Source: Pseudomonas fragi (GTDB lineage: Bacteria; Pseudomonadota; Gammaproteobacteria; Pseudomonadales; Pseudomonadaceae). From it: a DNA stretch of 64,000 nucleotides. The translations under genes and the position numbers were made by a program. The notes below the pieces were generated by a model. That model made no database searches. It was not told where the DNA came from and was given only the letters and a program-made list of their open reading frames with translations. This document shows, piece by piece, positions 1-64,000 of this stretch. Location: positions 558,001 through 622,000 of the forward strand of contig NZ_LT629783.1 in the NCBI RefSeq assembly GCF_900105835.1. The letters are read 5' to 3'. Each line of letters starts with the position of its first letter. The stretch's first letter is position 1.

Positions 1-431
1 ACAGCAGATCAGTCCTGCTGCCTGTGCAGATCACGGCTCTGCAAGCCTGGAACCTGATGACGGCCGAGCAGGGGCCGCTGATGCGCCTGGCGTTTCGAAC
101 CCGGGACGCAATTTCTGCGTTATTTGGCGTCAAGCGCATCGGTGGTTTCTCCGGTACCCGGCGTGAGGCCGTCCAGGCAGGCGATTATCTGGATTTCTTC
201 CTGGTGGAGTACAGCGCCCCCGAGGTACTGGTGCTGACCGAGCGTGACCGGCATCTGGATGTCATGACCTGTGTTTCGCTGGCTGATCGCGTACTGACAA
301 TCACCTCCTCTGTGGTCACCCATAACACCTTTGGCCGCCTCTATATGCTGCCGGTGGGGCCAGCACACAAACTTATCGTCAACAGCTATCTCAAGCGCCT
401 GCAGCGCAAGCTGCAAGGGATGGAGCCCTGA
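1..431 (+). CDS. DUF2867 family protein, 5' end outside window
   Basis: The reading frame is open from base 3 to a TGA at 429-431, so the true start probably lies to the left. A GTG at 24 could also start it but has no convincing ribosome-binding site. The C-terminal pattern (acidic 'LTERDRHLDV', then 'TSSVVTHNTFGRLYMLPVGPAHKLIV') resembles DUF2867, a small-molecule-binding-type domain found alone or fused to sugar epimerase-like domains. No catalytic motif is visible. The acetyltransferase gene begins four bases after its stop, so the two may share a transcript. The assignment is by pattern memory only. Confidence 0.6.
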   Translation, partial: SRSVLLPVQITALQAWNLMTAEQGPLMRLAFRTRDAISALFGVKRIGGFSGTRREAVQAGDYLDFFLVEYSAPEVLVLTERDRHLDVMTCVSLADRVLTITSSVVTHNTFGRLYMLPVGPAHKLIVNSYLKRLQRKLQGMEP

Positions 432-435
432 ATTT

Positions 436-873
436 ATGAACATAACCACAAGACTTGCCGACCAGGCGGATATCCCGGCGATTTTTGCCATCCGCACCAG
501 CGTCAGGGAGAACCATCTCTCCCTTGAACAGCTCACTGAAATGGGCATCACGCCCCAAGCCATCAGCCAGGCACTCCTGGCTGCGCCATGCATTTGGGTG
601 GCTGAAATCCAGGGTGTGCCGGCAGGTTTTGCCATGGCCGATGCAGACGATGGTTGCGTATTTGCCGCTTTTGTACGGCCTGAGTACGAGGGGCAAGGGC
701 TGGGCCGTAGCCTGATGGCCAGGGCCGAGGCGTTCCTGTTTGAACAGCATCGCACGATATGGCTGGAAACCGCAGAAAACAGCCGTGCCAGCGGCTTCTA
801 TCGAAGCCTTGGCTGGCAGTTGGTGGCGCACTTGCCCGAAGGCGATGTGCGTTTTGAAAAGAACCTGATATAG
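436..873 (+). CDS. GNAT family N-acetyltransferase
   Basis: A 145-residue protein of usual GNAT size that should move an acetyl group from acetyl-CoA to an unknown amine. The acetyl-CoA-binding motif A is visible as 'VRPEYEGQGLGRSLM' (Q/R-x-x-G-x-G/A pattern) around residues 75-90. It is followed by motif B 'LETAENSRASGFYRSLGW', the usual asparagine/tyrosine helix of this fold. ATG 436 is preceded by GGAG at 422-425 and lies four bases after the upstream stop. The frame is open further upstream to 331, but that stretch overlaps the previous gene and lacks GNAT features. The substrate cannot be predicted. Confidence 0.85.
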   Translation: MNITTRLADQADIPAIFAIRTSVRENHLSLEQLTEMGITPQAISQALLAAPCIWVAEIQGVPAGFAMADADDGCVFAAFVRPEYEGQGLGRSLMARAEAFLFEQHRTIWLETAENSRASGFYRSLGWQLVAHLPEGDVRFEKNLI

Positions 874-890
874 GGTCGCAAAGGAGCAAG

Positions 891-1376
891 ATGCAGATTC
901 GCTTAACGCAAACCAGGGACTGGATGCTCTTGAAAAGTGTACGTCTTGCCGCACTGCAGGATGCGCCGACGGCATTTGGCGTGAGCTATCAGACGGCGGC
1001 CAGCGACACCGATGAACAATGGCAGGAGCGCGCCTCGTCGCAGATCGGTACGCAGTTCTGGCTGGCCTTCGAGGGCGCCAGGCCGGTCGGCATGATAGGC
1101 GCGAGGATCAGCTAGGCGGCCCGCTATAACCTGATCGGCATGTGGGTTGCGCCTCAATGGCGCGGTGCCGGTGCCGCTGCCCGACTGGTGGGCGCAGTGA
1201 AAGCCCGGGCGCGGCAGAGTGGTCATGACAGTGTGTATCTGGACGTATCCCCGGACAATGACAGAGCTTGCGGCTTCTATCTGAATCAGGGTTTTGTCTT
1301 TATGGACGAATGGGAGCCCTTGGCCAGCCACCCCCATATCAGGGTGCAGACGATGCGTTGGGACGTGGGCGGCTGA
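891..1376 (+). pseudogene. GNAT acetyltransferase interrupted by in-frame TAG
   Basis: Two open segments lie in the same frame and are separated only by TAG at 1113-1115. The first, 891-1112, gives the N-terminal half with 'FGVSYQTAASDTDEQW' and 'VGMIGARIS'. After the stop the frame continues 'AARYNLIGMWVAPQWRGAGAA' with the acetyl-CoA-binding motif, then 'LDVSPDNDRACGFYLNQGF', and ends at TGA 1374-1376. Together they make a normal GNAT of about 161 residues, so one nonsense base explains the break. A re-start at ATG 1140 could express the acetyl-CoA-binding half alone, but a half domain is unlikely to work. It follows a second GNAT gene by 17 bases, and AAGGAGCAAG precedes ATG 891. Confidence 0.85.
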
Positions 1377-1490
1377 ATTGTGCTGTAGGGACAGAGGCGG
1401 GGGCGGGCCAGGTTCCACTTGCTGCCGCGCTGCAAAAACCAGCCTGAGCCAGCCCATAAACGCCTCTCGTCGAAATATCTGTCAGATAAA

Positions 1491-1519
1491 TTGACCAGAA
1501 TAGTCCTACGCAGTTAACT
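1491..1519 (+). promoter_or_regulatory. Putative sigma-70 promoter of umuDC
   Basis: TTGACC at 1491-1496 and TTAACT at 1514-1519 are separated by 17 bases, a good -35 spacing with a fair -10. The -10 end overlaps the LexA palindrome, as expected for a repressible SOS promoter. Confidence 0.5.
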
Positions 1520-1535
1520 GTACGTTCATACAGTT
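1516..1535 (+). promoter_or_regulatory. LexA (SOS) box
   Basis: AACTGT-N8-ACAGTT is a perfect inverted repeat containing the CTGT-N8-ACAG core of the LexA consensus. It sits 17 bases upstream of the umuD start codon and overlaps the presumed -10 element, so LexA would block transcription until DNA damage. Confidence 0.9.
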
Positions 1536-1552
1536 ATCGTAAGGCGTGCGTC

Positions 1553-1981
1553 ATGAGCTTCACTTCCCTCGGTCCCATTGCAGCAGATGGCGTTCGCCTG
1601 CCACTTTGCTCCTTCAAAGTCCCCGCCGGGTTTCCGTCGCCGGCGGCGGATCATATCGAGAAGGAGATTTCCCTTGATGAGCTGCTCGGTATCCGTGCGC
1701 CCCATGTGTACCTGGTGCGCATCGATGGCGACAGCATGCAGGGTGTGGGGATTTATTCCGGCGACCTTGCGGTGGTTGACCGCGCCATCGAGCCAGGCCA
1801 CGGTCATGTGGTGGTGGCGCTGCTCAATAACGATCCGATCTGCAAGCGTCTGTGCCTGCGCGGCAAGAGCGTGGTGCTGCAATCCGAAAACCCCAAGTAC
1901 CCGGATCGTTATGTACTGGAAGGCGATGAGCTGACAGTCTGGGGCGTGATTACCTACACCGTGCGCAGTCATGGCCACTAA
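1553..1981 (+). CDS. umuD: UmuD-like translesion polymerase V subunit
   Basis: A 142-residue S24-family protein, close in length to E. coli UmuD (139). RecA-stimulated self-cleavage converts UmuD to the form that joins UmuC in polymerase V. The cleavage junction is Ala25-Gly26 in 'VPAGFPSPA'. The catalytic serine is Ser61 in 'IDGDSMQG' and the catalytic lysine is Lys98 in 'ICKRLCLRG', aligned by eye with E. coli Ser60 and Lys97. So the autoprotease appears intact. ATG 1553 follows TAAGG. The gene overlaps umuC by 11 bases and lies under a LexA box. In pseudomonads this pair can be chromosomal or plasmid-borne (RulAB). Confidence 0.93.
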
Positions 1982-3251
1982 GTCTGCGCCGGTTTTCGCG
2001 CTGATCGACTGCAACAGCTTTTACGCCAGCTGCGAGCGCGTGTTCAGGCCTGATCTGGCCAGGGTGCCGATCGTGGTGCTGAGCAACAACGACGGCTGCG
2101 TGATCGCCCGCAGTTATGACGCCAAGCCCCATGTGAAGATGGGCGAGCCGTATTTCCAGATCAAGGATCGCCTCGAGCAGTTGGGGATCGTGGCGTTCTC
2201 GTCCAACTATGCGCTGTATGGCGACATGAGCGAACGGGTCATGAGCCTGATCGAGGCGATGCTGCCTGCGGTGGAGGTGTACAGCATCGACGAGTCCTTT
2301 GCCGACCTCAGCGGCATCGTTGATGCCACCGCGATGGGGCGCCAGTTGCGCAGCCGCATCCTGCAATGCACGGGCATTCCGGTGGGGGTCGGCATTGCCC
2401 ATACCAAGACCCTGGCCAAACTGGCCAACCACACGGCCAAGCGCTTGCAGGCGCACACCGGTGGTGTGGTCAACCTGTGTGGCGACCATGAACGCGACTG
2501 GGTGTTGCGCAACACCGCAGTCTCGGAAGTCTGGGGGGTAGGGCGGCGCATGACCGCGCATCTTGAAGGCATGGGTATCAAGACGGCGATGGACCTGGCC
2601 AAAGCTGATCCGTGGTCATTGCGAAAAAAGTTCAGCGTGGTGATTGAGAAAACGGCGCGTGAGCTATCGGGCACGGCCTGCCTGGAACTGGACGAGCCCG
2701 ATCCGCCCAAACAGGAAATCTGCTGCAGCCGCATGTTCGGCAAGCGCCTGACCGAGCTGGCGCCGATCAAGGAAGCCGTGGCCACCTACATGATGCGCGC
2801 CTCGGAAAAGCTCAGGGCACAGAAATCGTACTGCAAAAAGGTGCGCGTCAGCATTCGCACCGGCATGTTCAACCCGGACGAAGCGAAGTACGCCAAGGGC
2901 GTGGTGGTGACCCTGCCATACCCCACCGATGATGTGCGGCTGCTCACCCGGGCTGCAGTGGATGCTGTGGCGCATGTGTTCCAGCCAGGCTTCAGATACA
3001 GCAAGGCCGAGGTCATGCTGCTGGACCTGCGTCAGCCGGGGGAGTTTTCCGATGATCTGTTTGCCGTCAATCAACCGGCAGAGGCTTCACGGGTGATGGC
3101 GGTGCTGGACGCCATCAATGGCCGCTGGGGCAGGGGCACACTGCGGGCAGCCAGCGTGCCGGGCAAGCCGGACTGGGGTATGCGCCGGGAAATGATGAGC
3201 CAGAGTTATACGACACGGGTGGATCAGCTTTGGCGAGTGTCGAGCCATTAA
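1971..3251 (+). CDS. umuC: UmuC-like Y-family DNA polymerase
   Basis: A 426-residue Y-family polymerase, the catalytic subunit of polymerase V (E. coli UmuC is 422). The palm opens with '[17 protein letters not shown]', giving the first metal-binding aspartate. '[12 protein letters not shown]' gives the second acidic cluster. '[23 protein letters not shown]' and the HhH-like '[24 protein letters not shown]' follow, then a little-finger region. The start overlaps umuD by 11 bases, implying coupled translation and SOS control. The C-terminus looks complete. The gene gives error-prone bypass of DNA lesions. Confidence 0.95.
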
Positions 3252-3280
3252 CGATGCGCCTCACACGGTGACCGCCAAAC

Positions 3281-3323
3281 CTGTGGGAGCCGCCATCGCG
3301 TAAAGGCCCGACTCCCACAACAG
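3281..3323. repeat. Pseudomonas REP-like palindrome between convergent genes
   Basis: CTGTGGGAG at 3281-3289 is mirrored by CTCCCACAACAG at 3312-3323 (one extra base), and 'TGTGGGAGCCGCCATCGCG' matches the REP elements common in P. fluorescens-group genomes. It lies between the convergent umuC and aminotransferase genes and may also act as a terminator for both. Confidence 0.7.
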
Positions 3324-3331
3324 GCGGCGAG

Positions 3332-4543
3332 TTAACGCACGGCTTGGCAAAACCCGCTGATCGCCTCGCAAGCCTTGTGCAAGGACCTTTCATCCAGCGC
3401 ATAGGCAATGCGCAGATACGGCCCCAGGCCAAAGGCGCTGCCCTGCACCACGGCCACATTGGCTTCGTCGAGCAGGGCCAGGGCAACATCTTCGTCGGTG
3501 TGCAGCACCCGGCCTGCTGGCGAGGTGCGGCCGATCAAGCTGGCACATGAGGCGAATGCGTAGAAAGCGCCGGCCGGGCTACAGCACTCCAGGCCGATGG
3601 CGTTGAGCCGTTCGACCATCAGGTCACGACGGCGCTGGAACGCCGCGCGACTGGCATGGATAAAGTCCTTTGGCCCCTCCAGTGCCGCCAGTGCGGCCTG
3701 TTGCGAGACCGCGCAGGCCCCCGAAGTCTGCTGGCCCTGCAGCGTTTCCATCGCCTGCAGCAGCCAGCGCGGGCCGGTGGCAAAGCCGATGCGCCAGCCG
3801 GTCATGGCGTAGGCCTTGGACACACCGTTCATGGTCAGGGTACGCGCCGCCAGCCGGGGCTCTACCTGGGCCAGGGTGTAGAACCATTGATCATCGAAGA
3901 TCAGGTGTTCATAGATATCGTCGGCCAGGATCAGCACATGGGGGTGGGCCAGCAGCACGTCAGCCAGCTCGCGCAGTTCGTCGCGGCTATACACGGCGCC
4001 GGTGGGGTTGGAGGGCGAATTCAGGATCAGCCAGCGGGTCTGCGGGGTAATTGCAGCGGCGAGCAATTGGGCGGTGAGCTTGAAACCGCTGGCCGCGTCA
4101 CAGGTCACGATGTGCGGTTCACCGCCGCACAACTGCACGATTTCAGGGTAGCTGACCCAATACGGCGCCGGGACTATGACCTGGTCACCCTCATTGAGGG
4201 TCGCGGCCAGGGCGTTATAGATCACCTGCTTGCCTCCGTTGCAGACCAGGGTGTCCTGCCAGCTGACATCCAGGGCATTTTCGCGACGAAACTTGGCCGC
4301 CACCGCTTCTCGCAGTGAGCGCACACCGGCGACCTGGGTGTAGCGGGTGTGCCCCTGTTCAATGGCCTGGAACGCAGCGGCACGCACATGTTCCGGGGTG
4401 TCGAAGTCCGGTTCGCCCGCGCACAGGGAGATGATCTGCGCGCCTTGTGCCCGACGCTCCGCCACGCGGTCGATGATCCGGTAGGTCGCCGAAGGCTGTG
4501 CGCTGGCCAGGCGCCGGTTGAGCCGTTGGATATCGTCGGTCAT
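3332..4543 (-). CDS. PLP-dependent class I/II aminotransferase
   Basis: A 403-residue fold-type I aminotransferase of the aspartate/aromatic group. The PLP lysine is Lys243 in 'MNGVSKAYAMTGWRIGF'. Other family marks are 'NSPSNPTG', 'ADDIYEHLIF' (PLP ring aspartate and tyrosine) and the C-terminal substrate-carboxylate arginine in 'LRIAYAL'. ATG 4543 overlaps the upstream stop as ATGA and has GGAG nine bases upstream. An ATG at 4558 has no ribosome-binding site. It is the last gene of an operon with three RraA-like proteins, so it may transaminate an oxo-acid made or used there. The substrate is unknown; any aat/aspC-like name would be a guess. Confidence 0.88.
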   Translation of the reverse strand: MTDDIQRLNRRLASAQPSATYRIIDRVAERRAQGAQIISLCAGEPDFDTPEHVRAAAFQAIEQGHTRYTQVAGVRSLREAVAAKFRRENALDVSWQDTLVCNGGKQVIYNALAATLNEGDQVIVPAPYWVSYPEIVQLCGGEPHIVTCDAASGFKLTAQLLAAAITPQTRWLILNSPSNPTGAVYSRDELRELADVLLAHPHVLILADDIYEHLIFDDQWFYTLAQVEPRLAARTLTMNGVSKAYAMTGWRIGFATGPRWLLQAMETLQGQQTSGACAVSQQAALAALEGPKDFIHASRAAFQRRRDLMVERLNAIGLECCSPAGAFYAFASCASLIGRTSPAGRVLHTDEDVALALLDEANVAVVQGSAFGLGPYLRIAYALDERSLHKACEAISGFCQAVR

Positions 4544-5160
4544 GCGCGGCTTCTCCATTCGGTCAGGTTCATCAGTTCAAGGGTGGTACGGCCTTCACTC
4601 AATGCCTGCATCATGTGGGCTTCCTTGTCGGCACGCGCTTCGCCTTCGGCCAGGGTGCGCGCCACTTGTGTATGGGGAATGATGATGACGCCATCGTCGT
4701 CGGCCACCACCCAATCCCCCGGCGCAACAGGGACACCGGCGAAATGGAAAGCCTGTCCCACGGACGGGGCGCTGCTCTTGAGCGTGCCCCTGACCGAAAT
4801 GCCCCGGGCAAAGACCGGGAATTGATGCTTTTTCAGGGCCGCGATATCACGAACCCCGCCATCGATGACCAGGCCCGCCACCCCGGCGGCTTGTGCCGCA
4901 ACGGTAAGTACCTCGCCCCAGTAGCCGGCCATAAAGTGGCCGGTGCCCACCACCAGCACGCTGCCACGCGGGGCGCGCTCCAGGGCCAGATGCAAGGCCA
5001 GGTTGTCACCCGGTGAACACTGCAGCGGGTAAGCCGGGGCGGCGATAAAGGCGCCTTCCCAGATCGGGCGGATATCACTGTCCACGGCGCAAGGCAGGTG
5101 CGAAGCCTCATAGAGCGTCGAGCTGCCCAGCGCTTTTGCCCGTTGGTAGTAAGGGTTCAT
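4540..5160 (-). CDS. RraA-like aldolase/decarboxylase paralogue 1
   Basis: A 206-residue RraA-fold protein. Members include 4-hydroxy-4-methyl-2-oxoglutarate / 4-carboxy-4-hydroxy-2-oxoadipate aldolases and the E. coli RNase E regulator RraA. The metal/substrate signature is present: 'GYWGEVLT' (Trp81-Gly82-Glu83) and 'VIDGGVRD' with Arg104-Asp105, the pair used in pyruvate binding and proton transfer by HMG aldolases. This favours a metal-dependent aldolase or oxo-acid decarboxylase over an RNase E inhibitor. The start overlaps the previous gene by one base and its stop overlaps the aminotransferase by four. It is the most diverged of the three paralogues at the N-terminus. Confidence 0.85.
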   Translation of the reverse strand: MNPYYQRAKALGSSTLYEASHLPCAVDSDIRPIWEGAFIAAPAYPLQCSPGDNLALHLALERAPRGSVLVVGTGHFMAGYWGEVLTVAAQAAGVAGLVIDGGVRDIAALKKHQFPVFARGISVRGTLKSSAPSVGQAFHFAGVPVAPGDWVVADDDGVIIIPHTQVARTLAEGEARADKEAHMMQALSEGRTTLELMNLTEWRSRA

Positions 5161-5822
5161 CAGGCTTTCCTCTGCAGGTTGTGATACCCCAGGGCGGCCC
5201 GGGCGCTTTCAAGGGTCTGGCCTTGGCCGATAAGGCCACGGATATCGGCTTCGACCCGCTCGATCTGGCGCGCACAGGCTGCCACTTCAGCGGCCCGGGC
5301 ACGGGGCACGATGACCACGCCATTGGCATCGGCAACCACGATATCGCGGGCGCAAACCCGTGCCGTGCCAATGGACACGGGCTGGTTGAGCGACTGCACC
5401 TGCACACGGTCCTTGCCGGTGCGCATAAAGCGGCCCCGGCTGAAGATCGGATAACCGTCGCCCAGCGCCTTGTTGACGTCACGGCATACACCGTCGATCA
5501 CAGTGGCGGCGATATGCCGGTTTCCGGCGTACTGGGTCATGATGTCGCCCCACACGGTGCAGTCGGTACGCCCGGCATTGTCGATCACCACCACATCACC
5601 TGGTAGCACGGCGTCGATAAAGTCGCCTACGGTGCCGGCAGGCACACTGGCGGCAACGTACTGCACGGTAAATGCCGGGCCGACGACCACCTGGCTGTAG
5701 TTGCCCAGCGGCGCGATGCCCAGGCATTGGCCGGGCAGGCCGAGCTTGTCCAGGGCATCGGAAACAGCAGGGGTGTCGAGGCCGTCAAACAGGGCCACCA
5801 GTGCTTTGTCATCAAGGTTCAT
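5160..5822 (-). CDS. RraA-like aldolase/decarboxylase paralogue 2
   Basis: A 220-residue RraA-like protein and middle member of the tandem trio. The sequence opens with 'DTPAVSDALDKLG', the usual first helix of the family, then 'VIDNAGRTDCTVWGD' (Trp91-Gly92-Asp93) and 'TVIDGVCRDVNKALGDGYPIFSRG' with Arg114-Asp115. All residues expected for metal-dependent aldol cleavage of a 4-hydroxy-2-oxo-dicarboxylate are kept. Both ends overlap their neighbours by a single base (TGATG), so translation is coupled. The three paralogues may share one active hexamer/trimer or serve different substrates; the sequence does not decide. Confidence 0.87.
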   Translation of the reverse strand: MNLDDKALVALFDGLDTPAVSDALDKLGLPGQCLGIAPLGNYSQVVVGPAFTVQYVAASVPAGTVGDFIDAVLPGDVVVIDNAGRTDCTVWGDIMTQYAGNRHIAATVIDGVCRDVNKALGDGYPIFSRGRFMRTGKDRVQVQSLNQPVSIGTARVCARDIVVADANGVVIVPRARAAEVAACARQIERVEADIRGLIGQGQTLESARAALGYHNLQRKA

Positions 5823-6493
5823 CAGGCGTGCTCCGGGGCAATGGCGTCGAACTGTGCGTCGTGCATGACCTCAGCCACCGAGCAACCGCTGCGCACAGCC
5901 TGCAGCATGCCTGCCTGGCGGTGGGCGATACGCTCGCCAAGTTCGATGACTTGCTCGATATGGCCCTGAGGCACAAATACCGTGCCGCAGTTGTCGGCGA
6001 TCACATAGTCGTCTTCACTGACGGCCACGCCTGCCACGGTGATAGTGACCCCAGCACCGATCTGCCGCACGCGGTTGCGTGCGCTGATCATGGTCACGCC
6101 ACGGCCATACACCGGGTAACCGATGGCGGCACTGCCGTCGATATCCCGGCTGCAACCGTCGATCACGGTGCCCCGCAGTTGTTTTGCCGTGGCGGCGTTG
6201 GCGAGGATATCGCCCCAGCAGGAGATGCCTTCGAGACCGCCTGCGATTACCAGCACCCGGTCAGCACTGTTGATCTGTGCGACCACGGGGGTGATCAGGT
6301 GCGCGCTGGAGGCCTTTTCGCACTGGGCTGCCAGCAACACGGTGCTGGCGCGGCCGACAATTTTTGGACAGTTCCACAGGGGCCGCAGCCCCACGGTGGC
6401 ACCTGCCAGGCCGAGGAAATCCAGGGCATCGGATACCGTGTTGGTATCCAGTGCCGCCAGGCGTTCGAGCAAGGTGTTGCTGGGTTGAGTCAT
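5822..6493 (-). CDS. RraA-like aldolase/decarboxylase paralogue 3 (first gene of operon)
   Basis: A 223-residue RraA-like protein, first gene of the minus-strand operon. Family marks are 'DTNTVSDALDFLGL', 'GISCWGDILANAA' (Trp93-Gly94-Asp95) and 'TVIDGCSRDIDGSAAIGYPVYGRG' (Arg116-Asp117). It is closest to paralogue 2 by eye. It is divergent from a LysR gene 104 bases away, the usual layout in which a LysR protein controls a catabolic operon. A 4-hydroxy-4-methyl-2-oxoglutarate aldolase-type reaction giving pyruvate is the likeliest chemistry, but this is inference. Confidence 0.87.
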   Translation of the reverse strand: MTQPSNTLLERLAALDTNTVSDALDFLGLAGATVGLRPLWNCPKIVGRASTVLLAAQCEKASSAHLITPVVAQINSADRVLVIAGGLEGISCWGDILANAATAKQLRGTVIDGCSRDIDGSAAIGYPVYGRGVTMISARNRVRQIGAGVTITVAGVAVSEDDYVIADNCGTVFVPQGHIEQVIELGERIAHRQAGMLQAVRSGCSVAEVMHDAQFDAIAPEHA

Positions 6494-6542
6494 TGCGCTG
6501 CCCTCAGGTCATTAAGGCAGCCAGTGTCAGCGAGGCTGTTTG

Positions 6543-6588
6543 ATAGGTATATTCCTGTTAACGTAAGACTTGCATATGTTTAACCTAT
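6543..6588. promoter_or_regulatory. Divergent regulatory region with ATAGGT/ACCTAT inverted repeat
   Basis: The 104-base gap between the RraA operon and the LysR gene holds ATAGGT at 6543-6548 mirrored by ACCTAT at 6583-6588, with a GTTAAC palindrome (6557-6562) between. LysR proteins bind such interrupted symmetric sites, but no clear T-N11-A motif stands out, so this is only a candidate operator. Confidence 0.3.
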
Positions 6589-6597
6589 GGATGAAGC

Positions 6598-7491
6598 ATG
6601 ATCAATTTTCGCCTGATTCGGCATCTGTGGCTGTTTCTGACCGTGGCCGAAGAGCAGAATTTCGGCCGTGCCGCCAAGCGCCTCGGCATGTCCCAACCGC
6701 CACTGAGCGAGCAGATCCAGGTGCTGGAACAGGCGCTCAAGGTCAAGTTGTTCGAGCGCTCACGCCGCGGCGCCAAGCTGACCCCGGTGGGCGCGGCGAT
6801 CCTGCCCGCGGTGCGCAAGTTCGCCGAGCAACTGGAGCGCCTGGAGCTGGCTGTGGAGGAAGCGCTGGGAGGGCAGTCGGGGATGCTGACCATCGGTGCG
6901 ATTTCAACGGCCATGTTTGATGTGCTGCCGGGGTTGATTGAGCAATTGAAAGAGGCATACCCGCACCTGACCGTCTCTGTGCGGGAAATAGACAGCGTCG
7001 AGGCGGTGCCGGCGCTGGAAGCGGGGGATATCGATCTGGCGTTCGCCCGCCTGGACGGTGACCTGGGCGCCTCGATCCAGTCCGTGCCGCTACTGGAAGA
7101 TCGCCTGGTGCTGGCCCTGCCCAGCGACCATCCCCTGGCGGCGCGCACGCGGATCAGCCTGTCGAGCTTGTCCAATGAACCTTTGGTGATGTTTTCGCGC
7201 CAGGTCAGCCCGGTGTATTTCGACAACTTGATTGCCACCTGCCGGGCCAGCGGTTTTTCCCCGCGGGTGCTGCATGAAGTGCGTTCAGTGGCCTCGCAAA
7301 TTGCTTTTGTCAGCTATGGCCAGGGCATTGCGCTGGTGCCGGCATCCATGAAAAAACTGGCCCCTGCCAATGTGGTGTTTCGCGCGCTGAGCCAGAAACT
7401 CAGCGTGGTCACCACCGCCGTGGCCTGGAATACCGGACGGCCCAACCCGTTGATCGCAGAGGTGCTTGCCCGGTTAGGCGCCAAGGCTTGA
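6598..7491 (+). CDS. LysR-family transcriptional regulator
   Basis: A 297-residue LysR protein of normal length. The N-terminal winged helix-turn-helix spans residues 5-65 ('FLTVAEEQNFGRAAKRLGMSQPPLSEQIQVLE', then 'LFERSRRGAKLTPVGAAIL'). The rest is a periplasmic-binding-type effector domain. 'MSQPPLSEQIQ' is typical of the CatR/BenM-like subgroup, which controls aromatic and dicarboxylate catabolism. It is divergent from the RraA/aminotransferase operon and convergent with glcF, so the RraA operon is the likelier target. The inducer is unknown. Confidence 0.9.
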   Translation: MINFRLIRHLWLFLTVAEEQNFGRAAKRLGMSQPPLSEQIQVLEQALKVKLFERSRRGAKLTPVGAAILPAVRKFAEQLERLELAVEEALGGQSGMLTIGAISTAMFDVLPGLIEQLKEAYPHLTVSVREIDSVEAVPALEAGDIDLAFARLDGDLGASIQSVPLLEDRLVLALPSDHPLAARTRISLSSLSNEPLVMFSRQVSPVYFDNLIATCRASGFSPRVLHEVRSVASQIAFVSYGQGIALVPASMKKLAPANVVFRALSQKLSVVTTAVAWNTGRPNPLIAEVLARLGAKA

Positions 7492-7504
7492 TGGCGGCCG
7501 ACTT

Positions 7505-8740
7505 TCATGGCGCCGCTTCAGGCTCGGGCAATGCCTCTGCAACCAGTTCGATCCAGTGTCGCACCGGGGTTCTGCCAGCGCTGTCGAGGTGCGCCTGGCA
7601 GCCGATATTGGCGGTGACGATGACCTGCGGGTGCCCGCTTTCCAGCGCGTTGAGTTTGTTGTCGCGCAGTTGCCGGGACAGTTCGGGCTGGGTCAGTGAA
7701 TAGGTACCCGCCGAGCCGCAGCACAGGTGGCTGTCGGGCACGGCGCTCAGGTTGAAGCCCAGCTCAGTGAGTACGCCTTCAACCGCGCCGCCGAGTTTTT
7801 GCGCGTGCTGCAAGGTGCAGGGGCAGTGGAACGCCAGTCGCAGATCGCTGCGCACGCCAAGTGTGCCCAGCGGCTCGTCGCGCAGCACTTCCACCAGGTC
7901 CCTGGCCAGCGCACTGACCCTGGCTGCTTTTTCGGCATAGGCCGGGTCGCTGCCGAGCAGGTGGCCGTAGTCCTTGATAAAGGCACCGCAGCCGCTGGCG
8001 GTTTGCACGATCGCTTCGGCCCCTTGGGCAATCCCCGGCCACCAGGCATCGATATTGCGGCGGGCGCGATCAAGGCCGGCGGCCTGGGCGTCCAGATGAT
8101 AATCCACGGCACCGCAGCACCCGGCTTGCGGCGCCGGGATTACGCTGATACCCAAGCGGTCGAGCACGCTGGCCGTGGCTGCGTTGGTGTTGGGTGACAG
8201 GCCCGGTTGCACGCAACCTTCGAGCAGCAGTACGAGCCGCGCATGCTGGCGGCTCGGGCGGGGGATGGGTGCAGGCGGGGTGCGCGGCAGCCTGGCCTGC
8301 AGGGGGGAGGGCAGCCAGGGGCGCAATACCTGCCCGCTGCCGATCAGGCCCTTGAACAGCGCGGCATTGGCTATTACGCGGCGCAAGCCTTCGCGCACCA
8401 GGCGCTGGGCCAGCGGCCTTGGCACCCGGGCATCGACCAGCGCGCGGCCGATATCCAGCAGGTTGTGGTAGTCGACCCCCGAAGGGCAGGTGGTTTCGCA
8501 GTTACGGCACGACAGGCAACGGTCCAGATGCTGCTGGGTCTTGCGTGTCACCGCATTGCCTTCAAGCACCTGCTTGATCAGGTAAATCCTGCCCCGGGGG
8601 CCATCCAGTTCATCGCCGAGCAACTGGTAGGTCGGGCAGGTGGCGTTACAGAAGCCGCAATGCACGCAGGTGCGCAGAATGCGTTCGGCTTCTGCGGCAC
8701 GGGGCAGTTGCCGGGCGAGTTCGCTCAGGGTGGTCTGCAT
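7505..8740 (-). CDS. glcF: Glycolate oxidase iron-sulfur subunit GlcF
   Basis: A 411-residue iron-sulfur subunit of glycolate dehydrogenase, which oxidises glycolate to glyoxylate and passes electrons to the respiratory chain. Two 4Fe-4S ferredoxin motifs are intact: Cys25-28-31-35 and Cys75-78-81-85. Two CCG domains follow, with 'AGCCGAVDYH' and 'HLCCGSAGTY'. It is the last gene of glcDEF, three bases after glcE. No glcC, glcG, glcB or glcA is adjacent, unlike the E. coli locus. Related lactate dehydrogenases share this architecture, so a different 2-hydroxy acid remains possible. Confidence 0.93.
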   Translation of the reverse strand: MQTTLSELARQLPRAAEAERILRTCVHCGFCNATCPTYQLLGDELDGPRGRIYLIKQVLEGNAVTRKTQQHLDRCLSCRNCETTCPSGVDYHNLLDIGRALVDARVPRPLAQRLVREGLRRVIANAALFKGLIGSGQVLRPWLPSPLQARLPRTPPAPIPRPSRQHARLVLLLEGCVQPGLSPNTNAATASVLDRLGISVIPAPQAGCCGAVDYHLDAQAAGLDRARRNIDAWWPGIAQGAEAIVQTASGCGAFIKDYGHLLGSDPAYAEKAARVSALARDLVEVLRDEPLGTLGVRSDLRLAFHCPCTLQHAQKLGGAVEGVLTELGFNLSAVPDSHLCCGSAGTYSLTQPELSRQLRDNKLNALESGHPQVIVTANIGCQAHLDSAGRTPVRHWIELVAEALPEPEAAP

Positions 8741-8743
8741 GGC

Positions 8744-9805
8744 TCAAAGCTCCGCGTACAGTCGACCGGGGTTGAAAATACCCTGCGGGTCGAGCTGGTA
8801 TTTGAGGCTGCGCTGATAGCGCAGCAGGGCCGCAGGCAGCGGCTGGAACGGGCTGTCGACAAGGCCGCGGCTGTAGCAGGTGGCATGCCCGCCGACCTCG
8901 GCGACGACAGCGCGAATCCAGCTCGCTTCGGCATCCGACTTGAGCCAGCGCTGGGCGCCGCCCCAATCGATCAACTGCTGGCCGGGCAAGGCCAGGGCCG
9001 GGGTGTTGTTGGGCAGGGACAGGCGCCAGAGAGGCGAGCCAGCGGTGAAAAAATCCAGGCGCTGTGCGTTCAGATCAGCCCAGAAGGCGCCGTCCAGCAG
9101 ATCGCCGCCCAGCCGCTCACGGGCGGCTGCCACCGAGCCTTCACCGCCCTCAAGGCGCAGGTGCAGACGCTGCCCGTCGTGGCAGGCGGCGCTGATCGGC
9201 AGCGGTTGCTGCCCCCACTCGGCCAGGCGCAGCAGGGCACGTTCGCTGCTCATCTGCAGGCTGATGCTCAGGCACTGCCGTGGTTTGGGCAGCACCTTGA
9301 GCGACACCTCGGTGATCACCCCAAGAGAGCCGTAACTGCCTGCCATCAGCCGTGACAGATCATAACCGGCAACGTTTTTCATCACCTCGCCGCCAAAACG
9401 CAAATGCTTGCCGTGCCCGGTGATGACCCGGGTGCCCAGCACATAGTCCCTGACCGAGCCCGCCCACGGCCGGCGAGGCCCTGACAGCCCGCTGGCAATC
9501 ATGCCGCCCACCGTGGCGCCAGCGTAGGCGGGTGGCTCGCAGGGCAGCATTTGGCGTGACTGTTCCAGTACATGGGTCAATTGCGCCAGCGGTGTGCCGC
9601 AACGGGCAGTGATCACCAGTTCGGTGGGGTCATAGCTGACGATACCGCGATGGTTGCGAGTGTCGAGCACTTCGCCGGCCACGGCGCGGCCCAGGAACAT
9701 CTTGCTGTTGGCGCCCTGAATGCGTAGCGCAGTGCCGCTGTGCAGGGCCTGGTTGACCTGCTCCAGCAGCACGCTGCTGTTATCGAGATCCTCGCTCGTG
9801 TGCAT
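8744..9805 (-). CDS. glcE: Glycolate oxidase FAD-binding subunit GlcE
   Basis: A 353-residue FAD_binding_4 protein, the short second flavin-type subunit of glycolate oxidase. 'LRIQGANSKMFLG' begins the FAD-binding domain. 'YAGATVGGMIASGLSGPRRPWAGSVRDYVLGTRVI' is the PCMH-type glycine-rich stretch, and 'KNVAGYDLSRLMAGSYGSLGVITEVSLKVLP' is diagnostic for GlcE. The ATG at 9805 shares its first base with the last base of the glcD stop codon (TGATG), which sets the start. Upstream extension of the frame lies inside glcD and is not coding. Confidence 0.93.
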   Translation of the reverse strand: MHTSEDLDNSSVLLEQVNQALHSGTALRIQGANSKMFLGRAVAGEVLDTRNHRGIVSYDPTELVITARCGTPLAQLTHVLEQSRQMLPCEPPAYAGATVGGMIASGLSGPRRPWAGSVRDYVLGTRVITGHGKHLRFGGEVMKNVAGYDLSRLMAGSYGSLGVITEVSLKVLPKPRQCLSISLQMSSERALLRLAEWGQQPLPISAACHDGQRLHLRLEGGEGSVAAARERLGGDLLDGAFWADLNAQRLDFFTAGSPLWRLSLPNNTPALALPGQQLIDWGGAQRWLKSDAEASWIRAVVAEVGGHATCYSRGLVDSPFQPLPAALLRYQRSLKYQLDPQGIFNPGRLYAEL

Positions 9806-11304
9806 CAGAAACGCTCCAGTTCGGGGAAGGGCAACTGCCCGCCGTGTACATGCATGGCGCCGAATTCGGCGCAGCGGTGCAGGGTCGGGATGTTCTTGCC
9901 GGGGTTGAGCAGGCCAGCAGGGTCGAAGGCGGCTTTGACGGCATGAAACAGGGTCAGTTCGTCGCTGTTGAACTGCGCGCACATCTGATTGATCTTTTCG
10001 CGACCCACGCCGTGCTCACCGGTAATGCTGCCCCCGACTTTCACGCACAGCTCAAGGATCTTGCCGCCCAGGGCTTCGGCGCGATCAAGCTCGCCGGGCT
10101 GGTTGGCATCGAACAGGATCAGCGGGTGCATATTGCCGTCACCGGCGTGGAACACGTTGGCAACCCGCAGGTTGTAGGCGGCCGACAAGGCGGCAATGGC
10201 CTGCAGCACGCCCGCCAGTTGCCGGCGCGGAATGGTGCCGTCCATGCAATAGTAATCCGGCGCAAGGCGGCCCACGGCGGGAAAGGCGTTCTTGCGTCCG
10301 GCCCAGAAACGTACCCGTTCGGCCTCGTCCCTGGCCTGGCGGACTTCGCTGGCACCCGCCTGCTCCAGTACCTGGCGCACGCGGTTGCAGTCGTCGTGGA
10401 CATCGGCCTCAACGCCATCGAGCTCGCACAGCAAAATGGCCTGGGCATCAACAGGGTAGCCGGCATGAATAAAGTCTTCGGCGGCGCGGATGGCCAGGTT
10501 ATCCATCATCTCCAGGCCGCCGGGGATGATGCCGGCGGCGATGATGTCGGCCACGGCCCGGCCGGCTTGCTCGACACTGTCGAAGGCCGCCAGCAGCACC
10601 TTGGCGGTCTGCGGTTTGGGCAGCAGCTTGACCGTCACCTCGGTGATGACCCCGAGCATGCCTTCGGAGCCGGTAAACAGCGCCAGCAGATCGAAACCTG
10701 GCGCGTCGAGCGCGTCCGAGCCCAGGGTCAGCGGTTCGCCGTCGACGGTCAGTACCTCGATCCTGAGCAGGTTGTGGACGGTCAGGCCGTACTTCAGGCA
10801 ATGCACGCCACCGGCGTTTTCCGCGACATTGCCGCCGATTGAGCAGGCGATTTGCGAGGACGGGTCGGGCGCGTAGTACAGGCCAAAGGGCGCCGCAGCC
10901 TGGGATATCGCCAGGTTGCGTACCCCCGGCTGAACCCGTGCAGTGCGCGCGCCAGGGTCGATATGGAGGATTTTGTCAAAGCGCGCCATCACCAGCAGCA
11001 GGCCTTTTTCCAGGGGCAAGGCACCGCCGGACAACCCCGTGCCGGCCCCCCGTGCGACCACCGGCACGCGCATCTGATGGCAGATGCGCAACAGCTCTTG
11101 CACCTCGTCGAGGTGACGGGGCAATGCCACCAGCAGGGGCGTGGTGCGATAGGCCGACAGCCCGTCGCACTCGTAGGGCGCGAGTTGTTCACGCTCATGC
11201 AGGACTTCAAGCTGCGGCAAGCGCGTTTGCAAGGCGTGCAACAGGGCGGCTTTATCAACGTCAGGCAGTACGCCGTCGACGCGTTCATCGTAGAGGATAT
11301 TCAT
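9805..11304 (-). CDS. glcD: Glycolate oxidase flavoprotein subunit GlcD
   Basis: A 499-residue FAD-linked 2-hydroxy-acid oxidase, the catalytic subunit (E. coli GlcD is 499). The PCMH-type FAD domain includes 'VARGAGTGLSGGALPLEKGLLLVMARFDKI' and 'GGNVAENAGGVHCLKYGLTVHNLL'. The C-terminal cap includes 'HAGDGNMHPLILFD' and 'ITGEHGVGREKINQM', which hold the histidines of the active site and the metal site. It is the first gene of the operon. Glycolate often comes from 2-phosphoglycolate salvage. A functional link to the nearby RraA-like aldolases is possible but unproven. Confidence 0.95.
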   Translation of the reverse strand: MNILYDERVDGVLPDVDKAALLHALQTRLPQLEVLHEREQLAPYECDGLSAYRTTPLLVALPRHLDEVQELLRICHQMRVPVVARGAGTGLSGGALPLEKGLLLVMARFDKILHIDPGARTARVQPGVRNLAISQAAAPFGLYYAPDPSSQIACSIGGNVAENAGGVHCLKYGLTVHNLLRIEVLTVDGEPLTLGSDALDAPGFDLLALFTGSEGMLGVITEVTVKLLPKPQTAKVLLAAFDSVEQAGRAVADIIAAGIIPGGLEMMDNLAIRAAEDFIHAGYPVDAQAILLCELDGVEADVHDDCNRVRQVLEQAGASEVRQARDEAERVRFWAGRKNAFPAVGRLAPDYYCMDGTIPRRQLAGVLQAIAALSAAYNLRVANVFHAGDGNMHPLILFDANQPGELDRAEALGGKILELCVKVGGSITGEHGVGREKINQMCAQFNSDELTLFHAVKAAFDPAGLLNPGKNIPTLHRCAEFGAMHVHGGQLPFPELERF

Positions 11305-11488
11305 GGCGGCTCACGACACTCGATTATTTTTATATGAGGTGTGTATCCGGTGCAGCCTAGTCGCAAAGTTCGCGGCGCATCACCACCATGGCGATAGCAG
11401 CCTTGTCGGTATTGTTGAAGTCAGACCGAGCATTACCGCCAGCGAGGCGATCGTGCAAGTGCCTTGGGCTACAAAAAACGCCGGGTGC

Positions 11489-11698
11489 TCAGTGCAGAGT
11501 CGCGGCGCGACCCATTTCGCCAATGCGGATGCGGTCCAGCGCCCGGTTCAGGGCGTCCAGCGCATCGAGCAGGGCCTTGGCTTCAGTTTCGCGGCCATCG
11601 CCCCACAGGCGTTCGGCCATTCGGTTCAGGGTCAGGATGGCGTGTTCTATCTCTGCTGCAGTCGCCATCGGGCTTTCTGCGGCTGGTTTGCTGGGCAT
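11489..11698 (-). CDS. Small helical protein of unknown function
   Basis: About 69 residues from ATG 11698, or 59 from ATG 11668. The core 'EIEHAILTLNRMAERLWGDGRETEAKALLDALDALNRALDRI' is a clean amphipathic helical hairpin with coding-like composition, which is why I keep it. No strong ribosome-binding site is visible for either start (a purine-rich 'GCAGAAG' precedes 11698). It stands alone between glcD and a cystatin-like gene. I do not recognise the family. It could be a spurious frame, though the regular heptad-like pattern argues against that. Confidence 0.45.
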   Translation of the reverse strand: MPSKPAAESPMATAAEIEHAILTLNRMAERLWGDGRETEAKALLDALDALNRALDRIRIGEMGRAATLH

Positions 11699-11871
11699 GT
11701 TCAACACTTCTGCGGGGCCAGGCAATCTGGATTGAGGGACGGTACTTGCGGGGGGTATTCAACGCACAGGGTACGGGGAATCGGGCGGGTGCTTCAAACC
11801 TTTGTTTGCGGGAGGTGGCAGAGGAACCTTCGAGGCGCACTCGCGGCGCGCCCCGAAGGGTTTATACGCGC

Positions 11872-12144
11872 TTAGACCCGATGGATCTGGGTAATGTGCG
11901 GTTTGCCATTAATTGGCGCGTAGGTTTCCACGATGGCTTGCCATGATGTGCCGGGCGAGCCAGGCAGTGTTGCGGTGCATTTGAAGCGATAGTTGGTGCC
12001 ATTGACGACCTGGGTCGAAACCAGCTCCGGTGAGTACTGCACACCCACGAACCCGGTCAGGGCTTCTTTGAATACTTCCTGATCCTTTGGAGTCAGCTTG
12101 TGGTAGACAGTCCATCCGCCAACGAGTTGCTCTTGAGCAGTCAT
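11872..12144 (-). CDS. Small cystatin/stefin-like protein
   Basis: A 90-residue protein without signal peptide. It carries 'STQVVNGTNYRFKCTATLPG', which closely mimics the QxVxG loop of cystatins (Gln45-Val46-Val47-Asn48-Gly49) and the strand that follows it. It also has the expected Gly-Gly near the N-terminus (residues 9-10) and a late tryptophan ('TSWQAIVETY'). Stefins are intracellular inhibitors of papain-like proteases, about 100 residues long and without disulfides. Whether the bacterial version inhibits proteases is unknown. It is monocistronic with its own start; no partner protease gene is adjacent. Confidence 0.7.
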   Translation of the reverse strand: MTAQEQLVGGWTVYHKLTPKDQEVFKEALTGFVGVQYSPELVSTQVVNGTNYRFKCTATLPGSPGTSWQAIVETYAPINGKPHITQIHRV

Positions 12145-12397
12145 ACGTTAAATCTCCTTATTTAAGTTCCTACTCGTCTGGCTTTTCGGAGTTCGCCCCG
12201 TATATTCAATGGTTTCCGGAATCCATTTCCTGAAGGTTTTCCCATACGATCCTTTTATCCCTGTACCGGAGCGTCTAGAGAAACTGCACCATGACTGTTG
12301 ATTAAATCGAGCATAGCAGTGCCGCCATTGGCCTGTAGGACGAATCGGCAGATGGCAGATGGCCGGTCATCAGGGTGGATGAGCGGCCACCGGGGCA

Positions 12398-12424
12398 CAA
12401 AAAAGCCCGACATCAGGTCGGGCT
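12398..12424 (-). terminator. Rho-independent terminator of the glycine-zipper gene
   Basis: AGCCCGAC and GTCGGGCT form an 8-bp perfect stem with a 5-base loop (12404-12424), followed on the minus strand by a run of T. It lies 25 bases after the stop of the glycine-zipper gene. Confidence 0.85.
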
Positions 12425-12448
12425 CTTGGGCCTTAACTATAGGGCTCG

Positions 12449-12889
12449 TTAGCGGTGCTTGTTTTTGTGCTTGTGTTTACCCTTGCCATTGCCATTGCCA
12501 TTGCCATTGCCATTGGAGTGATGGCGGTCGCCATCGTTGCCCAGGTTGTTGCCGACTGCGCCGCCGACGGCACCGCCCACGCCTGCGCCGATGGTCGAGC
12601 CGGTGGAGCCACCCAACTGATGGCCGATCACAGAGCCGCCTGCCGAGCCAAGCCCGCCACCGATGGCGGCTTCGGTTTTACTGCCTTTTTGCGCGCCGAG
12701 TGCGCCACCTGCAGCACCGCCCAGACCAGCACCGACGGCGGCCCCGGTGGAGCCACCCAGCTGTTGGCCGACAATATTGCCCAGCGCACCGCCAACACCG
12801 CCGCCGACGGCGGCAGATCCATCTCCAGCGGCCATTGCTCCCTGCGATATCACCATGCCCAGTAGTAGAACGGGTAATGTAATCCGCAT
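12449..12889 (-). CDS. Secreted glycine-zipper protein with NG and KHK tail
   Basis: A 146-residue protein with a signal peptide (cleavage near 'GAMA-AG', residues 18-22). Two long glycine-zipper blocks follow in which 'GGSTGAAVGAGLGGAAGGALG' and 'GGSTGSTIGAGVGGAVGGAVG' repeat the same 40-residue unit. The tail is 'NGNGNGNGNGKGKHKHKNKHR', strongly basic and encoded by a hexanucleotide repeat. Glycine zippers drive membrane insertion or oligomerisation in outer-membrane and secreted proteins. The tail could bind metal or anionic polymers (inference). It is followed by a clear terminator and stands alone. Similar proteins in pseudomonads are annotated only as glycine-zipper proteins. Confidence 0.8.
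   Translation of the reverse strand: MRITLPVLLLGMVISQGAMAAGDGSAAVGGGVGGALGNIVGQQLGGSTGAAVGAGLGGAAGGALGAQKGSKTEAAIGGGLGSAGGSVIGHQLGGSTGSTIGAGVGGAVGGAVGNNLGNDGDRHHSNGNGNGNGNGKGKHKHKNKHR
12483..12512. repeat. Five perfect TTGCCA hexanucleotide repeats
   Basis: TTGCCA occurs five times head-to-tail within the coding region of the glycine-zipper protein (minus strand TGGCAA, read as Asn-Gly in frame). Because the unit is six bases, slippage would change the number of NG pairs without shifting the frame. Confidence 0.95.
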
Positions 12890-12991
12890 GTCATTAACCT
12901 CAGTCGATAGTTAGCAAGACACTCATTCAGGGACCTTATGCCCCTAAAGATATAGAGGGCGCATAAAGTTTAAAGTTCGATCGTTACGTGT

Positions 12992-13159
12992 TTAACGCCT
13001 GATCCGGTTTTTTTGCCAGCTGACATCGCTGTGGAAAATGCCCGTATCACCTCGCAGCACATACAGGGTCGCCCTGTAGGCTGAGGTTAGCCGGGAGCAC
13101 TGCAGGCCGCGAATCTTGTTGTAGGCCCATGCCCAGCCGTGGGTCGTTTTACTGCTCAT
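12992..13159 (-). CDS. Small unknown protein of 55 residues
   Basis: ATG 13159 is preceded by AGGAG at seven bases spacing; a second ATG directly before it (13162) is also possible. This is one of the better ribosome-binding sites in the area, and the reason for calling the gene. The product is basic ('SSKTTHGWAWAYNKIRGLQ... WQKNRIRR'), aromatic-rich, and has no signal peptide or membrane segment. I do not recognise it. It stands alone between the glycine-zipper gene and a TetR gene, all on the minus strand. Confidence 0.45.
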   Translation of the reverse strand: MSSKTTHGWAWAYNKIRGLQCSRLTSAYRATLYVLRGDTGIFHSDVSWQKNRIRR

Positions 13160-13258
13160 CATCCAACTCCTGCGTTCAATCACATGAACGATATGAGTTG
13201 GGTTTGACCCGCTCTGGCCCAGTAGTTCCCTGTCAATTGCAGGGGGCCGGCACGGCGG

Positions 13259-13903
13259 TTATGACGGCGTCTTGACGGGCGGGGCAAGCCCCGGATTTTC
13301 TTCTTGAAGCAGCACCAGCGCACCGACGATAAGCGCGCGCATGCCTTGGGCCAGCTCGATTTCCATTTCTGCCTCCTCACTTGCGCGGTCCGCCTCCAGC
13401 AGCGGTTCGCGGCAGGTGACCGAATACACCGTGTCGGCGACGGCAATGCCGTGGAAGGCAATGGTTGCCAGCAGCCAGCGGGCATTTTCTATAGAAATGG
13501 CATAGATCTGGGCTATGTGGCGCTGATGTTCGTCGATCTTGGTGAGCATCGGCTGCGTCGCGGCCAGCCTGCGAATCACATAAGGCGTCAGCCCGGGGTG
13601 GGCCTTGACGAACACCCGCACCGAGGTGGCAAACCCGAGCAAATACTCCTTCAGGGTACCCGGCTGGTCGGCCTGGGCGCGGGGGATCTGCCAGCGGGTG
13701 AAGATCTCCTCGGCGACCATGCTTTTGAGCGCCTCCAGATTGGCAACGTGCTTGTACAGCGCCATATGGCTGACCCCCAATGCAGCGGCAACGCCGACAA
13801 AGGTGATGTTCGGCAAGCCGATTTCGATGCCTGCATCGACGATGCGTTCGCGGGTGATGGTGCGCGGACGCCCTCGAGCGGCAGGTGGTTGTGGCGCTTT
13901 CAT
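13259..13903 (-). CDS. TetR/AcrR-family repressor
   Basis: A 214-residue TetR protein. The DNA-binding domain is at the N-terminus ('TRERIVDAGIEIG... ITFVGVAAALGVSHMALYKHVANLEALKSMV', residues 18-65), with an all-helical ligand domain after it. It is divergent from the siderophore-transport operon, and a strong 27-base inverted repeat lies between them. So it most likely represses that operon and itself, perhaps released by a siderophore or other ligand. This is unusual for an iron-uptake locus, where Fur plus AraC- or sigma-type regulators are common. Confidence 0.9.
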   Translation of the reverse strand: MKAPQPPAARGRPRTITRERIVDAGIEIGLPNITFVGVAAALGVSHMALYKHVANLEALKSMVAEEIFTRWQIPRAQADQPGTLKEYLLGFATSVRVFVKAHPGLTPYVIRRLAATQPMLTKIDEHQRHIAQIYAISIENARWLLATIAFHGIAVADTVYSVTCREPLLEADRASEEAEMEIELAQGMRALIVGALVLLQEENPGLAPPVKTPS

Positions 13904-13958
13904 GACAAATCCTTGAACGGTGAAGGCTGTGTTTTAGCTGGCTTGTCAGGATTTCGCA

Positions 13959-13985
13959 AATTAGTTTATAGTCATGCAACTAATT
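13959..13985. promoter_or_regulatory. Candidate TetR operator between divergent genes
   Basis: AATTAGTT at 13959-13966 is exactly mirrored by AACTAATT at 13978-13985 with an 11-base spacer. It is 56 bases before the TetR start and 96 bases before the first ABC gene, a size and position typical of TetR-family operators. Confidence 0.75.
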
Positions 13986-14080
13986 AGTATTCTGATTCCA
14001 GGGGCCAATCCCGGTGCTCCGGCACCTTGAGAAACACCCCCGGCCTTTCCTTTTTGTGTATTTGCGGACCCTTGATTGTC

Positions 14081-15868
14081 ATGGACTCTCCTCATTCAGC
14101 CTCGGCCAACCCCAAGGTGCGCGGCCCGATCAGCCAGCTGCTGGCCCCTATCCGTGGGCGCCTGATCGTCGCTGCCATGCTGGCTGCCATCGGCTCCATG
14201 CTGACCCTGGTGCCACTGGCCGCCATTGCCCATATCGGCCAGACAGTGCTGGGCAACCTCGAACATGGGTCGGGCCAGTTGTGGTGGTCGGTACTGGTCG
14301 CTGTCACCAGCCTGTGCCTTGGCATGTTGCTGATCACGGCGGGCGAGTTGCTGGCGCACCTGGCCGACAACCGCATCACCCATCATTTGCGCCTGGCCAT
14401 TGTGCGGCGCCTGAGCCGTGTGCCGTTGGGCTGGTTCACGCAGCGGGCAGCGGGGGAGGTCAAGCAGGCGATACAGGACGATATCAATACGCTGCACAGC
14501 CTCACCGCGCATTTCTACACCACGGTGGGGCGCGCGGGCGGTGCCGTGGCCATTTCGCTGATCTATCTGTTTGCGCTGGACTGGCGCCTGGCAATGGTCT
14601 CGATCCTGCCGTTTCCCGGTTTCTTTATATTTTTCACCCGGGCGGTCAAGGCCAGCGAGCACAATATGCAGGCGTTCGTCGCGGGCATGGGCCGTATCGA
14701 CAATGCCGTGGTGGCGTTCGTCAACGGCATGCCGGTGCTCAAGGCATTTGCTGGCGCAGACAAGGCCCAGGGCAGCTACCGCGAGGCTGTCGATGCGTTT
14801 GCCCGCGCCTTTATCGGTTTCACCCGCCCGCTGGTGGGGTCGATGGCCAATGCCAATGCCATGATCGCGCCCGTGACCGTGCTGGGTGGGGTGCTGGTTT
14901 TCGGCAGCCTGTTTGTGGCGCTGGGCTGGATAACGCCGTTGCAGGTGCTGCCGTTCGCCCTGGTCACCCCCGGGCTGTGCGGGCCTCTGCTGTTGTTGCA
15001 TTACCTCACCCATGACCTGAACCACGGCGTGGCAGCCGCCAGCCGCGTGCAGGCCCTGCTGCAAACCCCGGTGCTGGAACAGCCGGCACCCGGCATGCAG
15101 CACACGCCTGTGGGCAGCGAAATTTGCCTGGAGCACGTCGGCTACAGCTATGACCACGGGCAGCCGGTGCTCACGGCGATCAACCTGAGGCTCAAACCGG
15201 GCACCACCACCGCCATTGTCGGCCGCTCCGGTGCTGGCAAGTCGACCCTGGCGCGCCTGCTGCTGCGCTTTTTTGACCCCAGCCAAGGGCGCATCACCCT
15301 GGGCGGCGCGGACCTGCGTGATCTCGACACGGCAACCCTGTACCGGCATATCGGTTTTGTCTTGCAGGAGGTGCGCCTGATCCACGCCAGTGTGCGCGCC
15401 AACATTGCCCTGGGCAGGCCGTCGGCCAGCCAGCAGCAGATCGAGGACGCTGCGCGCATGGCCAACATTCATGAACGCATCCTGGCTTTGCCGCGTGGCT
15501 ATGACTCGGTGGTGGGTGAAGACGCGCAGTTGTCCGGTGGCGAGCAGCAGCGGGTGAGCATCGCCCGCGCTGTGCTGCTCGACCCGCCCGTGTTGGTGCT
15601 GGACGAAGCCACGGCGGCAGCCGACGCCGAAAGCGAAGTCGCGATCCAGGACGCGCTGTCGCACTTTGCCCAGGGTCGCACGCTGCTGGTTATCGCCCAC
15701 CGGCTCGACACCGTGATGCACGCCGACCAGATCATCGTGCTCGACAACGCCAGGGTGTGCGAGCAGGGCAATCACGCTGAACTGCTCGCCCGCGGCGGCC
15801 TCTATGCGCATTTATGGGCGCAGGGCGGCTATCAAACTCTCGACCAACTGGCGGAGCCGTCATGCTGA
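14081..15868 (+). CDS. ABC half-transporter (permease-ATPase), YbtP/IrtA-like
   Basis: A 595-residue half-transporter: an exporter-type six-helix membrane domain (about 30-310), then an ATPase domain with Walker A 'GRSGAGKS' (381-388), signature 'LSGGEQQ' (484-490) and Walker B 'VLVLDEAT'. ATG 14081 was chosen because the TM domain follows closely; the frame is open to 14027. It overlaps the second half-transporter by seven bases, so the two probably form a heterodimer. In iron loci such pairs (YbtPQ of Yersinia, IrtAB of mycobacteria) import Fe-siderophores despite the exporter fold. Export of a siderophore is the alternative. Confidence 0.88.
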   Translation: MDSPHSASANPKVRGPISQLLAPIRGRLIVAAMLAAIGSMLTLVPLAAIAHIGQTVLGNLEHGSGQLWWSVLVAVTSLCLGMLLITAGELLAHLADNRITHHLRLAIVRRLSRVPLGWFTQRAAGEVKQAIQDDINTLHSLTAHFYTTVGRAGGAVAISLIYLFALDWRLAMVSILPFPGFFIFFTRAVKASEHNMQAFVAGMGRIDNAVVAFVNGMPVLKAFAGADKAQGSYREAVDAFARAFIGFTRPLVGSMANANAMIAPVTVLGGVLVFGSLFVALGWITPLQVLPFALVTPGLCGPLLLLHYLTHDLNHGVAAASRVQALLQTPVLEQPAPGMQHTPVGSEICLEHVGYSYDHGQPVLTAINLRLKPGTTTAIVGRSGAGKSTLARLLLRFFDPSQGRITLGGADLRDLDTATLYRHIGFVLQEVRLIHASVRANIALGRPSASQQQIEDAARMANIHERILALPRGYDSVVGEDAQLSGGEQQRVSIARAVLLDPPVLVLDEATAAADAESEVAIQDALSHFAQGRTLLVIAHRLDTVMHADQIIVLDNARVCEQGNHAELLARGGLYAHLWAQGGYQTLDQLAEPSC

Positions 15869-17613
15869 AGTCCTTTTTACAGCTGCTGGGCGACGACGCG
15901 CCGGTGTTTTATCGTTATCTGCGCCTGGCCGTGGTCTATGGCTTGCTCAGCGGTTTGACCCTGACCACCCTGGTGCCGGTGCTGGGGCGTCTGCTTACTG
16001 GTGATATGCGTGGTGCGGCACTCTGGCTGGCACTGATGCTGACCGGCATGCTCGCCTGCTGGGCCGGGCGGCGCCGCGTGGAAAGGGCAGGCGTGGCCGT
16101 GGGCGTGGTCATTTTGCAAGGCGCCCGCCATCGTATCGGTGACCATGTGGCAGGCTTGCCCCTGGGCTGGTTTACCGCGCAAAACACCCGCCAGTTGGGC
16201 CATGTGATTACCCAGGGCATGATGGCCCTGGCCCAGTTGCCGGCGCATGTATTCACCCCGGTGATCACCGGGGCGGTGACGCCATTGGTGATCGTTGTTG
16301 CGCTCTGGCTGCTGAACTGGCCAATGGGCCTGATTGCACTGCTGGGGCTGGTGGTTTTGACCGCGGCCTTATGGCTCAGCGCGCGCCTGGGACGGCGCAG
16401 CGACCGGGCTTTCCAGGGGCAATTTGCCGAGGCCAGCCAGCGCATGGTCGAGTTTGCCCAGGCCCAGTCGGTGTTGCGCGCGTTCAACGGCGCAGGCGCC
16501 AGTACCCGGTTGCTCGAACAAGCCATCGAGCGCCAGCGTCAGTCTGGCTTGCGGCTGATCGTACAATCGTCACTCTCGGTGGTGCTCAATGCCTGGGTGG
16601 TGCAGGCGATCTTTGCTGCGCTGCTGGTGGCCGCAGCCCTGTGGCTCAGCCCGCGGCTGGGCCTGGAGGTGCAGGGGGCGTCAGTGGTTGCCGTGATCGT
16701 TGCGCTGGTCCTGAGCAGTCGCTACATCGAGCCGCTGCTGGACGTGGCCAGCTATGCCGAGATCCTGCGCAGCGCCTGCGGCCAGCTTGCGGCCGTGCAG
16801 AGCCTGTTCGCCGCCCAGCCCCTGGTGCAACCGCAACAGCCGCAGCAACCGGCGGATGCTTCGATCGAGTTGCGCAGCCTCGGCATGCGCTATGCCCCCG
16901 ACCAGCCCGAAGTGCTGCAGGGCATCAGCCTGCGTATCGAGCCGGGCAGCATGACCGCGTTGATTGGCGCCTCCGGTTCGGGCAAGACCACCCTGGTACG
17001 GATGATTGCGCGGTTTTATGACCCAAGCCAGGGCTGCGTACTGATCGGCGGGGTGGATGTGCGGCAGATGACCAGCACTCAACTGGCCGCTCAGATCAGC
17101 CAGATCTTCCAGGACAGTTATCTGTTCCAGGGCAGCATTGCCGACAATATTCGCCTGGGCAAACCCGCCGCCAGTGACGCCGAACTCCTTGACGCAGTGC
17201 AGCAAGCCGGAGTCAGCGAACTGATCGAGCGTTTGCCGCAGGGGCTTGATACCCAGGTCGGCGAGGGCGGGGCGCGGCTGTCGGGTGGCGAGCGTCAGCG
17301 TATCGGTATTGCGCGTGCGCTGATCAAGGATGCACCCATCCTGTTGGTGGACGAGGCCACGGCCGCGCTGGATGCCGACAACCAGCAACTGATCGCCCAG
17401 ACCCTGGCCAGGCTGCGCGGGCGCCGCACCCTGGTGGTGATTGCGCACCAACTGTCGACGATTGCTATGGCCGATCAGATCGTGGTGCTCGACCAAGGCC
17501 GGGTTGTCGAGCAGGGAGCGCCGGCGGCATTGCTGGCCGGCGCAGGGCGTTATGCCCATTTCCTGGCGCAGCGCCGGGTGGCCAAGGGCTGGCGTATCGG
17601 CGGGCAAGCCTGA
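15862..17613 (+). CDS. ABC half-transporter (permease-ATPase), YbtQ/IrtB-like
   Basis: A 583-residue second half-transporter. Membrane helices lie within residues 20-300, followed by an ATPase domain with Walker A 'GASGSGKTT' (from residue 369), Q-loop 'QISQIFQDSYLF', signature 'LSGGERQR' and Walker B 'ILLVDEAT'. The start ATG 15862 sits inside the previous stop region (ATGCTGA). It lies second in an operon whose later genes encode a classic siderophore importer, so it likely partners the preceding gene in Fe-siderophore transport. Direction of transport is not visible in the sequence. Confidence 0.88.
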   Translation: MLKSFLQLLGDDAPVFYRYLRLAVVYGLLSGLTLTTLVPVLGRLLTGDMRGAALWLALMLTGMLACWAGRRRVERAGVAVGVVILQGARHRIGDHVAGLPLGWFTAQNTRQLGHVITQGMMALAQLPAHVFTPVITGAVTPLVIVVALWLLNWPMGLIALLGLVVLTAALWLSARLGRRSDRAFQGQFAEASQRMVEFAQAQSVLRAFNGAGASTRLLEQAIERQRQSGLRLIVQSSLSVVLNAWVVQAIFAALLVAAALWLSPRLGLEVQGASVVAVIVALVLSSRYIEPLLDVASYAEILRSACGQLAAVQSLFAAQPLVQPQQPQQPADASIELRSLGMRYAPDQPEVLQGISLRIEPGSMTALIGASGSGKTTLVRMIARFYDPSQGCVLIGGVDVRQMTSTQLAAQISQIFQDSYLFQGSIADNIRLGKPAASDAELLDAVQQAGVSELIERLPQGLDTQVGEGGARLSGGERQRIGIARALIKDAPILLVDEATAALDADNQQLIAQTLARLRGRRTLVVIAHQLSTIAMADQIVVLDQGRVVEQGAPAALLAGAGRYAHFLAQRRVAKGWRIGGQA

Positions 17614-18536
17614 TGCGTGCAGGCGGGTTGGCCGTATTTGCCTTGCTTTGCGTGACCTCGTTGCTGGTGGGGGCGCGGCAACTGGAGTGGTCGGGGGATG
17701 CCTGGCTGACCTTGACTGCCAGTCGCCTGCCACGCCTGGCCGCACTGGTGCTCACTGGCGTTGGCCTGTCGGTGTGCGGGGTGATCTTGCAGCATCTTGT
17801 GCGCAACAAGTTTGTCGAGCCGGCCACCTCGGGCGGCCTGGATGCCGCCAAGCTTGGCATCCTGTTGTCGCTGGCCCTGGTGCCCGCTGCCAGCGTGCCG
17901 GTACGCATGCTGTTTGCGCTGGTAGTCTGCTTCGCCGCGGGGTTGGTGTTTGTGCTGCTGATTCGCCGCATCCAGTTCAAGAGCACGGTGCTGGTGCCGG
18001 TCATCGGCCTGATGTATGGCGGCGTCTTGAGTGCCATCGCCGAGTTCTACGCATATCGCCACAACATCATGCAAAGCATGCAGGGCTGGCTGCTGGGGGA
18101 CTTCTCCCGGGTGGTGCAGGGCAGTTACGAAATCATCTACCTGATCTTGCCGATCGTTGCGCTGACCTACCTGTATGCACACCGTTTCACCCTGGTCGGC
18201 ATGGGTGAGGGCATGGCCACCAGCCTGGGTCTGAACTATCCGGCCACCGTGGCGCTGGGCCTGCTGCTGGTGGCGGTCACGGTGTCGGCCACGGTGATCA
18301 GCGTGGGCGCGATCCCCTTTGTCGGGCTGGTGATTCCCAATCTGGTGGCGTTGCGTTACGGCGACAACCTGGGGCGTACATTGCCCATCGTGGCGCTGAG
18401 CGGGGCCAGCCTGCTGCTGGCCTGCGATATTCTCGGGCGCGTCCTGATCTACCCGTTCGAGGTGCCGATTGGCCTGACCGCAGGCAGCGTGGGTGGCGTG
18501 CTGTTTCTCGCGCTGATCATCTGGAGGCAGCGATGA
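17613..18536 (+). CDS. FecCD-family Fe-siderophore permease 1
   Basis: A 307-residue inner-membrane permease with eight to nine hydrophobic helices. It has the FecCD signatures 'RLPRLAALVLTGVGLSVCGVILQHLVRNKFVEP' and 'GAIPFVGLVIPNLVALRYG', the cytoplasmic coupling helix that meets the ATPase. 'NKFVEPATSG' suggests the FatD/VctD/YclN subgroup (catecholate, petrobactin, anguibactin). Its start overlaps the upstream stop by one base, and it overlaps the second permease by four. Confidence 0.9.
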   Translation: MRAGGLAVFALLCVTSLLVGARQLEWSGDAWLTLTASRLPRLAALVLTGVGLSVCGVILQHLVRNKFVEPATSGGLDAAKLGILLSLALVPAASVPVRMLFALVVCFAAGLVFVLLIRRIQFKSTVLVPVIGLMYGGVLSAIAEFYAYRHNIMQSMQGWLLGDFSRVVQGSYEIIYLILPIVALTYLYAHRFTLVGMGEGMATSLGLNYPATVALGLLLVAVTVSATVISVGAIPFVGLVIPNLVALRYGDNLGRTLPIVALSGASLLLACDILGRVLIYPFEVPIGLTAGSVGGVLFLALIIWRQR

Positions 18537-19483
18537 GGCGCCTGCAACCCCGACTGGCCGTGTGGGGCACCGTTACGCTGCTGGCACTGGTGTTTGTGTT
18601 TCTGGGCGCAGGCATGGACGTTGAGTATGTGATCCCCAGGCGGCTGACCCGGCTGGGGGCGATGGTCATCGGTGGCGTGTGCATCGCCTGGTCGTCAATC
18701 ACCTTCCAGACCCTGACCGGCAACCGCATCCTGACGCCGGCGATCATGGGCTACGAGGCCGTGTACCTGTTGTTACAGGCCTTGCTGGTGTTGTTTCTTG
18801 GCACCAGCAGCGTGGTGTTGCTCGGCATCCACGGCAACTTCCTGCTGTCTGTGGTGGTGATGCTGGCCTATTCATGGGGGATCCACCGCTGGCTGTTCCG
18901 GGACGGCAACAGCAACGTGTACACCCTGCTGCTGGTCGGGCTGGTGCTGACTCTGGTGATCAGCACGTTTACCCAGTTTGTCCAGCTCAAGGTCAGCCCC
19001 GGTGAGTTTTCGGTACTGCAGAGCTTCAGCCTGGCCTCGTTCAATCGGGTGCAAACGCCGCAATTGTTGTATGGCGCGCTGGTGGTGGCAGCAGTCGCCC
19101 TGGTGGGGCGCAAGAGCCTGGCCACCCTCGACGTGCTGTCGCTGGGCCGTGACCAGGCGATATCCCTGGGGGTCGATTATCGGCACAGCGTGCGCCTGCA
19201 CCTGGCCCTGATCGCGGCCCTGGTTGCGGTATCGACCAGCCTGCTGGGGCCAACGGCCTTTATGGGTATTTTCGTTGCCAATAGCACCTATGCCCTGGCC
19301 CGCACGTTCAGGCACCGGGTCACGCTGGCGCTGGGCAGTGCGGTTGCCATCGGCCTGTTTATCGCCGCCCAGCTGCTGGTCGAGCATGTTTTCAACTACA
19401 CAACCACGGTCGGCATCCTGATCAATCTGCTGTGTGGCGGATATTTCCTGGTGCTGATGGTGCGTACCCGAGGAGCGCCATGA
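18533..19483 (+). CDS. FecCD-family Fe-siderophore permease 2
   Basis: A 316-residue partner permease. 'RRLTRLGAMVIGGVCIAWSSITFQTLTGNRILTPAIMG' is the N-terminal family signature and 'LLGPTAFMGIFVANSTYALAR' the coupling region. It resembles FatC/YclO. About nine hydrophobic helices are visible. With permease 1 it forms the membrane channel. It overlaps both neighbours by four bases (ATGA), so the four importer genes are translationally coupled. Confidence 0.9.
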   Translation: MRRLQPRLAVWGTVTLLALVFVFLGAGMDVEYVIPRRLTRLGAMVIGGVCIAWSSITFQTLTGNRILTPAIMGYEAVYLLLQALLVLFLGTSSVVLLGIHGNFLLSVVVMLAYSWGIHRWLFRDGNSNVYTLLLVGLVLTLVISTFTQFVQLKVSPGEFSVLQSFSLASFNRVQTPQLLYGALVVAAVALVGRKSLATLDVLSLGRDQAISLGVDYRHSVRLHLALIAALVAVSTSLLGPTAFMGIFVANSTYALARTFRHRVTLALGSAVAIGLFIAAQLLVEHVFNYTTTVGILINLLCGGYFLVLMVRTRGAP

Positions 19484-20241
19484 TCACCGTTCACAACCTG
19501 CACAAGGCCTATGGCAGCAAAACCGTTTTGCGAGGTGTTGATGCCCGCTTTGCGGGGCAACGCCTGACCTCGCTGATCGGCCCCAATGGCGCGGGCAAAA
19601 CCACGCTGCTGATGATGATTGCCCGGCTGATGCAACCCTGCGTCGGTACCGTTTGCCTCGAGGGGCGAACGGTGGCGGGCATTCCCGTGGGCGAATACGC
19701 CCGGCGTGTCGCCACGTTGCGCCAGTCGCCGGACTTCAACCTGCGCCTGACCGTACAGGAGCTGGTCGCCTTCGGGCGCTTCCCCTACAGCCGGGGCGCC
19801 CTGACCCGCGAGGACCACCAGGTGATCGACGAAGCCATCGCCTTTTTGTCGCTGCAGCCGCTGCGCCATGCCTACCTCGACGAACTCAGCGGCGGGCAAC
19901 GGCAAATGGCGTTTCTGGCCATGACCATCGCCCAGCAGACCGACTACCTGCTGCTCGACGAACCCCTCAACAACCTCGATATCAAGCACGCCGTGCAGAT
20001 TATGCGGGCGCTGCGCCGGCTGTGTGACGAGCACGGGCGCACGGTAATTCTGGTGGTGCATGACATCAACTTTGCCGCCAGCTACAGCGACCATATCGTC
20101 GCCATGAAAGCGGGGGCAGTGCAGTGCGCCGGCAGCGTGGACGAGGTGATTACCGAAGCGCGGCTGGGTGAACTGTACGGGCTGGACTTCGACATCAGCC
20201 AGGGCCCGCGCGGGCGTTTGTGCAACTACTTCAACCCCTAA
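19480..20241 (+). CDS. Fe-siderophore ABC importer ATPase
   Basis: A 253-residue ATPase of FepC/FecE type. It has Walker A 'GPNGAGKTT' (34-42), Q-loop 'TLRQSPDFNLRLTV', signature 'LSGGQRQMAFLAM', Walker B 'YLLLDEPLNNLD' and H-switch 'VVHDINFA'. ATG 19480 overlaps the permease stop as ATGA. 'FGRFPYSRGALTREDHQ' is typical for the petrobactin/vibriobactin group (YclP, VctC). It powers uptake through the two FecCD permeases. Confidence 0.93.
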   Translation: MITVHNLHKAYGSKTVLRGVDARFAGQRLTSLIGPNGAGKTTLLMMIARLMQPCVGTVCLEGRTVAGIPVGEYARRVATLRQSPDFNLRLTVQELVAFGRFPYSRGALTREDHQVIDEAIAFLSLQPLRHAYLDELSGGQRQMAFLAMTIAQQTDYLLLDEPLNNLDIKHAVQIMRALRRLCDEHGRTVILVVHDINFAASYSDHIVAMKAGAVQCAGSVDEVITEARLGELYGLDFDISQGPRGRLCNYFNP

Positions 20242-21248
20242 TGAGAACGGCAATGACCTTCCATCACATATATCGCCTCAGGCCGCTGGTCCTGTTGATT
20301 GCCGCCACGCTGGCGGTGCAAGGGTGCAATGACAGCAGCGGCGAAATACCCCGCCCAGCCACCCGCGCACCGGCAGAGCAGGGAGGGTACGCAGCGGTTC
20401 GGGTGCAGCACCAACTGGGCACCACCCTGATCGAGCATGTGCCACAACGGGTGGTTGCGCTGGACATGAATGAGGTCGACTTTCTTGATCAGTTGGGCGT
20501 GCCCGTGGCGGGCATGCCCAAGGATTTTGTCCCGCACTTTCTTGCCCGCTACAAGGATGCGCCGGGTGTTGAGGACCTGGGGGCCATCGTGCAACCCAAC
20601 CTGGAGCGGGTACATGGCGCACGGCCGGACCTGATCCTGATCACCTCGCTGCAGGCCAGCCACTATGGCGAACTGAGCGAGATGGCGCCGACCCTGCACT
20701 TCGATGTCGATTATCGCGACAGCGAGGCGCGGCATATCGACGTTATCCGGGCTCACCTGCTGACCCTGGGGCAAGTGTTTGGCAAGCAGGCGCTGGCGCA
20801 GCAAAAAGTGGCCGAACTGGATGCCAAGGTGGAGCAGGCCAGGGCCATTACCCGGGAGCGCCCTGAAAAAGCCCTGGTGGTGTTGCACAACAACGGCGCC
20901 TACAGCGCTTTCGGCGTTCACTCGCGTTACGGCTTTGTCTTCAACGACCTCGGGGTAAAACCCGCCGGGCCGTCGACTGCAACCGGTCTGCATGGCCAGC
21001 CGGTGTCCAGTGAATTTATCCAGCAGGCCAACCCCGACATTATCTATGTGGTGGACCGCACCGCCGTGATGGAGGGCCGCCCGGTCATGGATGCCCGGAG
21101 TATGGGCAACCCACTGTTGCGCCAGACCAATGCCTGGAAAAACGGCCGGGTGATCTTTGTCGATGCCCAGGCCTGGTACGTCACCGGGGCCAGCCCGACC
21201 TCCTTGAAACTGCTGATCGACGACGTGCTCAAGGGCTATCAGGGCTAA
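20241..21248 (+). CDS. Siderophore-binding lipoprotein (FatB/YclQ/CeuE-like)
   Basis: A 335-residue periplasmic binding protein anchored as a lipoprotein. The signal is 'LVLLIAATLAVQGCNDSS' with the lipid cysteine near residue 29. The mature part shows the two-lobed siderophore-binding fold: 'PQRVVALDMNEVDFLDQLGVPVAGMPKDF', 'GAIVQPNLERVHGARPDLILI' and 'VVLHNNGAYSAFGVHSRYGFVFNDLGVKP'. The last pattern is characteristic of the YclQ/FatB/CeuE group that binds catecholate or mixed siderophores. The start shares one base with the ATPase stop (TAATG). Confidence 0.9.
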   Translation: MRTAMTFHHIYRLRPLVLLIAATLAVQGCNDSSGEIPRPATRAPAEQGGYAAVRVQHQLGTTLIEHVPQRVVALDMNEVDFLDQLGVPVAGMPKDFVPHFLARYKDAPGVEDLGAIVQPNLERVHGARPDLILITSLQASHYGELSEMAPTLHFDVDYRDSEARHIDVIRAHLLTLGQVFGKQALAQQKVAELDAKVEQARAITRERPEKALVVLHNNGAYSAFGVHSRYGFVFNDLGVKPAGPSTATGLHGQPVSSEFIQQANPDIIYVVDRTAVMEGRPVMDARSMGNPLLRQTNAWKNGRVIFVDAQAWYVTGASPTSLKLLIDDVLKGYQG

Positions 21249-21283
21249 GGCAGGGCAGGCCCGGGCCAGGCTTTTTATTGAGG

Positions 21284-21302
21284 TTTAACGATTCTCATTA
21301 GT
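21284..21302 (+). promoter_or_regulatory. Candidate Fur box before the TonB receptor
   Basis: The 19 bases centred on GATTCTCATTA match the classical Fur consensus at about 12 of 19 positions when aligned by eye. They lie 60 bases upstream of the receptor start in the only sizeable gap (113 bases) of the operon, suggesting a separate iron-repressed promoter for the receptor. Confidence 0.6.
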
Positions 21303-21361
21303 TTCATTTCTAGCATTCTGATTCATATAAAAAACAATCTCTCAACCAACGGAGTCCTCGC

Positions 21362-23575
21362 GTGAGCAAACGCCCTCTACATCCTCGCATTGCGCCACCC
21401 TGCGCAGTTTTTGCCTTGAGCCGCACCGCTAAAGCCGTGCAGACCGTGCTCCTGGGCCTGACCCTGGGCATGACAGGGCTGACAGCCTGTGCCGAGAGTT
21501 TGGCCGAAGAAGAACACGGCGACGTCTCAACCCTGCCCGCAACCCTGGTCGAGGGCGACATGGCCGGGCCTGCCGGTTTGCCCCCCAGTTACGCGGGTGA
21601 TCAAGTGGCCTATGGCAGCCGGGTGGGCCTGCTGGGCAACAAGGACTTTATGGAAACGCCGTTCAGTACCATCAGCTACACGGAAAAATACATTGCCGAT
21701 CGCCAGGCCCAGAACATTACCCAGGTGATTGCCGCCACCGACCCTGCAGTGTTCAGCAACGGCCTGACCGGCACCTTCAGCGAGAACTACTCGATCCGCG
21801 GCTTCGCCAGCAGTATCAGCGATGTGAGCATCGGCGGCCTGTATGGCGTGGCGCCTTACTACCGGATCTCGCCAGAAATGTACGAGCGCATCGAAGTGCT
21901 CAAGGGCCCGTCGGCCCTGCTCAATGGCATGCCGCCGGGCGGCTCGGTGGGCGGCAGCGTCAACCTGGTGCCCAAGCGGGCAGGGGATGAGCCGTTGACC
22001 CGACTGACCGGTACCTATATGTCCGATGCGCAGTTCGGCGGGCATGTGGACGTCGGTCGGCGTTTTGGCGATGACAACCAGTTCGGTGTCCGTTTTAACG
22101 GGGTGTACCGCGAGGGTGACGGCGCGATCGACCATCAAAAGCCGAAAGCTGAGCTGACCTCGCTCGGCCTGGACTGGCGTGGCGAGCGTGTACGCCTGTC
22201 TGCTGACCTGTATGAAGCCGAAGATCGTGTGCGCGGTCAGAACCGTGGCATTAACCTGGGCCCAGGCGTGGCGGTGCCCAAACCGCCCAAGGCCGATACA
22301 CTGCTCAACCCTGACTGGGCCTATGTGCAGACAACGGACCGGGGGGCCATCATCCGCGGTGAGTACGACCTGACCGACAGCCTGATGGCCTATGCCGCCT
22401 ACGGCATGAGCCAGACTCACTACGAATACAGCGGCACGATGTTGGCGACGGTATTCAACGATGCGGGTGACTTTGAGACCAAGATGGGCCAATTGAAAAT
22501 GGACCTGGAAAAAACCTCCGGGGAGATGGGCGTGCGGGGGCATTTGCAAACGGGTGCGATCAAGCACCAATGGACCCTGAATGCCACCCACTATGGCGAT
22601 ACGCAAAAGGACTACGGGCGCAGAAATGTGCCGGGGGCCGAGTGGGTCACCAATATTTACAACCCGGTGTGGGGCCCGGCGGCGGCCAGGGACTTTCCTT
22701 ATATTGCCCACTCCGAAACCCGTCTGACCAGCTACGGCCTGGCAGACACCCTGTCGATCCTTGATGATCGGGTGCAGCTGACCCTTGGCTTGCGCCGCCA
22801 GCAAGTGCGCACCGACACCTTTAACGTCAAAACCGGCGCACGCAACGTCCCGGGGTATGACGAGGCGGCCAATACACCGGCGGCGGCATTGCTGGTCAAG
22901 GTCACTGACCAGGTCTCGCTGTATGCCAACTACATCGAAGGACTGAGCAAGGGCGCCACTGCGCCGATGACGGCAGAGAATGCCGGGGATGTGTTTGCAC
23001 CCTACAAGTCCAAGCAGAAGGAGGTCGGGGTCAAGGTGGACCTGGGCGAGTTCACCCACACCTTGAGCCTGTACCAGATCGAGCGCCCCAACAGTTACAC
23101 CGACCCGGTCAGCAACATCTTCTCCTTTGGTGGCGAGCAGCGTAACCGTGGTGTCGAGTGGAGCTTTTTCGGCTCGCCGCTGCAGGATGTGCGCCTGATG
23201 GGCGGTGTGGCCCATGTCGACCCCAAGATCACCGCCGGGGACCACAAGGGCAAGACGGCCACCGGCCTGCCCAAGCTGCAAGGCAAATTGGGGGTGGAGT
23301 GGGACACACCGCTGGTACACGGCCTGACATTGACCGCCAATGCCACCTCGGTGTCCTGGCAGTACATAGATACCAACAATACCCAGTCGATTCCGGGGTA
23401 TACCGTCTATGACCTGGGCAGCCGCTACGCCACCCAGGTGGCCAGCCGTGCGCTGACCTTGCGCGCCAGCGTGACCAACGTGGCCAACAAGGCCTATTGG
23501 GGCACGCCGCTGCTGTCGAGCCTGGGCCTTGGTGCGCCGCGTACCGTTGAGCTGTCTGCGACAGTGGACTTCTAA
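21362..23575 (+). CDS. TonB-dependent siderophore receptor
   Basis: A 737-residue outer-membrane receptor starting at GTG 21362 with GGAG nine bases upstream. A long signal segment (cleavage near 'TACA-ES', residue 44) is followed by the plug ('QNITQVIAATDPAVFSNGLTGTFSENYSIRGFASS' and 'MYERIEVLKGPSALLNGMPPGGSVGGSVNLVPKRA'). The 22-strand barrel follows, ending in 'RTVELSATVDF' with the C-terminal phenylalanine needed for assembly. There is no N-terminal signalling domain, so no FecIR-type cascade is expected. It completes the siderophore operon. The ligand is unknown; the FatB/YclQ-like importer upstream hints at a catecholate or petrobactin-like compound. Confidence 0.93.
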   Translation: MSKRPLHPRIAPPCAVFALSRTAKAVQTVLLGLTLGMTGLTACAESLAEEEHGDVSTLPATLVEGDMAGPAGLPPSYAGDQVAYGSRVGLLGNKDFMETPFSTISYTEKYIADRQAQNITQVIAATDPAVFSNGLTGTFSENYSIRGFASSISDVSIGGLYGVAPYYRISPEMYERIEVLKGPSALLNGMPPGGSVGGSVNLVPKRAGDEPLTRLTGTYMSDAQFGGHVDVGRRFGDDNQFGVRFNGVYREGDGAIDHQKPKAELTSLGLDWRGERVRLSADLYEAEDRVRGQNRGINLGPGVAVPKPPKADTLLNPDWAYVQTTDRGAIIRGEYDLTDSLMAYAAYGMSQTHYEYSGTMLATVFNDAGDFETKMGQLKMDLEKTSGEMGVRGHLQTGAIKHQWTLNATHYGDTQKDYGRRNVPGAEWVTNIYNPVWGPAAARDFPYIAHSETRLTSYGLADTLSILDDRVQLTLGLRRQQVRTDTFNVKTGARNVPGYDEAANTPAAALLVKVTDQVSLYANYIEGLSKGATAPMTAENAGDVFAPYKSKQKEVGVKVDLGEFTHTLSLYQIERPNSYTDPVSNIFSFGGEQRNRGVEWSFFGSPLQDVRLMGGVAHVDPKITAGDHKGKTATGLPKLQGKLGVEWDTPLVHGLTLTANATSVSWQYIDTNNTQSIPGYTVYDLGSRYATQVASRALTLRASVTNVANKAYWGTPLLSSLGLGAPRTVELSATVDF

Positions 23576-23583
23576 AAAGAAGT

Positions 23584-23622
23584 ACCCCCGGCTGCTGGCA
23601 GTGAACGGCCAGAAGCCGGGTG
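23584..23622 (-). terminator. Terminator between convergent receptor and lipoprotein genes
   Basis: CCCGGCT-x-CTGGC pairs with GCCAG-x-AGCCGGG around an 8-base loop. On the minus strand it is followed by a CTTCTTTTT tract, so it best fits the lipoprotein gene, but it may serve both directions. Confidence 0.65.
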
Positions 23623-23642
23623 TCGCGGGTGATCCTGAACCG

Positions 23643-24305
23643 TCAGCCGCGGTGTCCAGCGCTGCCTTTACAGGCGGTGACGGTGGGATAAGGCCGACAC
23701 ACCAGCATCATTTTGTCCTTCGGTTCAAAGCCGTGATCCATCATGCAGCGTTGCGCCCGGGCTGTGCGCCCGATGTCGGCGACGTCCAGGTTCGACCCCA
23801 GCGGCCGTGGATAGCCGCAGGCATACATAACCGGCAGCGCTTCGCGATTATTGGCCACTTGCATCGAGAAGTGGCGGGGTGCGCCCACCTTGCGCCAGGT
23901 GACCTGCATGTCTTCATAACGGCCGGAATCAGGCTTGATCGGATAGAAGCCTTCATCGGCTTCAAACGGCAGGGCCTCGAGCTGGGACACGCTCAGCGCA
24001 TGGCCCATTCTTGCTTCGACGCAGGCCGGCGCATTGATCATGACTGCACAGAAATCAAAGCCGTCTTTACGGGTAAAACCCAGGCGCTGCATGCACTGAA
24101 ACTGCAGCACCCGTTCGTTTGTCGGATAACGGTTCATTGAGTGCCCTACGGGCTCGCCACATTCAGCCATCGCCGCCTGGACTCCCACGACGGTAGTGGA
24201 CGTGCGTTGCCACTGGGTGAATTCAGCGGGCGGCGGACAACCGGTCAGCAACAACACCGATGCGATCAGGGCCGGGAAGGTAATGATCTGGGCTTTGCGC
24301 AGCAT
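23643..24305 (-). CDS. Cysteine-rich lipoprotein with internal duplication
   Basis: A 220-residue lipoprotein: signal 'LIASVLLLTGCPPP' puts the lipid cysteine at residue 22. The mature protein contains at least eight cysteines and two related segments: 'ECGEP...QCMQRLGFTRKDGFDFC' (about 44-85) and 'ACGYP...RCMMDHGFEPKDKMMLVC' (about 160-210). This suggests an internal repeat stabilised by disulfides, hence a periplasmic location. ATG 24305 has AAGGA five bases upstream; an upstream extension of the frame has no signal logic. I do not recognise the family and no function is implied. Confidence 0.75.
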   Translation of the reverse strand: MLRKAQIITFPALIASVLLLTGCPPPAEFTQWQRTSTTVVGVQAAMAECGEPVGHSMNRYPTNERVLQFQCMQRLGFTRKDGFDFCAVMINAPACVEARMGHALSVSQLEALPFEADEGFYPIKPDSGRYEDMQVTWRKVGAPRHFSMQVANNREALPVMYACGYPRPLGSNLDVADIGRTARAQRCMMDHGFEPKDKMMLVCRPYPTVTACKGSAGHRG

Positions 24306-24532
24306 ATCGATCCTTGGAGGGGCATGCGCCTGACCGCGCAAAACCGCGAAGAGGGGCTCTATTTGATCCTGTGATTCCAGAATGTTTGGAATTATTTGTG
24401 GATTATCTTTTATTTGAACAGGCCTACAGTGATGGTCATTACTCGGCTGAAGCTGGCATGCCCCTGGCGCAGTCAATGTGCAGGCTAATGTCTGTGCAGT
24501 CCAGCCGACCCATCATCTACGAGGTCACTTGC

Positions 24533-25000
24533 ATGGATATCCAGCTCAAGGCACTGCTCGATCGTGAAGAAATCCGCACTCTCAGGACCCTTTACGCCCA
24601 CCATCTGGACAGCAACAACATCGCCGCACTCGACCAGGTGTTTTCGGCAGATGCCGTGGTGGAAGTCACCGTCGGCAAAATGCAGGGCATCGATGCCATA
24701 CGTGCCGGTCTGAATGATGCCTTTACCCTGTTTGATCGCGACCGCCAGGGCAGTTATCCGTTCCTGCATGCCATCGCCAACCACTGGGTGAAGCTGACCG
24801 GGCCGGATACGGCACAAGGTCGCTGCTACCTGATCGATTTCGAGACAGCCTCCAAGGCTGATCCCAATCCGTTGCTGCTGCTTGGGCTCTATGCCGACGA
24901 GTACCGGCGCATCGATGGCCAATGGCGCATCACCCATACCCGTCTCGAAGTGGTCTGGCCGCAACGCAACAGCAGCCGCGAACAATGCGCCTCCAGTTGA
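24533..25000 (+). CDS. SnoaL-like / NTF2-fold protein
   Basis: A 155-residue protein with the cone-shaped NTF2 fold pattern. 'DREEIRTLRTLYAHHLDSNNIAALDQVFSADAVVEV' is the standard opening helix pair. 'FPFLHAIANHWVKL'-like strands follow ('YPFLHAIANHWVKLTGPDTAQGRCYL'), and 'LGLYADEYRRIDGQWRITHTRLEVVW' is the classic C-terminal strand. Such proteins include hydratases, isomerases and dehydratases of small aromatic or steroid molecules; many have no known reaction. ATG 24533 follows GAGGT. The frame runs open upstream, but the family starts here. A strong terminator overlaps its stop, so it is monocistronic. Confidence 0.85.
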   Translation: MDIQLKALLDREEIRTLRTLYAHHLDSNNIAALDQVFSADAVVEVTVGKMQGIDAIRAGLNDAFTLFDRDRQGSYPFLHAIANHWVKLTGPDTAQGRCYLIDFETASKADPNPLLLLGLYADEYRRIDGQWRITHTRLEVVWPQRNSSREQCASS

Positions 25001-25011
25001 GGCGCATTTTT
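24984..25011 (+). terminator. Rho-independent terminator overlapping a stop codon
   Basis: AATGCGCCTC and GAGGCGCATT make a 10-bp perfect stem with a 5-base loop followed by T-rich TTTTTGTTTG. The loop and second arm contain the TGA of the SnoaL-like gene. Confidence 0.92.
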
Positions 25012-25116
25012 GTTTGAGCGGGGCCATCGCTGATGCGCCATTGATGCTTGCCCATTGCTGTATGATTTTGCGGATATGCAATCAGAAATTCCTACATTTC
25101 AGCTCTGGAAGCCATA

Positions 25117-26070
25117 ATGACTGCAAACCCGTTTGACGGTATTCGTGAGTTCGTTGCCTCGGCTCAGTCCTTGAGTTTCACCGCGGCGGCACTCGAACTC
25201 GGGGTCACCAGTTCGGCGGTGGGCAAAAGCGTCACCCGGCTTGAAGCGCGCCTGGGCGTCAAGCTCCTGCACCGCACCACGCGACGCCTTATCCTCACCT
25301 CCGAAGGTGAGGCCTACCTGGCCAGTTGCCTGCGGGTGATGGATGAGCTGGCCGAGACCCAGGGGTTCTTGACCACCGGGCAGCAGGAGCCTATCGGTCG
25401 GCTGCGCATAGACCTGCCGGCCGCCTTTGGCCGACGACATATTTTGCCGACCCTGATCAATATGGCTGTGCGCTATCAACAGCTCGATCTGTCCGTGAGT
25501 TTCAGTGAGCGGCTGGTGGATATCGTCAACGATGGCATCGACCTTGTAGTCCGTATCGGCAACTTGAAGGATGACGCAGAAATCGTCGCGCGCAAGCTGG
25601 GCAGTCAATGCCTGTTGATTTGCGCGACGCCCGGTTATTTGCAAGAACACGGCACGCCTCAAACCCCTGAAGACCTTTTGCACCACGATTGCATTGTTGG
25701 CTGGCGCAACGGCACCCGTAAAACCTGGATGCTGATTGACGAGAAGGGGCAGACCAATGAGCACGAAGTACGGGTCAAGCACGAGATGGGGGACGGGGAA
25801 ATGCTGCTGGACATGACGCTGGCCGGGGGCGGGCTGGCGCAACTGCCCACCTGGCTGGTGCAGACGCATATCCGGGAAGGTCTACTGGTGCCGGTGCTGG
25901 ACACTTATGCAGGCGCCGAAATGCCCATCCATGTGATTTGGCCACGCACGCGCTATATACAACCCAAAATCAGGATGGTCGTGGATGAGCTGTTGGCATT
26001 GGCCCGGCGTGATGCAGGCATTTTCCGGCCTGATCAGGGCGACCAGACTGCGGACAATAAAGCCCGCTGA
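25117..26070 (+). CDS. LysR-family transcriptional regulator
   Basis: A 317-residue LysR protein. The winged helix is at residues 5-65 ('IREFVASAQSLSFTAAALELGVTSSAVGKSVTRLEARLGVKLLHRTTRRLILTSEGEAYL'), typical of the large CrgA/DmlR-like group. 'GRLRIDLPAAFGRRHILPTLINMAVRYQQLDLSVSFSERLVDIVNDGIDLVVRIG' is the effector domain of that group. It is convergent with a TetR gene and has no divergent partner, so its target is unclear; the upstream SnoaL-like gene on the same strand is separated by a terminator. Confidence 0.9.
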   Translation: MTANPFDGIREFVASAQSLSFTAAALELGVTSSAVGKSVTRLEARLGVKLLHRTTRRLILTSEGEAYLASCLRVMDELAETQGFLTTGQQEPIGRLRIDLPAAFGRRHILPTLINMAVRYQQLDLSVSFSERLVDIVNDGIDLVVRIGNLKDDAEIVARKLGSQCLLICATPGYLQEHGTPQTPEDLLHHDCIVGWRNGTRKTWMLIDEKGQTNEHEVRVKHEMGDGEMLLDMTLAGGGLAQLPTWLVQTHIREGLLVPVLDTYAGAEMPIHVIWPRTRYIQPKIRMVVDELLALARRDAGIFRPDQGDQTADNKAR

Positions 26071-26120
26071 CGGAGGTTGAGTACAAAACCCGACCTCGAT
26101 CCAGCGCCCGTGGCCGGATA

Positions 26121-26774
26121 TCAGTCAAACGAGGCTGGCTGCAAGCAGCCCATCGCCATGCCAACCAGGCTATCAAGGAATGCTGCGGATTCCATTTGCG
26201 CCGGCATATCATCCAGCACCGAGCGGATCACGCTGCGCAAGCCTTGCCCGAGCAAATAAGCCGCCAGGGCCGGGTGCTCGGTGTTGATCTCATGCTCGTA
26301 CAGTCGCACCAGCGGCAACCAGGTGGCCTCAATGAACTCGCCTGTCGTCTGGTAGGGGCCGCCCCACTTGCCCAGGTGAAGGGCAGAGTGGTAACGCAAG
26401 TGAAAGGCCTTGTTCAATTTGAACAGTCGCGTTTCCACCCGAATGATGTTGGCCAGTATATCCCGCAACGCCAATCGCAAAGGCTTGCCGGTCAATTGCT
26501 CACGCATGCGCAAGAGCGTCTGGGTTTCTTCATCGAGAACACGCTCGTACAACAAGGCCACAATTGCATCTTTGCTGGGGAAGTACTGGTAGATGGAACC
26601 GACCGCGACCCCTGACAGCTCCGAGATAAGGGCGACGGTCAGCGATGCTTCGCCTTTTGCATCGAGAATCTGCAAGCACGCCTGTTCCACGGCGTCCACC
26701 AGCGCGCGCGAGCGTGACTGGCTCGGGCGCTTGCGTAGCGCGGGAAGCTGAGCCGGGGAAATGTTTGGGGCCAT
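26121..26774 (-). CDS. TetR/AcrR-family regulator
   Basis: A 217-residue TetR protein if started at ATG 26774 (238 from ATG 26837; neither has a strong ribosome-binding site). The helix-turn-helix is 'ASLTVALISELSGVAVGSIYQYFPSKDAIVALLYERVL' (about residues 40-80), the canonical YQYFPSK form. The C-terminal domain matches the tetracyclin-repressor-like group seen in AcrR-type regulators of lipid or organic acid genes. It is divergent from a TauD-like dioxygenase and class II aldolase pair and probably controls them through a nearby palindrome. Confidence 0.88.
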   Translation of the reverse strand: MAPNISPAQLPALRKRPSQSRSRALVDAVEQACLQILDAKGEASLTVALISELSGVAVGSIYQYFPSKDAIVALLYERVLDEETQTLLRMREQLTGKPLRLALRDILANIIRVETRLFKLNKAFHLRYHSALHLGKWGGPYQTTGEFIEATWLPLVRLYEHEINTEHPALAAYLLGQGLRSVIRSVLDDMPAQMESAAFLDSLVGMAMGCLQPASFD

Positions 26775-26865
26775 CGCGGTTTCATCGCCTTGGTTGTTTG
26801 CAAAAAGCCGAGCGGGCCATTTCACATGGCCCTGCATCTTGAATATAAACGAACAAAATCAATAC

Positions 26866-26879
26866 CTTACCAAGGTAAG
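26866..26879. promoter_or_regulatory. Candidate TetR operator palindrome
   Basis: CTTACC-AA-GGTAAG is a perfect 14-base palindrome 92 bases upstream of the TetR start (29 bases if translation begins at 26837) and about 135 bases upstream of the dioxygenase. Position and symmetry fit an autoregulated TetR site. Confidence 0.6.
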
Positions 26880-27013
26880 TTGTGCCTTGCGGAATGCGAA
26901 TATCTGAACCTTGGCGACGTCAGTATGATCATTTTCGTCGATCAGACAACGTCCAAACGCGCAGCGATGCGCGCTACAGGATCGGTTACTCCACACCTGC
27001 CGGGAGATTGCCC

Positions 27014-27853
27014 ATGTCATCAGCTTTCACCGTCCGCCCCCTGGGGCCAAGTATTGGCGCCGAGGTACTTGATCTGGATCCCGCTTGCGTATTCTTGCCA
27101 GATACCCTGGCAGGGCTTGAAGCGGCACTTGTTCAACATGAAGCCCTGGTACTGCACGTCCCGGGCTTGAGGCCTGAGCAACACCTGGCGATTGCCAGGC
27201 ATTTTGGCGAGCCGGAAGTCCACACGTTCTATCCCAATCTGGGCGAAGGCCTTGAGCAGATCACCGTGATTGACTCCAGGCATGGTGACCGTGCCGATAT
27301 GTGGCACCACGACGAAAGTTTTTTACCGAGCCCGCCCATCGTCACCATGACCCACGCGCACATCTTGCCGCCGGTGGGCGGTGACACCTGCTGGATCAGC
27401 ATGACCACGGCGTATGACGCACTGTCAGAGCGCATGCAGCACTACCTTGAGGGCCTGAGTGCCTGGCACGACATGAACGGGCCGATGACCGCAGCGTTGC
27501 GCCAGAACGTGGTCAGTCACGAGCGCTACCTGGAGGTGATCAACATGAATCGTCGGCACTTGCATCCGCTGGTGATCAAACACCCGGTAACAGGTCGCAA
27601 GGCGCTGTATGTGAGCCCGACGTACACCACCTACATCGACGGCCTGGCCATCCCTGAAAGCGACGCGGTGCTTGCTTATTTACACGGCCACTGCCAGCAG
27701 GCGCATTTTGCCTTTCGCCATCGCTGGGCTGTCGGTGACATGGTGATCTGGGATAACCGCAGCGTACTTCACAACGCCATCCTTGATTATCAACCGCACC
27801 AGCGGCGCATGCAGCGTGCCTCTGTATTCGCTCGCCAGAGCATCCACGCGTGA
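27014..27853 (+). CDS. TauD/TfdA-family 2-oxoglutarate-dependent dioxygenase
   Basis: A 279-residue Fe(II)/2-oxoglutarate dioxygenase. The iron triad is visible: His98-x-Asp100 in 'MWHHDESFL' and distal His253 in 'SVLHNAILDY'. The 2-oxoglutarate arginine lies in 'HQRRMQRASVF'. Family marks 'GVRLG'-like 'PLGPSIGAEVLDLD' at the N-terminus and 'VGDMVIWDNRSVLHN' are clear. The enzyme hydroxylates its substrate next to a heteroatom, often releasing sulfite or an aldehyde; taurine, alkyl sulfates, phenoxyacetates or quaternary amines are all possible. ATG 27014 follows CGGGAG. It is followed by a class II aldolase gene 17 bases later. Confidence 0.9.
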   Translation: MSSAFTVRPLGPSIGAEVLDLDPACVFLPDTLAGLEAALVQHEALVLHVPGLRPEQHLAIARHFGEPEVHTFYPNLGEGLEQITVIDSRHGDRADMWHHDESFLPSPPIVTMTHAHILPPVGGDTCWISMTTAYDALSERMQHYLEGLSAWHDMNGPMTAALRQNVVSHERYLEVINMNRRHLHPLVIKHPVTGRKALYVSPTYTTYIDGLAIPESDAVLAYLHGHCQQAHFAFRHRWAVGDMVIWDNRSVLHNAILDYQPHQRRMQRASVFARQSIHA

Positions 27854-27870
27854 TTGAAGGGGGATTATCC

Positions 27871-28641
27871 ATGTTGCACGACAAACTGAACCAGGCGCTG
27901 TTGGCGCGCTTCACGCCCAAGCCGGGCCGGCATGCGCTGCTGCCCGAACTGACCCCCCGCCAGACGCTTGCCCTGCTGTGCCGGGTGTTGTGTCGCGAAG
28001 GCTATAACGACCATATCGCCGGCCATATCACGGTGCGCCAGGACGACGGCACATACCTGGCCAACCCGTGGGAGCTGACGTGGGCAGAGGTGAGCGCTTC
28101 GGATATCGTGCGCCTCGATCATGCGGGCAAGGTGATTGAAGGAGAATGGAACATCACCCCGGCCATCAACTTGCATATGGACTTACATGCCGCACGGCAT
28201 GATGTTCAGGTGGTGATCCATAATCACCCGCAATGGGGATCGGTGTGGTCGGCGGCGGGGCGCATTCCGCCGGTCTACGACCAGACATCGGCCCTGGTTG
28301 ACACCGACCCGGTGCTCTATGACGAGTACCGCGGTACGGTTGAAGACGGCGAATTGGGGCGTGCCGTGGTGAACGCACTGGGCCCCAACAAGTGGGCGTT
28401 ACTTGCCAACCACGGTGTGCTGGTGGTGGGTAACGGTATACGCCAGGCGCATTTGCGTGCGATCACCCTGGAGTGGCGCAGCCGTCTGGCCTGGCATGTA
28501 GAGGCACTCGGAGGCGGTTCGCCGTTGCCCGATCAAGTGGTGCTTGCCACCGGCAAGCGCACTGATGCCAACGGGTTCCCGTTCTTGTGGGAAGCTATGG
28601 CCAGGGAAGAAATCCGCCGCGATCCGGGGGTGCTTGAGTAA
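27871..28641 (+). CDS. Class II aldolase/adducin-family protein
   Basis: A 256-residue class II aldolase-like protein. Zinc ligands are visible as His117-x-His119 ('VIHNHPQW') and His181 ('LLANHGVLV'), with a family glutamate absent or shifted as in many adducin-type members. ATG 27871 has a strong AGGGGG upstream; the GTG at 27850 inside the previous stop region is rejected. It is co-transcribed with the TauD-like dioxygenase. A plausible role is decarboxylation or aldol cleavage of the dioxygenase product, but the substrate is unknown. Confidence 0.88.
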   Translation: MLHDKLNQALLARFTPKPGRHALLPELTPRQTLALLCRVLCREGYNDHIAGHITVRQDDGTYLANPWELTWAEVSASDIVRLDHAGKVIEGEWNITPAINLHMDLHAARHDVQVVIHNHPQWGSVWSAAGRIPPVYDQTSALVDTDPVLYDEYRGTVEDGELGRAVVNALGPNKWALLANHGVLVVGNGIRQAHLRAITLEWRSRLAWHVEALGGGSPLPDQVVLATGKRTDANGFPFLWEAMAREEIRRDPGVLE

Positions 28642-28862
28642 GCGCTTGGTTAACCTTGGGCGCCGGCACAACAGGCGCAAATGCTGTCGTCCACAGCCGT
28701 TGGCCCAGGAGCCGTTACAATGGCGGCCCGGGGGGAACCTTTCAGACGCGCATCAAAATAGTGCCCATCGCTTGTCGGGATCCCAGTCGCAAGTAGGCTT
28801 CGGCGTATTGATCCATGTGGAAGAGGCTGTTTACCGAGGGCTGAAGAGCGCCATTGGACCAA

Positions 28863-28888
28863 GTATAGGCATAAAAGGAGGCCTATAC
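28863..28888. other. Hairpin GTATAGGC/GCCTATAC downstream of a minus-strand gene
   Basis: An 8-bp perfect inverted repeat with a 10-base loop lies just after the minus-strand stop at 28895. It lacks a proper T tract on that strand, so it is a weak terminator candidate. The rest of 28642-28862 shows no gene that I can support. Confidence 0.4.
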
Positions 28889-28894
28889 CTCGGC

Positions 28895-29308
28895 TCAGGG
28901 TAGCAGCCAAGTGCTGTTTGGGGTGGTCGACCGGATGCCGACTGCCTGGCACTGCTCAAGAATCGGCAGAATGTAGGTGATGTTGGTACGGCCCGGCTTG
29001 CCTTCTACTCTGTAACGAGCCGCCTGGCAGAGTGGGCCGGCTTTTTCGTACGTATGGTTTGAGCTGATGTCCACAGCTTGTGCTTGGCCGAAATGATGGT
29101 TGCCGGCGAGATAGTCCAACGTTTGCTGGAATGCTGTGCGAGTCAGCGTCAACTGCGAGTCTTGAGATCCGGTCTCAATCACAACGCGATTTGCATCAAC
29201 AGTCGCTATACGGAAACGGGCGCTACGCGACGGTGTTTGCAACTCCTTGCCTTGCAGGCGGCTGATCAATGCCCAGAGAGTTTTGTCGACTTGAGTGATG
29301 TGCTGCAT
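28895..29308 (-). CDS. Unknown protein downstream of hxsA
   Basis: A 137-residue protein starting at ATG 29308, which is preceded by a purine-rich AAGGAACTATCCC. It has no signal peptide and no membrane helix; a mixed alpha/beta pattern is suggested ('FRIATVDANRVVIETGSQDSQLTLTRTAFQQTLDYLAG'). The C-terminus 'GRTNITYILPILEQCQAVGIRSTTPNSTWLLP' looks like a winged-helix end. I do not recognise a family. It is on the same strand as hxsDBCA and starts 50 bases after the hxsA stop, so it may be a co-transcribed accessory of the His-Xaa-Ser locus or an unrelated regulator. Confidence 0.6.
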   Translation of the reverse strand: MQHITQVDKTLWALISRLQGKELQTPSRSARFRIATVDANRVVIETGSQDSQLTLTRTAFQQTLDYLAGNHHFGQAQAVDISSNHTYEKAGPLCQAARYRVEGKPGRTNITYILPILEQCQAVGIRSTTPNSTWLLP

Positions 29309-29358
29309 GGGATAGTTCCTTCGTTTCTGAACGGGGGCGAGCTTTAATCTGAAGCGAC

Positions 29359-29967
29359 TTATGGAATCTTGATCCCCAACGCATTCAGCGAAGGCGTATC
29401 CATCCGGCCATTCACGGTCAGCCCGGTGTCCATCTGAAAGGCCATCAACGCACCACGTGTCGCCTTGCCCATCACCCCATCAATCGTGCCTTGGTAATAC
29501 TGGCGCACCATCAGCGCGGTCTGCACACGGGTGACCAGGTTGCTTTTCTGCTCATTGGCCGCGCGGCTCTTTGAAGTGCTCGAACTTGATCCGCTGGTAG
29601 TGCCAGACGACTGGTAAAGGCTGTTGCTGCTTGAGGTGCTGCTCGAAGCATTAGGCGCGCTGTAGCTTCGGGTACTGGTAGCGGGTGGGCTGTAGTAGCG
29701 AGGTGCGCTATAGCCTCCCGAGCCGCTGTAGTGAGAACTGTGCGAACTGTGGGACCGGTGTGAACTGTGTGAGCGATGTGCCGCATAGATGTTGACGGTG
29801 TCTGGCGCATTGAGCGTATCGGCAAAGACCGGTGGCTGTAGCTTGTCGTTGGGTTGCCAGTTCGCATCGGCGAGCGACAGATGGCCCGCCTGTGCCAGGG
29901 TGGCACCTGCCATAGGCAGCAAGCTGATGCCACTGATCAGGACTTTCCAGCGGTCGAGCAATTTCAC
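29359..29967 (-). CDS. hxsA: His-Xaa-Ser repeat protein HxsA
   Basis: A 202-residue precursor. It has an N-terminal signal segment ('VLISGISLLPMAGATLAQAG'), six uninterrupted His-Xaa-Ser triplets at residues 64-81 (HRS, HSS, HRS, HSS, HSS, HYS), a Ser/Tyr-rich linker, and a peptidoglycan-binding-1-type domain at the C-terminus ('VQTALMVRQYYQGTIDGVMGKATRGALMAFQMDTGLTVNG'). In the known Hxs system the repeat region is the presumed substrate of the two radical SAM proteins HxsB and HxsC. The modification and role are not established. Its start overlaps hxsC by four bases. The C-terminal domain suggests attachment to the cell wall in the periplasm. Confidence 0.92.
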   Translation of the reverse strand: MKLLDRWKVLISGISLLPMAGATLAQAGHLSLADANWQPNDKLQPPVFADTLNAPDTVNIYAAHRSHSSHRSHSSHSSHYSGSGGYSAPRYYSPPATSTRSYSAPNASSSTSSSNSLYQSSGTTSGSSSSTSKSRAANEQKSNLVTRVQTALMVRQYYQGTIDGVMGKATRGALMAFQMDTGLTVNGRMDTPSLNALGIKIP

Positions 29968-31199
29968 TGTGCGCTCCTTGTATAGGCGCTAAAGGCCTCG
30001 GTCGATAGTGGTTGTACGCCGCGGCTCTGCCAGCGGTCGGTGTGGGATTTGAAGAAGCCAGAGCAATGTTTGACGCCAGCGCATTGCTGGCAGGTATCGA
30101 TGAACAGGTTCTTCCAGTCCGAAATGCTCTGGCGAGCGAAACGTGAGAGGTGGGCCGGGATCAGGCACAGGGGCAAGTTGTAGATCGAGACCGGTACTCC
30201 GCGGTTGAACAGGAAATACACCGCCTGGCTCAACGACTCCTGATAGTCCAGCGGGTCAATCCACAGTTCTTCGTAGTTCTTCCTGGCCAGGCCGGTACTT
30301 TCGATACCCATCAGCGCAACATGCCGCACGAAGGGCAGATTCCTGAACACGTAGTGGGCGAGCTCTGGCAAGCGTGGCGTGGTCAGGTGATTGAGCACCA
30401 CGCGTATCTCGATAATCTGGTTGGCACGCGCCAGGTTGTAAAGACCTTGCAGGGTTTCGCTGAACGCGCCTGGAGCCTGCACCACATGGTCATGGTCTTC
30501 GGCATTGTCGGCATACAACGGGATGCCCCAACTCAACTGAGGGTGGCCGATGGCCGAGAGCGCTGCGATCCAGCTCGGGTCTTGAAACAGACGCCCGTTG
30601 CTGAGCACATGAATGGATTTCTGCGGCAAAACGGCTTTGCACTTGGCCAGTATTTCGAGCAGGCCGTCACGATAAAGCGTTGGTTCTCCGCCGCTGATTC
30701 CCAGATTTTCCTCGCCCTTGTCCATCAGGTCGATCAGCCGTAGGTTCTCTTCGATGTGCCAACGGTCATCGATATCTTTGGGTGGCTGCGAGCACATCAG
30801 ACAAAGGCTGTTGCAACGATCGGTCATAAACAGCAGGTTGCTGTCTGAGCCTCGTCGATAAAGCACTCGTACCAACGCGTTGCCGGGTGTTATAGCAATG
30901 ACATCACCCGGTTGCACGACATCCACATCTTTGGGGGTGTGCAGGTGTGGAAGCGCGCTGTCGAAGTCGCCGATCAATGGCTCCGGGATCAGGAATCCAC
31001 CCACTGGTAATGAGAGCAGATGCGGGTTCTGTAACCGTTCTTCGTTTGGCAGCCAAAGCAGCAGGTCACCGAACTCAGCGTCTCCGGCACAAACAGCCAG
31101 CCCTTGTTCGATGAACTCATCCAGAGTGATAACCTTGAGAAGTTTCGGCTCATTCAGGTGATGGATTTCGAAGTGTGTATCTTTGCGCAGCATCACCAT
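29964..31199 (-). CDS. hxsC: Radical SAM protein HxsC
   Basis: A 411-residue radical SAM enzyme with the CxxxCxxC cluster motif 'CNSLCLMC' (Cys129, 133, 136) and 'GISGGEPTLYRDGLLEIL', the usual second motif. An extra cysteine set near the C-terminus ('CQQCAGVKHCSGFF') suggests an auxiliary cluster. ATG 31199 shares a base with the hxsB stop (TGATG); ATG 31193 is nearly as good because of AGGGG spacing. Gene order and paired radical SAM proteins identify it as HxsC, predicted to modify the His-Xaa-Ser repeats of HxsA. The longer frame starting at 31253 overlaps hxsB and is not favoured. Confidence 0.9.
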   Translation of the reverse strand: MVMLRKDTHFEIHHLNEPKLLKVITLDEFIEQGLAVCAGDAEFGDLLLWLPNEERLQNPHLLSLPVGGFLIPEPLIGDFDSALPHLHTPKDVDVVQPGDVIAITPGNALVRVLYRRGSDSNLLFMTDRCNSLCLMCSQPPKDIDDRWHIEENLRLIDLMDKGEENLGISGGEPTLYRDGLLEILAKCKAVLPQKSIHVLSNGRLFQDPSWIAALSAIGHPQLSWGIPLYADNAEDHDHVVQAPGAFSETLQGLYNLARANQIIEIRVVLNHLTTPRLPELAHYVFRNLPFVRHVALMGIESTGLARKNYEELWIDPLDYQESLSQAVYFLFNRGVPVSIYNLPLCLIPAHLSRFARQSISDWKNLFIDTCQQCAGVKHCSGFFKSHTDRWQSRGVQPLSTEAFSAYTRSAQ

Positions 31200-32701
31200 C
31201 AGCCCCTGTAACCCGGTAACCGGACATCGTTGTAAGAGCGCCTGTTCAACCAAGACAGCAGTACCCTCTGCACGTTGTCGTCGCCATCGTAAAGCAGGCC
31301 GAAAAGATGCTTCAGCAGCCCCATATTCTTATTGCAGAAGCTGCTGAACTCTCGGTGTCCGATCGGGTCAGCTTGACGGGCATAGTGTTCGACGGGGTCA
31401 GCACCACAGTACGGGACAAGTGCGCAGTCAGCGCAGCCCGGCAGCGCCTCTGCTACGCCACTGGCGAGCAACACATTCATAACGGGTGATGCGAGTAATT
31501 CAGACAAGGGCTGCTGCACGGTGCCGAGCCTCAAGCCGTCTTCTCCCATCTCCAGCAACATTCGGGCTTCGTCCGAGGGGTAGACGTAACCGTCATAGTT
31601 GTAAACCAGCGCCGCGATGCCTGCGCCAGTTGGGGAGCGCAGATCTACGTAACCGGAGGAGAAGGGTGTCAGGATATTTCTCAGCAAGAGGCTCGTATAA
31701 CTCTCTGAGAGGTATACGCCTTGTTGGTTGATGTGTAGCAAATAGGCCAGTGCCTTCTTGTAGAAGGCCAGGTATCGCTCAATCGGGTAATCAAGTCGAT
31801 GGGCACTCTTGGTGGCAAACCCATAAGGGCTCAGAGGCCGAAGCGAGATGCTGGAAAAACCCTGATTTACATATTCATCGATGATTGCTTCAGGTTGTTC
31901 GAGGCTTCTAGAAGTCAGCGTGGTCAGCGCGGAAACCGCATCATGGCCAAGACGCTCACGGACCCACCGGATGCCTTTTACAGTGCGTTCGTAGGAGTCT
32001 CGTGACGGAGTAGGACGGTTGGCATTATGCAAGGGCGCCGGGCCATCGAGCGAGGTCGAAAACTGGATGCGATTTTGCTCAGCGAAATCGAGTATTTCCT
32101 CCGTCAGGTGGTGCAGCGTGGTGGTGATGACGAACTGGATATCCCGTTGTTCGACCACGTTCCGCTCCACGATCCATTCGACAATTTGGCGGACGCGCTC
32201 GAAGGCCAAAAGTGGTTCGCCACCCTGAAACTCCACAGTCAGGGCTGGAGCGTTCGATTCGAACAGGCGATCGACCGCCGCCTGTGCATCCGCTTCCGAC
32301 AGGTCGTGGCCGGATCCTCCCAGAGGGGCCCGCGACACCTGGCAGTACTGGCAGGTGTGGTTGCAGCGCAATGTCACCACGAACAAGTGCAATGCAGGGC
32401 CCTGGAAGAGGAAGTCCTTGCGGCTGCGATACTGCGCGGCCATTTCCGGGAACGGGTCGTGGCGGCCTGGTTCGTAGATGAAGTGGCGAGCTAGCAGGTC
32501 CTTGTAAAAACGCGTACTTGCTTGAACGTCGAAGTAACTGAGGGCTCGTAATTGCGCGTCGTTCACGTGCATGTACTCACCGGTATCGGAGGTGAGCAGA
32601 ATGTCACGGTCATGTCCCGTGTTCATGCGCATGAATCGAAAAGGTAGCAAGCGGTAGTGCTTGGCGTCTGTCGCAATTAGCGTCACTGGGAAATCCCACA
32701 T
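31199..32701 (-). CDS. hxsB: Radical SAM protein HxsB
   Basis: A 500-residue radical SAM/SPASM-type enzyme. The cluster motif is 'CNHTCQYC' (Cys113, 117, 120), followed by 'VEFQGGEPLLAFERV'. C-terminal cysteines in 'CADCALVPYCGADP' and a late 'FSSFCNKNM' fit auxiliary Fe-S clusters, as in maturases of ribosomally made peptides. The N-terminal 100 residues may bind the precursor. It overlaps hxsD by 19 bases, and no clear ribosome-binding site is seen, consistent with coupled translation. Together with HxsC it forms the maturase pair of the His-Xaa-Ser system. Confidence 0.92.
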   Translation of the reverse strand: MWDFPVTLIATDAKHYRLLPFRFMRMNTGHDRDILLTSDTGEYMHVNDAQLRALSYFDVQASTRFYKDLLARHFIYEPGRHDPFPEMAAQYRSRKDFLFQGPALHLFVVTLRCNHTCQYCQVSRAPLGGSGHDLSEADAQAAVDRLFESNAPALTVEFQGGEPLLAFERVRQIVEWIVERNVVEQRDIQFVITTTLHHLTEEILDFAEQNRIQFSTSLDGPAPLHNANRPTPSRDSYERTVKGIRWVRERLGHDAVSALTTLTSRSLEQPEAIIDEYVNQGFSSISLRPLSPYGFATKSAHRLDYPIERYLAFYKKALAYLLHINQQGVYLSESYTSLLLRNILTPFSSGYVDLRSPTGAGIAALVYNYDGYVYPSDEARMLLEMGEDGLRLGTVQQPLSELLASPVMNVLLASGVAEALPGCADCALVPYCGADPVEHYARQADPIGHREFSSFCNKNMGLLKHLFGLLYDGDDNVQRVLLSWLNRRSYNDVRLPGYRG

Positions 32702-32982
32702 CCAGCGAGCGCGGCTCGGGCTAGGACCTCGCGCAACCCTGCTGTTTCGCGGTTGATATGGTCGCGTAGGGCGAAGTCGTTCAGATGCTGAAGGATTAGC
32801 GAGTGAGCCTGCTCCCGGGAAAGGGTTAGCCTTTCTTCAGCGGGGTGGGCCGTGAGGCTTATGTGATTGGCTTCAATACCGACCTGGATCGTGACAGTGC
32901 CAGCCAGGGAATAAGCGGCGCGTTGCACCACGCTGAGCGGGTAGGCAGTGCTGTCGAGTTTCAGCGTGACTGGCCATGTCAT
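32683..32982 (-). CDS. hxsD: His-Xaa-Ser system protein HxsD
   Basis: A 99-residue protein matching the small first member of Hxs loci. 'VTLKLDSTAYPLSVVQRAAYSLAGTVTIQVG' is the recognisable core, with 'LTLSREQAHSLILQHLNDFALRDHINRETAGLREVLARAALAG' forming a helical end. Proposed as a partner or leader-binding protein of the maturases, but its role is not established. ATG 32982 has AAGGA at about nine bases. It heads the hxsDBCA operon on the minus strand. Confidence 0.88.
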   Translation of the reverse strand: MTWPVTLKLDSTAYPLSVVQRAAYSLAGTVTIQVGIEANHISLTAHPAEERLTLSREQAHSLILQHLNDFALRDHINRETAGLREVLARAALAGCGISQ

Positions 32983-33094
32983 CGGAACCGATCCTTATCC
33001 GTTGGGGAAATGTGGGTTTTGCAGGGTTGCGAGGCATTATGCCATCATACTTTTTACATTTGCGCGCTATTTGTGCAGCATCACCTGGGTGTGT

Positions 33095-33250
33095 TCACAA
33101 CGGCTCGGTCATTGATAGGGAGGTTGTCAGGCGCTGCTGGCCGTCGATGACGAACTGCTTTGCTTGCTGGTGATCGCGATGAATCAACAGCGCGCCCATG
33201 TAACAGTCGAGCCCGCTGGCCATCGTTGGCTGAACCTCGATCTGGACGGC
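33095..33250 (-). pseudogene. Remnant of a DUF262 (GmrS-like) protein
   Basis: On the minus strand one frame reads 'YMGALLIHRDHQQ' then 'KQFVIDGQQRLTTS', the core motif of DUF262 proteins, ending at TGA 33097-33095. Upstream of about 33255 the frame meets stops and the similarity fades. It is therefore a fragment of perhaps 50 residues from a gene that was once about 500 codons. Its presence at the left end of the island suggests deletion or recombination of a second DUF262 locus. The remaining bases 32983-33428 show no other supportable gene; a promoter for the following operon should lie here but no clear -35/-10 pair stands out. Confidence 0.75.
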
Positions 33251-33428
33251 CGATGACGGCTATAGGCCTTATTGCTGGCAGGCGCCGCCTGTCGTGCGCG
33301 CTGAGATGTCTAGTTCGAGCTTTTCCTATATGCTCTGGCGCTTTGAAAGCCTGAACGCAAGGTTCGTGCTGGCAACAAACGTCACGTTCTGCGTATTCAG
33401 CCATTCCATCCCGACTTGAAACGCAGTC

Positions 33429-34634
33429 ATGACCGAAAAAACCGCATCGCCCATTTATGAGGTCAGCGCGCGCATAGATAAATGGCAAGAGGGGCCATAT
33501 GGCTTCTTCGGCTTTGCAAAAGTGCTGTCCGCCGACCCGCCTGCCGCCGAAGCGATTTACTTTGCCAGCGCAGCGAAGGCCCTACCCGAACTAGGTGAAC
33601 CTTTTGATTGCAGCATCAGCGTCGTCAAAGACCGCTGGCGTGTGATTGCGCTGGCATCGGAACGCGAGCCTGTCGAGCAGGAACTGAGTGGGATCGTACT
33701 GAGCTGTTGCGGCAATGGCATGAAGCGCAGTTGGCGTATCGAACTAAATGCGCCAACGGATGAGACCCGTTTTGCAACGCTGACTACCCAAGTATTGAAC
33801 CAAGCAAAGGTTGCGCATTTGGAGCACGGCCAACCGCTCTCATTCATGGCGCTGCTACCGCCCGAAGGGGACTGGAGCGTGACGAAGGTGCTGACGCCGT
33901 TGGCAGCGGAGGCGATCACCGACCACGCTAGCAACTGCGCTATTTTTGCACTCGCATTGACGAATTGGACAACGGACACCGATAAAAAGAGCCTCGCCTT
34001 CGCCGTCAATTCACCGCCCTCGAAGGTTTGGCCGCTTGTATATGTCCCGACCTCACTACTGTTCAAGCAGTCGATCCGCACCATCCATCCGGCTGACGCC
34101 ATTGATGCTTCGGCCATCGCCTCTGCCAAGCCAACGGTGCTGCAGGCAGCGCAGGTATTGCAGTGTGGCTCGGCGCAAGAATTGGCCGGGTTGAGTATCG
34201 ATTGCCTGCAACTGGCCCTGACTTGGGATGCTGCAGGCGCGCGCTGGAACTGCCGTCGCCTGCTTGCACCCTTGAGATTGCGTGATCCGAACCCGGGTGA
34301 GGTGATCGATTGGGTCAGCGCTCGTGTAACCGAGCTTGAAGCTCCCGCCAAAGCCAAGGTCGAGGAAACCGCTGATGTTGCAGAGCCCTGCGGCGATGAC
34401 GAAGCCGACAGCCCTGTGGTGAAAAAAACGCAAGTGTCGATAAAGGTCAGGATGGATATCAATGACCCGCGTGTGGGGCGCGGCAACATTTCAGGTTACT
34501 TCACGACTTCGATCGTGGACGCCGCCGGCCTGGCCGAAGGGGTAACGGTGGTGGTGCGCATCAGCTCAAGTACTCCTCCCTACTGGAACGCAAAACGCCT
34601 GCATCGCTCTACGCCACTTCGAGAGGATCTATGA
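33429..34634 (+). CDS. Island protein A: possible multi-OB-fold protein
   Basis: A 401-residue protein, first gene of a five-gene operon. The N-terminus 'YGFFGFAKVLSADPPAAEAIYFASAAKALPELGEPFDCSISVVKDRWRVIAL' has the look of a cold-shock-type OB fold. A second such segment ('ELSGIVLSCCGNGMKRSWRIELN...') and a C-terminal one ('KVRMDINDPRVGRGNISGYFTTSIVDAAGLAEGVTVVVRI') suggest three or more small beta barrels separated by helical linkers. Residues 325-355 are acidic and probably flexible. This suggests single-stranded nucleic acid binding, in line with the helicase encoded next (four-base overlap, ATGA). No family recognised; function is inference. Confidence 0.75.
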   Translation: MTEKTASPIYEVSARIDKWQEGPYGFFGFAKVLSADPPAAEAIYFASAAKALPELGEPFDCSISVVKDRWRVIALASEREPVEQELSGIVLSCCGNGMKRSWRIELNAPTDETRFATLTTQVLNQAKVAHLEHGQPLSFMALLPPEGDWSVTKVLTPLAAEAITDHASNCAIFALALTNWTTDTDKKSLAFAVNSPPSKVWPLVYVPTSLLFKQSIRTIHPADAIDASAIASAKPTVLQAAQVLQCGSAQELAGLSIDCLQLALTWDAAGARWNCRRLLAPLRLRDPNPGEVIDWVSARVTELEAPAKAKVEETADVAEPCGDDEADSPVVKKTQVSIKVRMDINDPRVGRGNISGYFTTSIVDAAGLAEGVTVVVRISSSTPPYWNAKRLHRSTPLREDL

Positions 34635-37600
34635 AAGCTCGCCAACGGATAAGTGACTTCCTGATCAGCCTGGCGTCGATGATCAATAACGCAAGCATCG
34701 ACGAACCTCCAGCTACGGTAGTGGGCTCACAGCACCCAGCGGCTGCAGCGCCAGAGGCAAAGCCGCGTGCACCAGCACTGCCGCCGCAGAGCGTTGCCGC
34801 GTATTGGCAACGGTCTCTGGATTTCATTAACTTCAAGTCGTACAGCACCGACAAGTCCAAGGACTCTAACGCTGCCGAGCCATTGCTGGTTCTGCCCATC
34901 GCCGAGGTGCCTGACCTGGGAACGCAGGTAGATGAAAACGATCAGTCGCGCACCACCGTCGATGTTAATGTCGTGGTAGTGGTCTGGGAGATGAACGCAC
35001 GCGGGCAGCGCGCGCTTAGGCGCCACCCCTTGTTGTCGGTGCCCGCGGTGCTGGTCGATGGCCAATTTTTTGCTCCCCGTAGCAACGCCGCGCCGATGCT
35101 TAACCCCGATTACCTGGCGCCAGACCAGGCTGCCAGGGGGTTTGCGATTGCCGAACGTGATGTTGCCAACGCACGTATCTACAAGGCCATGGCCGATCTG
35201 GCAGCTGATGACACCCTAAACCTGGACTGGGCCACGTGGTGGTCCGCCTGCCAGGATGTGATGCGCGAACTGCTTGAAGTCGATGAAGATGCTGGCGTTG
35301 AGCGTGAACTGGTGAAACTGGCACGTGAATCACGAGCGGCCAATAGCCGTAATGGCAAACCGGCCGAGTGGTCGCTGCAAGTTGCGGTGTTCGCCAGCCA
35401 GGGCGGTGGCTCGCAGGGTATGCGCGGGGTGTACTCGACCTATCTGGATGCAGCCGAAGCCCCGGTGGTACCGTTGTTCGACTCGTTTTGCGGCACCGAA
35501 GTTGCGCGGCAGACCCACGAGATGCCGGGCACCATCGCCAACCTGATCGTCGGGCATATCGACGAGTACGATGAAAGTAAAAGCAACCGTCCGTTGTTTC
35601 CGCTCGACGAATCGCAGCGCAAGGCGGTATGCGCCGTCGCCAGTCTTCAGGAAGGCGAACTGCAAGCCATCAATGGTCCCCCAGGCAGCGGCAAAACGTC
35701 GATGTTGCGGGCGGTGGTGGCCAGCCGATGGGTCAGCGCCGCGCTACAAAAGGGCGAGTGCCCGATCATCGTTGCCTGCGGTGCAACCAATCAATCGGTC
35801 ACCAACGTCATCGAAGCGTTCGGCAAGGCGCCACACCCTGATGCCAGGCTGGCGCATGCTCAGCGTTGGCTCCCTGACTTACAGAGCTATGGCGCATACC
35901 TCCCTTCCCAGAGTGTCCTAAACGACAAGAAGAAGCAGGCCGAGCTGGCACGCTTCGTCTGCCTGATCCCTGGCCACGGCACTGGTATGCTGTGGCAGTA
36001 CCGCAACCGCCCTAACGTGCTGGACCCACGCAAGGCGCTGGAATTCGAGGAGCAATACCTGCAGCGCGCGCGTGAGGTGCTGGGTAATGATCGCCTGAGC
36101 CGTTTGGAAGATGCAGTGGCGGCGGTCTGGGAAAGGCTGGCGGGCAATGAACAGGCAGGCCAGGCGTTCCTTGACGCAGTGAGTGCGCGCAGCGCGCGCT
36201 GGTTGCCTTTGATCGAAGCCGCAAAACCAGCTGATCCGACGGTATGGCCGGCTAAGCGACACGAGGTGGTTAGCGGCCTTATCGGTCAACTGCATGCCGA
36301 CCTCGACGATGTCGAGGCCGCTCAAGGGCTGATGGATCTGACCTTCCGTAGCGATGCGTTCCATTGGGCGGCCCGCTATTGGGAAGGGCGTTTTCTGCTA
36401 GCCCAGCGCGAGCGCTTATTGTCGCAGCACCCGTTGAACGTCGAAGCCGCTTTGCGGCGCCTTTGCATGCTCACACCGTGCCTGGTGTCGACACTGCATA
36501 GCGTGGCGTCATTGTGCAAAGTGCAGCCCCCCAGCGATGGTGACCCCAACGTGATGCACCGCTTATCTCTGATCGATCTGCTGGTGATCGACGAAGCTGG
36601 GCAGGCCTCTCCAGAGCTGGCTGGCGCGGCCCTTTTGCTGGCCAAGTGCGCGGCCGTAGTGGGGGACTTGAAGCAACTGTCGCCAATCTGGAACCACAAC
36701 AACCTGAGCGAAATTGCGGTGGCGGCCAGTGTTGAAGCGAGCGGCCTCATCAGCGGGTTGAAACAGTCGCGACGCTCGGTAGCCGACGGCAGCATCCTTG
36801 CCGCCGCGCGGCTGGTGTCGAAATGGCGCGAAGCCAATGACTTGGGCATTACCCTGCGCTACCACTACAGGTGCAAGCCAAGCATCATCGGCTACTGCAA
36901 TGAGTTGAGTTACGCAAAGACATTGGTCCCTCGCACGACGGAAGGCGTTGCCTTGCTGGAGCCCGCCATGGCCTGGGTGGCGATCGAGAGTTTGCCGGGG
37001 CGTTCGGGCGGTTCGTTGAGCAATCCGCAGGAAGTCGAGCACATCACCAGCTGGATAGGCGAACGCTGGCCGATATGGCAGGCAGACGCTGAAACCCGTG
37101 GCAAACGATTGCAGGACATCGTAGCGCTGATCACGGCCTACCGTGCTCAGGCTGACCTGCTGCGCAAGGGGCTGGAAAAGGTATTCGAACGGCTGCGCGC
37201 CACGGCCGGTATCCAGTGGCCTACCGTCGATGACATCGAGAAGGTCACGGTCGGAACGGTTCATCAACTGCAAGGCGCGGAACGCCCGATCGTATGCTTC
37301 AGCGTGGTGGAAGGCCCGGAAGACGCCAGTGGCAGTTTCATGGATCGCGATGCGGCGCTGCTCAATGTAGCGGTTTCGCGGGCGAAATCATCATTCATCG
37401 TTTTTGCTCACCCGCAGCGGCTGTTTGCCGAAGGTGGCTCACAGGAAAGCAACACCCCTCTGGCACCGATCCATTTTCTCGGTGCGTATCTGCGCAGAAC
37501 CACTCAAGCCCGCCTGTTGTATCCACGGCGCATGGTGATCATTGAGGCCGGAGGCAAACAACGTACGCTGGCGAACATGTTGGGCAAGACCTGTGCCGTG

Positions 37601-39313
37601 TTGACTACCGGCGGTGCGCTGCAAGGCCTTTCGCTCGACGGTGGGGTCGACATTGGCGCCGGCCTGGTGCCGTTGCCGCATCCCGAGGAGCGTGCACCGG
37701 CCTTCCTGGCAGAGGCCTTCAAGCTTCTGGCGGCGGTGGAGGATGTCATCATCGCAACCGACGACGACCGCATGGGCGAGTTGATTGCCTGGCAGGTCCA
37801 GCGTCTGTTGAGGGATGGCAGCGGCGATAAACCCGTTGCCCGTGTGCGCCTGGGTGCGATCAATGGCCCGGCGGTGCGTGGCGCCTTTGCCGCGCCAGGC
37901 CAATTGGACGAGGGCAAGGTGCTGGCGGAGGCGGTGCGCGAAACGATCGACTGCTTGGTGACGCAACGTTTCGCCCAGGCCACCGTGCTCAAGGCCAGCG
38001 TGGACATGGGCGAATTCCAGGCCCTGGTGGACTGTGGCGCGTGCTTGATCCCTGGCCAGTCCACCAGCCGCGTGCGCCGTGTTGGTCGGGTGCAGGCTGC
38101 GGTGTTGAGATTGCTGCTTGACCGTGCCAGGGAAAGCGCTCAGCACCAGGCCAGCAGTCGCATACGCGCCACGTTGGTAGTAGAGGGCGTCGAACTGCAC
38201 GGTTATGTGCTGAATTTTGACGAGCAACGCGAACTGACCAAGACCCACGACGTGGCTCGCATCATTGAGAAGATCAAGCCTTACTGTTTGAAGGTAACGC
38301 AACAGCCGGAAGTCATCCGCGAGCGAATCAGCGTGCCCCATGCAGGCACTTTTTCCGTGCTGGCCGAGGCGTGGCGACGCTTCCGGCATCTGCCTTGGGA
38401 CAGTATGATGGCGTTACAGGCGCTTTATGACGGCTCATGGTCATCCAGCACTGAGGCAGCGGATGGCTTCGAGCCCGAGCAGCCGATCGTCGTTTCGAAT
38501 GAGCAAGCGGGCCATCCGCCAATCATGCCGCTGGACCGCGCTGCGTCGCCGCAGGTGCTTAGCGCGGTGCTGCACGATCCGGTCTGCCGCGACATCTATA
38601 CCATTATCTGGGAGCGTTTCCTCTTCGCTGAAAGCGCACAGGATACCGCACCGATCATGACCGACATACGGGTCGACTACCGTTTCGATGGGCTGGAAAG
38701 GTCGGCACTCGGTGTGCGCTTTGAGGGCGTGGGCTGCACCTCGCTCACTCAGGAGCAACTGGTTTTGTTGCTTGAGGGCGGCGCGCCGGGCAATGACGCC
38801 GAACATCTGTTGACTTATTACCCTGACCTTACAGGCCTGCAAGCGACTTTGCAGGCCGAGTCTGCCGGCTTGTGGCGCATGTCGCTCGACCGCTTATTGC
38901 TGGAGATGGAGCGTGCGCAAATCGGTCGCCCGTCGACCTGCTCGGCGTCTTTGCAGGGCTTGATCGAAAAGAAACTGATCGAACTTCCGATCGACAGTGG
39001 CCAAGTCCGTTTGACCGAGATGGGAGTCAAGACCGCACTTGCGCTAGAAATGATGGAAAACGCGCTGTCGGCACCTGGGTTCTCCGCCGGGCTGGCCCAG
39101 CGGCTGGTGGCCATCGAAAAAGGCGATGAGGGGCCGCAGGAAGTGTTGGGCGATCTGCTGGGCTTGTTGATCCCCGATTGCGCGGATGAAGCGGCGTTGC
39201 GCAGCAAGATCTGGAACTCCCTTGACGCCCTGCAATCGGCCCAGGACCGCCACCCCGTGCAGGTGCGAGGCACGGGCATCATCAGTGCTCCGACAGCAAG
39301 GGGCTGGGCATGA
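34631..39313 (+). CDS. Island protein B: UPF1-like SF1 helicase fused to Tyr-less topoisomerase IA-like region
   Basis: A 1560-residue fusion. The SF1 helicase part has Walker A 'GPPGSGKT' (349-356), DEAGQ (654-658), 'GDLKQLSP' (678-685), 'VGTVHQLQGAE' (874-884) and 'LLNVAVSRAK' (910-919), all typical of UPF1/DNA2-like enzymes. From 968 a type IA topoisomerase pattern begins: TOPRIM Glu972 ('VIIEAGGK'), 'ATDDDRMGE' (1042-1050), GRVQ (1152-1155) and 'IGRPST' (1431-1436). Where topoisomerases have LYE-x-G-xx-(T/S)-Y-x-R-T, this protein reads 'LYDGSWSSSTEAAD', so the catalytic tyrosine position (about 1273) is serine. DNA cleavage by this chain alone is therefore not expected. Both ends overlap the neighbouring genes by four bases. 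Confidence 0.85.
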   Translation: MKARQRISDFLISLASMINNASIDEPPATVVGSQHPAAAAPEAKPRAPALPPQSVAAYWQRSLDFINFKSYSTDKSKDSNAAEPLLVLPIAEVPDLGTQVDENDQSRTTVDVNVVVVVWEMNARGQRALRRHPLLSVPAVLVDGQFFAPRSNAAPMLNPDYLAPDQAARGFAIAERDVANARIYKAMADLAADDTLNLDWATWWSACQDVMRELLEVDEDAGVERELVKLARESRAANSRNGKPAEWSLQVAVFASQGGGSQGMRGVYSTYLDAAEAPVVPLFDSFCGTEVARQTHEMPGTIANLIVGHIDEYDESKSNRPLFPLDESQRKAVCAVASLQEGELQAINGPPGSGKTSMLRAVVASRWVSAALQKGECPIIVACGATNQSVTNVIEAFGKAPHPDARLAHAQRWLPDLQSYGAYLPSQSVLNDKKKQAELARFVCLIPGHGTGMLWQYRNRPNVLDPRKALEFEEQYLQRAREVLGNDRLSRLEDAVAAVWERLAGNEQAGQAFLDAVSARSARWLPLIEAAKPADPTVWPAKRHEVVSGLIGQLHADLDDVEAAQGLMDLTFRSDAFHWAARYWEGRFLLAQRERLLSQHPLNVEAALRRLCMLTPCLVSTLHSVASLCKVQPPSDGDPNVMHRLSLIDLLVIDEAGQASPELAGAALLLAKCAAVVGDLKQLSPIWNHNNLSEIAVAASVEASGLISGLKQSRRSVADGSILAAARLVSKWREANDLGITLRYHYRCKPSIIGYCNELSYAKTLVPRTTEGVALLEPAMAWVAIESLPGRSGGSLSNPQEVEHITSWIGERWPIWQADAETRGKRLQDIVALITAYRAQADLLRKGLEKVFERLRATAGIQWPTVDDIEKVTVGTVHQLQGAERPIVCFSVVEGPEDASGSFMDRDAALLNVAVSRAKSSFIVFAHPQRLFAEGGSQESNTPLAPIHFLGAYLRRTTQARLLYPRRMVIIEAGGKQRTLANMLGKTCAVLTTGGALQGLSLDGGVDIGAGLVPLPHPEERAPAFLAEAFKLLAAVEDVIIATDDDRMGELIAWQVQRLLRDGSGDKPVARVRLGAINGPAVRGAFAAPGQLDEGKVLAEAVRETIDCLVTQRFAQATVLKASVDMGEFQALVDCGACLIPGQSTSRVRRVGRVQAAVLRLLLDRARESAQHQASSRIRATLVVEGVELHGYVLNFDEQRELTKTHDVARIIEKIKPYCLKVTQQPEVIRERISVPHAGTFSVLAEAWRRFRHLPWDSMMALQALYDGSWSSSTEAADGFEPEQPIVVSNEQAGHPPIMPLDRAASPQVLSAVLHDPVCRDIYTIIWERFLFAESAQDTAPIMTDIRVDYRFDGLERSALGVRFEGVGCTSLTQEQLVLLLEGGAPGNDAEHLLTYYPDLTGLQATLQAESAGLWRMSLDRLLLEMERAQIGRPSTCSASLQGLIEKKLIELPIDSGQVRLTEMGVKTALALEMMENALSAPGFSAGLAQRLVAIEKGDEGPQEVLGDLLGLLIPDCADEAALRSKIWNSLDALQSAQDRHPVQVRGTGIISAPTARGWA

Positions 39314-40263
39314 GTGGTGGTGTTACCTCATACCCACGTACGGGCGGCGGCGGCGGTTCTACCGTGCAGCAGATCAACCAACTGATTGCGCGGTTGACTG
39401 CGGCGCTGGGTACGCAATCGCTGCAGGTACAGGGCGACCAACTGATCGTCCTGCTGCAGCAGTTCGCCCTATCCGCAGCCACGGCGCAAAGCATCGTGAC
39501 CCTCGCTCGGCGGGTGCGCGACGCATTGTTCATTGCCCGCTGCAATGGCAACTTGCCGGTTGCCAGGCATCTGGAGGCGATGGTGATCTGCGCGGACGCA
39601 TGGCGCACGGTATTTCCGCTAGCTGCCACCGCGCTGGGACCTCGTGCCGCCAAGGCCGAATTGGACCTCGCACAGCACAAGGCTAATGGTGGAAATACCC
39701 AGCAGTTGCGGGCGATCAAGGAAGAAATGGGCGTGATCGCCTGGCAATACGAAGCCTCTGCATTGCTAGGTGAAGATTTGTCGGCGGGGGTTGCGGGCCA
39801 GGCCACTCAATTGGGTACCAGCAAATACATCGGTGCGCGTGACGCTAAAAACCGGCTGACATACCTGGAGTGTGCGGGACCCTACAACGTCAATGTGCTG
39901 CTGTGCATCCACGTACCGAGCGCAGGCAAGCCGCTGGTCCTCGTGGGCGAGGCTAAGGGGGGCAAGAGTGCGTACGGTAACGTCGAAAGGACGCCGGCTT
40001 TCGTCAACTCAACCGGGCTTACTGGAGGGCGCATCAGCCAAACGGACCTGCTTTACGCGCCCTCTCGGGCGCTGTACATGGTCAACGCCTGCGCGGCAGG
40101 TGCCACGTCGGCCGGTCAGCCGGAACTTGAGGCGCGTCGGGACGCGGGGAACATCATTCTGCAAGCATACAATGCACTAACCTTGTGTTATATGACGGCC
40201 CGTGGTGATGCTGCGATCGGGTCGCCGGTCTCTGCTAAAAGGGGATATCTCGAATGCCAATGA
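39310..40263 (+). CDS. Island protein C: SYPRT-headed protein with PD-(D/E)XK-like EAK motif
   Basis: A 317-residue protein. The N-terminal tail 'GGVTSYPRTGGGGGS' (Tyr8) carries the exact (T/S)-Y-P-R-T active-site motif of type IA topoisomerases on a glycine-rich, flexible segment, and lies directly after the Tyr-less topoisomerase-like protein B. A helical middle part (20-160) follows. The C-terminal domain has 'YNVNVLLCIHVPSAGKPLVLVGEAKGGKSAYG' and 'ISQTDLLYAPSRALYMVN', a pattern close to restriction-endonuclease-fold toxins (Glu-x-Lys in GEAKGG, then a Q-T-x-x-Y/L helix). So a nuclease is likely. Start and stop overlap neighbours (4 and 10 bases). Confidence 0.72.
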   Translation: MSGGVTSYPRTGGGGGSTVQQINQLIARLTAALGTQSLQVQGDQLIVLLQQFALSAATAQSIVTLARRVRDALFIARCNGNLPVARHLEAMVICADAWRTVFPLAATALGPRAAKAELDLAQHKANGGNTQQLRAIKEEMGVIAWQYEASALLGEDLSAGVAGQATQLGTSKYIGARDAKNRLTYLECAGPYNVNVLLCIHVPSAGKPLVLVGEAKGGKSAYGNVERTPAFVNSTGLTGGRISQTDLLYAPSRALYMVNACAAGATSAGQPELEARRDAGNIILQAYNALTLCYMTARGDAAIGSPVSAKRGYLECQ

Positions 40264-41042
40264 CCAGCGAGCAGTTGGAATTGCTGCGCAACTTAGCCAA
40301 AGCCACGCAGTTGCGTTATCTCGACGCTGTCGAGCAATGGGAGCGGAACTGGCGCATTGCGCGTGGCAGCAACAAAGTCATGCCAGTGCTGGCTGGCCGT
40401 ATGGGCCTGGTCGACTACATGGCGGCGGCTCAGATATTAGATGACCAACCCGCCTATGAAGCAGCGGCCACAACAATTTTAAGCCATGCCAGTGAACTGG
40501 CCAGCCTGTTCAAACCCCTGCCCGAAGTGCTGCTGGTCGAACTGTCGCTGGCCATCATTTGCAAACAACGCAGTGCCCGGCGCGCGGTGGCCAAAGCTGT
40601 CAGCGCAGCCAAGCTCGACGACAACGCAGTGCTGTATGAACGCTCCCAGGCGTTGATGCTGGCGGCGTTGGTCGATCTCGATCATGACCTGGCGCGCAAG
40701 CTTGCTGGACAGCTACTTCAGGCATGCGCTGCACGCCAGTTTGACAAGGCGACGACCGAGCAGGCCGAACAGTGGGCGGTTGCCACCAGCAAATTGGCGG
40801 ACCGTGACCTTGAAGGTTGTGCTACCGCACTCGCGGCATTGCAGGCGCTGCACTTCAAACGCATTGAACGCGAGTTGAGCCGCCTGAAACGTGGCGCGTC
40901 TTCGGCGCTGATGGCATGCGACCTGGTGGACTTGCCTGGGAATGCCCTGAGGGTGCTGTTGAGTGAGTCAGGTTACAACGCGCAGCAGGTTGGTGCCGCC
41001 CAGGTATGGGAGATGCCAAGCACCTCGACGGTGGTTGTCTGA
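40254..41042 (+). CDS. Island protein D: helical protein, unknown
   Basis: A 262-residue, almost fully helical protein. Repeating alanine/leucine-rich helices ('AKLDDNAVLYERSQALMLAALVDLDHDLARKLAGQLLQACAARQF', 'LADRDLEGCATALAALQALHFKRIERELSRLKRGASSAL') suggest a TPR- or HEAT-like scaffold. No catalytic motif, signal peptide or membrane helix is visible. Translation is coupled to its neighbours: it starts 10 bases before the end of protein C and its stop shares a base with the ATG of protein E. I do not recognise the family. A structural or adaptor role in the five-protein system is a guess. Confidence 0.7.
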   Translation: MPMTSEQLELLRNLAKATQLRYLDAVEQWERNWRIARGSNKVMPVLAGRMGLVDYMAAAQILDDQPAYEAAATTILSHASELASLFKPLPEVLLVELSLAIICKQRSARRAVAKAVSAAKLDDNAVLYERSQALMLAALVDLDHDLARKLAGQLLQACAARQFDKATTEQAEQWAVATSKLADRDLEGCATALAALQALHFKRIERELSRLKRGASSALMACDLVDLPGNALRVLLSESGYNAQQVGAAQVWEMPSTSTVVV

Positions 41043-41404
41043 TGGGCGTGATCTTCGAGTTCTACGCAATACCGGCGGACTTGGTGCCGGACCCGCTGTC
41101 CGGGGAAGCCTATGAAGTGGACGGACACCTCAATTTCCTGAAAAGTTTTTCCGTCAACTCGCACTCGATCGCCGAACTGTTCGACGCACTGACTGGCACC
41201 GACTTGGCGGGGTTGATAGGCGATGGCAGCGATATGAGCCGTAGGGTTAGAGTACCTCGCACTAAATTTACGGGGTTGCTTGCCCAGACCGCGGCTTGGG
41301 CTGTCTCGGCTTCTCAGTTGCTGCTTGATGCACAAATCGCTGTTGAAGATGCTGTCGAGGAAGCGGAGTTTCTACAGAAGGATCTGTGGGTTGTGGTTAT
41401 GTAA
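41042..41404 (+). CDS. Island protein E: small unknown protein, last gene of operon
   Basis: A 120-residue acidic protein starting at ATG 41042, which shares one base with the preceding stop (TGATG). 'GVIFEFYAIPADLVPDPLSGEAYEVDGHLNFLKSFSVNSHSIAELFDALTGTDLAGLIGDG' gives a short beta strand plus helices. The end 'LQKDLWVVVM' is hydrophobic. The layout resembles small immunity- or DUF1877-type proteins, but I cannot assign it. It could be an inhibitor or immunity protein for the nuclease-like protein C (speculation). A terminator follows its stop by 33 bases. Confidence 0.65.
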   Translation: MGVIFEFYAIPADLVPDPLSGEAYEVDGHLNFLKSFSVNSHSIAELFDALTGTDLAGLIGDGSDMSRRVRVPRTKFTGLLAQTAAWAVSASQLLLDAQIAVEDAVEEAEFLQKDLWVVVM

Positions 41405-41437
41405 GCACCGGGCGATTTTTCGATTACGTACACAAGG

Positions 41438-41464
41438 TGCGCTCTTCGTTGAGCGCATCTTTTT
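41438..41464 (+). terminator. Rho-independent terminator of the island operon A-E
   Basis: TGCGCTC and GAGCGCA form a 7-bp stem with loop TTCGTT, followed by TCTTTTT. It closes the five-gene operon and marks it as a unit separate from the operon starting at 42370. Confidence 0.9.
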
Positions 41465-42369
41465 AAGGCGCTGAAATTTACCTGCACCTCTGTCCCCACT
41501 CACTCTGGAGTGCAGTGGGTTCAGTTACAAACTCTCCGGATCCCCGAAAAACATTTGACTACAGCTCTAAGACGGTGGTTTCAGGATGAAATAAACTAGC
41601 GGTGCCCCCAGTTTTGCCCCCGCTCGCACGTAGTACACGAGCGAGCGAGAAAGGGGATACCTGACAGAATTCCAATATGGCACTGGGTGGCTTTTAGTAT
41701 AACTCCACATTGGAGTTATATTGAGAGTTGGTGCTCATCGTGTATCGAGCAAGGTCGCTCTCGGTCGAGATCAGCAACCGCGACCTCTTTGGCGCTGCTT
41801 ATCCTGGTGATAAGCTACTTCGCCATTACTGTGAATACCGGATGCTGTGCCCTGTCTGCCGATTACTATCCCACGCATACACGAGCCACCGATGGGCTGG
41901 GTAGCTTACGCCAGAGAACATGCATGCCCCGATTCGTTTACTGCAGCAGGCGATGGGCGAGGAGGTGCGTTAGTACTTCCAGATCGAGGTTGATGGGGTG
42001 TTCAGTACTGCTGTGTCTGTGAGAGCTCGCGCGTGTCGAGCGCGAAGAACTCAAGCCGCTCCTCTCTAGCAGCACTGCACTGTTTGTCGCGGAAAACTGG
42101 AGGGGGACTTTACTGCGTTCAAACCGTGCATTACTCATCTTCCCTAATGCGGCGCTGAGGCGTCGGCACTTACTCATAGCCAAACGTGCGATGCGCAATA
42201 TAGCATAGGGCTACCATCGTGCTGCCGCCGATGGCCCATAAAGGCTGCTACGCGTCATTGAGGCACGCCTAACGTTCACCGCCCTAAAGAACCGCCTGCT
42301 TCAAACGATAACCTGGCATGCGCTTACGTCGAGCCCCCCGGCTTGTGAAGGATCTGCACCCAATGGATT
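41465..42369. other. About 0.9 kb without an intact gene, between two island operons
   Basis: No frame gives a convincing protein. Short plus-strand open stretches (for example around 41730-41900) are rich in Arg, Ser and Cys, lack ribosome-binding sites and end quickly. There is a strong palindrome at 41698-41720 and a smaller Cys-containing frame downstream of it that may be a degraded gene. Composition looks less coding-like than in the flanking operons. It probably holds the promoter of the next operon plus remnants of a lost gene or mobile element. Confidence 0.5.
41698..41720. promoter_or_regulatory. 23-base near-perfect palindrome, candidate repressor site
   Basis: Arms TATAACTCCA (41698-41707) and TGGAGTTATA (41711-41720) are perfect complements around the three bases CAT. 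This size and symmetry resemble operators of small dimeric HTH repressors, such as antitoxins of toxin-antitoxin pairs, but no intact regulator gene follows it. Confidence 0.6.
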
Positions 42370-43476
42370 GTGAATTTGATTCGAATCGACAAGCCCGTAA
42401 CCTTTCTACTGCCCTTTGATCGGTACAGCCTGACGCTTTCGCACCGCTTGCTGGACAGCATGGGGGGCGTATCGCGTTTTTTGCTGAGGGCCATCGAACA
42501 GGAGCTTTCGCTCGCCGCGTTGATCGAGGTCACGGCGTTGAGCGAGGCAGTGCTGCTCAACCAGTTGGCGTACCTGCAGGCTCACCATTATCTGCAGGTA
42601 GAAGAGGGCGATGATGGCCTGCTTTTGTGGCTGACACCGCGAGGCGCTTCCATCGTGCAGGTGGAGCGCTTGCTTGAGGACTCGCGCCTCAGTATCTGGA
42701 TGGATGCCTTCACCCTCTCTCGCCATGCGGTGCACATGGTGATGTTCGACGACTGCGCGACATTACCACCTCCCATGCCAGCAGATGATGCACCCTCGGC
42801 CGTTGTCGTCAATGTGCCTCGCCGAACAGGGCGGGCAGGGCGACCTCGGCTCTTCGATGATGCCAACCGCCTGAGGGGGCTGCTTGAGCAGAGCGGGCTG
42901 AAACAACTCCTCGAACATTGCTGGGGAGCCGATTGCGAATTGATCGCCAGTGAGTTCGAACACTGGGAGTTCGAACTTGGTAAAGACGAGGGTGAGCAAG
43001 CTGAGTTGCAGGTGCCCGTCGAGTATGCTGCGGGGGAACTGCTGCTGCGCTTGAAGACATCCAGCAATCAATGCAAACCAGACGCGTTGCCACTGCTGAC
43101 CTTACCGGTGATCGAGCTTACACACTCCTTTAAGCGGGTTGCGCATTTCCCATGGCCAGTAGACCTGCCGCCTACGTGTGTTCAGCGGCTTGAGTTGGTC
43201 AGCTCCGGCACCTTGACCCGGTTCGCGGAAAACGAAGTGGCCGAGGCCGAGGATGCCAGGCATTCCAAACTACCCATGTGCCCTGAAACAACCGTCCCAG
43301 CAGCGCTTGGCACGGTGACCGTGCCGTCAGGCATCTCCATGCAAGCCAGCACCAGAACTCTGCGGCTTTTGTGTTCCATGGATGAGGTGCAATTTAGCCG
43401 TCATCTGCAGTGCACCCCTGACGCATTGATCCTGTCCCATAACCTCATGACGACAGAAACGGCGGAACTAGCATGA
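42370..43476 (+). CDS. Island protein F: possible winged-helix protein, unknown
   Basis: A 368-residue protein starting at GTG 42370. The N-terminal 100 residues ('FLLRAIEQELSLAALIEVTALSEAVLLNQLAYLQAHHYLQVEEGDDGLLLWLTPRGASIV') read like a winged helix-turn-helix that senses or binds DNA. The remaining 260 residues have mixed alpha/beta content and no known motif. The ribosome-binding site AAGGAT (42348) sits better for an out-of-frame ATG at 42363, so either the start is unusual or a small leader or frameshift is present. It overlaps protein G by four bases. Function unknown; it may be a recognition or regulatory subunit. Confidence 0.65.
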   Translation: MNLIRIDKPVTFLLPFDRYSLTLSHRLLDSMGGVSRFLLRAIEQELSLAALIEVTALSEAVLLNQLAYLQAHHYLQVEEGDDGLLLWLTPRGASIVQVERLLEDSRLSIWMDAFTLSRHAVHMVMFDDCATLPPPMPADDAPSAVVVNVPRRTGRAGRPRLFDDANRLRGLLEQSGLKQLLEHCWGADCELIASEFEHWEFELGKDEGEQAELQVPVEYAAGELLLRLKTSSNQCKPDALPLLTLPVIELTHSFKRVAHFPWPVDLPPTCVQRLELVSSGTLTRFAENEVAEAEDARHSKLPMCPETTVPAALGTVTVPSGISMQASTRTLRLLCSMDEVQFSRHLQCTPDALILSHNLMTTETAELA

Positions 43477-44015
43477 TCACTGTCAACGTATTCGCGACCT
43501 TGTTCGACTGGGACGATAAAACCACGGAGCGGGTCAAGCGAGCCAGTGGCGTGACACGCACCCTGTATACGATGGCTCGCACGGGAAAAGCAGCCGCCAG
43601 CCCGCTGATTTTCGTCGAGGCGGGGCTGGCATTTCTGGATGCCTTGGGCGCTTATGCAGATTATCGCCAGGCTAAAAGTAAAACACAGGCGCTGGAGGCC
43701 GAAGGTGAAGCACTACGCCGTGAACTCAAGGAACTCGAGAAGCAATTCCGGATACAGGCCAAGACGCGAGACTTGAAGTTCATTGCGCAGATGGACGCGT
43801 TGCGCAATCAACTGGAGGAACGTGACGTGAAACTGAGCATCGGGGTTGCGAACCTGGAGAAACTGGGCAGGCATATCAAGCGGCTGGGTGATTATGTGAC
43901 CCAGCAGCGGTTGGAGTTGGCGCCCAGTTGCGTGCCCTTGTTGAAATTGGAGCGCACCTATTATCAGTTGGTTGACGCACAGCTCAGTGCAGCACTCACG
44001 CTTGTAGACGAGTAA
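43473..44015 (+). CDS. Island protein G: coiled-coil protein
   Basis: A 180-residue protein. A short hydrophobic stretch at residues 40-62 ('AAASPLIFVEAGLAFLDALGAYADY') may be a membrane-associated or amphipathic helix. A long coiled coil follows ('KSKTQALEAEGEALRRELKELEKQFRIQAKTRDLKFIAQMDALRNQLEERDVKLSIGVANLEKLGRHIKRL', about 66-140). The ATG overlaps the stop of F. With H and the membrane-anchored helicase I it probably forms a complex at the inner membrane (inference). No family recognised. Confidence 0.7.
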   Translation: MITVNVFATLFDWDDKTTERVKRASGVTRTLYTMARTGKAAASPLIFVEAGLAFLDALGAYADYRQAKSKTQALEAEGEALRRELKELEKQFRIQAKTRDLKFIAQMDALRNQLEERDVKLSIGVANLEKLGRHIKRLGDYVTQQRLELAPSCVPLLKLERTYYQLVDAQLSAALTLVDE

Positions 44016-44025
44016 GGAGCCCACT

Positions 44026-44466
44026 ATGAAAAAGGCAAAGCCGCAAAAGACTGCATCCGACGAGAAGGCAGGCGACAGCGAGAAGGTCACCTTGAAAAAG
44101 CTCGACCACGCCGCGGGTATCGTCAAAGCCGCTCTTACCACGGGCGGCAAGCTTGCCGATTGGGGTAAGCAAGCCACAGCGAGCAAAGCCTCGATTGAAG
44201 GCAGCAGGGCGCGCGTGCGCGCCGCCGAGGAGAAGACCCAGCAGGTGGCATGGAACGCTACGCAAAAGATGCATGAAACCGAGCGCCTGCGGCAGAAGGA
44301 TTCCAATGAGCACACCCAGGCAATGGCCAAACTGCAGATGGAGCATGAGCAGATGGTGACCCTCGACCAGGAGCGGGGGCGTGTCCTCGATAAGATGCTG
44401 GAGGAGCCCACTAGCCTTGACCAACTGACGCACAGCTACCGCGCGCTCATTCCACCCAAGCCCTGA
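44026..44466 (+). CDS. Island protein H: charged coiled-coil protein
   Basis: A 146-residue hydrophilic protein with AAGGAG upstream of ATG 44026. The N-terminus is basic ('KKAKPQKTASDEKAGDSEK'). Residues 55-125 form a highly charged single helix or coiled coil ('RARVRAAEEKTQQVAWNATQKMHETERLRQKDSNEHTQAMAKLQMEHEQMV'). It ends with 'LTHSYRALIPPKP'. It lacks enzymatic motifs. Neighbouring coiled-coil protein G suggests the two interact. Ten bases separate it from G and twelve from I, so all are co-transcribed. Confidence 0.7.
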   Translation: MKKAKPQKTASDEKAGDSEKVTLKKLDHAAGIVKAALTTGGKLADWGKQATASKASIEGSRARVRAAEEKTQQVAWNATQKMHETERLRQKDSNEHTQAMAKLQMEHEQMVTLDQERGRVLDKMLEEPTSLDQLTHSYRALIPPKP

Positions 44467-44478
44467 GACGGACGTCCT

Positions 44479-47400
44479 ATGTATCAATACGTTGCCGCCG
44501 GCCTGTTCGTACTAGGTGCAACGGCTGTCGCCTGGCTCCTGGATCGCGAAACCGATGAAGAGCGCGAGTTGCATGAGGAATTGGAACGGCGTAACGCCCG
44601 GGCTCGCAGTGACTATCAGGCAGCCAGCAAGGCGGACGCCAGGGAGCAGGCGCGCGCGTATGAAAGGGCCGCGCTTGGGTTGAAGGCAGAGTATCAAGAG
44701 TACTGCTTCAAGTTCCGATCCCGGCTCCAGGGCCCCGCCAAAGAGTTCGACGCGCTGGCGCAACGGTTGGCCAACGACTTGGCAGATGTGTCGATCAGCC
44801 CCTACAGGCGTAACGCATTACGCCTGCTGAGCGGTCGTCTGCAAGACACGCAAAATCGCCTGGCTGGCTTTTTCGCGTACTGCGAGTGGTACTTGCACAC
44901 CTTGGAAAAACTCGCCCAGCGGCAACAGTTCAGTGACCTGATGAGCATGGCGCAGCCGCAGTCCCGGCTGCCTGACGACTGGTTCTACAGCGGTAAGGTG
45001 GTCTTGGCATCAGTCGCGGAAATAGATCATGCCTTCAACGCCTATCGCCAGAGGCTTGAATTGCGTGCGGAGAAACAAGCTGACGTTTGGACCGACACGC
45101 AACAGCGCTCGCTGATGATGCAGTATCCCGATCAGAACGCTGTGCCGGTGCAGATGATAGGCAACGCAAAACGGCCGGACTTCTTCAAAGCCTGTGTGTT
45201 TCGTGGCGCCTTGCACGCCGAACACATACTTGAAAACGTGCCGTGCACAGCCTTCATAGAAAAAGCGCGAGTATCGCCACAGCATGGCGACGGTTACACC
45301 GTGCGATGTTTTCCAAGCTTCTGTTCCGTCGACAAACAGCAGGCCGCGAACGCCGGTATCGTCGCATTCCTGCCGCGCAGTGAGTCGAGCTTCCCCGGCA
45401 AGATTTACCCCCGTGGCGAGCGTATTGAGGTTTACGTTCATTACTATGATCTGCTGTTGAGCAAGGACCAGGTGACTGTGACACAGCACCCAGAGTCACT
45501 TCGTTACGGCGAACAGAGTACGGCGCCGGTGTTCATCCACGTGGACACTGCCGTACACGACCTCGAAGGTCTGGAGCGTGAGAGCGTCGGCGTGCAGTGG
45601 CAGCTACGGAGTACGGTTGAAGTCGATGGCGTGCTGATCGTCTCTCTGCAACTTGGCGCGTGGCAGGTCGAGGCCAAGGTCAGCGCCAAGCACGCTCAGC
45701 TAGAGATCTTGAGCGTGACACGCACCGGTTTCGACAGCGTTGAGCTGGATACTTTGCCTTGCCCGGTGCGGTTGATCGACTTGAAACTTAAGGACAGCGT
45801 CTTCTGTGATGCCTTGCAGTTCGAAGCTTTTATGACTTTTTGCCGTCAGCAGTCGCTGTTCGCTGGTGATGGCCTAGCACGCAAGTGGGCTGGGCAGTTC
45901 TTTGAGCGGTGGAATGCGGTAACTGATTACCTGCTGGCTGAAACTGGGCATGTCGTTTTCAGTTTGAGTGACGTTACCGAGCTGGATGAGCGGAGCCTAG
46001 AATGCTCCTGCAACTTGAGTCTGGACGACGGCCTAATGAAGCTGATCGAAAAGGCACGGAATACGCCACGGTTGTTCATAGAGGAGCTGTTCCTGAGTGC
46101 CAATGGCGAACAGCGCTGGTTGCAGGTTGCCGAGTTGCACGGGGTGCCAGAGGCCGTTGCTTCAAAGCGTTATGAAATCGAGCATAAAGGCCTGAAGCGG
46201 CCGGCCCCCAATAGCGGATACCTCGGCCTGCAGCCGTCTCAGCACCGAATCCGGTTCCCTAACCGGGGTGAGCTGGCAAATCTGGGAAGGCAAAAGGTCG
46301 CACACCAGGGGTTCTTGGGGGGGCGCCTGGTAAACCGGGAGCTGCAGCAGATCCTGCTGATGCCGGACCGGTACGCTCCGAAACCCGATCCCTTCTGGAG
46401 TGAACGGGTCGCTGATGGCTTGAAGTGGCGAGACCCCAATTGGCAGGAACCTGGCAAAGCGATGGCCGCCAAGCAGGTTATCGAGGCAGCCCTCATCGAG
46501 TCCAATTTGTACTTGGTCCAGGGCCCCCCAGGTACAGGCAAGACCACCTGCATCGTCGAATTGTTGCACCAGTTGTTTTTCGCAAAGCCAGACTCCAAGA
46601 TCCTGGTAGTTTCACAGCAGAACACAGCGGTGGATAACGCCCTGGATCGTTTCCTGGAGCAGTTTCCGGGCTTCAGTTCCAATGTGCTGCGCATAGGTAA
46701 CGACGTTGACAAGGTTCAAGTCGAAGTACAGCCGCGCATGACCGAGAACGTGCTGATGGAGTACCTACGTGCGCGCCAGCAGGACTACAGCCTGGCCAGT
46801 CTCGAAAACCCCGTAAAAGCCGATTGGATCGAAGCCTGGATGGATAGCATCTACCATCCCTCCGACCAGGGACGATCACAGTTCGATGACGAACTGGCTG
46901 AACTCGTTGTCCAAGATCACGGTTTGATCGGCGCCACCTGCGTGGGGCTATCATCACGGCGTTACGGCATGGATCGGCTCGCGTTCGACATCTGCATCGT
47001 GGACGAAGGGGGGAGGGCAACGGTTCCCGAACTGCTGATTCCGCTGATGCGCAGCCGTAAGGCAATCATTATCGGCGATCACTTCCAGCTTCCTCCGAGC
47101 ATCGGCCGTGCCTTGCTGGAAGCCGACGCAAAGACGGCGTTGCCGTTTCTCGAAGAGACATTCCTCAAAACCAGCTTTTTCGAGCAGCTGTATGAAAACC
47201 TGCCAGCGGCGTGCTTCGGCAGGCTTGTGGAACAGTTCCGCATGGTCGAGCCAATCGGGGATCTGGTGGCTGATCTGTTCTACACCACAGATAACGTGAG
47301 GGGGTTGCACAATGGAAAGGTGCATAAGCGCGAGCATTTCCTCGACCGGGAACACTGCCTCCGCTGGGTGGATGTTCCTCATGGCAAGGAAGGAAACGAG

Positions 47401-47925
47401 GGCGACGGAGGTACCAGCTTGTTCAATGATGGGGAAGCCAAGGCGATAATTGACTTTCTGACAACGTCCGCACAAAAACTGGCTGTACGCCAAGCTGATG
47501 CACCTGACAGTTTTGAACGCAAGACCGTCGCAATCATTACCCCTTACGGCGCTCAAAAACGCCTGATCAACAAACTGTTCTCTGTGCTTAAAAAGAACTT
47601 GGCTGTTATTGACCAAGTGTTCGAAGTAAAGATCGATACGGTGGACAGCTTCCAAGGAAGCGAGGCGGATATCGTGCTGTATTCGACGGTTCGGACACAG
47701 GGGGGAATTCGTTTCCTGTTGGACCGGCAACGCCTGAATGTTGCGTGCTCCCGGGCGCGGGAGAATCTAACGTTCTTCGGCCACGCTCAGTTTCTGCGCA
47801 GGCAGGAACGCGGTAAGAACGCGTTGTTCAGTTTGATCATAGATCGTAGTGCGAGGGCCACGGCATTCAATCGTGCTTTGGCCAAGGTGGAGAAGAAAAA
47901 AGAGTCTATTGCTTCGCGCGGGTAG
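44479..47925 (+). CDS. Island protein I: membrane-anchored UPF1-like SF1 helicase
   Basis: A 1148-residue protein. An N-terminal hydrophobic helix ('YVAAGLFVLGATAVAWLL', residues 4-21) is followed by a charged coiled coil, so the protein is probably anchored in the inner membrane with the enzyme in the cytoplasm. The C-terminal helicase has Walker A 'GPPGTGKTT' (682-690), 'IVDEGGRA' (840-847; DEGG replaces the usual DEAx), 'IGDHFQLPPS', 'VDSFQGSEAD' (1055-1064) and 'RLNVACSRAREN' (1085-1096). The 630-residue middle region is unknown. It is distinct from protein B, and no nuclease domain is seen. It is the last gene of operon F-I. Confidence 0.85.
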   Translation: MYQYVAAGLFVLGATAVAWLLDRETDEERELHEELERRNARARSDYQAASKADAREQARAYERAALGLKAEYQEYCFKFRSRLQGPAKEFDALAQRLANDLADVSISPYRRNALRLLSGRLQDTQNRLAGFFAYCEWYLHTLEKLAQRQQFSDLMSMAQPQSRLPDDWFYSGKVVLASVAEIDHAFNAYRQRLELRAEKQADVWTDTQQRSLMMQYPDQNAVPVQMIGNAKRPDFFKACVFRGALHAEHILENVPCTAFIEKARVSPQHGDGYTVRCFPSFCSVDKQQAANAGIVAFLPRSESSFPGKIYPRGERIEVYVHYYDLLLSKDQVTVTQHPESLRYGEQSTAPVFIHVDTAVHDLEGLERESVGVQWQLRSTVEVDGVLIVSLQLGAWQVEAKVSAKHAQLEILSVTRTGFDSVELDTLPCPVRLIDLKLKDSVFCDALQFEAFMTFCRQQSLFAGDGLARKWAGQFFERWNAVTDYLLAETGHVVFSLSDVTELDERSLECSCNLSLDDGLMKLIEKARNTPRLFIEELFLSANGEQRWLQVAELHGVPEAVASKRYEIEHKGLKRPAPNSGYLGLQPSQHRIRFPNRGELANLGRQKVAHQGFLGGRLVNRELQQILLMPDRYAPKPDPFWSERVADGLKWRDPNWQEPGKAMAAKQVIEAALIESNLYLVQGPPGTGKTTCIVELLHQLFFAKPDSKILVVSQQNTAVDNALDRFLEQFPGFSSNVLRIGNDVDKVQVEVQPRMTENVLMEYLRARQQDYSLASLENPVKADWIEAWMDSIYHPSDQGRSQFDDELAELVVQDHGLIGATCVGLSSRRYGMDRLAFDICIVDEGGRATVPELLIPLMRSRKAIIIGDHFQLPPSIGRALLEADAKTALPFLEETFLKTSFFEQLYENLPAACFGRLVEQFRMVEPIGDLVADLFYTTDNVRGLHNGKVHKREHFLDREHCLRWVDVPHGKEGNEGDGGTSLFNDGEAKAIIDFLTTSAQKLAVRQADAPDSFERKTVAIITPYGAQKRLINKLFSVLKKNLAVIDQVFEVKIDTVDSFQGSEADIVLYSTVRTQGGIRFLLDRQRLNVACSRARENLTFFGHAQFLRRQERGKNALFSLIIDRSARATAFNRALAKVEKKKESIASRG

Positions 47926-48013
47926 GCGACTGCACGCATTTTGACAATGTCGGGGGGAGCTGTCAGGACTGACTACAGTTAGCCGCCATCGAACACATTA
48001 CAAGGATCGTCAT

Positions 48014-49486
48014 ATGAACCAAGCCGTGAGCGAACGGCAATTTGCCCCACATCTGTCGCTTGACGTGGAGGGCATAACCGTTGCTTCCACGAACCTGGAC
48101 AATGTGTTCAACGCCAGGAAGATTCCGTCCAGCGACGGCAGCTGTATTTTCGGCAGCCTGAATTTGCCTGAATATCAACGGCCCTATCGCTGGAGCGAAG
48201 AGCAACTGGCACGGCTGCTCGATGATTTACGAGGTTTCTTCAGCACGGATGCGCCGGGTCACGATTTCTACCTTGGCAGCATCATCCTGCACCAGCAAGG
48301 TGGCGACGGCCGTGAGCGTGGCATTCTGAATATTATCGACGGCCAACAGCGCATCACCAGTCTGGCGCTGCTTCATTGCCTGCAGAAGGGCGACAAGGGC
48401 GCACCTGCGTTGGAATTCAACTCGCCAGAAAGCTATCGGCGTATCCAGCACAATCTTCGGTGGCTAGAGCAGCAAAAATTACCGCGGATAGACTTCTCGC
48501 GCATCAACGTGACCCTGGTCGTCACGCGGCGAGAAGACGATGCCTACCGCTTTTTCGAAACCCAGAACACTTCTGGTGTTCGTCTGGGCGGCGCGGACAT
48601 CATCAAGGCTTATCATTTGCGCAGCGTGATTCCGGCTACGCAGAATGATTTTGCCCGGACCTGGGAGCGCCTCGGCGATCTCAAGCCTCTGGTCGCAACG
48701 CTGATGAAGTCCCGGCATTGGCAAAGCCTGCGCTGGCGAAATGTTGCCAGTGATCGTGACCCGCTGCTCGAGCGCAAGCAGATCGTCACGGAGCTCGCCG
48801 AGCGAACGCTGGCGAATACCGCCGATATTGCCTATCGGCCCTTGCAGGTGCACCGCGATGCCTGGGGTAAGGACATGCATAGCGTCCAGCCGGGGTACGC
48901 AATGCGACAGCCCCTGGGCTCTGGGGTTAACACGATGCGTTACGTCGCCTACTTCCATGGCCTTCGCCAGACGTTGCTCGACGTCGGTGAAGCACCACCT
49001 AAAGGCTCGTTCGCCTACTACTACAAACGCTTGTCCAAGGATGCGTGCGGCAGCGTGTTCCTGAGCAGGGCATACGAATGCGCTTTGCTGATGTATGCCA
49101 GCCAGTTCGGCACCGCCCGGCTGCTCGAAGTCAGCCTGTGGATGTTCCGGGTGATCTTTTCGATGCGCCTGATCAGGGAGGTCAGCGTACGGGAAGACGG
49201 TGTTCAAGCGCACATCAGGGACAATCCGCTGATGGACTGGATCGCCAGCAGCCATAGCGAAGATGAGCTATTGGAGTACTTGCGTAGCTATAAATACACG
49301 CCAACCGGGGCGGGACTCGATAAACACAGTATCAAGAAGCGCTTCGTAGAGTCGGTTTCCATCACGCTTCACTTGAACCTGCCGTGGCCGAACCCGATCC
49401 GTGTCGCCGCTGAATACGATGCCGAGCTGTGTGCCGCCATCAAACGAATCAGCCTTGCTGACATTGCCCGCCAAGGAGGCAAATGA
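48014..49486 (+). CDS. DUF262 protein (GmrS-like), without DUF1524
   Basis: A 490-residue protein with the DUF262 fold: 'LNLPEYQRPYRWSEEQLARLLDDL' (residues 55-78) and 'NIIDGQQRITSLALLHCL' (DGQQR at 109-113). DUF262 is the nucleotide-hydrolysing half of GmrSD-type modification-dependent restriction and occurs in SspE and BrxU. The HNH-type DUF1524 nuclease half is not visible here, but it is present in the next gene. ATG 48014 has AAGGA upstream, and the stop overlaps the next start (ATGA). The two probably act together, perhaps restricting phage DNA with glucosylated or otherwise modified bases. Confidence 0.88.
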   Translation: MNQAVSERQFAPHLSLDVEGITVASTNLDNVFNARKIPSSDGSCIFGSLNLPEYQRPYRWSEEQLARLLDDLRGFFSTDAPGHDFYLGSIILHQQGGDGRERGILNIIDGQQRITSLALLHCLQKGDKGAPALEFNSPESYRRIQHNLRWLEQQKLPRIDFSRINVTLVVTRREDDAYRFFETQNTSGVRLGGADIIKAYHLRSVIPATQNDFARTWERLGDLKPLVATLMKSRHWQSLRWRNVASDRDPLLERKQIVTELAERTLANTADIAYRPLQVHRDAWGKDMHSVQPGYAMRQPLGSGVNTMRYVAYFHGLRQTLLDVGEAPPKGSFAYYYKRLSKDACGSVFLSRAYECALLMYASQFGTARLLEVSLWMFRVIFSMRLIREVSVREDGVQAHIRDNPLMDWIASSHSEDELLEYLRSYKYTPTGAGLDKHSIKKRFVESVSITLHLNLPWPNPIRVAAEYDAELCAAIKRISLADIARQGGK

Positions 49487-51450
49487 TGAGTGCTCAAGTC
49501 CAGTCCTATGTACAGACTGCCGCTACGCTGTGCCAGCAAGGTATATCGCTGACTATTCCCTGCTATCAACGCCCGTATGTCTGGCCCAGTGACGACGTGG
49601 AGGCTCTGCTGGAGCAGATCATCCTGGCGAGCGAGCGCGATGCCGACGATCAACCCGCACAAGCGCATTACTTTTTCGGCACCGTGCTGACCAGCGAAGT
49701 GGTTCCGGGTTCGACTTCTGATGCTGCCATCGTCTACGAACTCATCGATGGCCAGCAACGAATGACGACATTGATGGTGCTGGCGCTTGCTCTCTGTTCG
49801 TTGATGCCATCTTCGCCGCTGCGGTCGCTGGTGGTCCTGGGCAATGCTCCGAGACTTACCTTCAATATTCGTGAAGAAGTCCAGTCTCGGTTGAGCGCCT
49901 GGGCGGGTTTGACGGCGGACATTGAGCCGGATGAAAAGGAGGTTTCGAATCCCTACCTCATACACTTGCGCGCTGCCCGAAAAGTAGCCTGCGACAGATT
50001 CAAGAGGTTGCAGGCCAAGGGCGGCGAGCAAGCCCTTGAGCGCGTCGGGGACTACCTGTTCAACCACGTGACCTGGGTCAACAATGTCATGCCCGCGGGC
50101 ATGGACCTGAACAAGCTGTTCGCGACGCTGAACACCAGCGGGCTCCAGCTTGAGCAGACGGATATCCTCAAGGCTCGCTTGATGAAAAGTATCAAGCAGA
50201 ACCGTGCCACTTACGAAGGCATCTGGCAGGCCTGCGAAGATATGGGGAATTACTTCGAGAAAAACCTGCGCGATGTCTTCGCGGGTACCCATTGGGGGGC
50301 TTTGAGGTTCAACGATCTTGCGGATCATTCCTTCGACCATTTTACCCTTGAGCGCCCTGCAGACGGCTACGCAAAAGGCCGCACGATCAGCGAAATACGT
50401 TCGATGAAAGTGAAGGACGAGGCGGTTGAAGTGCCGCGCGAGAAGGATGAGGCTCGCTATCAGTCAGTCGTCAGCTTTGGCCTGTTGCTGATGCATGCCT
50501 TTCGAATTTATCGGCACACTCAGAACAGGCGTGATATCAGCTCACGGCTCAACGACAGCAACCTCAATGAGTGTTTCTCCGGCTTTATCGAAACGGCCAC
50601 TGCGGCGCAAGCCAAGGAGTTCATGGAATGCCTCTGGAACGTGCGATTTCAGTTCGACCGCTGGGTCGTCAAGTGGGTGCGCCTGGGTGAAGAAGATGAA
50701 CGCACCTTGCGCCTGAGCACCATCAACAATCGAAGCAAAGGCAATGGCCCCGATTGGCGCACGGTCACTCAGGATACTTCCGACTTGAGCCAACTGCAGA
50801 GCATGCGTTACCTCACGGGTGAGCGCAGTGCTCAGTATTGGCTGACACCGTTCCTGGGCAGGCTGGTCGACTCGCCTGATATGAAGGAGCATCAAGTGCT
50901 GGCGTTGCTCGAACAGATCGATAACCAGCTCTCGCTCACCGAAATGACCCAGAAGGAAGCGAGCTATCGGCTGTTGTCCAGTGACACCGCCGAGCCGGTG
51001 CCCATCGCAACGACAGTGGCTTATCTCAAGGAGCCCAATGGCACGAGTTTCGAGCACTACTGGTTCCAGAAACTGGAATATATTCTGTGGCGTGAACGCA
51101 GCACCTTCAACTGGCTTGACCTTGAAAAGCTGCACCTGTACAGGATTACGTCGAAGAACTCGGTCGAACATGTGCATCCGCAAAACGAAGAGTTCCGCAG
51201 GACATTACCTGACGAGTTGCTACACGGATTCGGCAATCTGGTACTGCTCAGCCCGGGTGAAAACTCCTCGTACAGCAACCTGGCGGTACTCAAGAAGCAA
51301 GCGGCATTCCGCGCCAAGCCGAAGTACGACTCCTTGAAACTTGCGCACATGTTCCACGTGCTGGGCAAAGGCGACGACTGGGGGCAGGATCAGATCAACG
51401 AGCATGCGCTAGCGATGCTCTCGCTCATCGAGACGCACTACGGCACGTGA
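49483..51450 (+). CDS. DUF262-DUF1524 GmrSD-like restriction protein
   Basis: A 655-residue fusion. The N-terminal DUF262 has 'IPCYQRPYVWPSDDVEALLEQI' and 'YELIDGQQRMTTLMVLAL' (Asp89-Gly-Gln-Gln-Arg93). The C-terminal DUF1524 His-Me-finger nuclease has 'NSVEHVHPQN' (His563, His565) and 'LLHGFGNLVLLSPGENSSYSNL', matching the H...N pattern of the family. Both enzymatic halves look intact. The family cuts DNA carrying sugar-modified cytosines or phosphorothioate marks, depending on the member. It overlaps the DUF262-only gene by four bases; such tandem pairs occur in defence islands. Confidence 0.9.
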   Translation: MMSAQVQSYVQTAATLCQQGISLTIPCYQRPYVWPSDDVEALLEQIILASERDADDQPAQAHYFFGTVLTSEVVPGSTSDAAIVYELIDGQQRMTTLMVLALALCSLMPSSPLRSLVVLGNAPRLTFNIREEVQSRLSAWAGLTADIEPDEKEVSNPYLIHLRAARKVACDRFKRLQAKGGEQALERVGDYLFNHVTWVNNVMPAGMDLNKLFATLNTSGLQLEQTDILKARLMKSIKQNRATYEGIWQACEDMGNYFEKNLRDVFAGTHWGALRFNDLADHSFDHFTLERPADGYAKGRTISEIRSMKVKDEAVEVPREKDEARYQSVVSFGLLLMHAFRIYRHTQNRRDISSRLNDSNLNECFSGFIETATAAQAKEFMECLWNVRFQFDRWVVKWVRLGEEDERTLRLSTINNRSKGNGPDWRTVTQDTSDLSQLQSMRYLTGERSAQYWLTPFLGRLVDSPDMKEHQVLALLEQIDNQLSLTEMTQKEASYRLLSSDTAEPVPIATTVAYLKEPNGTSFEHYWFQKLEYILWRERSTFNWLDLEKLHLYRITSKNSVEHVHPQNEEFRRTLPDELLHGFGNLVLLSPGENSSYSNLAVLKKQAAFRAKPKYDSLKLAHMFHVLGKGDDWGQDQINEHALAMLSLIETHYGT

Positions 51451-51564
51451 ACCTTCTGCCGTAGCCGGGTGCATCCGTCTCGCCTCGCTATCGACGCGAG
51501 ATGGATCCCGTCATCTGCGGGCCGCAGACACATCAATCATTTTTTAAAGGGAATTGGCAGACAG

Positions 51565-53076
51565 ATGGATCGGACGGCCTTTCTCGCGCAGCCGGATGTG
51601 CGAAGTTTTATCGAGTGGCTTCAAGTGGAGCTTCCCCGGCTAGCTGTGCACCTGCAGTTCCCGAAAAGCAGGTTTGTCGACGATGGGTTGAACCACAAGG
51701 TCGTAGGCATCGAAAAAGTGCACGCACTGTACTGTTGGGGAAGTGTTTGGCACGACTACCAAACCGGGAAATGGGTGAAGTCTGCGAACTGGGCCAGCAC
51801 GAAGGTATCGCTCGATCTGCTTCGTATCCGGCTGACGAAAGCGCTGGCTTTGAAGTGTGACAACACTGCCTACAGTGCATGCCTGGCGGTATTGCAATGG
51901 GGCGGCGTTCGCGGAGCTATCCCTTTTCTTTACCAGCTCCGTCGTCATGGGAAGCTCGTACATTACCTCGATAGCTGTATTCCGCTTTTCGACCTGAATT
52001 CCATTCAGAAGCTCTCCCAATTGGATGCGAGCAGCATCCTGCGTTTCGATGCGGGGCTGACCAAGATTCACTCGTTGCTCGACAAGACTGGTTCGCCGAT
52101 CTATGACAGCCGAGTTGGTGCAGCGATCGCCATGCTGTATGCACTTTACCGTCAAGGCAAGAAGACGCCAGCGCAACTCAGATTCCCTTCAGGTGCGGCG
52201 CGTGGAGCGCAGATCCGTGATCCTGGTGCATTCGGTTTCGCAAGGTCGCCGCAGTTCTTTTCCGAGGCTGTACCGAGCTATTCATGGGCGCGCAGCCAGC
52301 TCGAGCTCGGTTGGATCATCCAAGTGACCCTTGCCGGGGCGCCGACGATCTTTGCTGGTTCGCTGCAGGAGCGCAGTCATTGCTTAGAGGCGGCGCTGTT
52401 TATGATCGGCTATGACCTGCGCTGTCTTCTGTCGGCGCCCATGGTCAACCGTACAGTGCTCTCGCCCAGCCGTGGACGTGGAAGAGGCCGACACCGGGGT
52501 ACTTGGGTGCCAACCAGTGTCAACTTTCCGCAGGTGCTTGGTGACTACTTGCAGTGCAGCCAGCCCGCCGGCCATGCCGTCGAGTTGACGGAGTTCAGGC
52601 AATGGCAAGTAAAGGTCAGGGGATATGCCGCAAGTACTGCGCGGTCGTATTGCACGCCACTTCGACCCAGCGAGTTTGACCTGGTCAGTTTCAGCCTTGA
52701 GGAGCTTCAGCGAATCGCTGACGGTGGGGCGCAAGGGTTAGTAACCCTCAGTGGTGGTAGCGAGCAGTTCATTGTGGGAGATGAGTATGAGCAGGTGTAC
52801 CTCACTAGCGTGTACTTGTGCGCACGCGTGATCGAAATGGCTCGAGAGTATTCGGTTCAGCCCGTGCAAGTGCTGATTTGCGCTGGATTCGCTGGCAATA
52901 CAAAGACTGCGAGCCTGATTATTCGCACGGGAAAGACACTGGGAAGACATTTCGATTTACTGGACGATGTGCAGGCGACCGTACTTTTCAAGGTGTTTTT
53001 CGGTCAGGCTTTGATTGAATTGGACCAACAGCTGATGGCAGCGGTGAAAGTCATTCAATCCGGTATTCGTGCATGA
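51565..53076 (+). CDS. Unknown island protein L
   Basis: A 503-residue protein from ATG 51565; the frame is open from GTG 51469, but the extra 32 residues are not protein-like. AAAGGGA lies upstream at a rather long spacing. Visible features are a mixed fold, 'GSPIYDSRVGAAIAMLYALYR' (which recalls helix-hairpin-helix glycosylase-type proteins only loosely), and a basic 'SPSRGRGRGRHRG' stretch near 328-340 that may bind nucleic acid. No catalytic motif is certain. It follows the DUF262 pair by 115 bases on the same strand and may be their partner. I do not recognise it. Confidence 0.65.
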   Translation: MDRTAFLAQPDVRSFIEWLQVELPRLAVHLQFPKSRFVDDGLNHKVVGIEKVHALYCWGSVWHDYQTGKWVKSANWASTKVSLDLLRIRLTKALALKCDNTAYSACLAVLQWGGVRGAIPFLYQLRRHGKLVHYLDSCIPLFDLNSIQKLSQLDASSILRFDAGLTKIHSLLDKTGSPIYDSRVGAAIAMLYALYRQGKKTPAQLRFPSGAARGAQIRDPGAFGFARSPQFFSEAVPSYSWARSQLELGWIIQVTLAGAPTIFAGSLQERSHCLEAALFMIGYDLRCLLSAPMVNRTVLSPSRGRGRGRHRGTWVPTSVNFPQVLGDYLQCSQPAGHAVELTEFRQWQVKVRGYAASTARSYCTPLRPSEFDLVSFSLEELQRIADGGAQGLVTLSGGSEQFIVGDEYEQVYLTSVYLCARVIEMAREYSVQPVQVLICAGFAGNTKTASLIIRTGKTLGRHFDLLDDVQATVLFKVFFGQALIELDQQLMAAVKVIQSGIRA

Positions 53077-53220
53077 AAGTTGGGGGCTGAATCTGCGGAG
53101 AGCCGTAACGTATTATCCGCCGCAGGCAGACGGAATCTATGCGGATCGGCACTCTAGCAGATTAACCCTCAGCGCTTCGAGTCGCAGTGTAGTCAGTGAG
53201 TTTTAATGACGGCACGGTAG

Positions 53221-54177
53221 CTATAGCTCATAGGGAACAAGCCCAAATGATGATCCAATGGCATACCAGACGTTTTGCCACCGAACTTGCACTAGGTCGG
53301 TTCCGACGAAATGAGTCTCCTGGTTTCCAAGGCGCAGGAGCTTGCCATTGGCCAAGTACTTATTGGTAGACAAACCCACCTGTCGATCGCTGAGCTGTTG
53401 AGGTAGGACAGCTCGAAACGGGGCCGCGTAGACCGGGTCATCCGCGACCAGGATGAACTCATCGAACAGGTGAGCAAAGGCTTCCATGTGCTCACCTAGA
53501 TCAAGGGTGTACCAGTCGCTTGTCAGGGTATTGAACCTGACCTCTCCAGTTTCGTATTCCATCACCAAGCTGTTCAGGTGATCGATTTCGTTTCGGTCTT
53601 CCGTTGGGCAAAAGACGAACACGGTGATGAACGACTTTTCGTGAAGCCAAGAAATCGCATGTGGAATGATGCTCTCGATCGATTGGGGTTCCAGAGTTTT
53701 GTCTGGATGAATGTCCCGATAAAAACTCAGCGCCAAGTGCATCTGCTTCATTACGAATGTGTAATCGACGTACATGACACGATATTTCGCTGGAGCCCGC
53801 TGCATGCGCTCAAGGTAGATTTGCCTAACATCCGCAACGCATTGCTGCACATCACGGTTGATCTAACGTCCAGTGAAGCGGATCACTGAGTAACCAGCAC
53901 GGGTAAGGTACCGCTGCCGGATCGCATCCTTTTCGAGCTGTTCCTTTGTCGAGTGATATGCGTGGCCATCCAGCTCGACAATCAGCCGTGCATCTTTGAG
54001 AATGAAGTCGACCCTGTATCGATGATGTTTTTCGGTGTCTCCGAACCAGTGTTCGCTCTCGATGGCACTCGCGAGATCCTCAATCGCGTTCTGGAACTCC
54101 TGCTCGATGTAGGACTGCCCCCGGTCGTAGTACCACGAAGGCGGAGTCTCATCAGTGGGGTGGCCTGGGTACTTCAT
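53221..54177 (-). pseudogene. DUF559-type endonuclease gene interrupted by in-frame TAG
   Basis: ATG 54177 with GGAGA seven bases upstream begins a DUF559/Vsr-like nuclease: 'YRVDFILKDARLIVELDGHAYHST', '...DAIRQRYLTRAGYSVIRFTGR', then TAG at 53865-53863. The same frame continues 'INRDVQQCVADVRQIYLERM', exactly how intact DUF559 proteins end, and goes on for about 210 residues to TAG near 53221. A GAG-to-TAG change would explain it. The extra C-terminal part holds 'VMYVDYTFVMKQM' and 'EFILVADDPVYAAPFRAVL', a possible PIN/NYN-like arrangement of aspartates. Without readthrough the gene is inactive. Confidence 0.8.
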
Positions 54178-54375
54178 TCGTCGTCTCCGCTGACATACTG
54201 TCCGGTTGCCGTTGACTGCGTACACATACCACCGAGTATGAATGCTCTCTACGACTGTAGAGGGCGTTAGGGTGCTGGTGAATGGCCGCAGTACTCCCTG
54301 TTAGATTTCGTCTACAGCCCACCTTACGATGCTTTTTACGAAGTGTGTCAACGGTGCTGATTCGATTCTAGGCGC

Positions 54376-55187
54376 CTATGCGCGTAACTTGTCGAGTAGT
54401 TGGGTAAGGTTTTCTGAAGGTAAGATCGCCCCTTTGAATTTCGAGGAGATCTGGGTCGGCACGCCGTACTCATCCAACGCGGTGAGCAGCGGATCATGGA
54501 ACAGATTTTAAGCTGTTCGGCGAAAAAGCCAAAGTCCCCTGGCTCGATGCCCCTGCGGGTCAAAACGTCCGCTTGGATCTTGCTCAGCGCCATGATGTCT
54601 CGGGGAGGGCGGTATGAAATGACGTTGCGTATGAGCTTGAGCCGTTGCCCTATCGACTCGTTGGGAGTCCGGTCGGAGCTATCCTCAGCAATAGCCTGCT
54701 GGAGATAGGCTTGGAAGTTTTTCTGGGCTCTAAGGGCATTGATATGCTAGGCGAGTTGCAGCCCTGAATGGATAACGTACTCCGGCAGCCGATGAGGAAG
54801 GTGCTCATATATCAGTGTACAGAGGTACTCAAGTTGCTTTTGCTCTGGGTTGCCCTTCCATGTAAGCCATACGCGAGCCTGCGCGAGCTTTCGCAGAATT
54901 CGGTCGGCCAATTCGACCTGGCGTTCGACTGGAATGTGCCTGTTTTCGATTAGCGTCGCGACTGACAGCTGGGGAGTCGCATAGGCAACCTCAAGACGCT
55001 GCCGCGACTGGTCAGTGAGGTAATCGGGTTCGAGTTTTATGAGTAGCCCCATAGGGGACGTCCCGTCTTGTAAGCCGATTGGATACTCGACTATTTGGCT
55101 TCGATCGTCGGTTGATGAATCCAGAGGGTTGGCGGGTTTTGGCGCTGCCTTCCAGGGTACACCTGAGACGATGTTCACTGATAGCAT
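54376..55187 (-). pseudogene. Unknown gene broken by in-frame TAG and a frameshift
   Basis: ATG 55187 starts a frame that ends at TAG 54749-54747 after 'PEYVIHSGLQLA'. Without that stop it continues 'HINALRAQKNFQAYLQQAIAEDSS' and 'LIRNVISYRPPRDIMALSKIQADVLTRRGIEPGDFGFFAEQL'. Near 54496-54510 the coding potential moves to another frame ('HDPLLTALDEYGVPTQISSKF', 'GAILPSENLTQLLDKLRA') and ends at TAG 54378-54376. The reconstructed protein would be about 270 residues, helical and with no motif I recognise. It is divergent from the SF2 helicase gene. The 200 bases from 54178 to 54375 hold nothing that I can identify. Confidence 0.7.
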
Positions 55188-55238
55188 GTGGCCATTGATT
55201 AATCAGCGCTGATTTTCACATTTAATTTGGTGAATGCA

Positions 55239-58178
55239 ATGGCCGATGCTGCAGGGATGTACTTAGACGTTTATCAAAGCTGGAAGCAACACCTCTTCAA
55301 TTTCAACCTGTCAGTCCGGGAAACCAATACGCCAGGCTTGCGTAAGCCTCAGCTTGCCGCCCTATACGCTTCACTGGGCCACCTGGTGATGTCTCCGGCC
55401 ACGACCGCAACGATCGTGATGCCAACGGGTACCGGCAAGACCGATACCATGCTTGGTCTGCTTATCGCAGGGCGGTTGGCAAGGACATTGGTGCTCGTCC
55501 CGTCAGATGCCTTGCGCTCCCAGCTTGTCGAAAAATGCCTCGGACTGAAAAAGCTTCGGGAGATCGGTGCTGTTTCTGCCACAGCACTTAACCCTGTGGT
55601 GAGGGCGATCGGCTCAGGAATGTCGGCTGAAGATGTGCAACAGCTTGCCGAGGCGAATGTAATTGTCGCTACCCCGCAAGCATTGCAGCGATTCGACACA
55701 GAGTCCCTCCAAGCCTTGGCTGAGCTCTGCAGCCACCTGATCATCGATGAAACCCATCATGTGGCAGCCATGACATGGGGGCGGGTGAAAACCGCGTTCA
55801 AAGAGAAGCCATGCCTGCAGTTCACTGCTACGCCTTTCAGGGAGGACAATCAGCCCCTCGAAGGCAAGATTATCTACAACTACCCGTTGAAGGATGCGCA
55901 GATCGATGGCTACTTCAAGTCGATCGAATTTCACCCAGTGCGCGAATACAACCTCGAGTTGGCTGACCAAGTGGTTGCTGATAAGGCCGTAGAGTTGTTG
56001 CGAGGCGATCGAGAGCAAGGCTTTAACCACCTACTGATGGTACGTGCACGATCGCAAAAACGTGCTGAAGCCCTGTTTGAACTCTACAAAAAGCATGAAG
56101 ACCTCTCACCCATTCTCATCCACAGCAAGGTGCCGAATCGGGTCAAGCTGCTGGGTGAAATTGTCGAGAAGAAATACAAGATCATCGTCTGCGTGGACAT
56201 GCTGGGCGAAGGCTTCGACCTGCCAGAGCTGAAAATCGCGGCTATTCACGACCAGCATCGCAGTCCGGCAGTCACGCTACAGTTCATCGGTCGGCTAACC
56301 CGGGTTGATGACACGCTAGGCGACGCCAAATTCGTCTCAAACATTGCCAACCAGAAAGTCGATTACCAGATGGCAGTGCTTTACAAGGAAAGTGCCGACT
56401 GGAGCGCCGTGATTCGAGACGTGAGTCAAGACAAGATCGCCCGCGAAATCGAAAAAGAGACGTTCACTGAACAGTTCCCGGATGATGCCGACTCCGAGGA
56501 CATTTTCGGGTTGAACCCCAACCCCAAGATCAGTGCGATCGCCTACCATGTGGAGCGCGACCAGTGGCGGCCAGAGAAAGCGAATCACTTCTCGCAGAAG
56601 AAAGAACCGCTGCAGTTCCTTTCTATCAACGACGATTCAGACACCATCATCATGGTGACGCGACGAGAAACACCCGTCGGATGGGCTCAGACCTCGGCGA
56701 TTGTGGACACGAACTGGATTCTGTACCTGGCGTACTACCACGCGCCCGACAAGACGCTCTTCATTCACTCCTCTGGTGATGAGTCGCAAGCGACGCGTTT
56801 TTTGAATTTGATTGCAAAGGATGCCAGGCGAATCAACGGCGAGCCTACCTTCCGAACCCTGCACGACATCAAGCTCATGAAGCTGCAGAACGTGGGGCTG
56901 TCCAGGACACGCAAGGATCTGAGATTCACGATGCACGTCGGGCGGGACATCAATACCGTCATCAGTGAAATCGAGAACGGCACGGCGAAAAAGTCCAACA
57001 TCTTCGCAACGGGCTATGAAGATGGACAGCGCACCACCGTTGGCTGCTCTCACAAAGGGAAGATCTGGGAGATGAACTCTTCCAGCATCATTTACTGGAT
57101 TGAGTGGTGCAAACGTGCCTCGCAGAAACTCAACGATGCCTCGATCAACCCTTCTGAAGTGCTCAAGGATGTGATTCGCTCGGAGAAGATTGAGGGAGCC
57201 TGGCCAACTGGACTCTTCTATGCTGATTGGCCTGAGTCCATTGCGATCGAAAACGAGCAGAAAATTTCGCTAGCGTTCAACGGTGAGATTTTCAACCTGC
57301 TTGATGTCGAGCTTGGCAAACCTCGGCGAAGCGATGACCTGACACTAGAAGTGCCCCTCATCGCCATTGCAGTAGATGGCACGGAGCGTCAGCTGCCTGA
57401 CATCACGATACGGTTACTGAACGACAGCTACAAGTCCTCCTGCCCTGGGGTCAAGATCATTTTCGCCGAAGAGAGCTCGTTCGAGTATTACCTGGATGCG
57501 AACCCTTTGGTCCTGCTAGCCGTGGACGGTTCGATGGTCGAGGGCAATTACCGGTTCTACACACCCAATAGCTTGGACTTGAAGCTTCCTATAGCGCTGA
57601 TTGAGGCTTGGGACTGGGGGACCACCCAGATCCACAGCGAGTCGATGAGGGCAACTCGTAACATGGACACCGTCCAAGGGTTCACCTACAGCCGAATTGA
57701 GGACGACTATGCATTCATTTTCAACGATGATGGCGCAGGTGAGATTGCGGATTTAGTGGCAATCAAAGAGAGCAAGGACGCAATCTTTGTCGACCTTTAC
57801 CACTGCAAGTATTGCCCCCAAAAAGATGGCGAGGCTCGACCTGGCGCTCGCGTGAACGATGTCTACGAGGTCTGCGGCCAAGCGTCACGATCGGTGAAGT
57901 GGCTGCACACCGAGGAAAAATTCTTCAATCGCTTGATGGGTCGGTACCAGCAATCGCTGCCGAAAGGGTTCGACAGAATCCTCAAGGGTGACCCCATAGA
58001 TTTGGAGCTGCTTCGCAACAAGTGCCACGACCACGAGATGATTTTCAGGTTCGTGATCGTACAGCCTGCCATTTCAGCAGCGAAAATCTCCGCTGATCAG
58101 CTTGCTGTCCTCGGCACGAGTTACTCCTACATTAAGAATGTATCTGGTTCAGATGTCCGGGTCGTAACCAGTGCATAA
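55239..58178 (+). CDS. SF2 DEAD/DEAH helicase with possible C-terminal nuclease domain
   Basis: A 979-residue SF2 enzyme. Motif I 'PTGTGKT' (62-68), DETH (170-173), 'FTATPFRED' and motif VI 'QFIGRLTR' (348-355) define a UvrB/ResIII-type helicase in the first 420 residues. The C-terminal region has 'AGEIADLVAI' (Asp838), then 'IFVDLYHCKYC' (Asp852, Lys857), which could be a PD-(D/E)XK-like site with histidine in place of the acidic residue. Such helicase proteins are frequent in defence islands. ATG 55239 is used; a TTG at 55227 and GTG at 55230 are in frame, and none has a good ribosome-binding site. Confidence 0.85.
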   Translation: MADAAGMYLDVYQSWKQHLFNFNLSVRETNTPGLRKPQLAALYASLGHLVMSPATTATIVMPTGTGKTDTMLGLLIAGRLARTLVLVPSDALRSQLVEKCLGLKKLREIGAVSATALNPVVRAIGSGMSAEDVQQLAEANVIVATPQALQRFDTESLQALAELCSHLIIDETHHVAAMTWGRVKTAFKEKPCLQFTATPFREDNQPLEGKIIYNYPLKDAQIDGYFKSIEFHPVREYNLELADQVVADKAVELLRGDREQGFNHLLMVRARSQKRAEALFELYKKHEDLSPILIHSKVPNRVKLLGEIVEKKYKIIVCVDMLGEGFDLPELKIAAIHDQHRSPAVTLQFIGRLTRVDDTLGDAKFVSNIANQKVDYQMAVLYKESADWSAVIRDVSQDKIAREIEKETFTEQFPDDADSEDIFGLNPNPKISAIAYHVERDQWRPEKANHFSQKKEPLQFLSINDDSDTIIMVTRRETPVGWAQTSAIVDTNWILYLAYYHAPDKTLFIHSSGDESQATRFLNLIAKDARRINGEPTFRTLHDIKLMKLQNVGLSRTRKDLRFTMHVGRDINTVISEIENGTAKKSNIFATGYEDGQRTTVGCSHKGKIWEMNSSSIIYWIEWCKRASQKLNDASINPSEVLKDVIRSEKIEGAWPTGLFYADWPESIAIENEQKISLAFNGEIFNLLDVELGKPRRSDDLTLEVPLIAIAVDGTERQLPDITIRLLNDSYKSSCPGVKIIFAEESSFEYYLDANPLVLLAVDGSMVEGNYRFYTPNSLDLKLPIALIEAWDWGTTQIHSESMRATRNMDTVQGFTYSRIEDDYAFIFNDDGAGEIADLVAIKESKDAIFVDLYHCKYCPQKDGEARPGARVNDVYEVCGQASRSVKWLHTEEKFFNRLMGRYQQSLPKGFDRILKGDPIDLELLRNKCHDHEMIFRFVIVQPAISAAKISADQLAVLGTSYSYIKNVSGSDVRVVTSA

Positions 58179-58296
58179 CAGAAAGGTGGGCACCACATTG
58201 CCTCCGGCTTCTTGGCCAGGTGAATCTGGAGATAGGGCGGGAAGGTATTCATTGATCAAAGAATTTTGAGGCCTCGGAATTGGGGCAGGAGCAAGG

Positions 58297-59421
58297 ATGG
58301 CCCAGTCAAAGAGAATCAAAGTAATGCTGTCCAGTCGTTGTAATGACCGCTTTCCCGCGGACAGCGATCAAACGCTCAGCAGTATCCGAGAGCAACTCAA
58401 GCGTGAGATTGAAGGCACGAAGCTATTTGGCAAACAGGTATTTGAAGTTTGGATTAACGAAGATGCACCTCCTGCGGATGGCATGCAGGACAGTTGGGAC
58501 GCCTGTTTGCAAGCCGTGAGGGATTGCGATGTGCTACTGGTGCTGTCCAACGGCAATGCCGGCTGGGCCAGTGGCGACGGCGACATTGGTATTTGCCATG
58601 CGGAGTACATGGAGGGGCTCGCCACCACTCGGGGGAAGGTGCGCTTCATCGCTATGCCAAATATCCCAATAGACGATGGCCGGGAAGCTGAGGCAGCACG
58701 TAACCAGCGCTTCCAGGCGTTTATTGCACAGCAGACACCCTTTAGGGGGGGATTGGTCTCTACTGTGGATCAACTGCGTACACGAGTTCAGGAAGCGCTT
58801 CTTGATGCGTTGGTTGTTCTGGCCCAGCGTGGTGTAAACGCCGCGGCTTCGAGCCGTTTCGATATGGGCCAGGCGCTAGATTGGACACGGATGGACTTCC
58901 GTCAGCGCAAACGAGCGATGGAAACGGTGTTACTGCAGGCGCTCAATGGTGACAAAGACCCTGCTAGCGAAGCGTTAGCCATTGTTCCAATTGCTGGAGT
59001 GAATGTCGTTGTGTTTGTCCATGCAATCCCCGCTGCGTTCACGGTTGCTGCTGCGCGTGAGCTGGTGGGTAAGCCTTTCCTACGTGACCATGAGCATGCT
59101 GATCTGTTGAAAGGTGCAGAAGGGCCGTTGCATTTAATCGCCTGTCACCGTGGGGCGACAGAGACTCAGGCCACTGCGTTGCTAGGCTTTCCTGATGCTA
59201 CGGTTGTCAGCGGTTCCTTCGGAATTTTTGTCGCTGATGATGTACAGAAAGTACAGTTTGCCTTCCTGGCCAACTGTCGCGATGCGTCGCAAACGCGACA
59301 CGCGCTCCAGCGTTTTAGGGAATGGTTGGATCAAACAGGTGAAGCGCAGATTCTGGCCAAGAGAGCCGCTTCACGCGCCAAGATTGTCAAAGTTATTGCC
59401 GCCGAACTTGAAGGGAGATAA
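58297..59421 (+). CDS. DUF4062 (TIR-like) protein
   Basis: A 374-residue protein with GGAGCAAGG before ATG 58297. The N-terminal domain 'IKVMLSSRCNDRFP', 'FEVWINEDAPPADGMQDSWDACLQAVRDCDVLLVLSNGNAGWAS', 'GICHAEYMEGLATTRGKVRFIAMP' (residues 7-135) is a TIR-like DUF4062. The glutamates in 'HAEYMEGL' sit where TIR NADases carry the catalytic glutamate. The rest (150-374) is a second alpha/beta domain without known motif. It starts a compact trio with a phosphoesterase and a RES-domain protein (five and ten bases gaps). An NAD-acting or signalling role is inference. Confidence 0.83.
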   Translation: MAQSKRIKVMLSSRCNDRFPADSDQTLSSIREQLKREIEGTKLFGKQVFEVWINEDAPPADGMQDSWDACLQAVRDCDVLLVLSNGNAGWASGDGDIGICHAEYMEGLATTRGKVRFIAMPNIPIDDGREAEAARNQRFQAFIAQQTPFRGGLVSTVDQLRTRVQEALLDALVVLAQRGVNAAASSRFDMGQALDWTRMDFRQRKRAMETVLLQALNGDKDPASEALAIVPIAGVNVVVFVHAIPAAFTVAAARELVGKPFLRDHEHADLLKGAEGPLHLIACHRGATETQATALLGFPDATVVSGSFGIFVADDVQKVQFAFLANCRDASQTRHALQRFREWLDQTGEAQILAKRAASRAKIVKVIAAELEGR

Positions 59422-59426
59422 CAGGG

Positions 59427-61196
59427 ATGTCTAAAGCACTCTTTACTGTGGGGCCCGTGTTGTCCTTTCGAGGCGTCAGCAAAGCAGGGCAGTGGCAAGT
59501 GACCGCGTTAGTCGGGATTGTAAGTGGTTCTGCATTCCCAGCTCTTTCTATTGAAGGGCGGCCTTGTCCGGCGCCGAAGGTTTTACTGGAGCGTTCGAAG
59601 GAAACCATCCTTCGTTACGACCTGAGTTGTGATCAGCAGGCGCAGGAGCGAACGGTTAAGTTTGGTGTAGGGCCGGGAGGGCCGCAATGGCAGTTCTCCA
59701 TTCCCGGTCAAGACTATGCCCCAAGAATGGCCTACGTCTCTTGCAATGGCTTTTCGGATCCTAGTGGAATGCGCAAGTTAGTGCGCCCTGAAAACGCCGT
59801 CTGGGCTGACCTGATCAGCAACCATGATAGTGACTTGCGTGCTGCCGGTTACTTGCTGGACAAGGAGCAGCGTTGGCACGAGGGACGAATACATGACAAG
59901 GGGTTGAAGCGGTTCCACTTGCTGCTGATGGGGGGCGATCAGATTTACTTTGACTCGATCTGGGAGGATGTGAAACCTCTCAAGAAATGGGTCGGAATGT
60001 CGCGCAAGGAGCAGTTGGCGTTCAAGGTGAGCGTGGCGCTGGAAAAGGAGATCGAATCGTATTATTTCGGGCTCTATGCCAATCGTTGGCTGCCTGATAC
60101 TCGGCGTGACTGGGGTCACTCGAAACCGAATCTTGATGCAGCTGATGCGATGGCGAGAATCCCTACAGTGATGATGTGGGACGACCACGACATCTTCGAT
60201 GGTTGGGGGTTCTACAGCCCGGCCATGCAGCACTGTGAGTTATTCCAGGTGTTGATGCGTCATGCGCGTAAGGCGTTCTGGGTGTTTCAGTTGCAGCATG
60301 CCCTTGATGATTTGCCGCCGTTGCAAATTCTCCAGCGTGCAAACGTTTCCCAGCAGGATCCACAGTATGAGCCGATGCACTGGAATGCACTATTAAAAGG
60401 GGACCGATTAGCCTTGCCGCTCCTGGATGGTCAACCGGGCTTTAGTTTTGGCTATCACATGGGGCCTGTATCGTTGTTTGTTGCTGATTTGCGCACTGAG
60501 CGTTCACGTACTCAGGTGATAGGGACCGATACCTGGACTGCCATGCAGTCTTGGCTCAGCACACTACGAGACGGTAAACCCGTTCATCCTGGAAGCAAAT
60601 GTCAGCACTTGATCTTCATGTCATCGGTTCCGGTAGCGCACCCAAAATTGTCGCTGGCTGAGGGGTTACTCGATACATTTGGGCAGGATCATGTGCTCGA
60701 CAGTAATGCTGATGACCTTAAGGACCATTGGTCGCACGGGGATCATGAGGGGGAGCGCAAGCGACTCCTGGAATCGCTAACACGTATTGCTGAGCAGAGA
60801 ATGCTGCGGGTATCTATTGCTTCAGGGGACGTGCACGTCGCGGCGAGGGGCAGTTGCTATCGTCGGGATATTCCACCGACGTCGAACTGGGCGCAGATTC
60901 AGCAATTTACTTCGTCAGGTGTGGTGCATCCGTCGTTGATTGGAGTGGCCGAACGGCTTTTTCTTCAGTTGCTGAACCATACCGCCAGCAAGGTCCAATC
61001 CATCGATGTGCAGCACTGTGTCGAGATGATGTTGTTCCCGGGTTTTAATCGGTATGTGATGCCGGCCCGGAACTGGTTGGCGTTTGAGTTGGACATGGGG
61101 GGCGAGACGGGATGCAAGCTGTGGGCGACTTGGCGTTGTGAAACTGAGGCAGGTTTTTCCAACCATCTGCAGGCGGTGCATCCGGCTCAGAAATAG
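59427..61196 (+). CDS. PhoD-like metallophosphoesterase
   Basis: A 589-residue protein of the PhoD-like phosphatase fold. Metal-binding motifs are 'LLMGGDQIYFDSIW', 'VMMWDDHDIFDGWG' and 'SIASGDVHVAARG', the usual D-D-H...H set. No signal peptide or Tat motif is visible at the N-terminus, unlike secreted PhoD, so it acts in the cytoplasm. An N-terminal beta-rich domain (residues 1-90) precedes the catalytic part. Placed between a TIR-like and a RES protein, it could hydrolyse a nucleotide signal or a product of NAD metabolism (inference). Confidence 0.87.
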   Translation: MSKALFTVGPVLSFRGVSKAGQWQVTALVGIVSGSAFPALSIEGRPCPAPKVLLERSKETILRYDLSCDQQAQERTVKFGVGPGGPQWQFSIPGQDYAPRMAYVSCNGFSDPSGMRKLVRPENAVWADLISNHDSDLRAAGYLLDKEQRWHEGRIHDKGLKRFHLLLMGGDQIYFDSIWEDVKPLKKWVGMSRKEQLAFKVSVALEKEIESYYFGLYANRWLPDTRRDWGHSKPNLDAADAMARIPTVMMWDDHDIFDGWGFYSPAMQHCELFQVLMRHARKAFWVFQLQHALDDLPPLQILQRANVSQQDPQYEPMHWNALLKGDRLALPLLDGQPGFSFGYHMGPVSLFVADLRTERSRTQVIGTDTWTAMQSWLSTLRDGKPVHPGSKCQHLIFMSSVPVAHPKLSLAEGLLDTFGQDHVLDSNADDLKDHWSHGDHEGERKRLLESLTRIAEQRMLRVSIASGDVHVAARGSCYRRDIPPTSNWAQIQQFTSSGVVHPSLIGVAERLFLQLLNHTASKVQSIDVQHCVEMMLFPGFNRYVMPARNWLAFELDMGGETGCKLWATWRCETEAGFSNHLQAVHPAQK

Positions 61197-61206
61197 TGGT
61201 CCTCAG

Positions 61207-62535
61207 ATGGGAGTTTTCAAGGGGCATGATGTGAAAGGCAGCGTAGAAGTTGTATGTGATGGCTGTGTGGGGGATATCTTTCTTCGGCAGCGTATTTGTG
61301 ATCAATGCGATATGGCCAAGTGTTCGGTCTGTGAGCATGTGCGGCCTTGCATAGCCATTGAGGCCTTAGCGGATGATATTGCAGAGATTCTTTACAATTT
61401 CTACGGGACTGATCCGGTCATCAGATCTTGCGGTGCTGGGGGGCTGGGACGCTACATTCACGCAGGTCACCCCTTGGCGCTCATCGTCGCAGAAATACTT
61501 GAGTGCGGCGATAGTGAAGGCTTCGTCCCTGCTGCCATTGTCGAGTTGCTCACAGTTTGCTCTGACTATGATTTGAAACGCGGCGGTGAACCACGTTTTG
61601 CGGCTGACGTGTTGTACATGCGGCGCAGTATCCGACCGACAGACGTCGAGGAAAAATGGCAAGAGTTCAAAAGTGGTGTGATGCACCGCAGTCGTTTCTT
61701 TAACGATCACGGTAAAGCGTTCCTCGATTGGTTGTTTAAAGGTATTCATCACCTCAAAGACGAAAACAGCCAGGAGGTGGTGCGATTATTTGAAGTAGAA
61801 GACGGTTGGGAGCTGTATCGAGGACGCTACTGCCCACCGTCATCGGATCCTAAAAGCATTCTTGTGTCCCCGGAAACTGAACTCTCGGCACCGCCCAAGG
61901 AAAAGGCGCGCGCAGGAAGAATGAATCCTGTTGGCGTTCCTGTGTTTTATGGCGCATTTGATCGAGACACGTGCATCGCCGAGTTGCGCCCCTCAGTGGG
62001 CGGTATGGTGCTAACGGGGGCGTTTCAGTTACTACGGGATGCCCGGGTGCTCGATTTTGGTGTGTTGGAGAACATATTCGATTCTCAGCCTATGAGTTGT
62101 TTTGATCCAGGGTATCGAACGAACATGGAGCGAAGGCAGTTTCTACGCACCTTGCACAGTAAAATCAGTTCGCCGGTCACGCCTGACCAAGAACAGGAAT
62201 ATTTACTGACCCAAGTGATTGCAGAGTACCTTTCTACGCAGGTTGAGCCGCCTATTGATGGGGTGATGTTTGCCTCTGTTCAGCACCAGGACGGGATCAA
62301 CATTGCTCTGTTTTCACGTGTGCTCGCCATCATTCCTTATCAGGAAAGGACAGAAGACGACCCCATCATCGGCAATGGGCCTTTCCCGTCTGGTCTTGCG
62401 TATATCCCGGATACTCTGGAGGCCCACAAAATCGGCTGTGTCACCTTTGAGGTCGAGCCGCTAGTTATAAACGGCGATATCGTCATCAGGGATTGGCGTT
62501 ACGAGCAAGACCCCTACGGTGAATGGGACTATTGA
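61207..62535 (+). CDS. RES-domain protein with zinc-binding HEPN/RES N-terminal domain
   Basis: A 442-residue protein from ATG 61207. The N-terminal region holds Cys17, 20, 31, 34, 39, 42 and 48 ('VCDGCVGD', 'CDQC', 'CSVC') and matches the HEPN/RES N-terminal domain pattern; a zinc ribbon is likely. The C-terminal RES domain has 'ELYRGRYCPP', 'VFYGAFDRDTCIAELRP' and 'QLLRDARVLDF', keeping the arginine, tyrosine and glutamate of RES toxins, which degrade or phosphorolyse NAD. Free-standing RES toxins have an antitoxin; here the partners may be the TIR-like and PhoD-like proteins. The frame is open upstream to 61084, overlapping the previous gene. Confidence 0.86.
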   Translation: MGVFKGHDVKGSVEVVCDGCVGDIFLRQRICDQCDMAKCSVCEHVRPCIAIEALADDIAEILYNFYGTDPVIRSCGAGGLGRYIHAGHPLALIVAEILECGDSEGFVPAAIVELLTVCSDYDLKRGGEPRFAADVLYMRRSIRPTDVEEKWQEFKSGVMHRSRFFNDHGKAFLDWLFKGIHHLKDENSQEVVRLFEVEDGWELYRGRYCPPSSDPKSILVSPETELSAPPKEKARAGRMNPVGVPVFYGAFDRDTCIAELRPSVGGMVLTGAFQLLRDARVLDFGVLENIFDSQPMSCFDPGYRTNMERRQFLRTLHSKISSPVTPDQEQEYLLTQVIAEYLSTQVEPPIDGVMFASVQHQDGINIALFSRVLAIIPYQERTEDDPIIGNGPFPSGLAYIPDTLEAHKIGCVTFEVEPLVINGDIVIRDWRYEQDPYGEWDY

Positions 62536-62622
62536 GACCTATTTGTTTATCACCGATGCATAGGGCCACTTAGACACCCGAGCACTAACCGGTTGCACCA
62601 TTTTGAGCGGACAAGCATCTCT

Positions 62623-64000
62623 ATGACCATGGGAAATGAAGAAGGTGGGACCAACGCGTCCTACTACGGCTACGACTACCAGAAATTGGTGACTGTCTGG
62701 GTGGCGTTGCGCCTAATGTTTGGTCCGGGTGCCGTCACAGACCAGGTGGTGGTGGAGCCGGCGTCTCACGACGACGTCATGGCGCGCATGGCAGTGCCGG
62801 AGGAAGCGGCCGAAGCCAACCTCAAGATCACCGCTAGCGGCGAACTGCATGTGCAAATCAAGTTCAAGGGCGCCGGGGCCTGGAGCGCCAAGGAGTTTGC
62901 GAGCGTAGTCAACGAAAAGGGGGCCAAGGGGGCCAAGGGGCCGAAGCCGCGATCTCGTGCCAAAGCTCTGCTGCTTGCCGATAGCAGTCGTCGCTATGTC
63001 TTCATCACCAACTCCAGCGTGGATGGTGATTTGGCTAAGGGACGAGTCAGTTATCCTGAGCAGAAGTCAGATGCTGCCTTCCTCCCGAAGAATCTCAATC
63101 TCGATGCGGCGGGGAAACTAAGCCTAGCCGGTCGTTTCGCCCTGATCGAAGGCATGACCCATGAGGAGACGCGGCGACAAATCGACACAATCCTCGGTGG
63201 CGCGCTGCATGTACCTACTCAGGCCCTTGATGCCTGCGTTGAACGGCTTAAACGGGCCGTCGAGGATCGTTTTCTCACAGTCCCCGATCCACTGCGTAAG
63301 ACGGATATCCAGAAGATTGCCGAAGGTTTCGGTGGTGTGCCGCACGCCAACCCGCAGCTCGCCCGGTACGTCCCTCCTTCCAACCTTCCTCTTGCCGAAG
63401 CTTACTTGACTAAGCTCGGCGCAGTGTTGCTGATTGGCCCATCGGGTTATGGCAAGAGTCTCACTGCCGACAAAATCGCCTTCAACCGCCGCCAGGCTGA
63501 TCCGCCTTATAAAGTGGTCCGCGAAAGCGCGGGCCTACCAGCGATCGAAGAGGCATTTGCCGCTCCTGGTCGGGTGCTCTTCCATCTAGAAGACCCATGG
63601 GGTCAGTCCGGGTTGAAGAAGGGCGAGGCCGAGGATTGGACCAAACGGATCAGCGCCCTCATTCACCAGAGAGGCCCTGACAAGCAGTTCGTCATCACGT
63701 CGCGGAGTGAGATCTATCGCGCAGCTCTCAGCGCAGCGCCACCGCCAGTGTGGGCTGACTGTACCGTCGTCATCGACGACGACGCTTACGGTGAGGCGGC
63801 GCGCAACGTGATCCTGATGGGTCCCTTGGTTGCTACCGGCGCGTGGCGCCAGGACCTCACGCGCCAGCATGAAACATGGCTGCTCCGTGCCTTGAAGTCG
63901 CCGTTCGAGCTGAATGCTTTTGCGCGCGAACTGATAGCCGTCTCCGAGCCCGCTGAAGTGGATATCAGTCGGCTGGTGGATCGGGCGCTCAGTGATAGCC
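62623..64000 (+). CDS. STAND NTPase with Cap4/DUF4297-like N-terminus, cut by window end
   Basis: Reading starts at ATG 62623 (62629 is a second ATG in frame) and stays open to the window end, giving 459 residues so far. 'GGTNASYYGYDYQKLVTVWVALRLM' and 'LHVQIKFKG' (Gln78-Ile-Lys80) match the Cap4/DUF4297 nuclease fold (YQ helix and QxK). A STAND NTPase follows with Walker A 'GPSGYGKS' (272-279), Walker B 'HLEDPWG' (321-327) and 'FVITSRSEIY'. A C-terminal sensor domain should lie to the right. This is the plan of Avs-type antiviral sensors, where the nuclease is activated by binding a phage protein. Confidence 0.78.
   Translation, partial: MTMGNEEGGTNASYYGYDYQKLVTVWVALRLMFGPGAVTDQVVVEPASHDDVMARMAVPEEAAEANLKITASGELHVQIKFKGAGAWSAKEFASVVNEKGAKGAKGPKPRSRAKALLLADSSRRYVFITNSSVDGDLAKGRVSYPEQKSDAAFLPKNLNLDAAGKLSLAGRFALIEGMTHEETRRQIDTILGGALHVPTQALDACVERLKRAVEDRFLTVPDPLRKTDIQKIAEGFGGVPHANPQLARYVPPSNLPLAEAYLTKLGAVLLIGPSGYGKSLTADKIAFNRRQADPPYKVVRESAGLPAIEEAFAAPGRVLFHLEDPWGQSGLKKGEAEDWTKRISALIHQRGPDKQFVITSRSEIYRAALSAAPPPVWADCTVVIDDDAYGEAARNVILMGPLVATGAWRQDLTRQHETWLLRALKSPFELNAFARELIAVSEPAEVDISRLVDRALSDS

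What the first reader, a model, noticed from the sequence alone, without database searches (positions are those of the whole stretch)
39310..39360. The missing SYPRT active-site motif sits at the N-terminus of the next protein
Protein C begins with Met-Ser-Gly-Gly-Val-Thr-Ser-Tyr8-Pro-Arg-Thr followed by a glycine run. (T/S)-Y-P-R-T is the signature around the catalytic tyrosine of type IA topoisomerases, exactly what protein B lacks, and the two genes overlap by four bases. One reading is a split topoisomerase in which the flexible tail of C delivers the tyrosine in trans to the TOPRIM site of B, perhaps to attach C or its nuclease covalently to DNA. Chance is possible, since the motif is short.
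Basis: partly seen in the sequence, partly recalled or inferred. Interest (0 to 1): 0.88.

Follow-up and report, generated by a model that had tools for sequence, protein, structure and literature searches.

The report
Effector carries topoisomerase's missing catalytic tyrosine
In this rare bacterial operon a helicase-topoisomerase lacks the strand that carries its DNA-cutting tyrosine, and the next gene, which in related loci encodes unrelated, sometimes toxin-like proteins, starts with just that strand, so the partner likely completes the active site and would become tied to the DNA that is cut.

Summary
All 40 B proteins examined lack the YxR strand of type IA topoisomerases but keep the other named cleavage residues (E972, D1044, D1046, H1295). 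All 41 C proteins with an intact N-terminus carry Y-x-R in their first dozen residues, although C as a whole diverges to about 35% identity. B and C overlap by four bases in the four loci read; their distances correlate (Mantel r 0.98, 15 pairs). The arm of C is predicted disordered; the B core is predicted to fold as a type IA topoisomerase around the gap.

Decisive: two more distant loci have the topoisomerase split in two at the missing strand. Between the halves lies an effector gene with no detectable likeness to C beyond the arm (MSGVSSYPRT, MNGLVSYPRT). One effector is an HNH protein resembling the tail of a Bacillus LXG polymorphic toxin; both are followed by a YrhA-family (SUKH-type) protein. 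The tyrosine strand is thus a portable N-terminal tag on exchangeable effectors.

Best reading: the effector supplies Tyr and Arg in trans to the TOPRIM core and would become 5'-phosphotyrosyl-linked to the cut strand. Chemistry and biological role are untested.

The parts
34631..39313 (+). Protein B, 1560 aa: SF1 (UPF1-like) helicase fused to a type IA topoisomerase core without the catalytic tyrosine strand
35603..37411 (+). Helicase part of B (residues 325-927)
   Evidence: Pfam AAA_11 325-399 and AAA_12 737-927
37535..37813 (+). TOPRIM of B (residues 969-1061): E972, K976, D1044, D1046, E1050 kept; the position of E. coli TopI E115 (number recalled) is M1048
   Evidence: invariant in 40 of 40 rows; compared with 43 TopA-type proteins
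38423..38515 (+). LYDG...GH stretch of B (residues 1265-1295) where the tyrosine strand of TopA is missing; H1295 of the His365 motif is kept
   Evidence: low model confidence around piece residues 321-350
39310..40263 (+). Protein C, 317 aa, effector with the N-terminal tyrosine arm
39310..39357 (+). Arm of C: MSGGVTSYPRTGGGGG, with Tyr8 and Arg10 and a glycine linker
   Evidence: pLDDT under 50 for residues 1-15
39310..39313 (+). Four-base overlap of the B stop and the C start
   Evidence: same in L002, L003, L004 and in the same slot of L014 and L019
39829..40257 (+). Alpha/beta domain of C with invariant E187, Y192, N193, N195, E214-x-K216 (nuclease-like by motif only)
33429..34634 (+). 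Gene A, 401 aa, conserved upstream member of the operon, function unknown
   Evidence: present in the same place in L002, L003, L004
40254..41042 (+). Gene D, 262 aa, overlaps C by 10 bases in 4 of 4 loci; candidate partner or immunity protein of C (inferred)
   Evidence: no likeness to the small proteins or C-halves of the two other loci
41006..41404 (+). Gene E, 132 aa, last conserved gene of the operon; other candidate immunity protein (inferred)

Best explanation
Protein B, a helicase fused to a type IA topoisomerase core, lacks the strand with the catalytic tyrosine, and protein C, encoded by the overlapping next gene, begins with that strand; C likely slots it into B's active site, so that Tyr8 of C would cut the DNA strand and C would become joined to its 5' end. 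Shown by sequence: the strand is absent from B and present on C across the family; the remaining named cleavage residues stay in B; the same arm heads two other effectors, each encoded between the two halves of a split version of the same topoisomerase. [quoted passage not shown] Inferred: the arm docks at the TOPRIM/domain 3 interface of B; the helicase presents single-stranded DNA; Tyr8 attacks with Arg10 and the TOPRIM acids assisting, which makes C the covalently attached subunit. Also inferred: because the tagged partner is exchangeable and in two loci resembles toxin proteins, with a small protein in the immunity slot, the purpose is to load that effector on selected (probably invading) DNA rather than to relax supercoils. 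The following gene or genes (D or E here, YrhA in Polaromonas) would guard the host's own DNA.
Against: No complex was modelled and no activity measured. The motif in the window's C alone is not significant by PSSM, by shuffles or against other open frames. B is a diverged core: of 131 columns with one residue in at least 95% of 43 TopA, only 41 keep it in at least 90% of 40 B, and the third TOPRIM acid is Met in 40 of 40. Polaromonas has also changed GRVQ to TRPQ and DREGE to DDDGE, so members may be impaired or specialised. B has its own non-canonical invariant tyrosine, Y964, before the TOPRIM. The nuclease nature of C rests on a motif read by eye, without a family or fold match. The toxin link concerns the other two effectors, not C; for L019 it is weak (tblastn 2e-3 over 82 residues), and the Polaromonas HNH match in Pfam is below its cutoff.
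Confidence: 0.74

Rival explanations
1. Ordinary two-subunit topoisomerase: the arm of C completes the active site, the strand is cut and always resealed, and the body of C only regulates or anchors the enzyme, as in naturally split reverse gyrases.
For: Topoisomerase core kept in B; split reverse gyrases and a split Topo III exist in archaea (passages).
Against: Only a short strand is moved, not a half of the enzyme, and it is fused to exchangeable effectors, two of them toxin-like and one followed by an immunity-type protein, which a housekeeping topoisomerase would not need.
Confidence: 0.14
2. Docking tag without chemistry: the arm plugs the vacant tyrosine pocket of B to assemble the complex or hold the effector inactive, and no phosphotyrosine forms.
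For: The arm is short, terminal and disordered alone, like a docking peptide; many TopA-conserved columns have changed in B.
Against: Docking would be expected to tolerate Phe for Tyr or Lys for Arg, yet Y and R are invariant in 41 of 41; E, K, D, D and H of the cleavage site in B are also invariant.
Confidence: 0.08
3. B cleaves with its own tyrosine Y964 (the LYP motif just before the TOPRIM), or works as a tyrosine-free TOPRIM nuclease; the arm has another role.
For: L963-Y964-P965 is invariant in 40 of 40 B proteins; TOPRIM domains of OLD-family nucleases act in defence systems (passages of PMC10952713).
Against: No conserved Arg follows Y964 closely. It leaves the coincidence of arm, gap and three partner families unexplained.
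Confidence: 0.03
4. Chance resemblance of a short motif.
For: PSSM of the window sequence alone is unremarkable.
Against: Invariance in 41 of 41, the matching gap in 40 of 40, and the same arm on two other partners in the same slot.
Confidence: 0.01

Closest known systems
Bacterial type IA topoisomerase I (TopA)
   Same: B core: TOPRIM, domain layout and the named cleavage residues other than Tyr and Arg; the arm of C matches the YxRT strand
   Different: Catalytic Tyr and Arg are on another protein; the third TOPRIM acid is Met; 90 of 131 TopA-conserved columns are not kept in B; an SF1 helicase is fused in front
Naturally split reverse gyrases (Methanopyrus kandleri, Nanoarchaeum equitans) and N. 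equitans Topo III
   Same: Type IA enzymes made of two polypeptides (passages in PMC8185306, PMC6878951, PMC4200833 and a table in PMC10969213). That the small M. kandleri subunit carries the covalent link is recalled, not read
   Different: There the enzyme is cut into large parts; here only a strand of about ten residues is moved, onto a protein that is not recognisably a piece of a topoisomerase. Reverse gyrase uses an SF2 helicase (recalled), B an SF1 helicase
Mokosh type II anti-phage system (MkoC)
   Same: Helicase of B is homologous to MkoC (4e-160)
   Different: PLD nuclease end (PMC10952713 table passage; seen in three plasmid relatives) is absent from B; a topoisomerase core and partner genes stand instead
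Polymorphic toxin systems (LXG, T6SS effectors) with SUKH immunity
   Same: Polaromonas effector and YrhA protein match a B. subtilis LXG toxin tail and its neighbour
   Different: No secretion or trafficking module found; the N-terminus is the topoisomerase tyrosine arm. PMC3482391 shows no occurrence of topoisomerase or toprim in the first 300,000 of its 357,715 characters
DNA gyrase (GyrA tyrosine, GyrB TOPRIM)
   Same: Tyrosine and TOPRIM on separate polypeptides (recalled; TOPRIM in the B subunit of type IIA, passage)
   Different: Type II enzyme; the tyrosine sits in a folded winged-helix domain, not on a disordered tag of exchangeable effectors

Membership tests
Type IA topoisomerase (B alone) | TOPRIM Glu and DxD | tested here: met
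   E972, D1044, D1046 in 40 of 40
Type IA topoisomerase (B alone) | Type IA core fold | tested here: met
Type IA topoisomerase (B alone) | Catalytic Tyr followed by x-Arg in domain 3 of the same chain | tested here: not met
   0 of 40 B, 43 of 43 TopA; the strand is on C
Type IA topoisomerase (B alone) | Third TOPRIM acid (E115 of E. coli TopI, recalled) | tested here: not met
   Met in 40 of 40; Glu in L019 and P0078
Type IA topoisomerase (B plus C) | 5'-phosphotyrosyl intermediate, strand passage | not testable with these tools
   needs biochemistry
Mokosh type II | MkoC-type SF1 helicase | tested here: met
   PADLOC MkoC 4e-160; also P0078, P0127 and L019
Mokosh type II | C-terminal PLD nuclease | tested here: not met
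   Pfam scan of B shows Toprim and Topoisom_bac and no PLD family at E 0.5; three plasmid relatives do match PLDc_2
Reverse gyrase | SF2 helicase fused to a type IA core with its own Tyr (recalled) | tested here: not met
   SF1 AAA_11/AAA_12 and no Tyr; rgy model 43.4 bits, cutoff 471.7
Polymorphic toxin (Polaromonas effector P0128) | Toxin domain shared with known polymorphic toxins | tested here: met
   tblastn 3e-13 to a protein annotated LXG polymorphic toxin, 36% over its tail
Polymorphic toxin (Polaromonas effector P0128) | Adjacent immunity-type protein | tested here: met
   YrhA family NF038335, 61.1 bits against cutoff 55; same annotation beside the LXG toxin; immunity itself not tested
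Polymorphic toxin (Polaromonas effector P0128) | N-terminal secretion or trafficking domain | tested here: not met
   N-terminus is the SYPRT arm; no trafficking family in Pfam or NCBIfam
Polymorphic toxin (protein C) | Known toxin domain | tested here: inconclusive
   No PADLOC, PHROG, NCBIfam or PDB-sequence match and no Pfam match at E 0.5

The most novel reading that the evidence does not exclude
A type IA topoisomerase has been turned into a machine that conjugates toxins to DNA: its catalytic tyrosine strand was cut out and made into a portable N-terminal tag on exchangeable toxin-like effectors, so that each cleavage fastens an effector covalently to the 5' end of DNA chosen by a Mokosh-type helicase.
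Probability: 0.5. Interest if true: 0.97.

Novelty: categorically new. Interest (0 to 1): 0.93.

Why it matters
If true, an enzyme family found in nearly all cells has an active site that can be completed by a detachable peptide tag, and bacteria use this to fasten effectors to DNA. That would be a new way of arming DNA against invaders, a new trafficking mode for polymorphic-toxin domains, and a natural ten-residue tag for covalent protein-DNA conjugation. It is directly testable with two proteins and an oligonucleotide. It also gives a simple search rule (Tyr-less TOPRIM helicase, then an overlapping gene whose N-terminus holds YxR) that may uncover further effectors.

Tried and rejected
Rejected: chance motif; nucleotide-level constraint from the overlap, because only four bases overlap and motif codons vary synonymously; a misread start of C, because the start and overlap recur in L002-L004. 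The neighbouring genes F-I were not counted in: of A-I, only A-E have orthologues in L002-L004; the hits of I there are the helicase part of B (L003 is a short contig).

Led nowhere: C in plasmids and viral contigs, B core in plasmids at E 1e-30 and in phages at 1e-10: no match. Fold searches with the C model found no clear relative; this does not show a new fold. The genome search samples found only the seed genome: 1 of 194 and 1 of 398 with C, 1 of 369, 1 of 65 and 1 of 398 with the B core, 1 of 249 with P0078. At the strict limits (E 1e-40 or below) distant split forms would be missed; (E 1e-12, Polaromonas N-half end) found one, in 1 of 299. The genome collection scan gave 3 loci. A pattern scan of viral contigs for the arm gave 3 stretches, none of which reads as the arm in frame. 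P0127 in viral contigs: none; its TOPRIM part in phages: three records, one annotated topA, two unannotated. L019 C-half in plasmids: none. L019 N-half end in plasmids: 48 records, 30 listed; the only split locus seen in the list was Polaromonas again, and most annotated rows are topA. Plasmid controls L020-L022: helicases with a PLD-like end (PLDc_2; two of three below the Pfam cutoff); no gene overlaps them in the annotation tables, and all starts of open frames of at least 60 aa were scanned for the arm. One [ST]YxRT start turned up, a 67-aa antisense frame in L020, not in the slot. Literature searches listed no paper that by title or abstract start describes a trans tyrosine arm or a toxin-topoisomerase system; one search listed none at all. 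Papers: passages of PMC10969213, PMC8185306, PMC7587558, PMC6878951, PMC4200833, PMC10952713 and PMC3482391, and section 6 of PMC7587558; the rest were seen as listings.

Rows dropped: P0126 (no N-terminus) and P0005 (near-copy of the window's C with a different tail) were left out of A4, and P0001, the window's own cluster, was replaced by the window. The tree used 23 of 40 B and 14 of 43 TopA; one search aligned 12 of 43 TopA, all 43. Of the 15 B-C pairs, 11 were paired only by identical longest-contig length, an inference. Weak points found: 3 of 40 B have a YxR[ST] at residues 960-969, at the start of the topoisomerase part, and one B has LYPRTD near residue 142.
Full report
Observation. 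B (1560 aa) has an SF1 helicase followed by a TOPRIM and a type IA topoisomerase domain, and its helicase matches Mokosh type II MkoC. C starts in the last four bases of B and reads MSGGVTSYPRTGGGGG.

Is the arm of C real? C has 42 hits in the two searches, own cluster included, down to about 35% identity. YxR is in the first 20 residues of 41; the exception, P0126, begins downstream of the arm. In the 41-row alignment Y8 and R10 are invariant, T11 is present in 40, and the residue between Y and R is P, A, I or H. The arm is far better conserved than the 64 residues after it, yet AlphaFold2 leaves residues 1-15 disordered in an otherwise confident model (pLDDT 90.1). A conserved but disordered terminus suggests that it works on a partner. 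PMC7587558 (section 6) names Tyr, the Arg two residues later, the TOPRIM Glu and DxD, and His365 in the cleavage reaction: here Tyr and Arg are in C, the others in B. Against the claim: for the window's C alone a TopA PSSM is not significant (389 of 6,800 shuffles as good; best of 204 other open frames up to 12.9 bits against 9.5), so the case rests on the family.

Do they belong together? In L002, L003 (Pseudomonas) and L004 (Burkholderia catarinensis) the same five genes follow in the same order, B and C overlap by four bases, C and D by ten. Motif codons change synonymously. For 15 B-C pairs, 11 of them inferred from equal contig length, distances correlate with r 0.98.

The decisive comparison. 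P0078 ends just before the strand (LERLYLAGDEAR); whether this is its true end is not known. Its best plasmid hit is Polaromonas sp. JS666 plasmid 2. There a helicase-TOPRIM protein ends 22 residues after LYLG; a gene overlapping it by four bases encodes a protein annotated as HNH endonuclease that starts MSGVSSYPRT; then come a YrhA-family protein (SUKH type; NCBIfam 61.1 bits, above its cutoff; Pfam SMI1_KNR4 7.8e-05, below its cutoff) and a protein starting MTMHAHPMLTPL that aligns with the C-terminal half of the topoisomerase although Pfam does not recognise it. Alignment puts the breaks at the two edges of the missing strand. BLASTP between the effectors (E up to 1) finds 10 arm residues between C and the HNH protein, 26 N-terminal residues between the HNH protein and the L019 effector, and nothing between C and the L019 effector; phmmer without the arm gives no significant score. 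The split and fused forms lie together, apart from TopA (long branches, midpoint root).

Controls. Three plasmid helicases related to P0127 end in a PLD-like domain instead of the TOPRIM, and no arm gene follows them. In L002, L003, L004, L014 and L019 the only starts with [ST]YxRT within 14 residues belong to the gene after the helicase.

What the effectors are. The Polaromonas effector matches the tail of a B. subtilis LXG polymorphic toxin (tblastn 3e-13; 36% over 137 residues), and that toxin too is followed by a YrhA-family protein. Part of the L019 effector (residues 177-258) weakly resembles a protein encoded next to a T6SS Vgr gene in Paraburkholderia (2e-3). C has an alpha/beta domain with invariant E187, N195 and E214-x-K216, which looks nuclease-like, but nothing matched it. 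D and E showed no likeness to the small proteins or C-halves of the two other loci, as expected if they belong to C rather than to the core; that one of them is an immunity protein is inferred.

Mechanism. The best reading is a type IA active site assembled in trans. If Tyr8 is the nucleophile, the effector is by chemistry the subunit joined to the 5' end. Whether the joint is resealed is open. Exchangeable bodies, toxin-like in two loci, and an immunity-slot neighbour favour loading of an effector on DNA over relaxation of supercoils; the MkoC-type helicase and the neighbouring GmrSD-type restriction genes favour a defence role. These last steps are inferred.

Known relatives. Split type IA enzymes exist in Methanopyrus and Nanoarchaeum (passages), and gyrase separates Tyr and TOPRIM (partly recalled), so catalysis in trans is not new as such. 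A strand of about ten residues used as a portable tag on other effectors was not found in print in the searches made (open-licence papers only, mostly seen as listings).

Noticed in passing
29359-32982 (-): His-Xaa-Ser cassette HxsA, HxsC, HxsB, HxsD directly upstream on the other strand (NCBIfam equivalogs above cutoff).
   Followed up: no
42370-47925: Second helicase system: an MkoA-like 1148-aa helicase (PADLOC 1.6e-112) preceded by three smaller genes, the first weakly like MkoB.
   Followed up: no
48014-51450: Pair of GmrSD-type restriction genes, then more possible defence genes (ResIII/DEAD helicase 55227-58178, RES domain 61084-62535): probably a defence island.
   Followed up: no
37520-37522 (B residue Y964): Invariant LYP motif with a non-canonical tyrosine just before the TOPRIM in 40 of 40 B proteins; role unknown.
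   Followed up: partly
37772-37774 (B residue M1048): The third TOPRIM acid is Met in all 40 fused B proteins but Glu in L019 and P0078: the fused lineage may have altered religation (inference).
   Followed up: no
L004:16799-19477 (-): 892-aa protein like mads_3/mads_8 and ATPase-Toprim defence proteins near the Burkholderia operon.
   Followed up: no
L021:431-3629: DRT3 antiviral reverse transcriptase genes beside a PLD-ended helicase on a Vibrio plasmid.
   Followed up: no
L023:3960-5498: Paraburkholderia protein next to a Vgr gene shares a stretch with the L019 effector: a possible uncharacterised toxin domain.
   Followed up: partly
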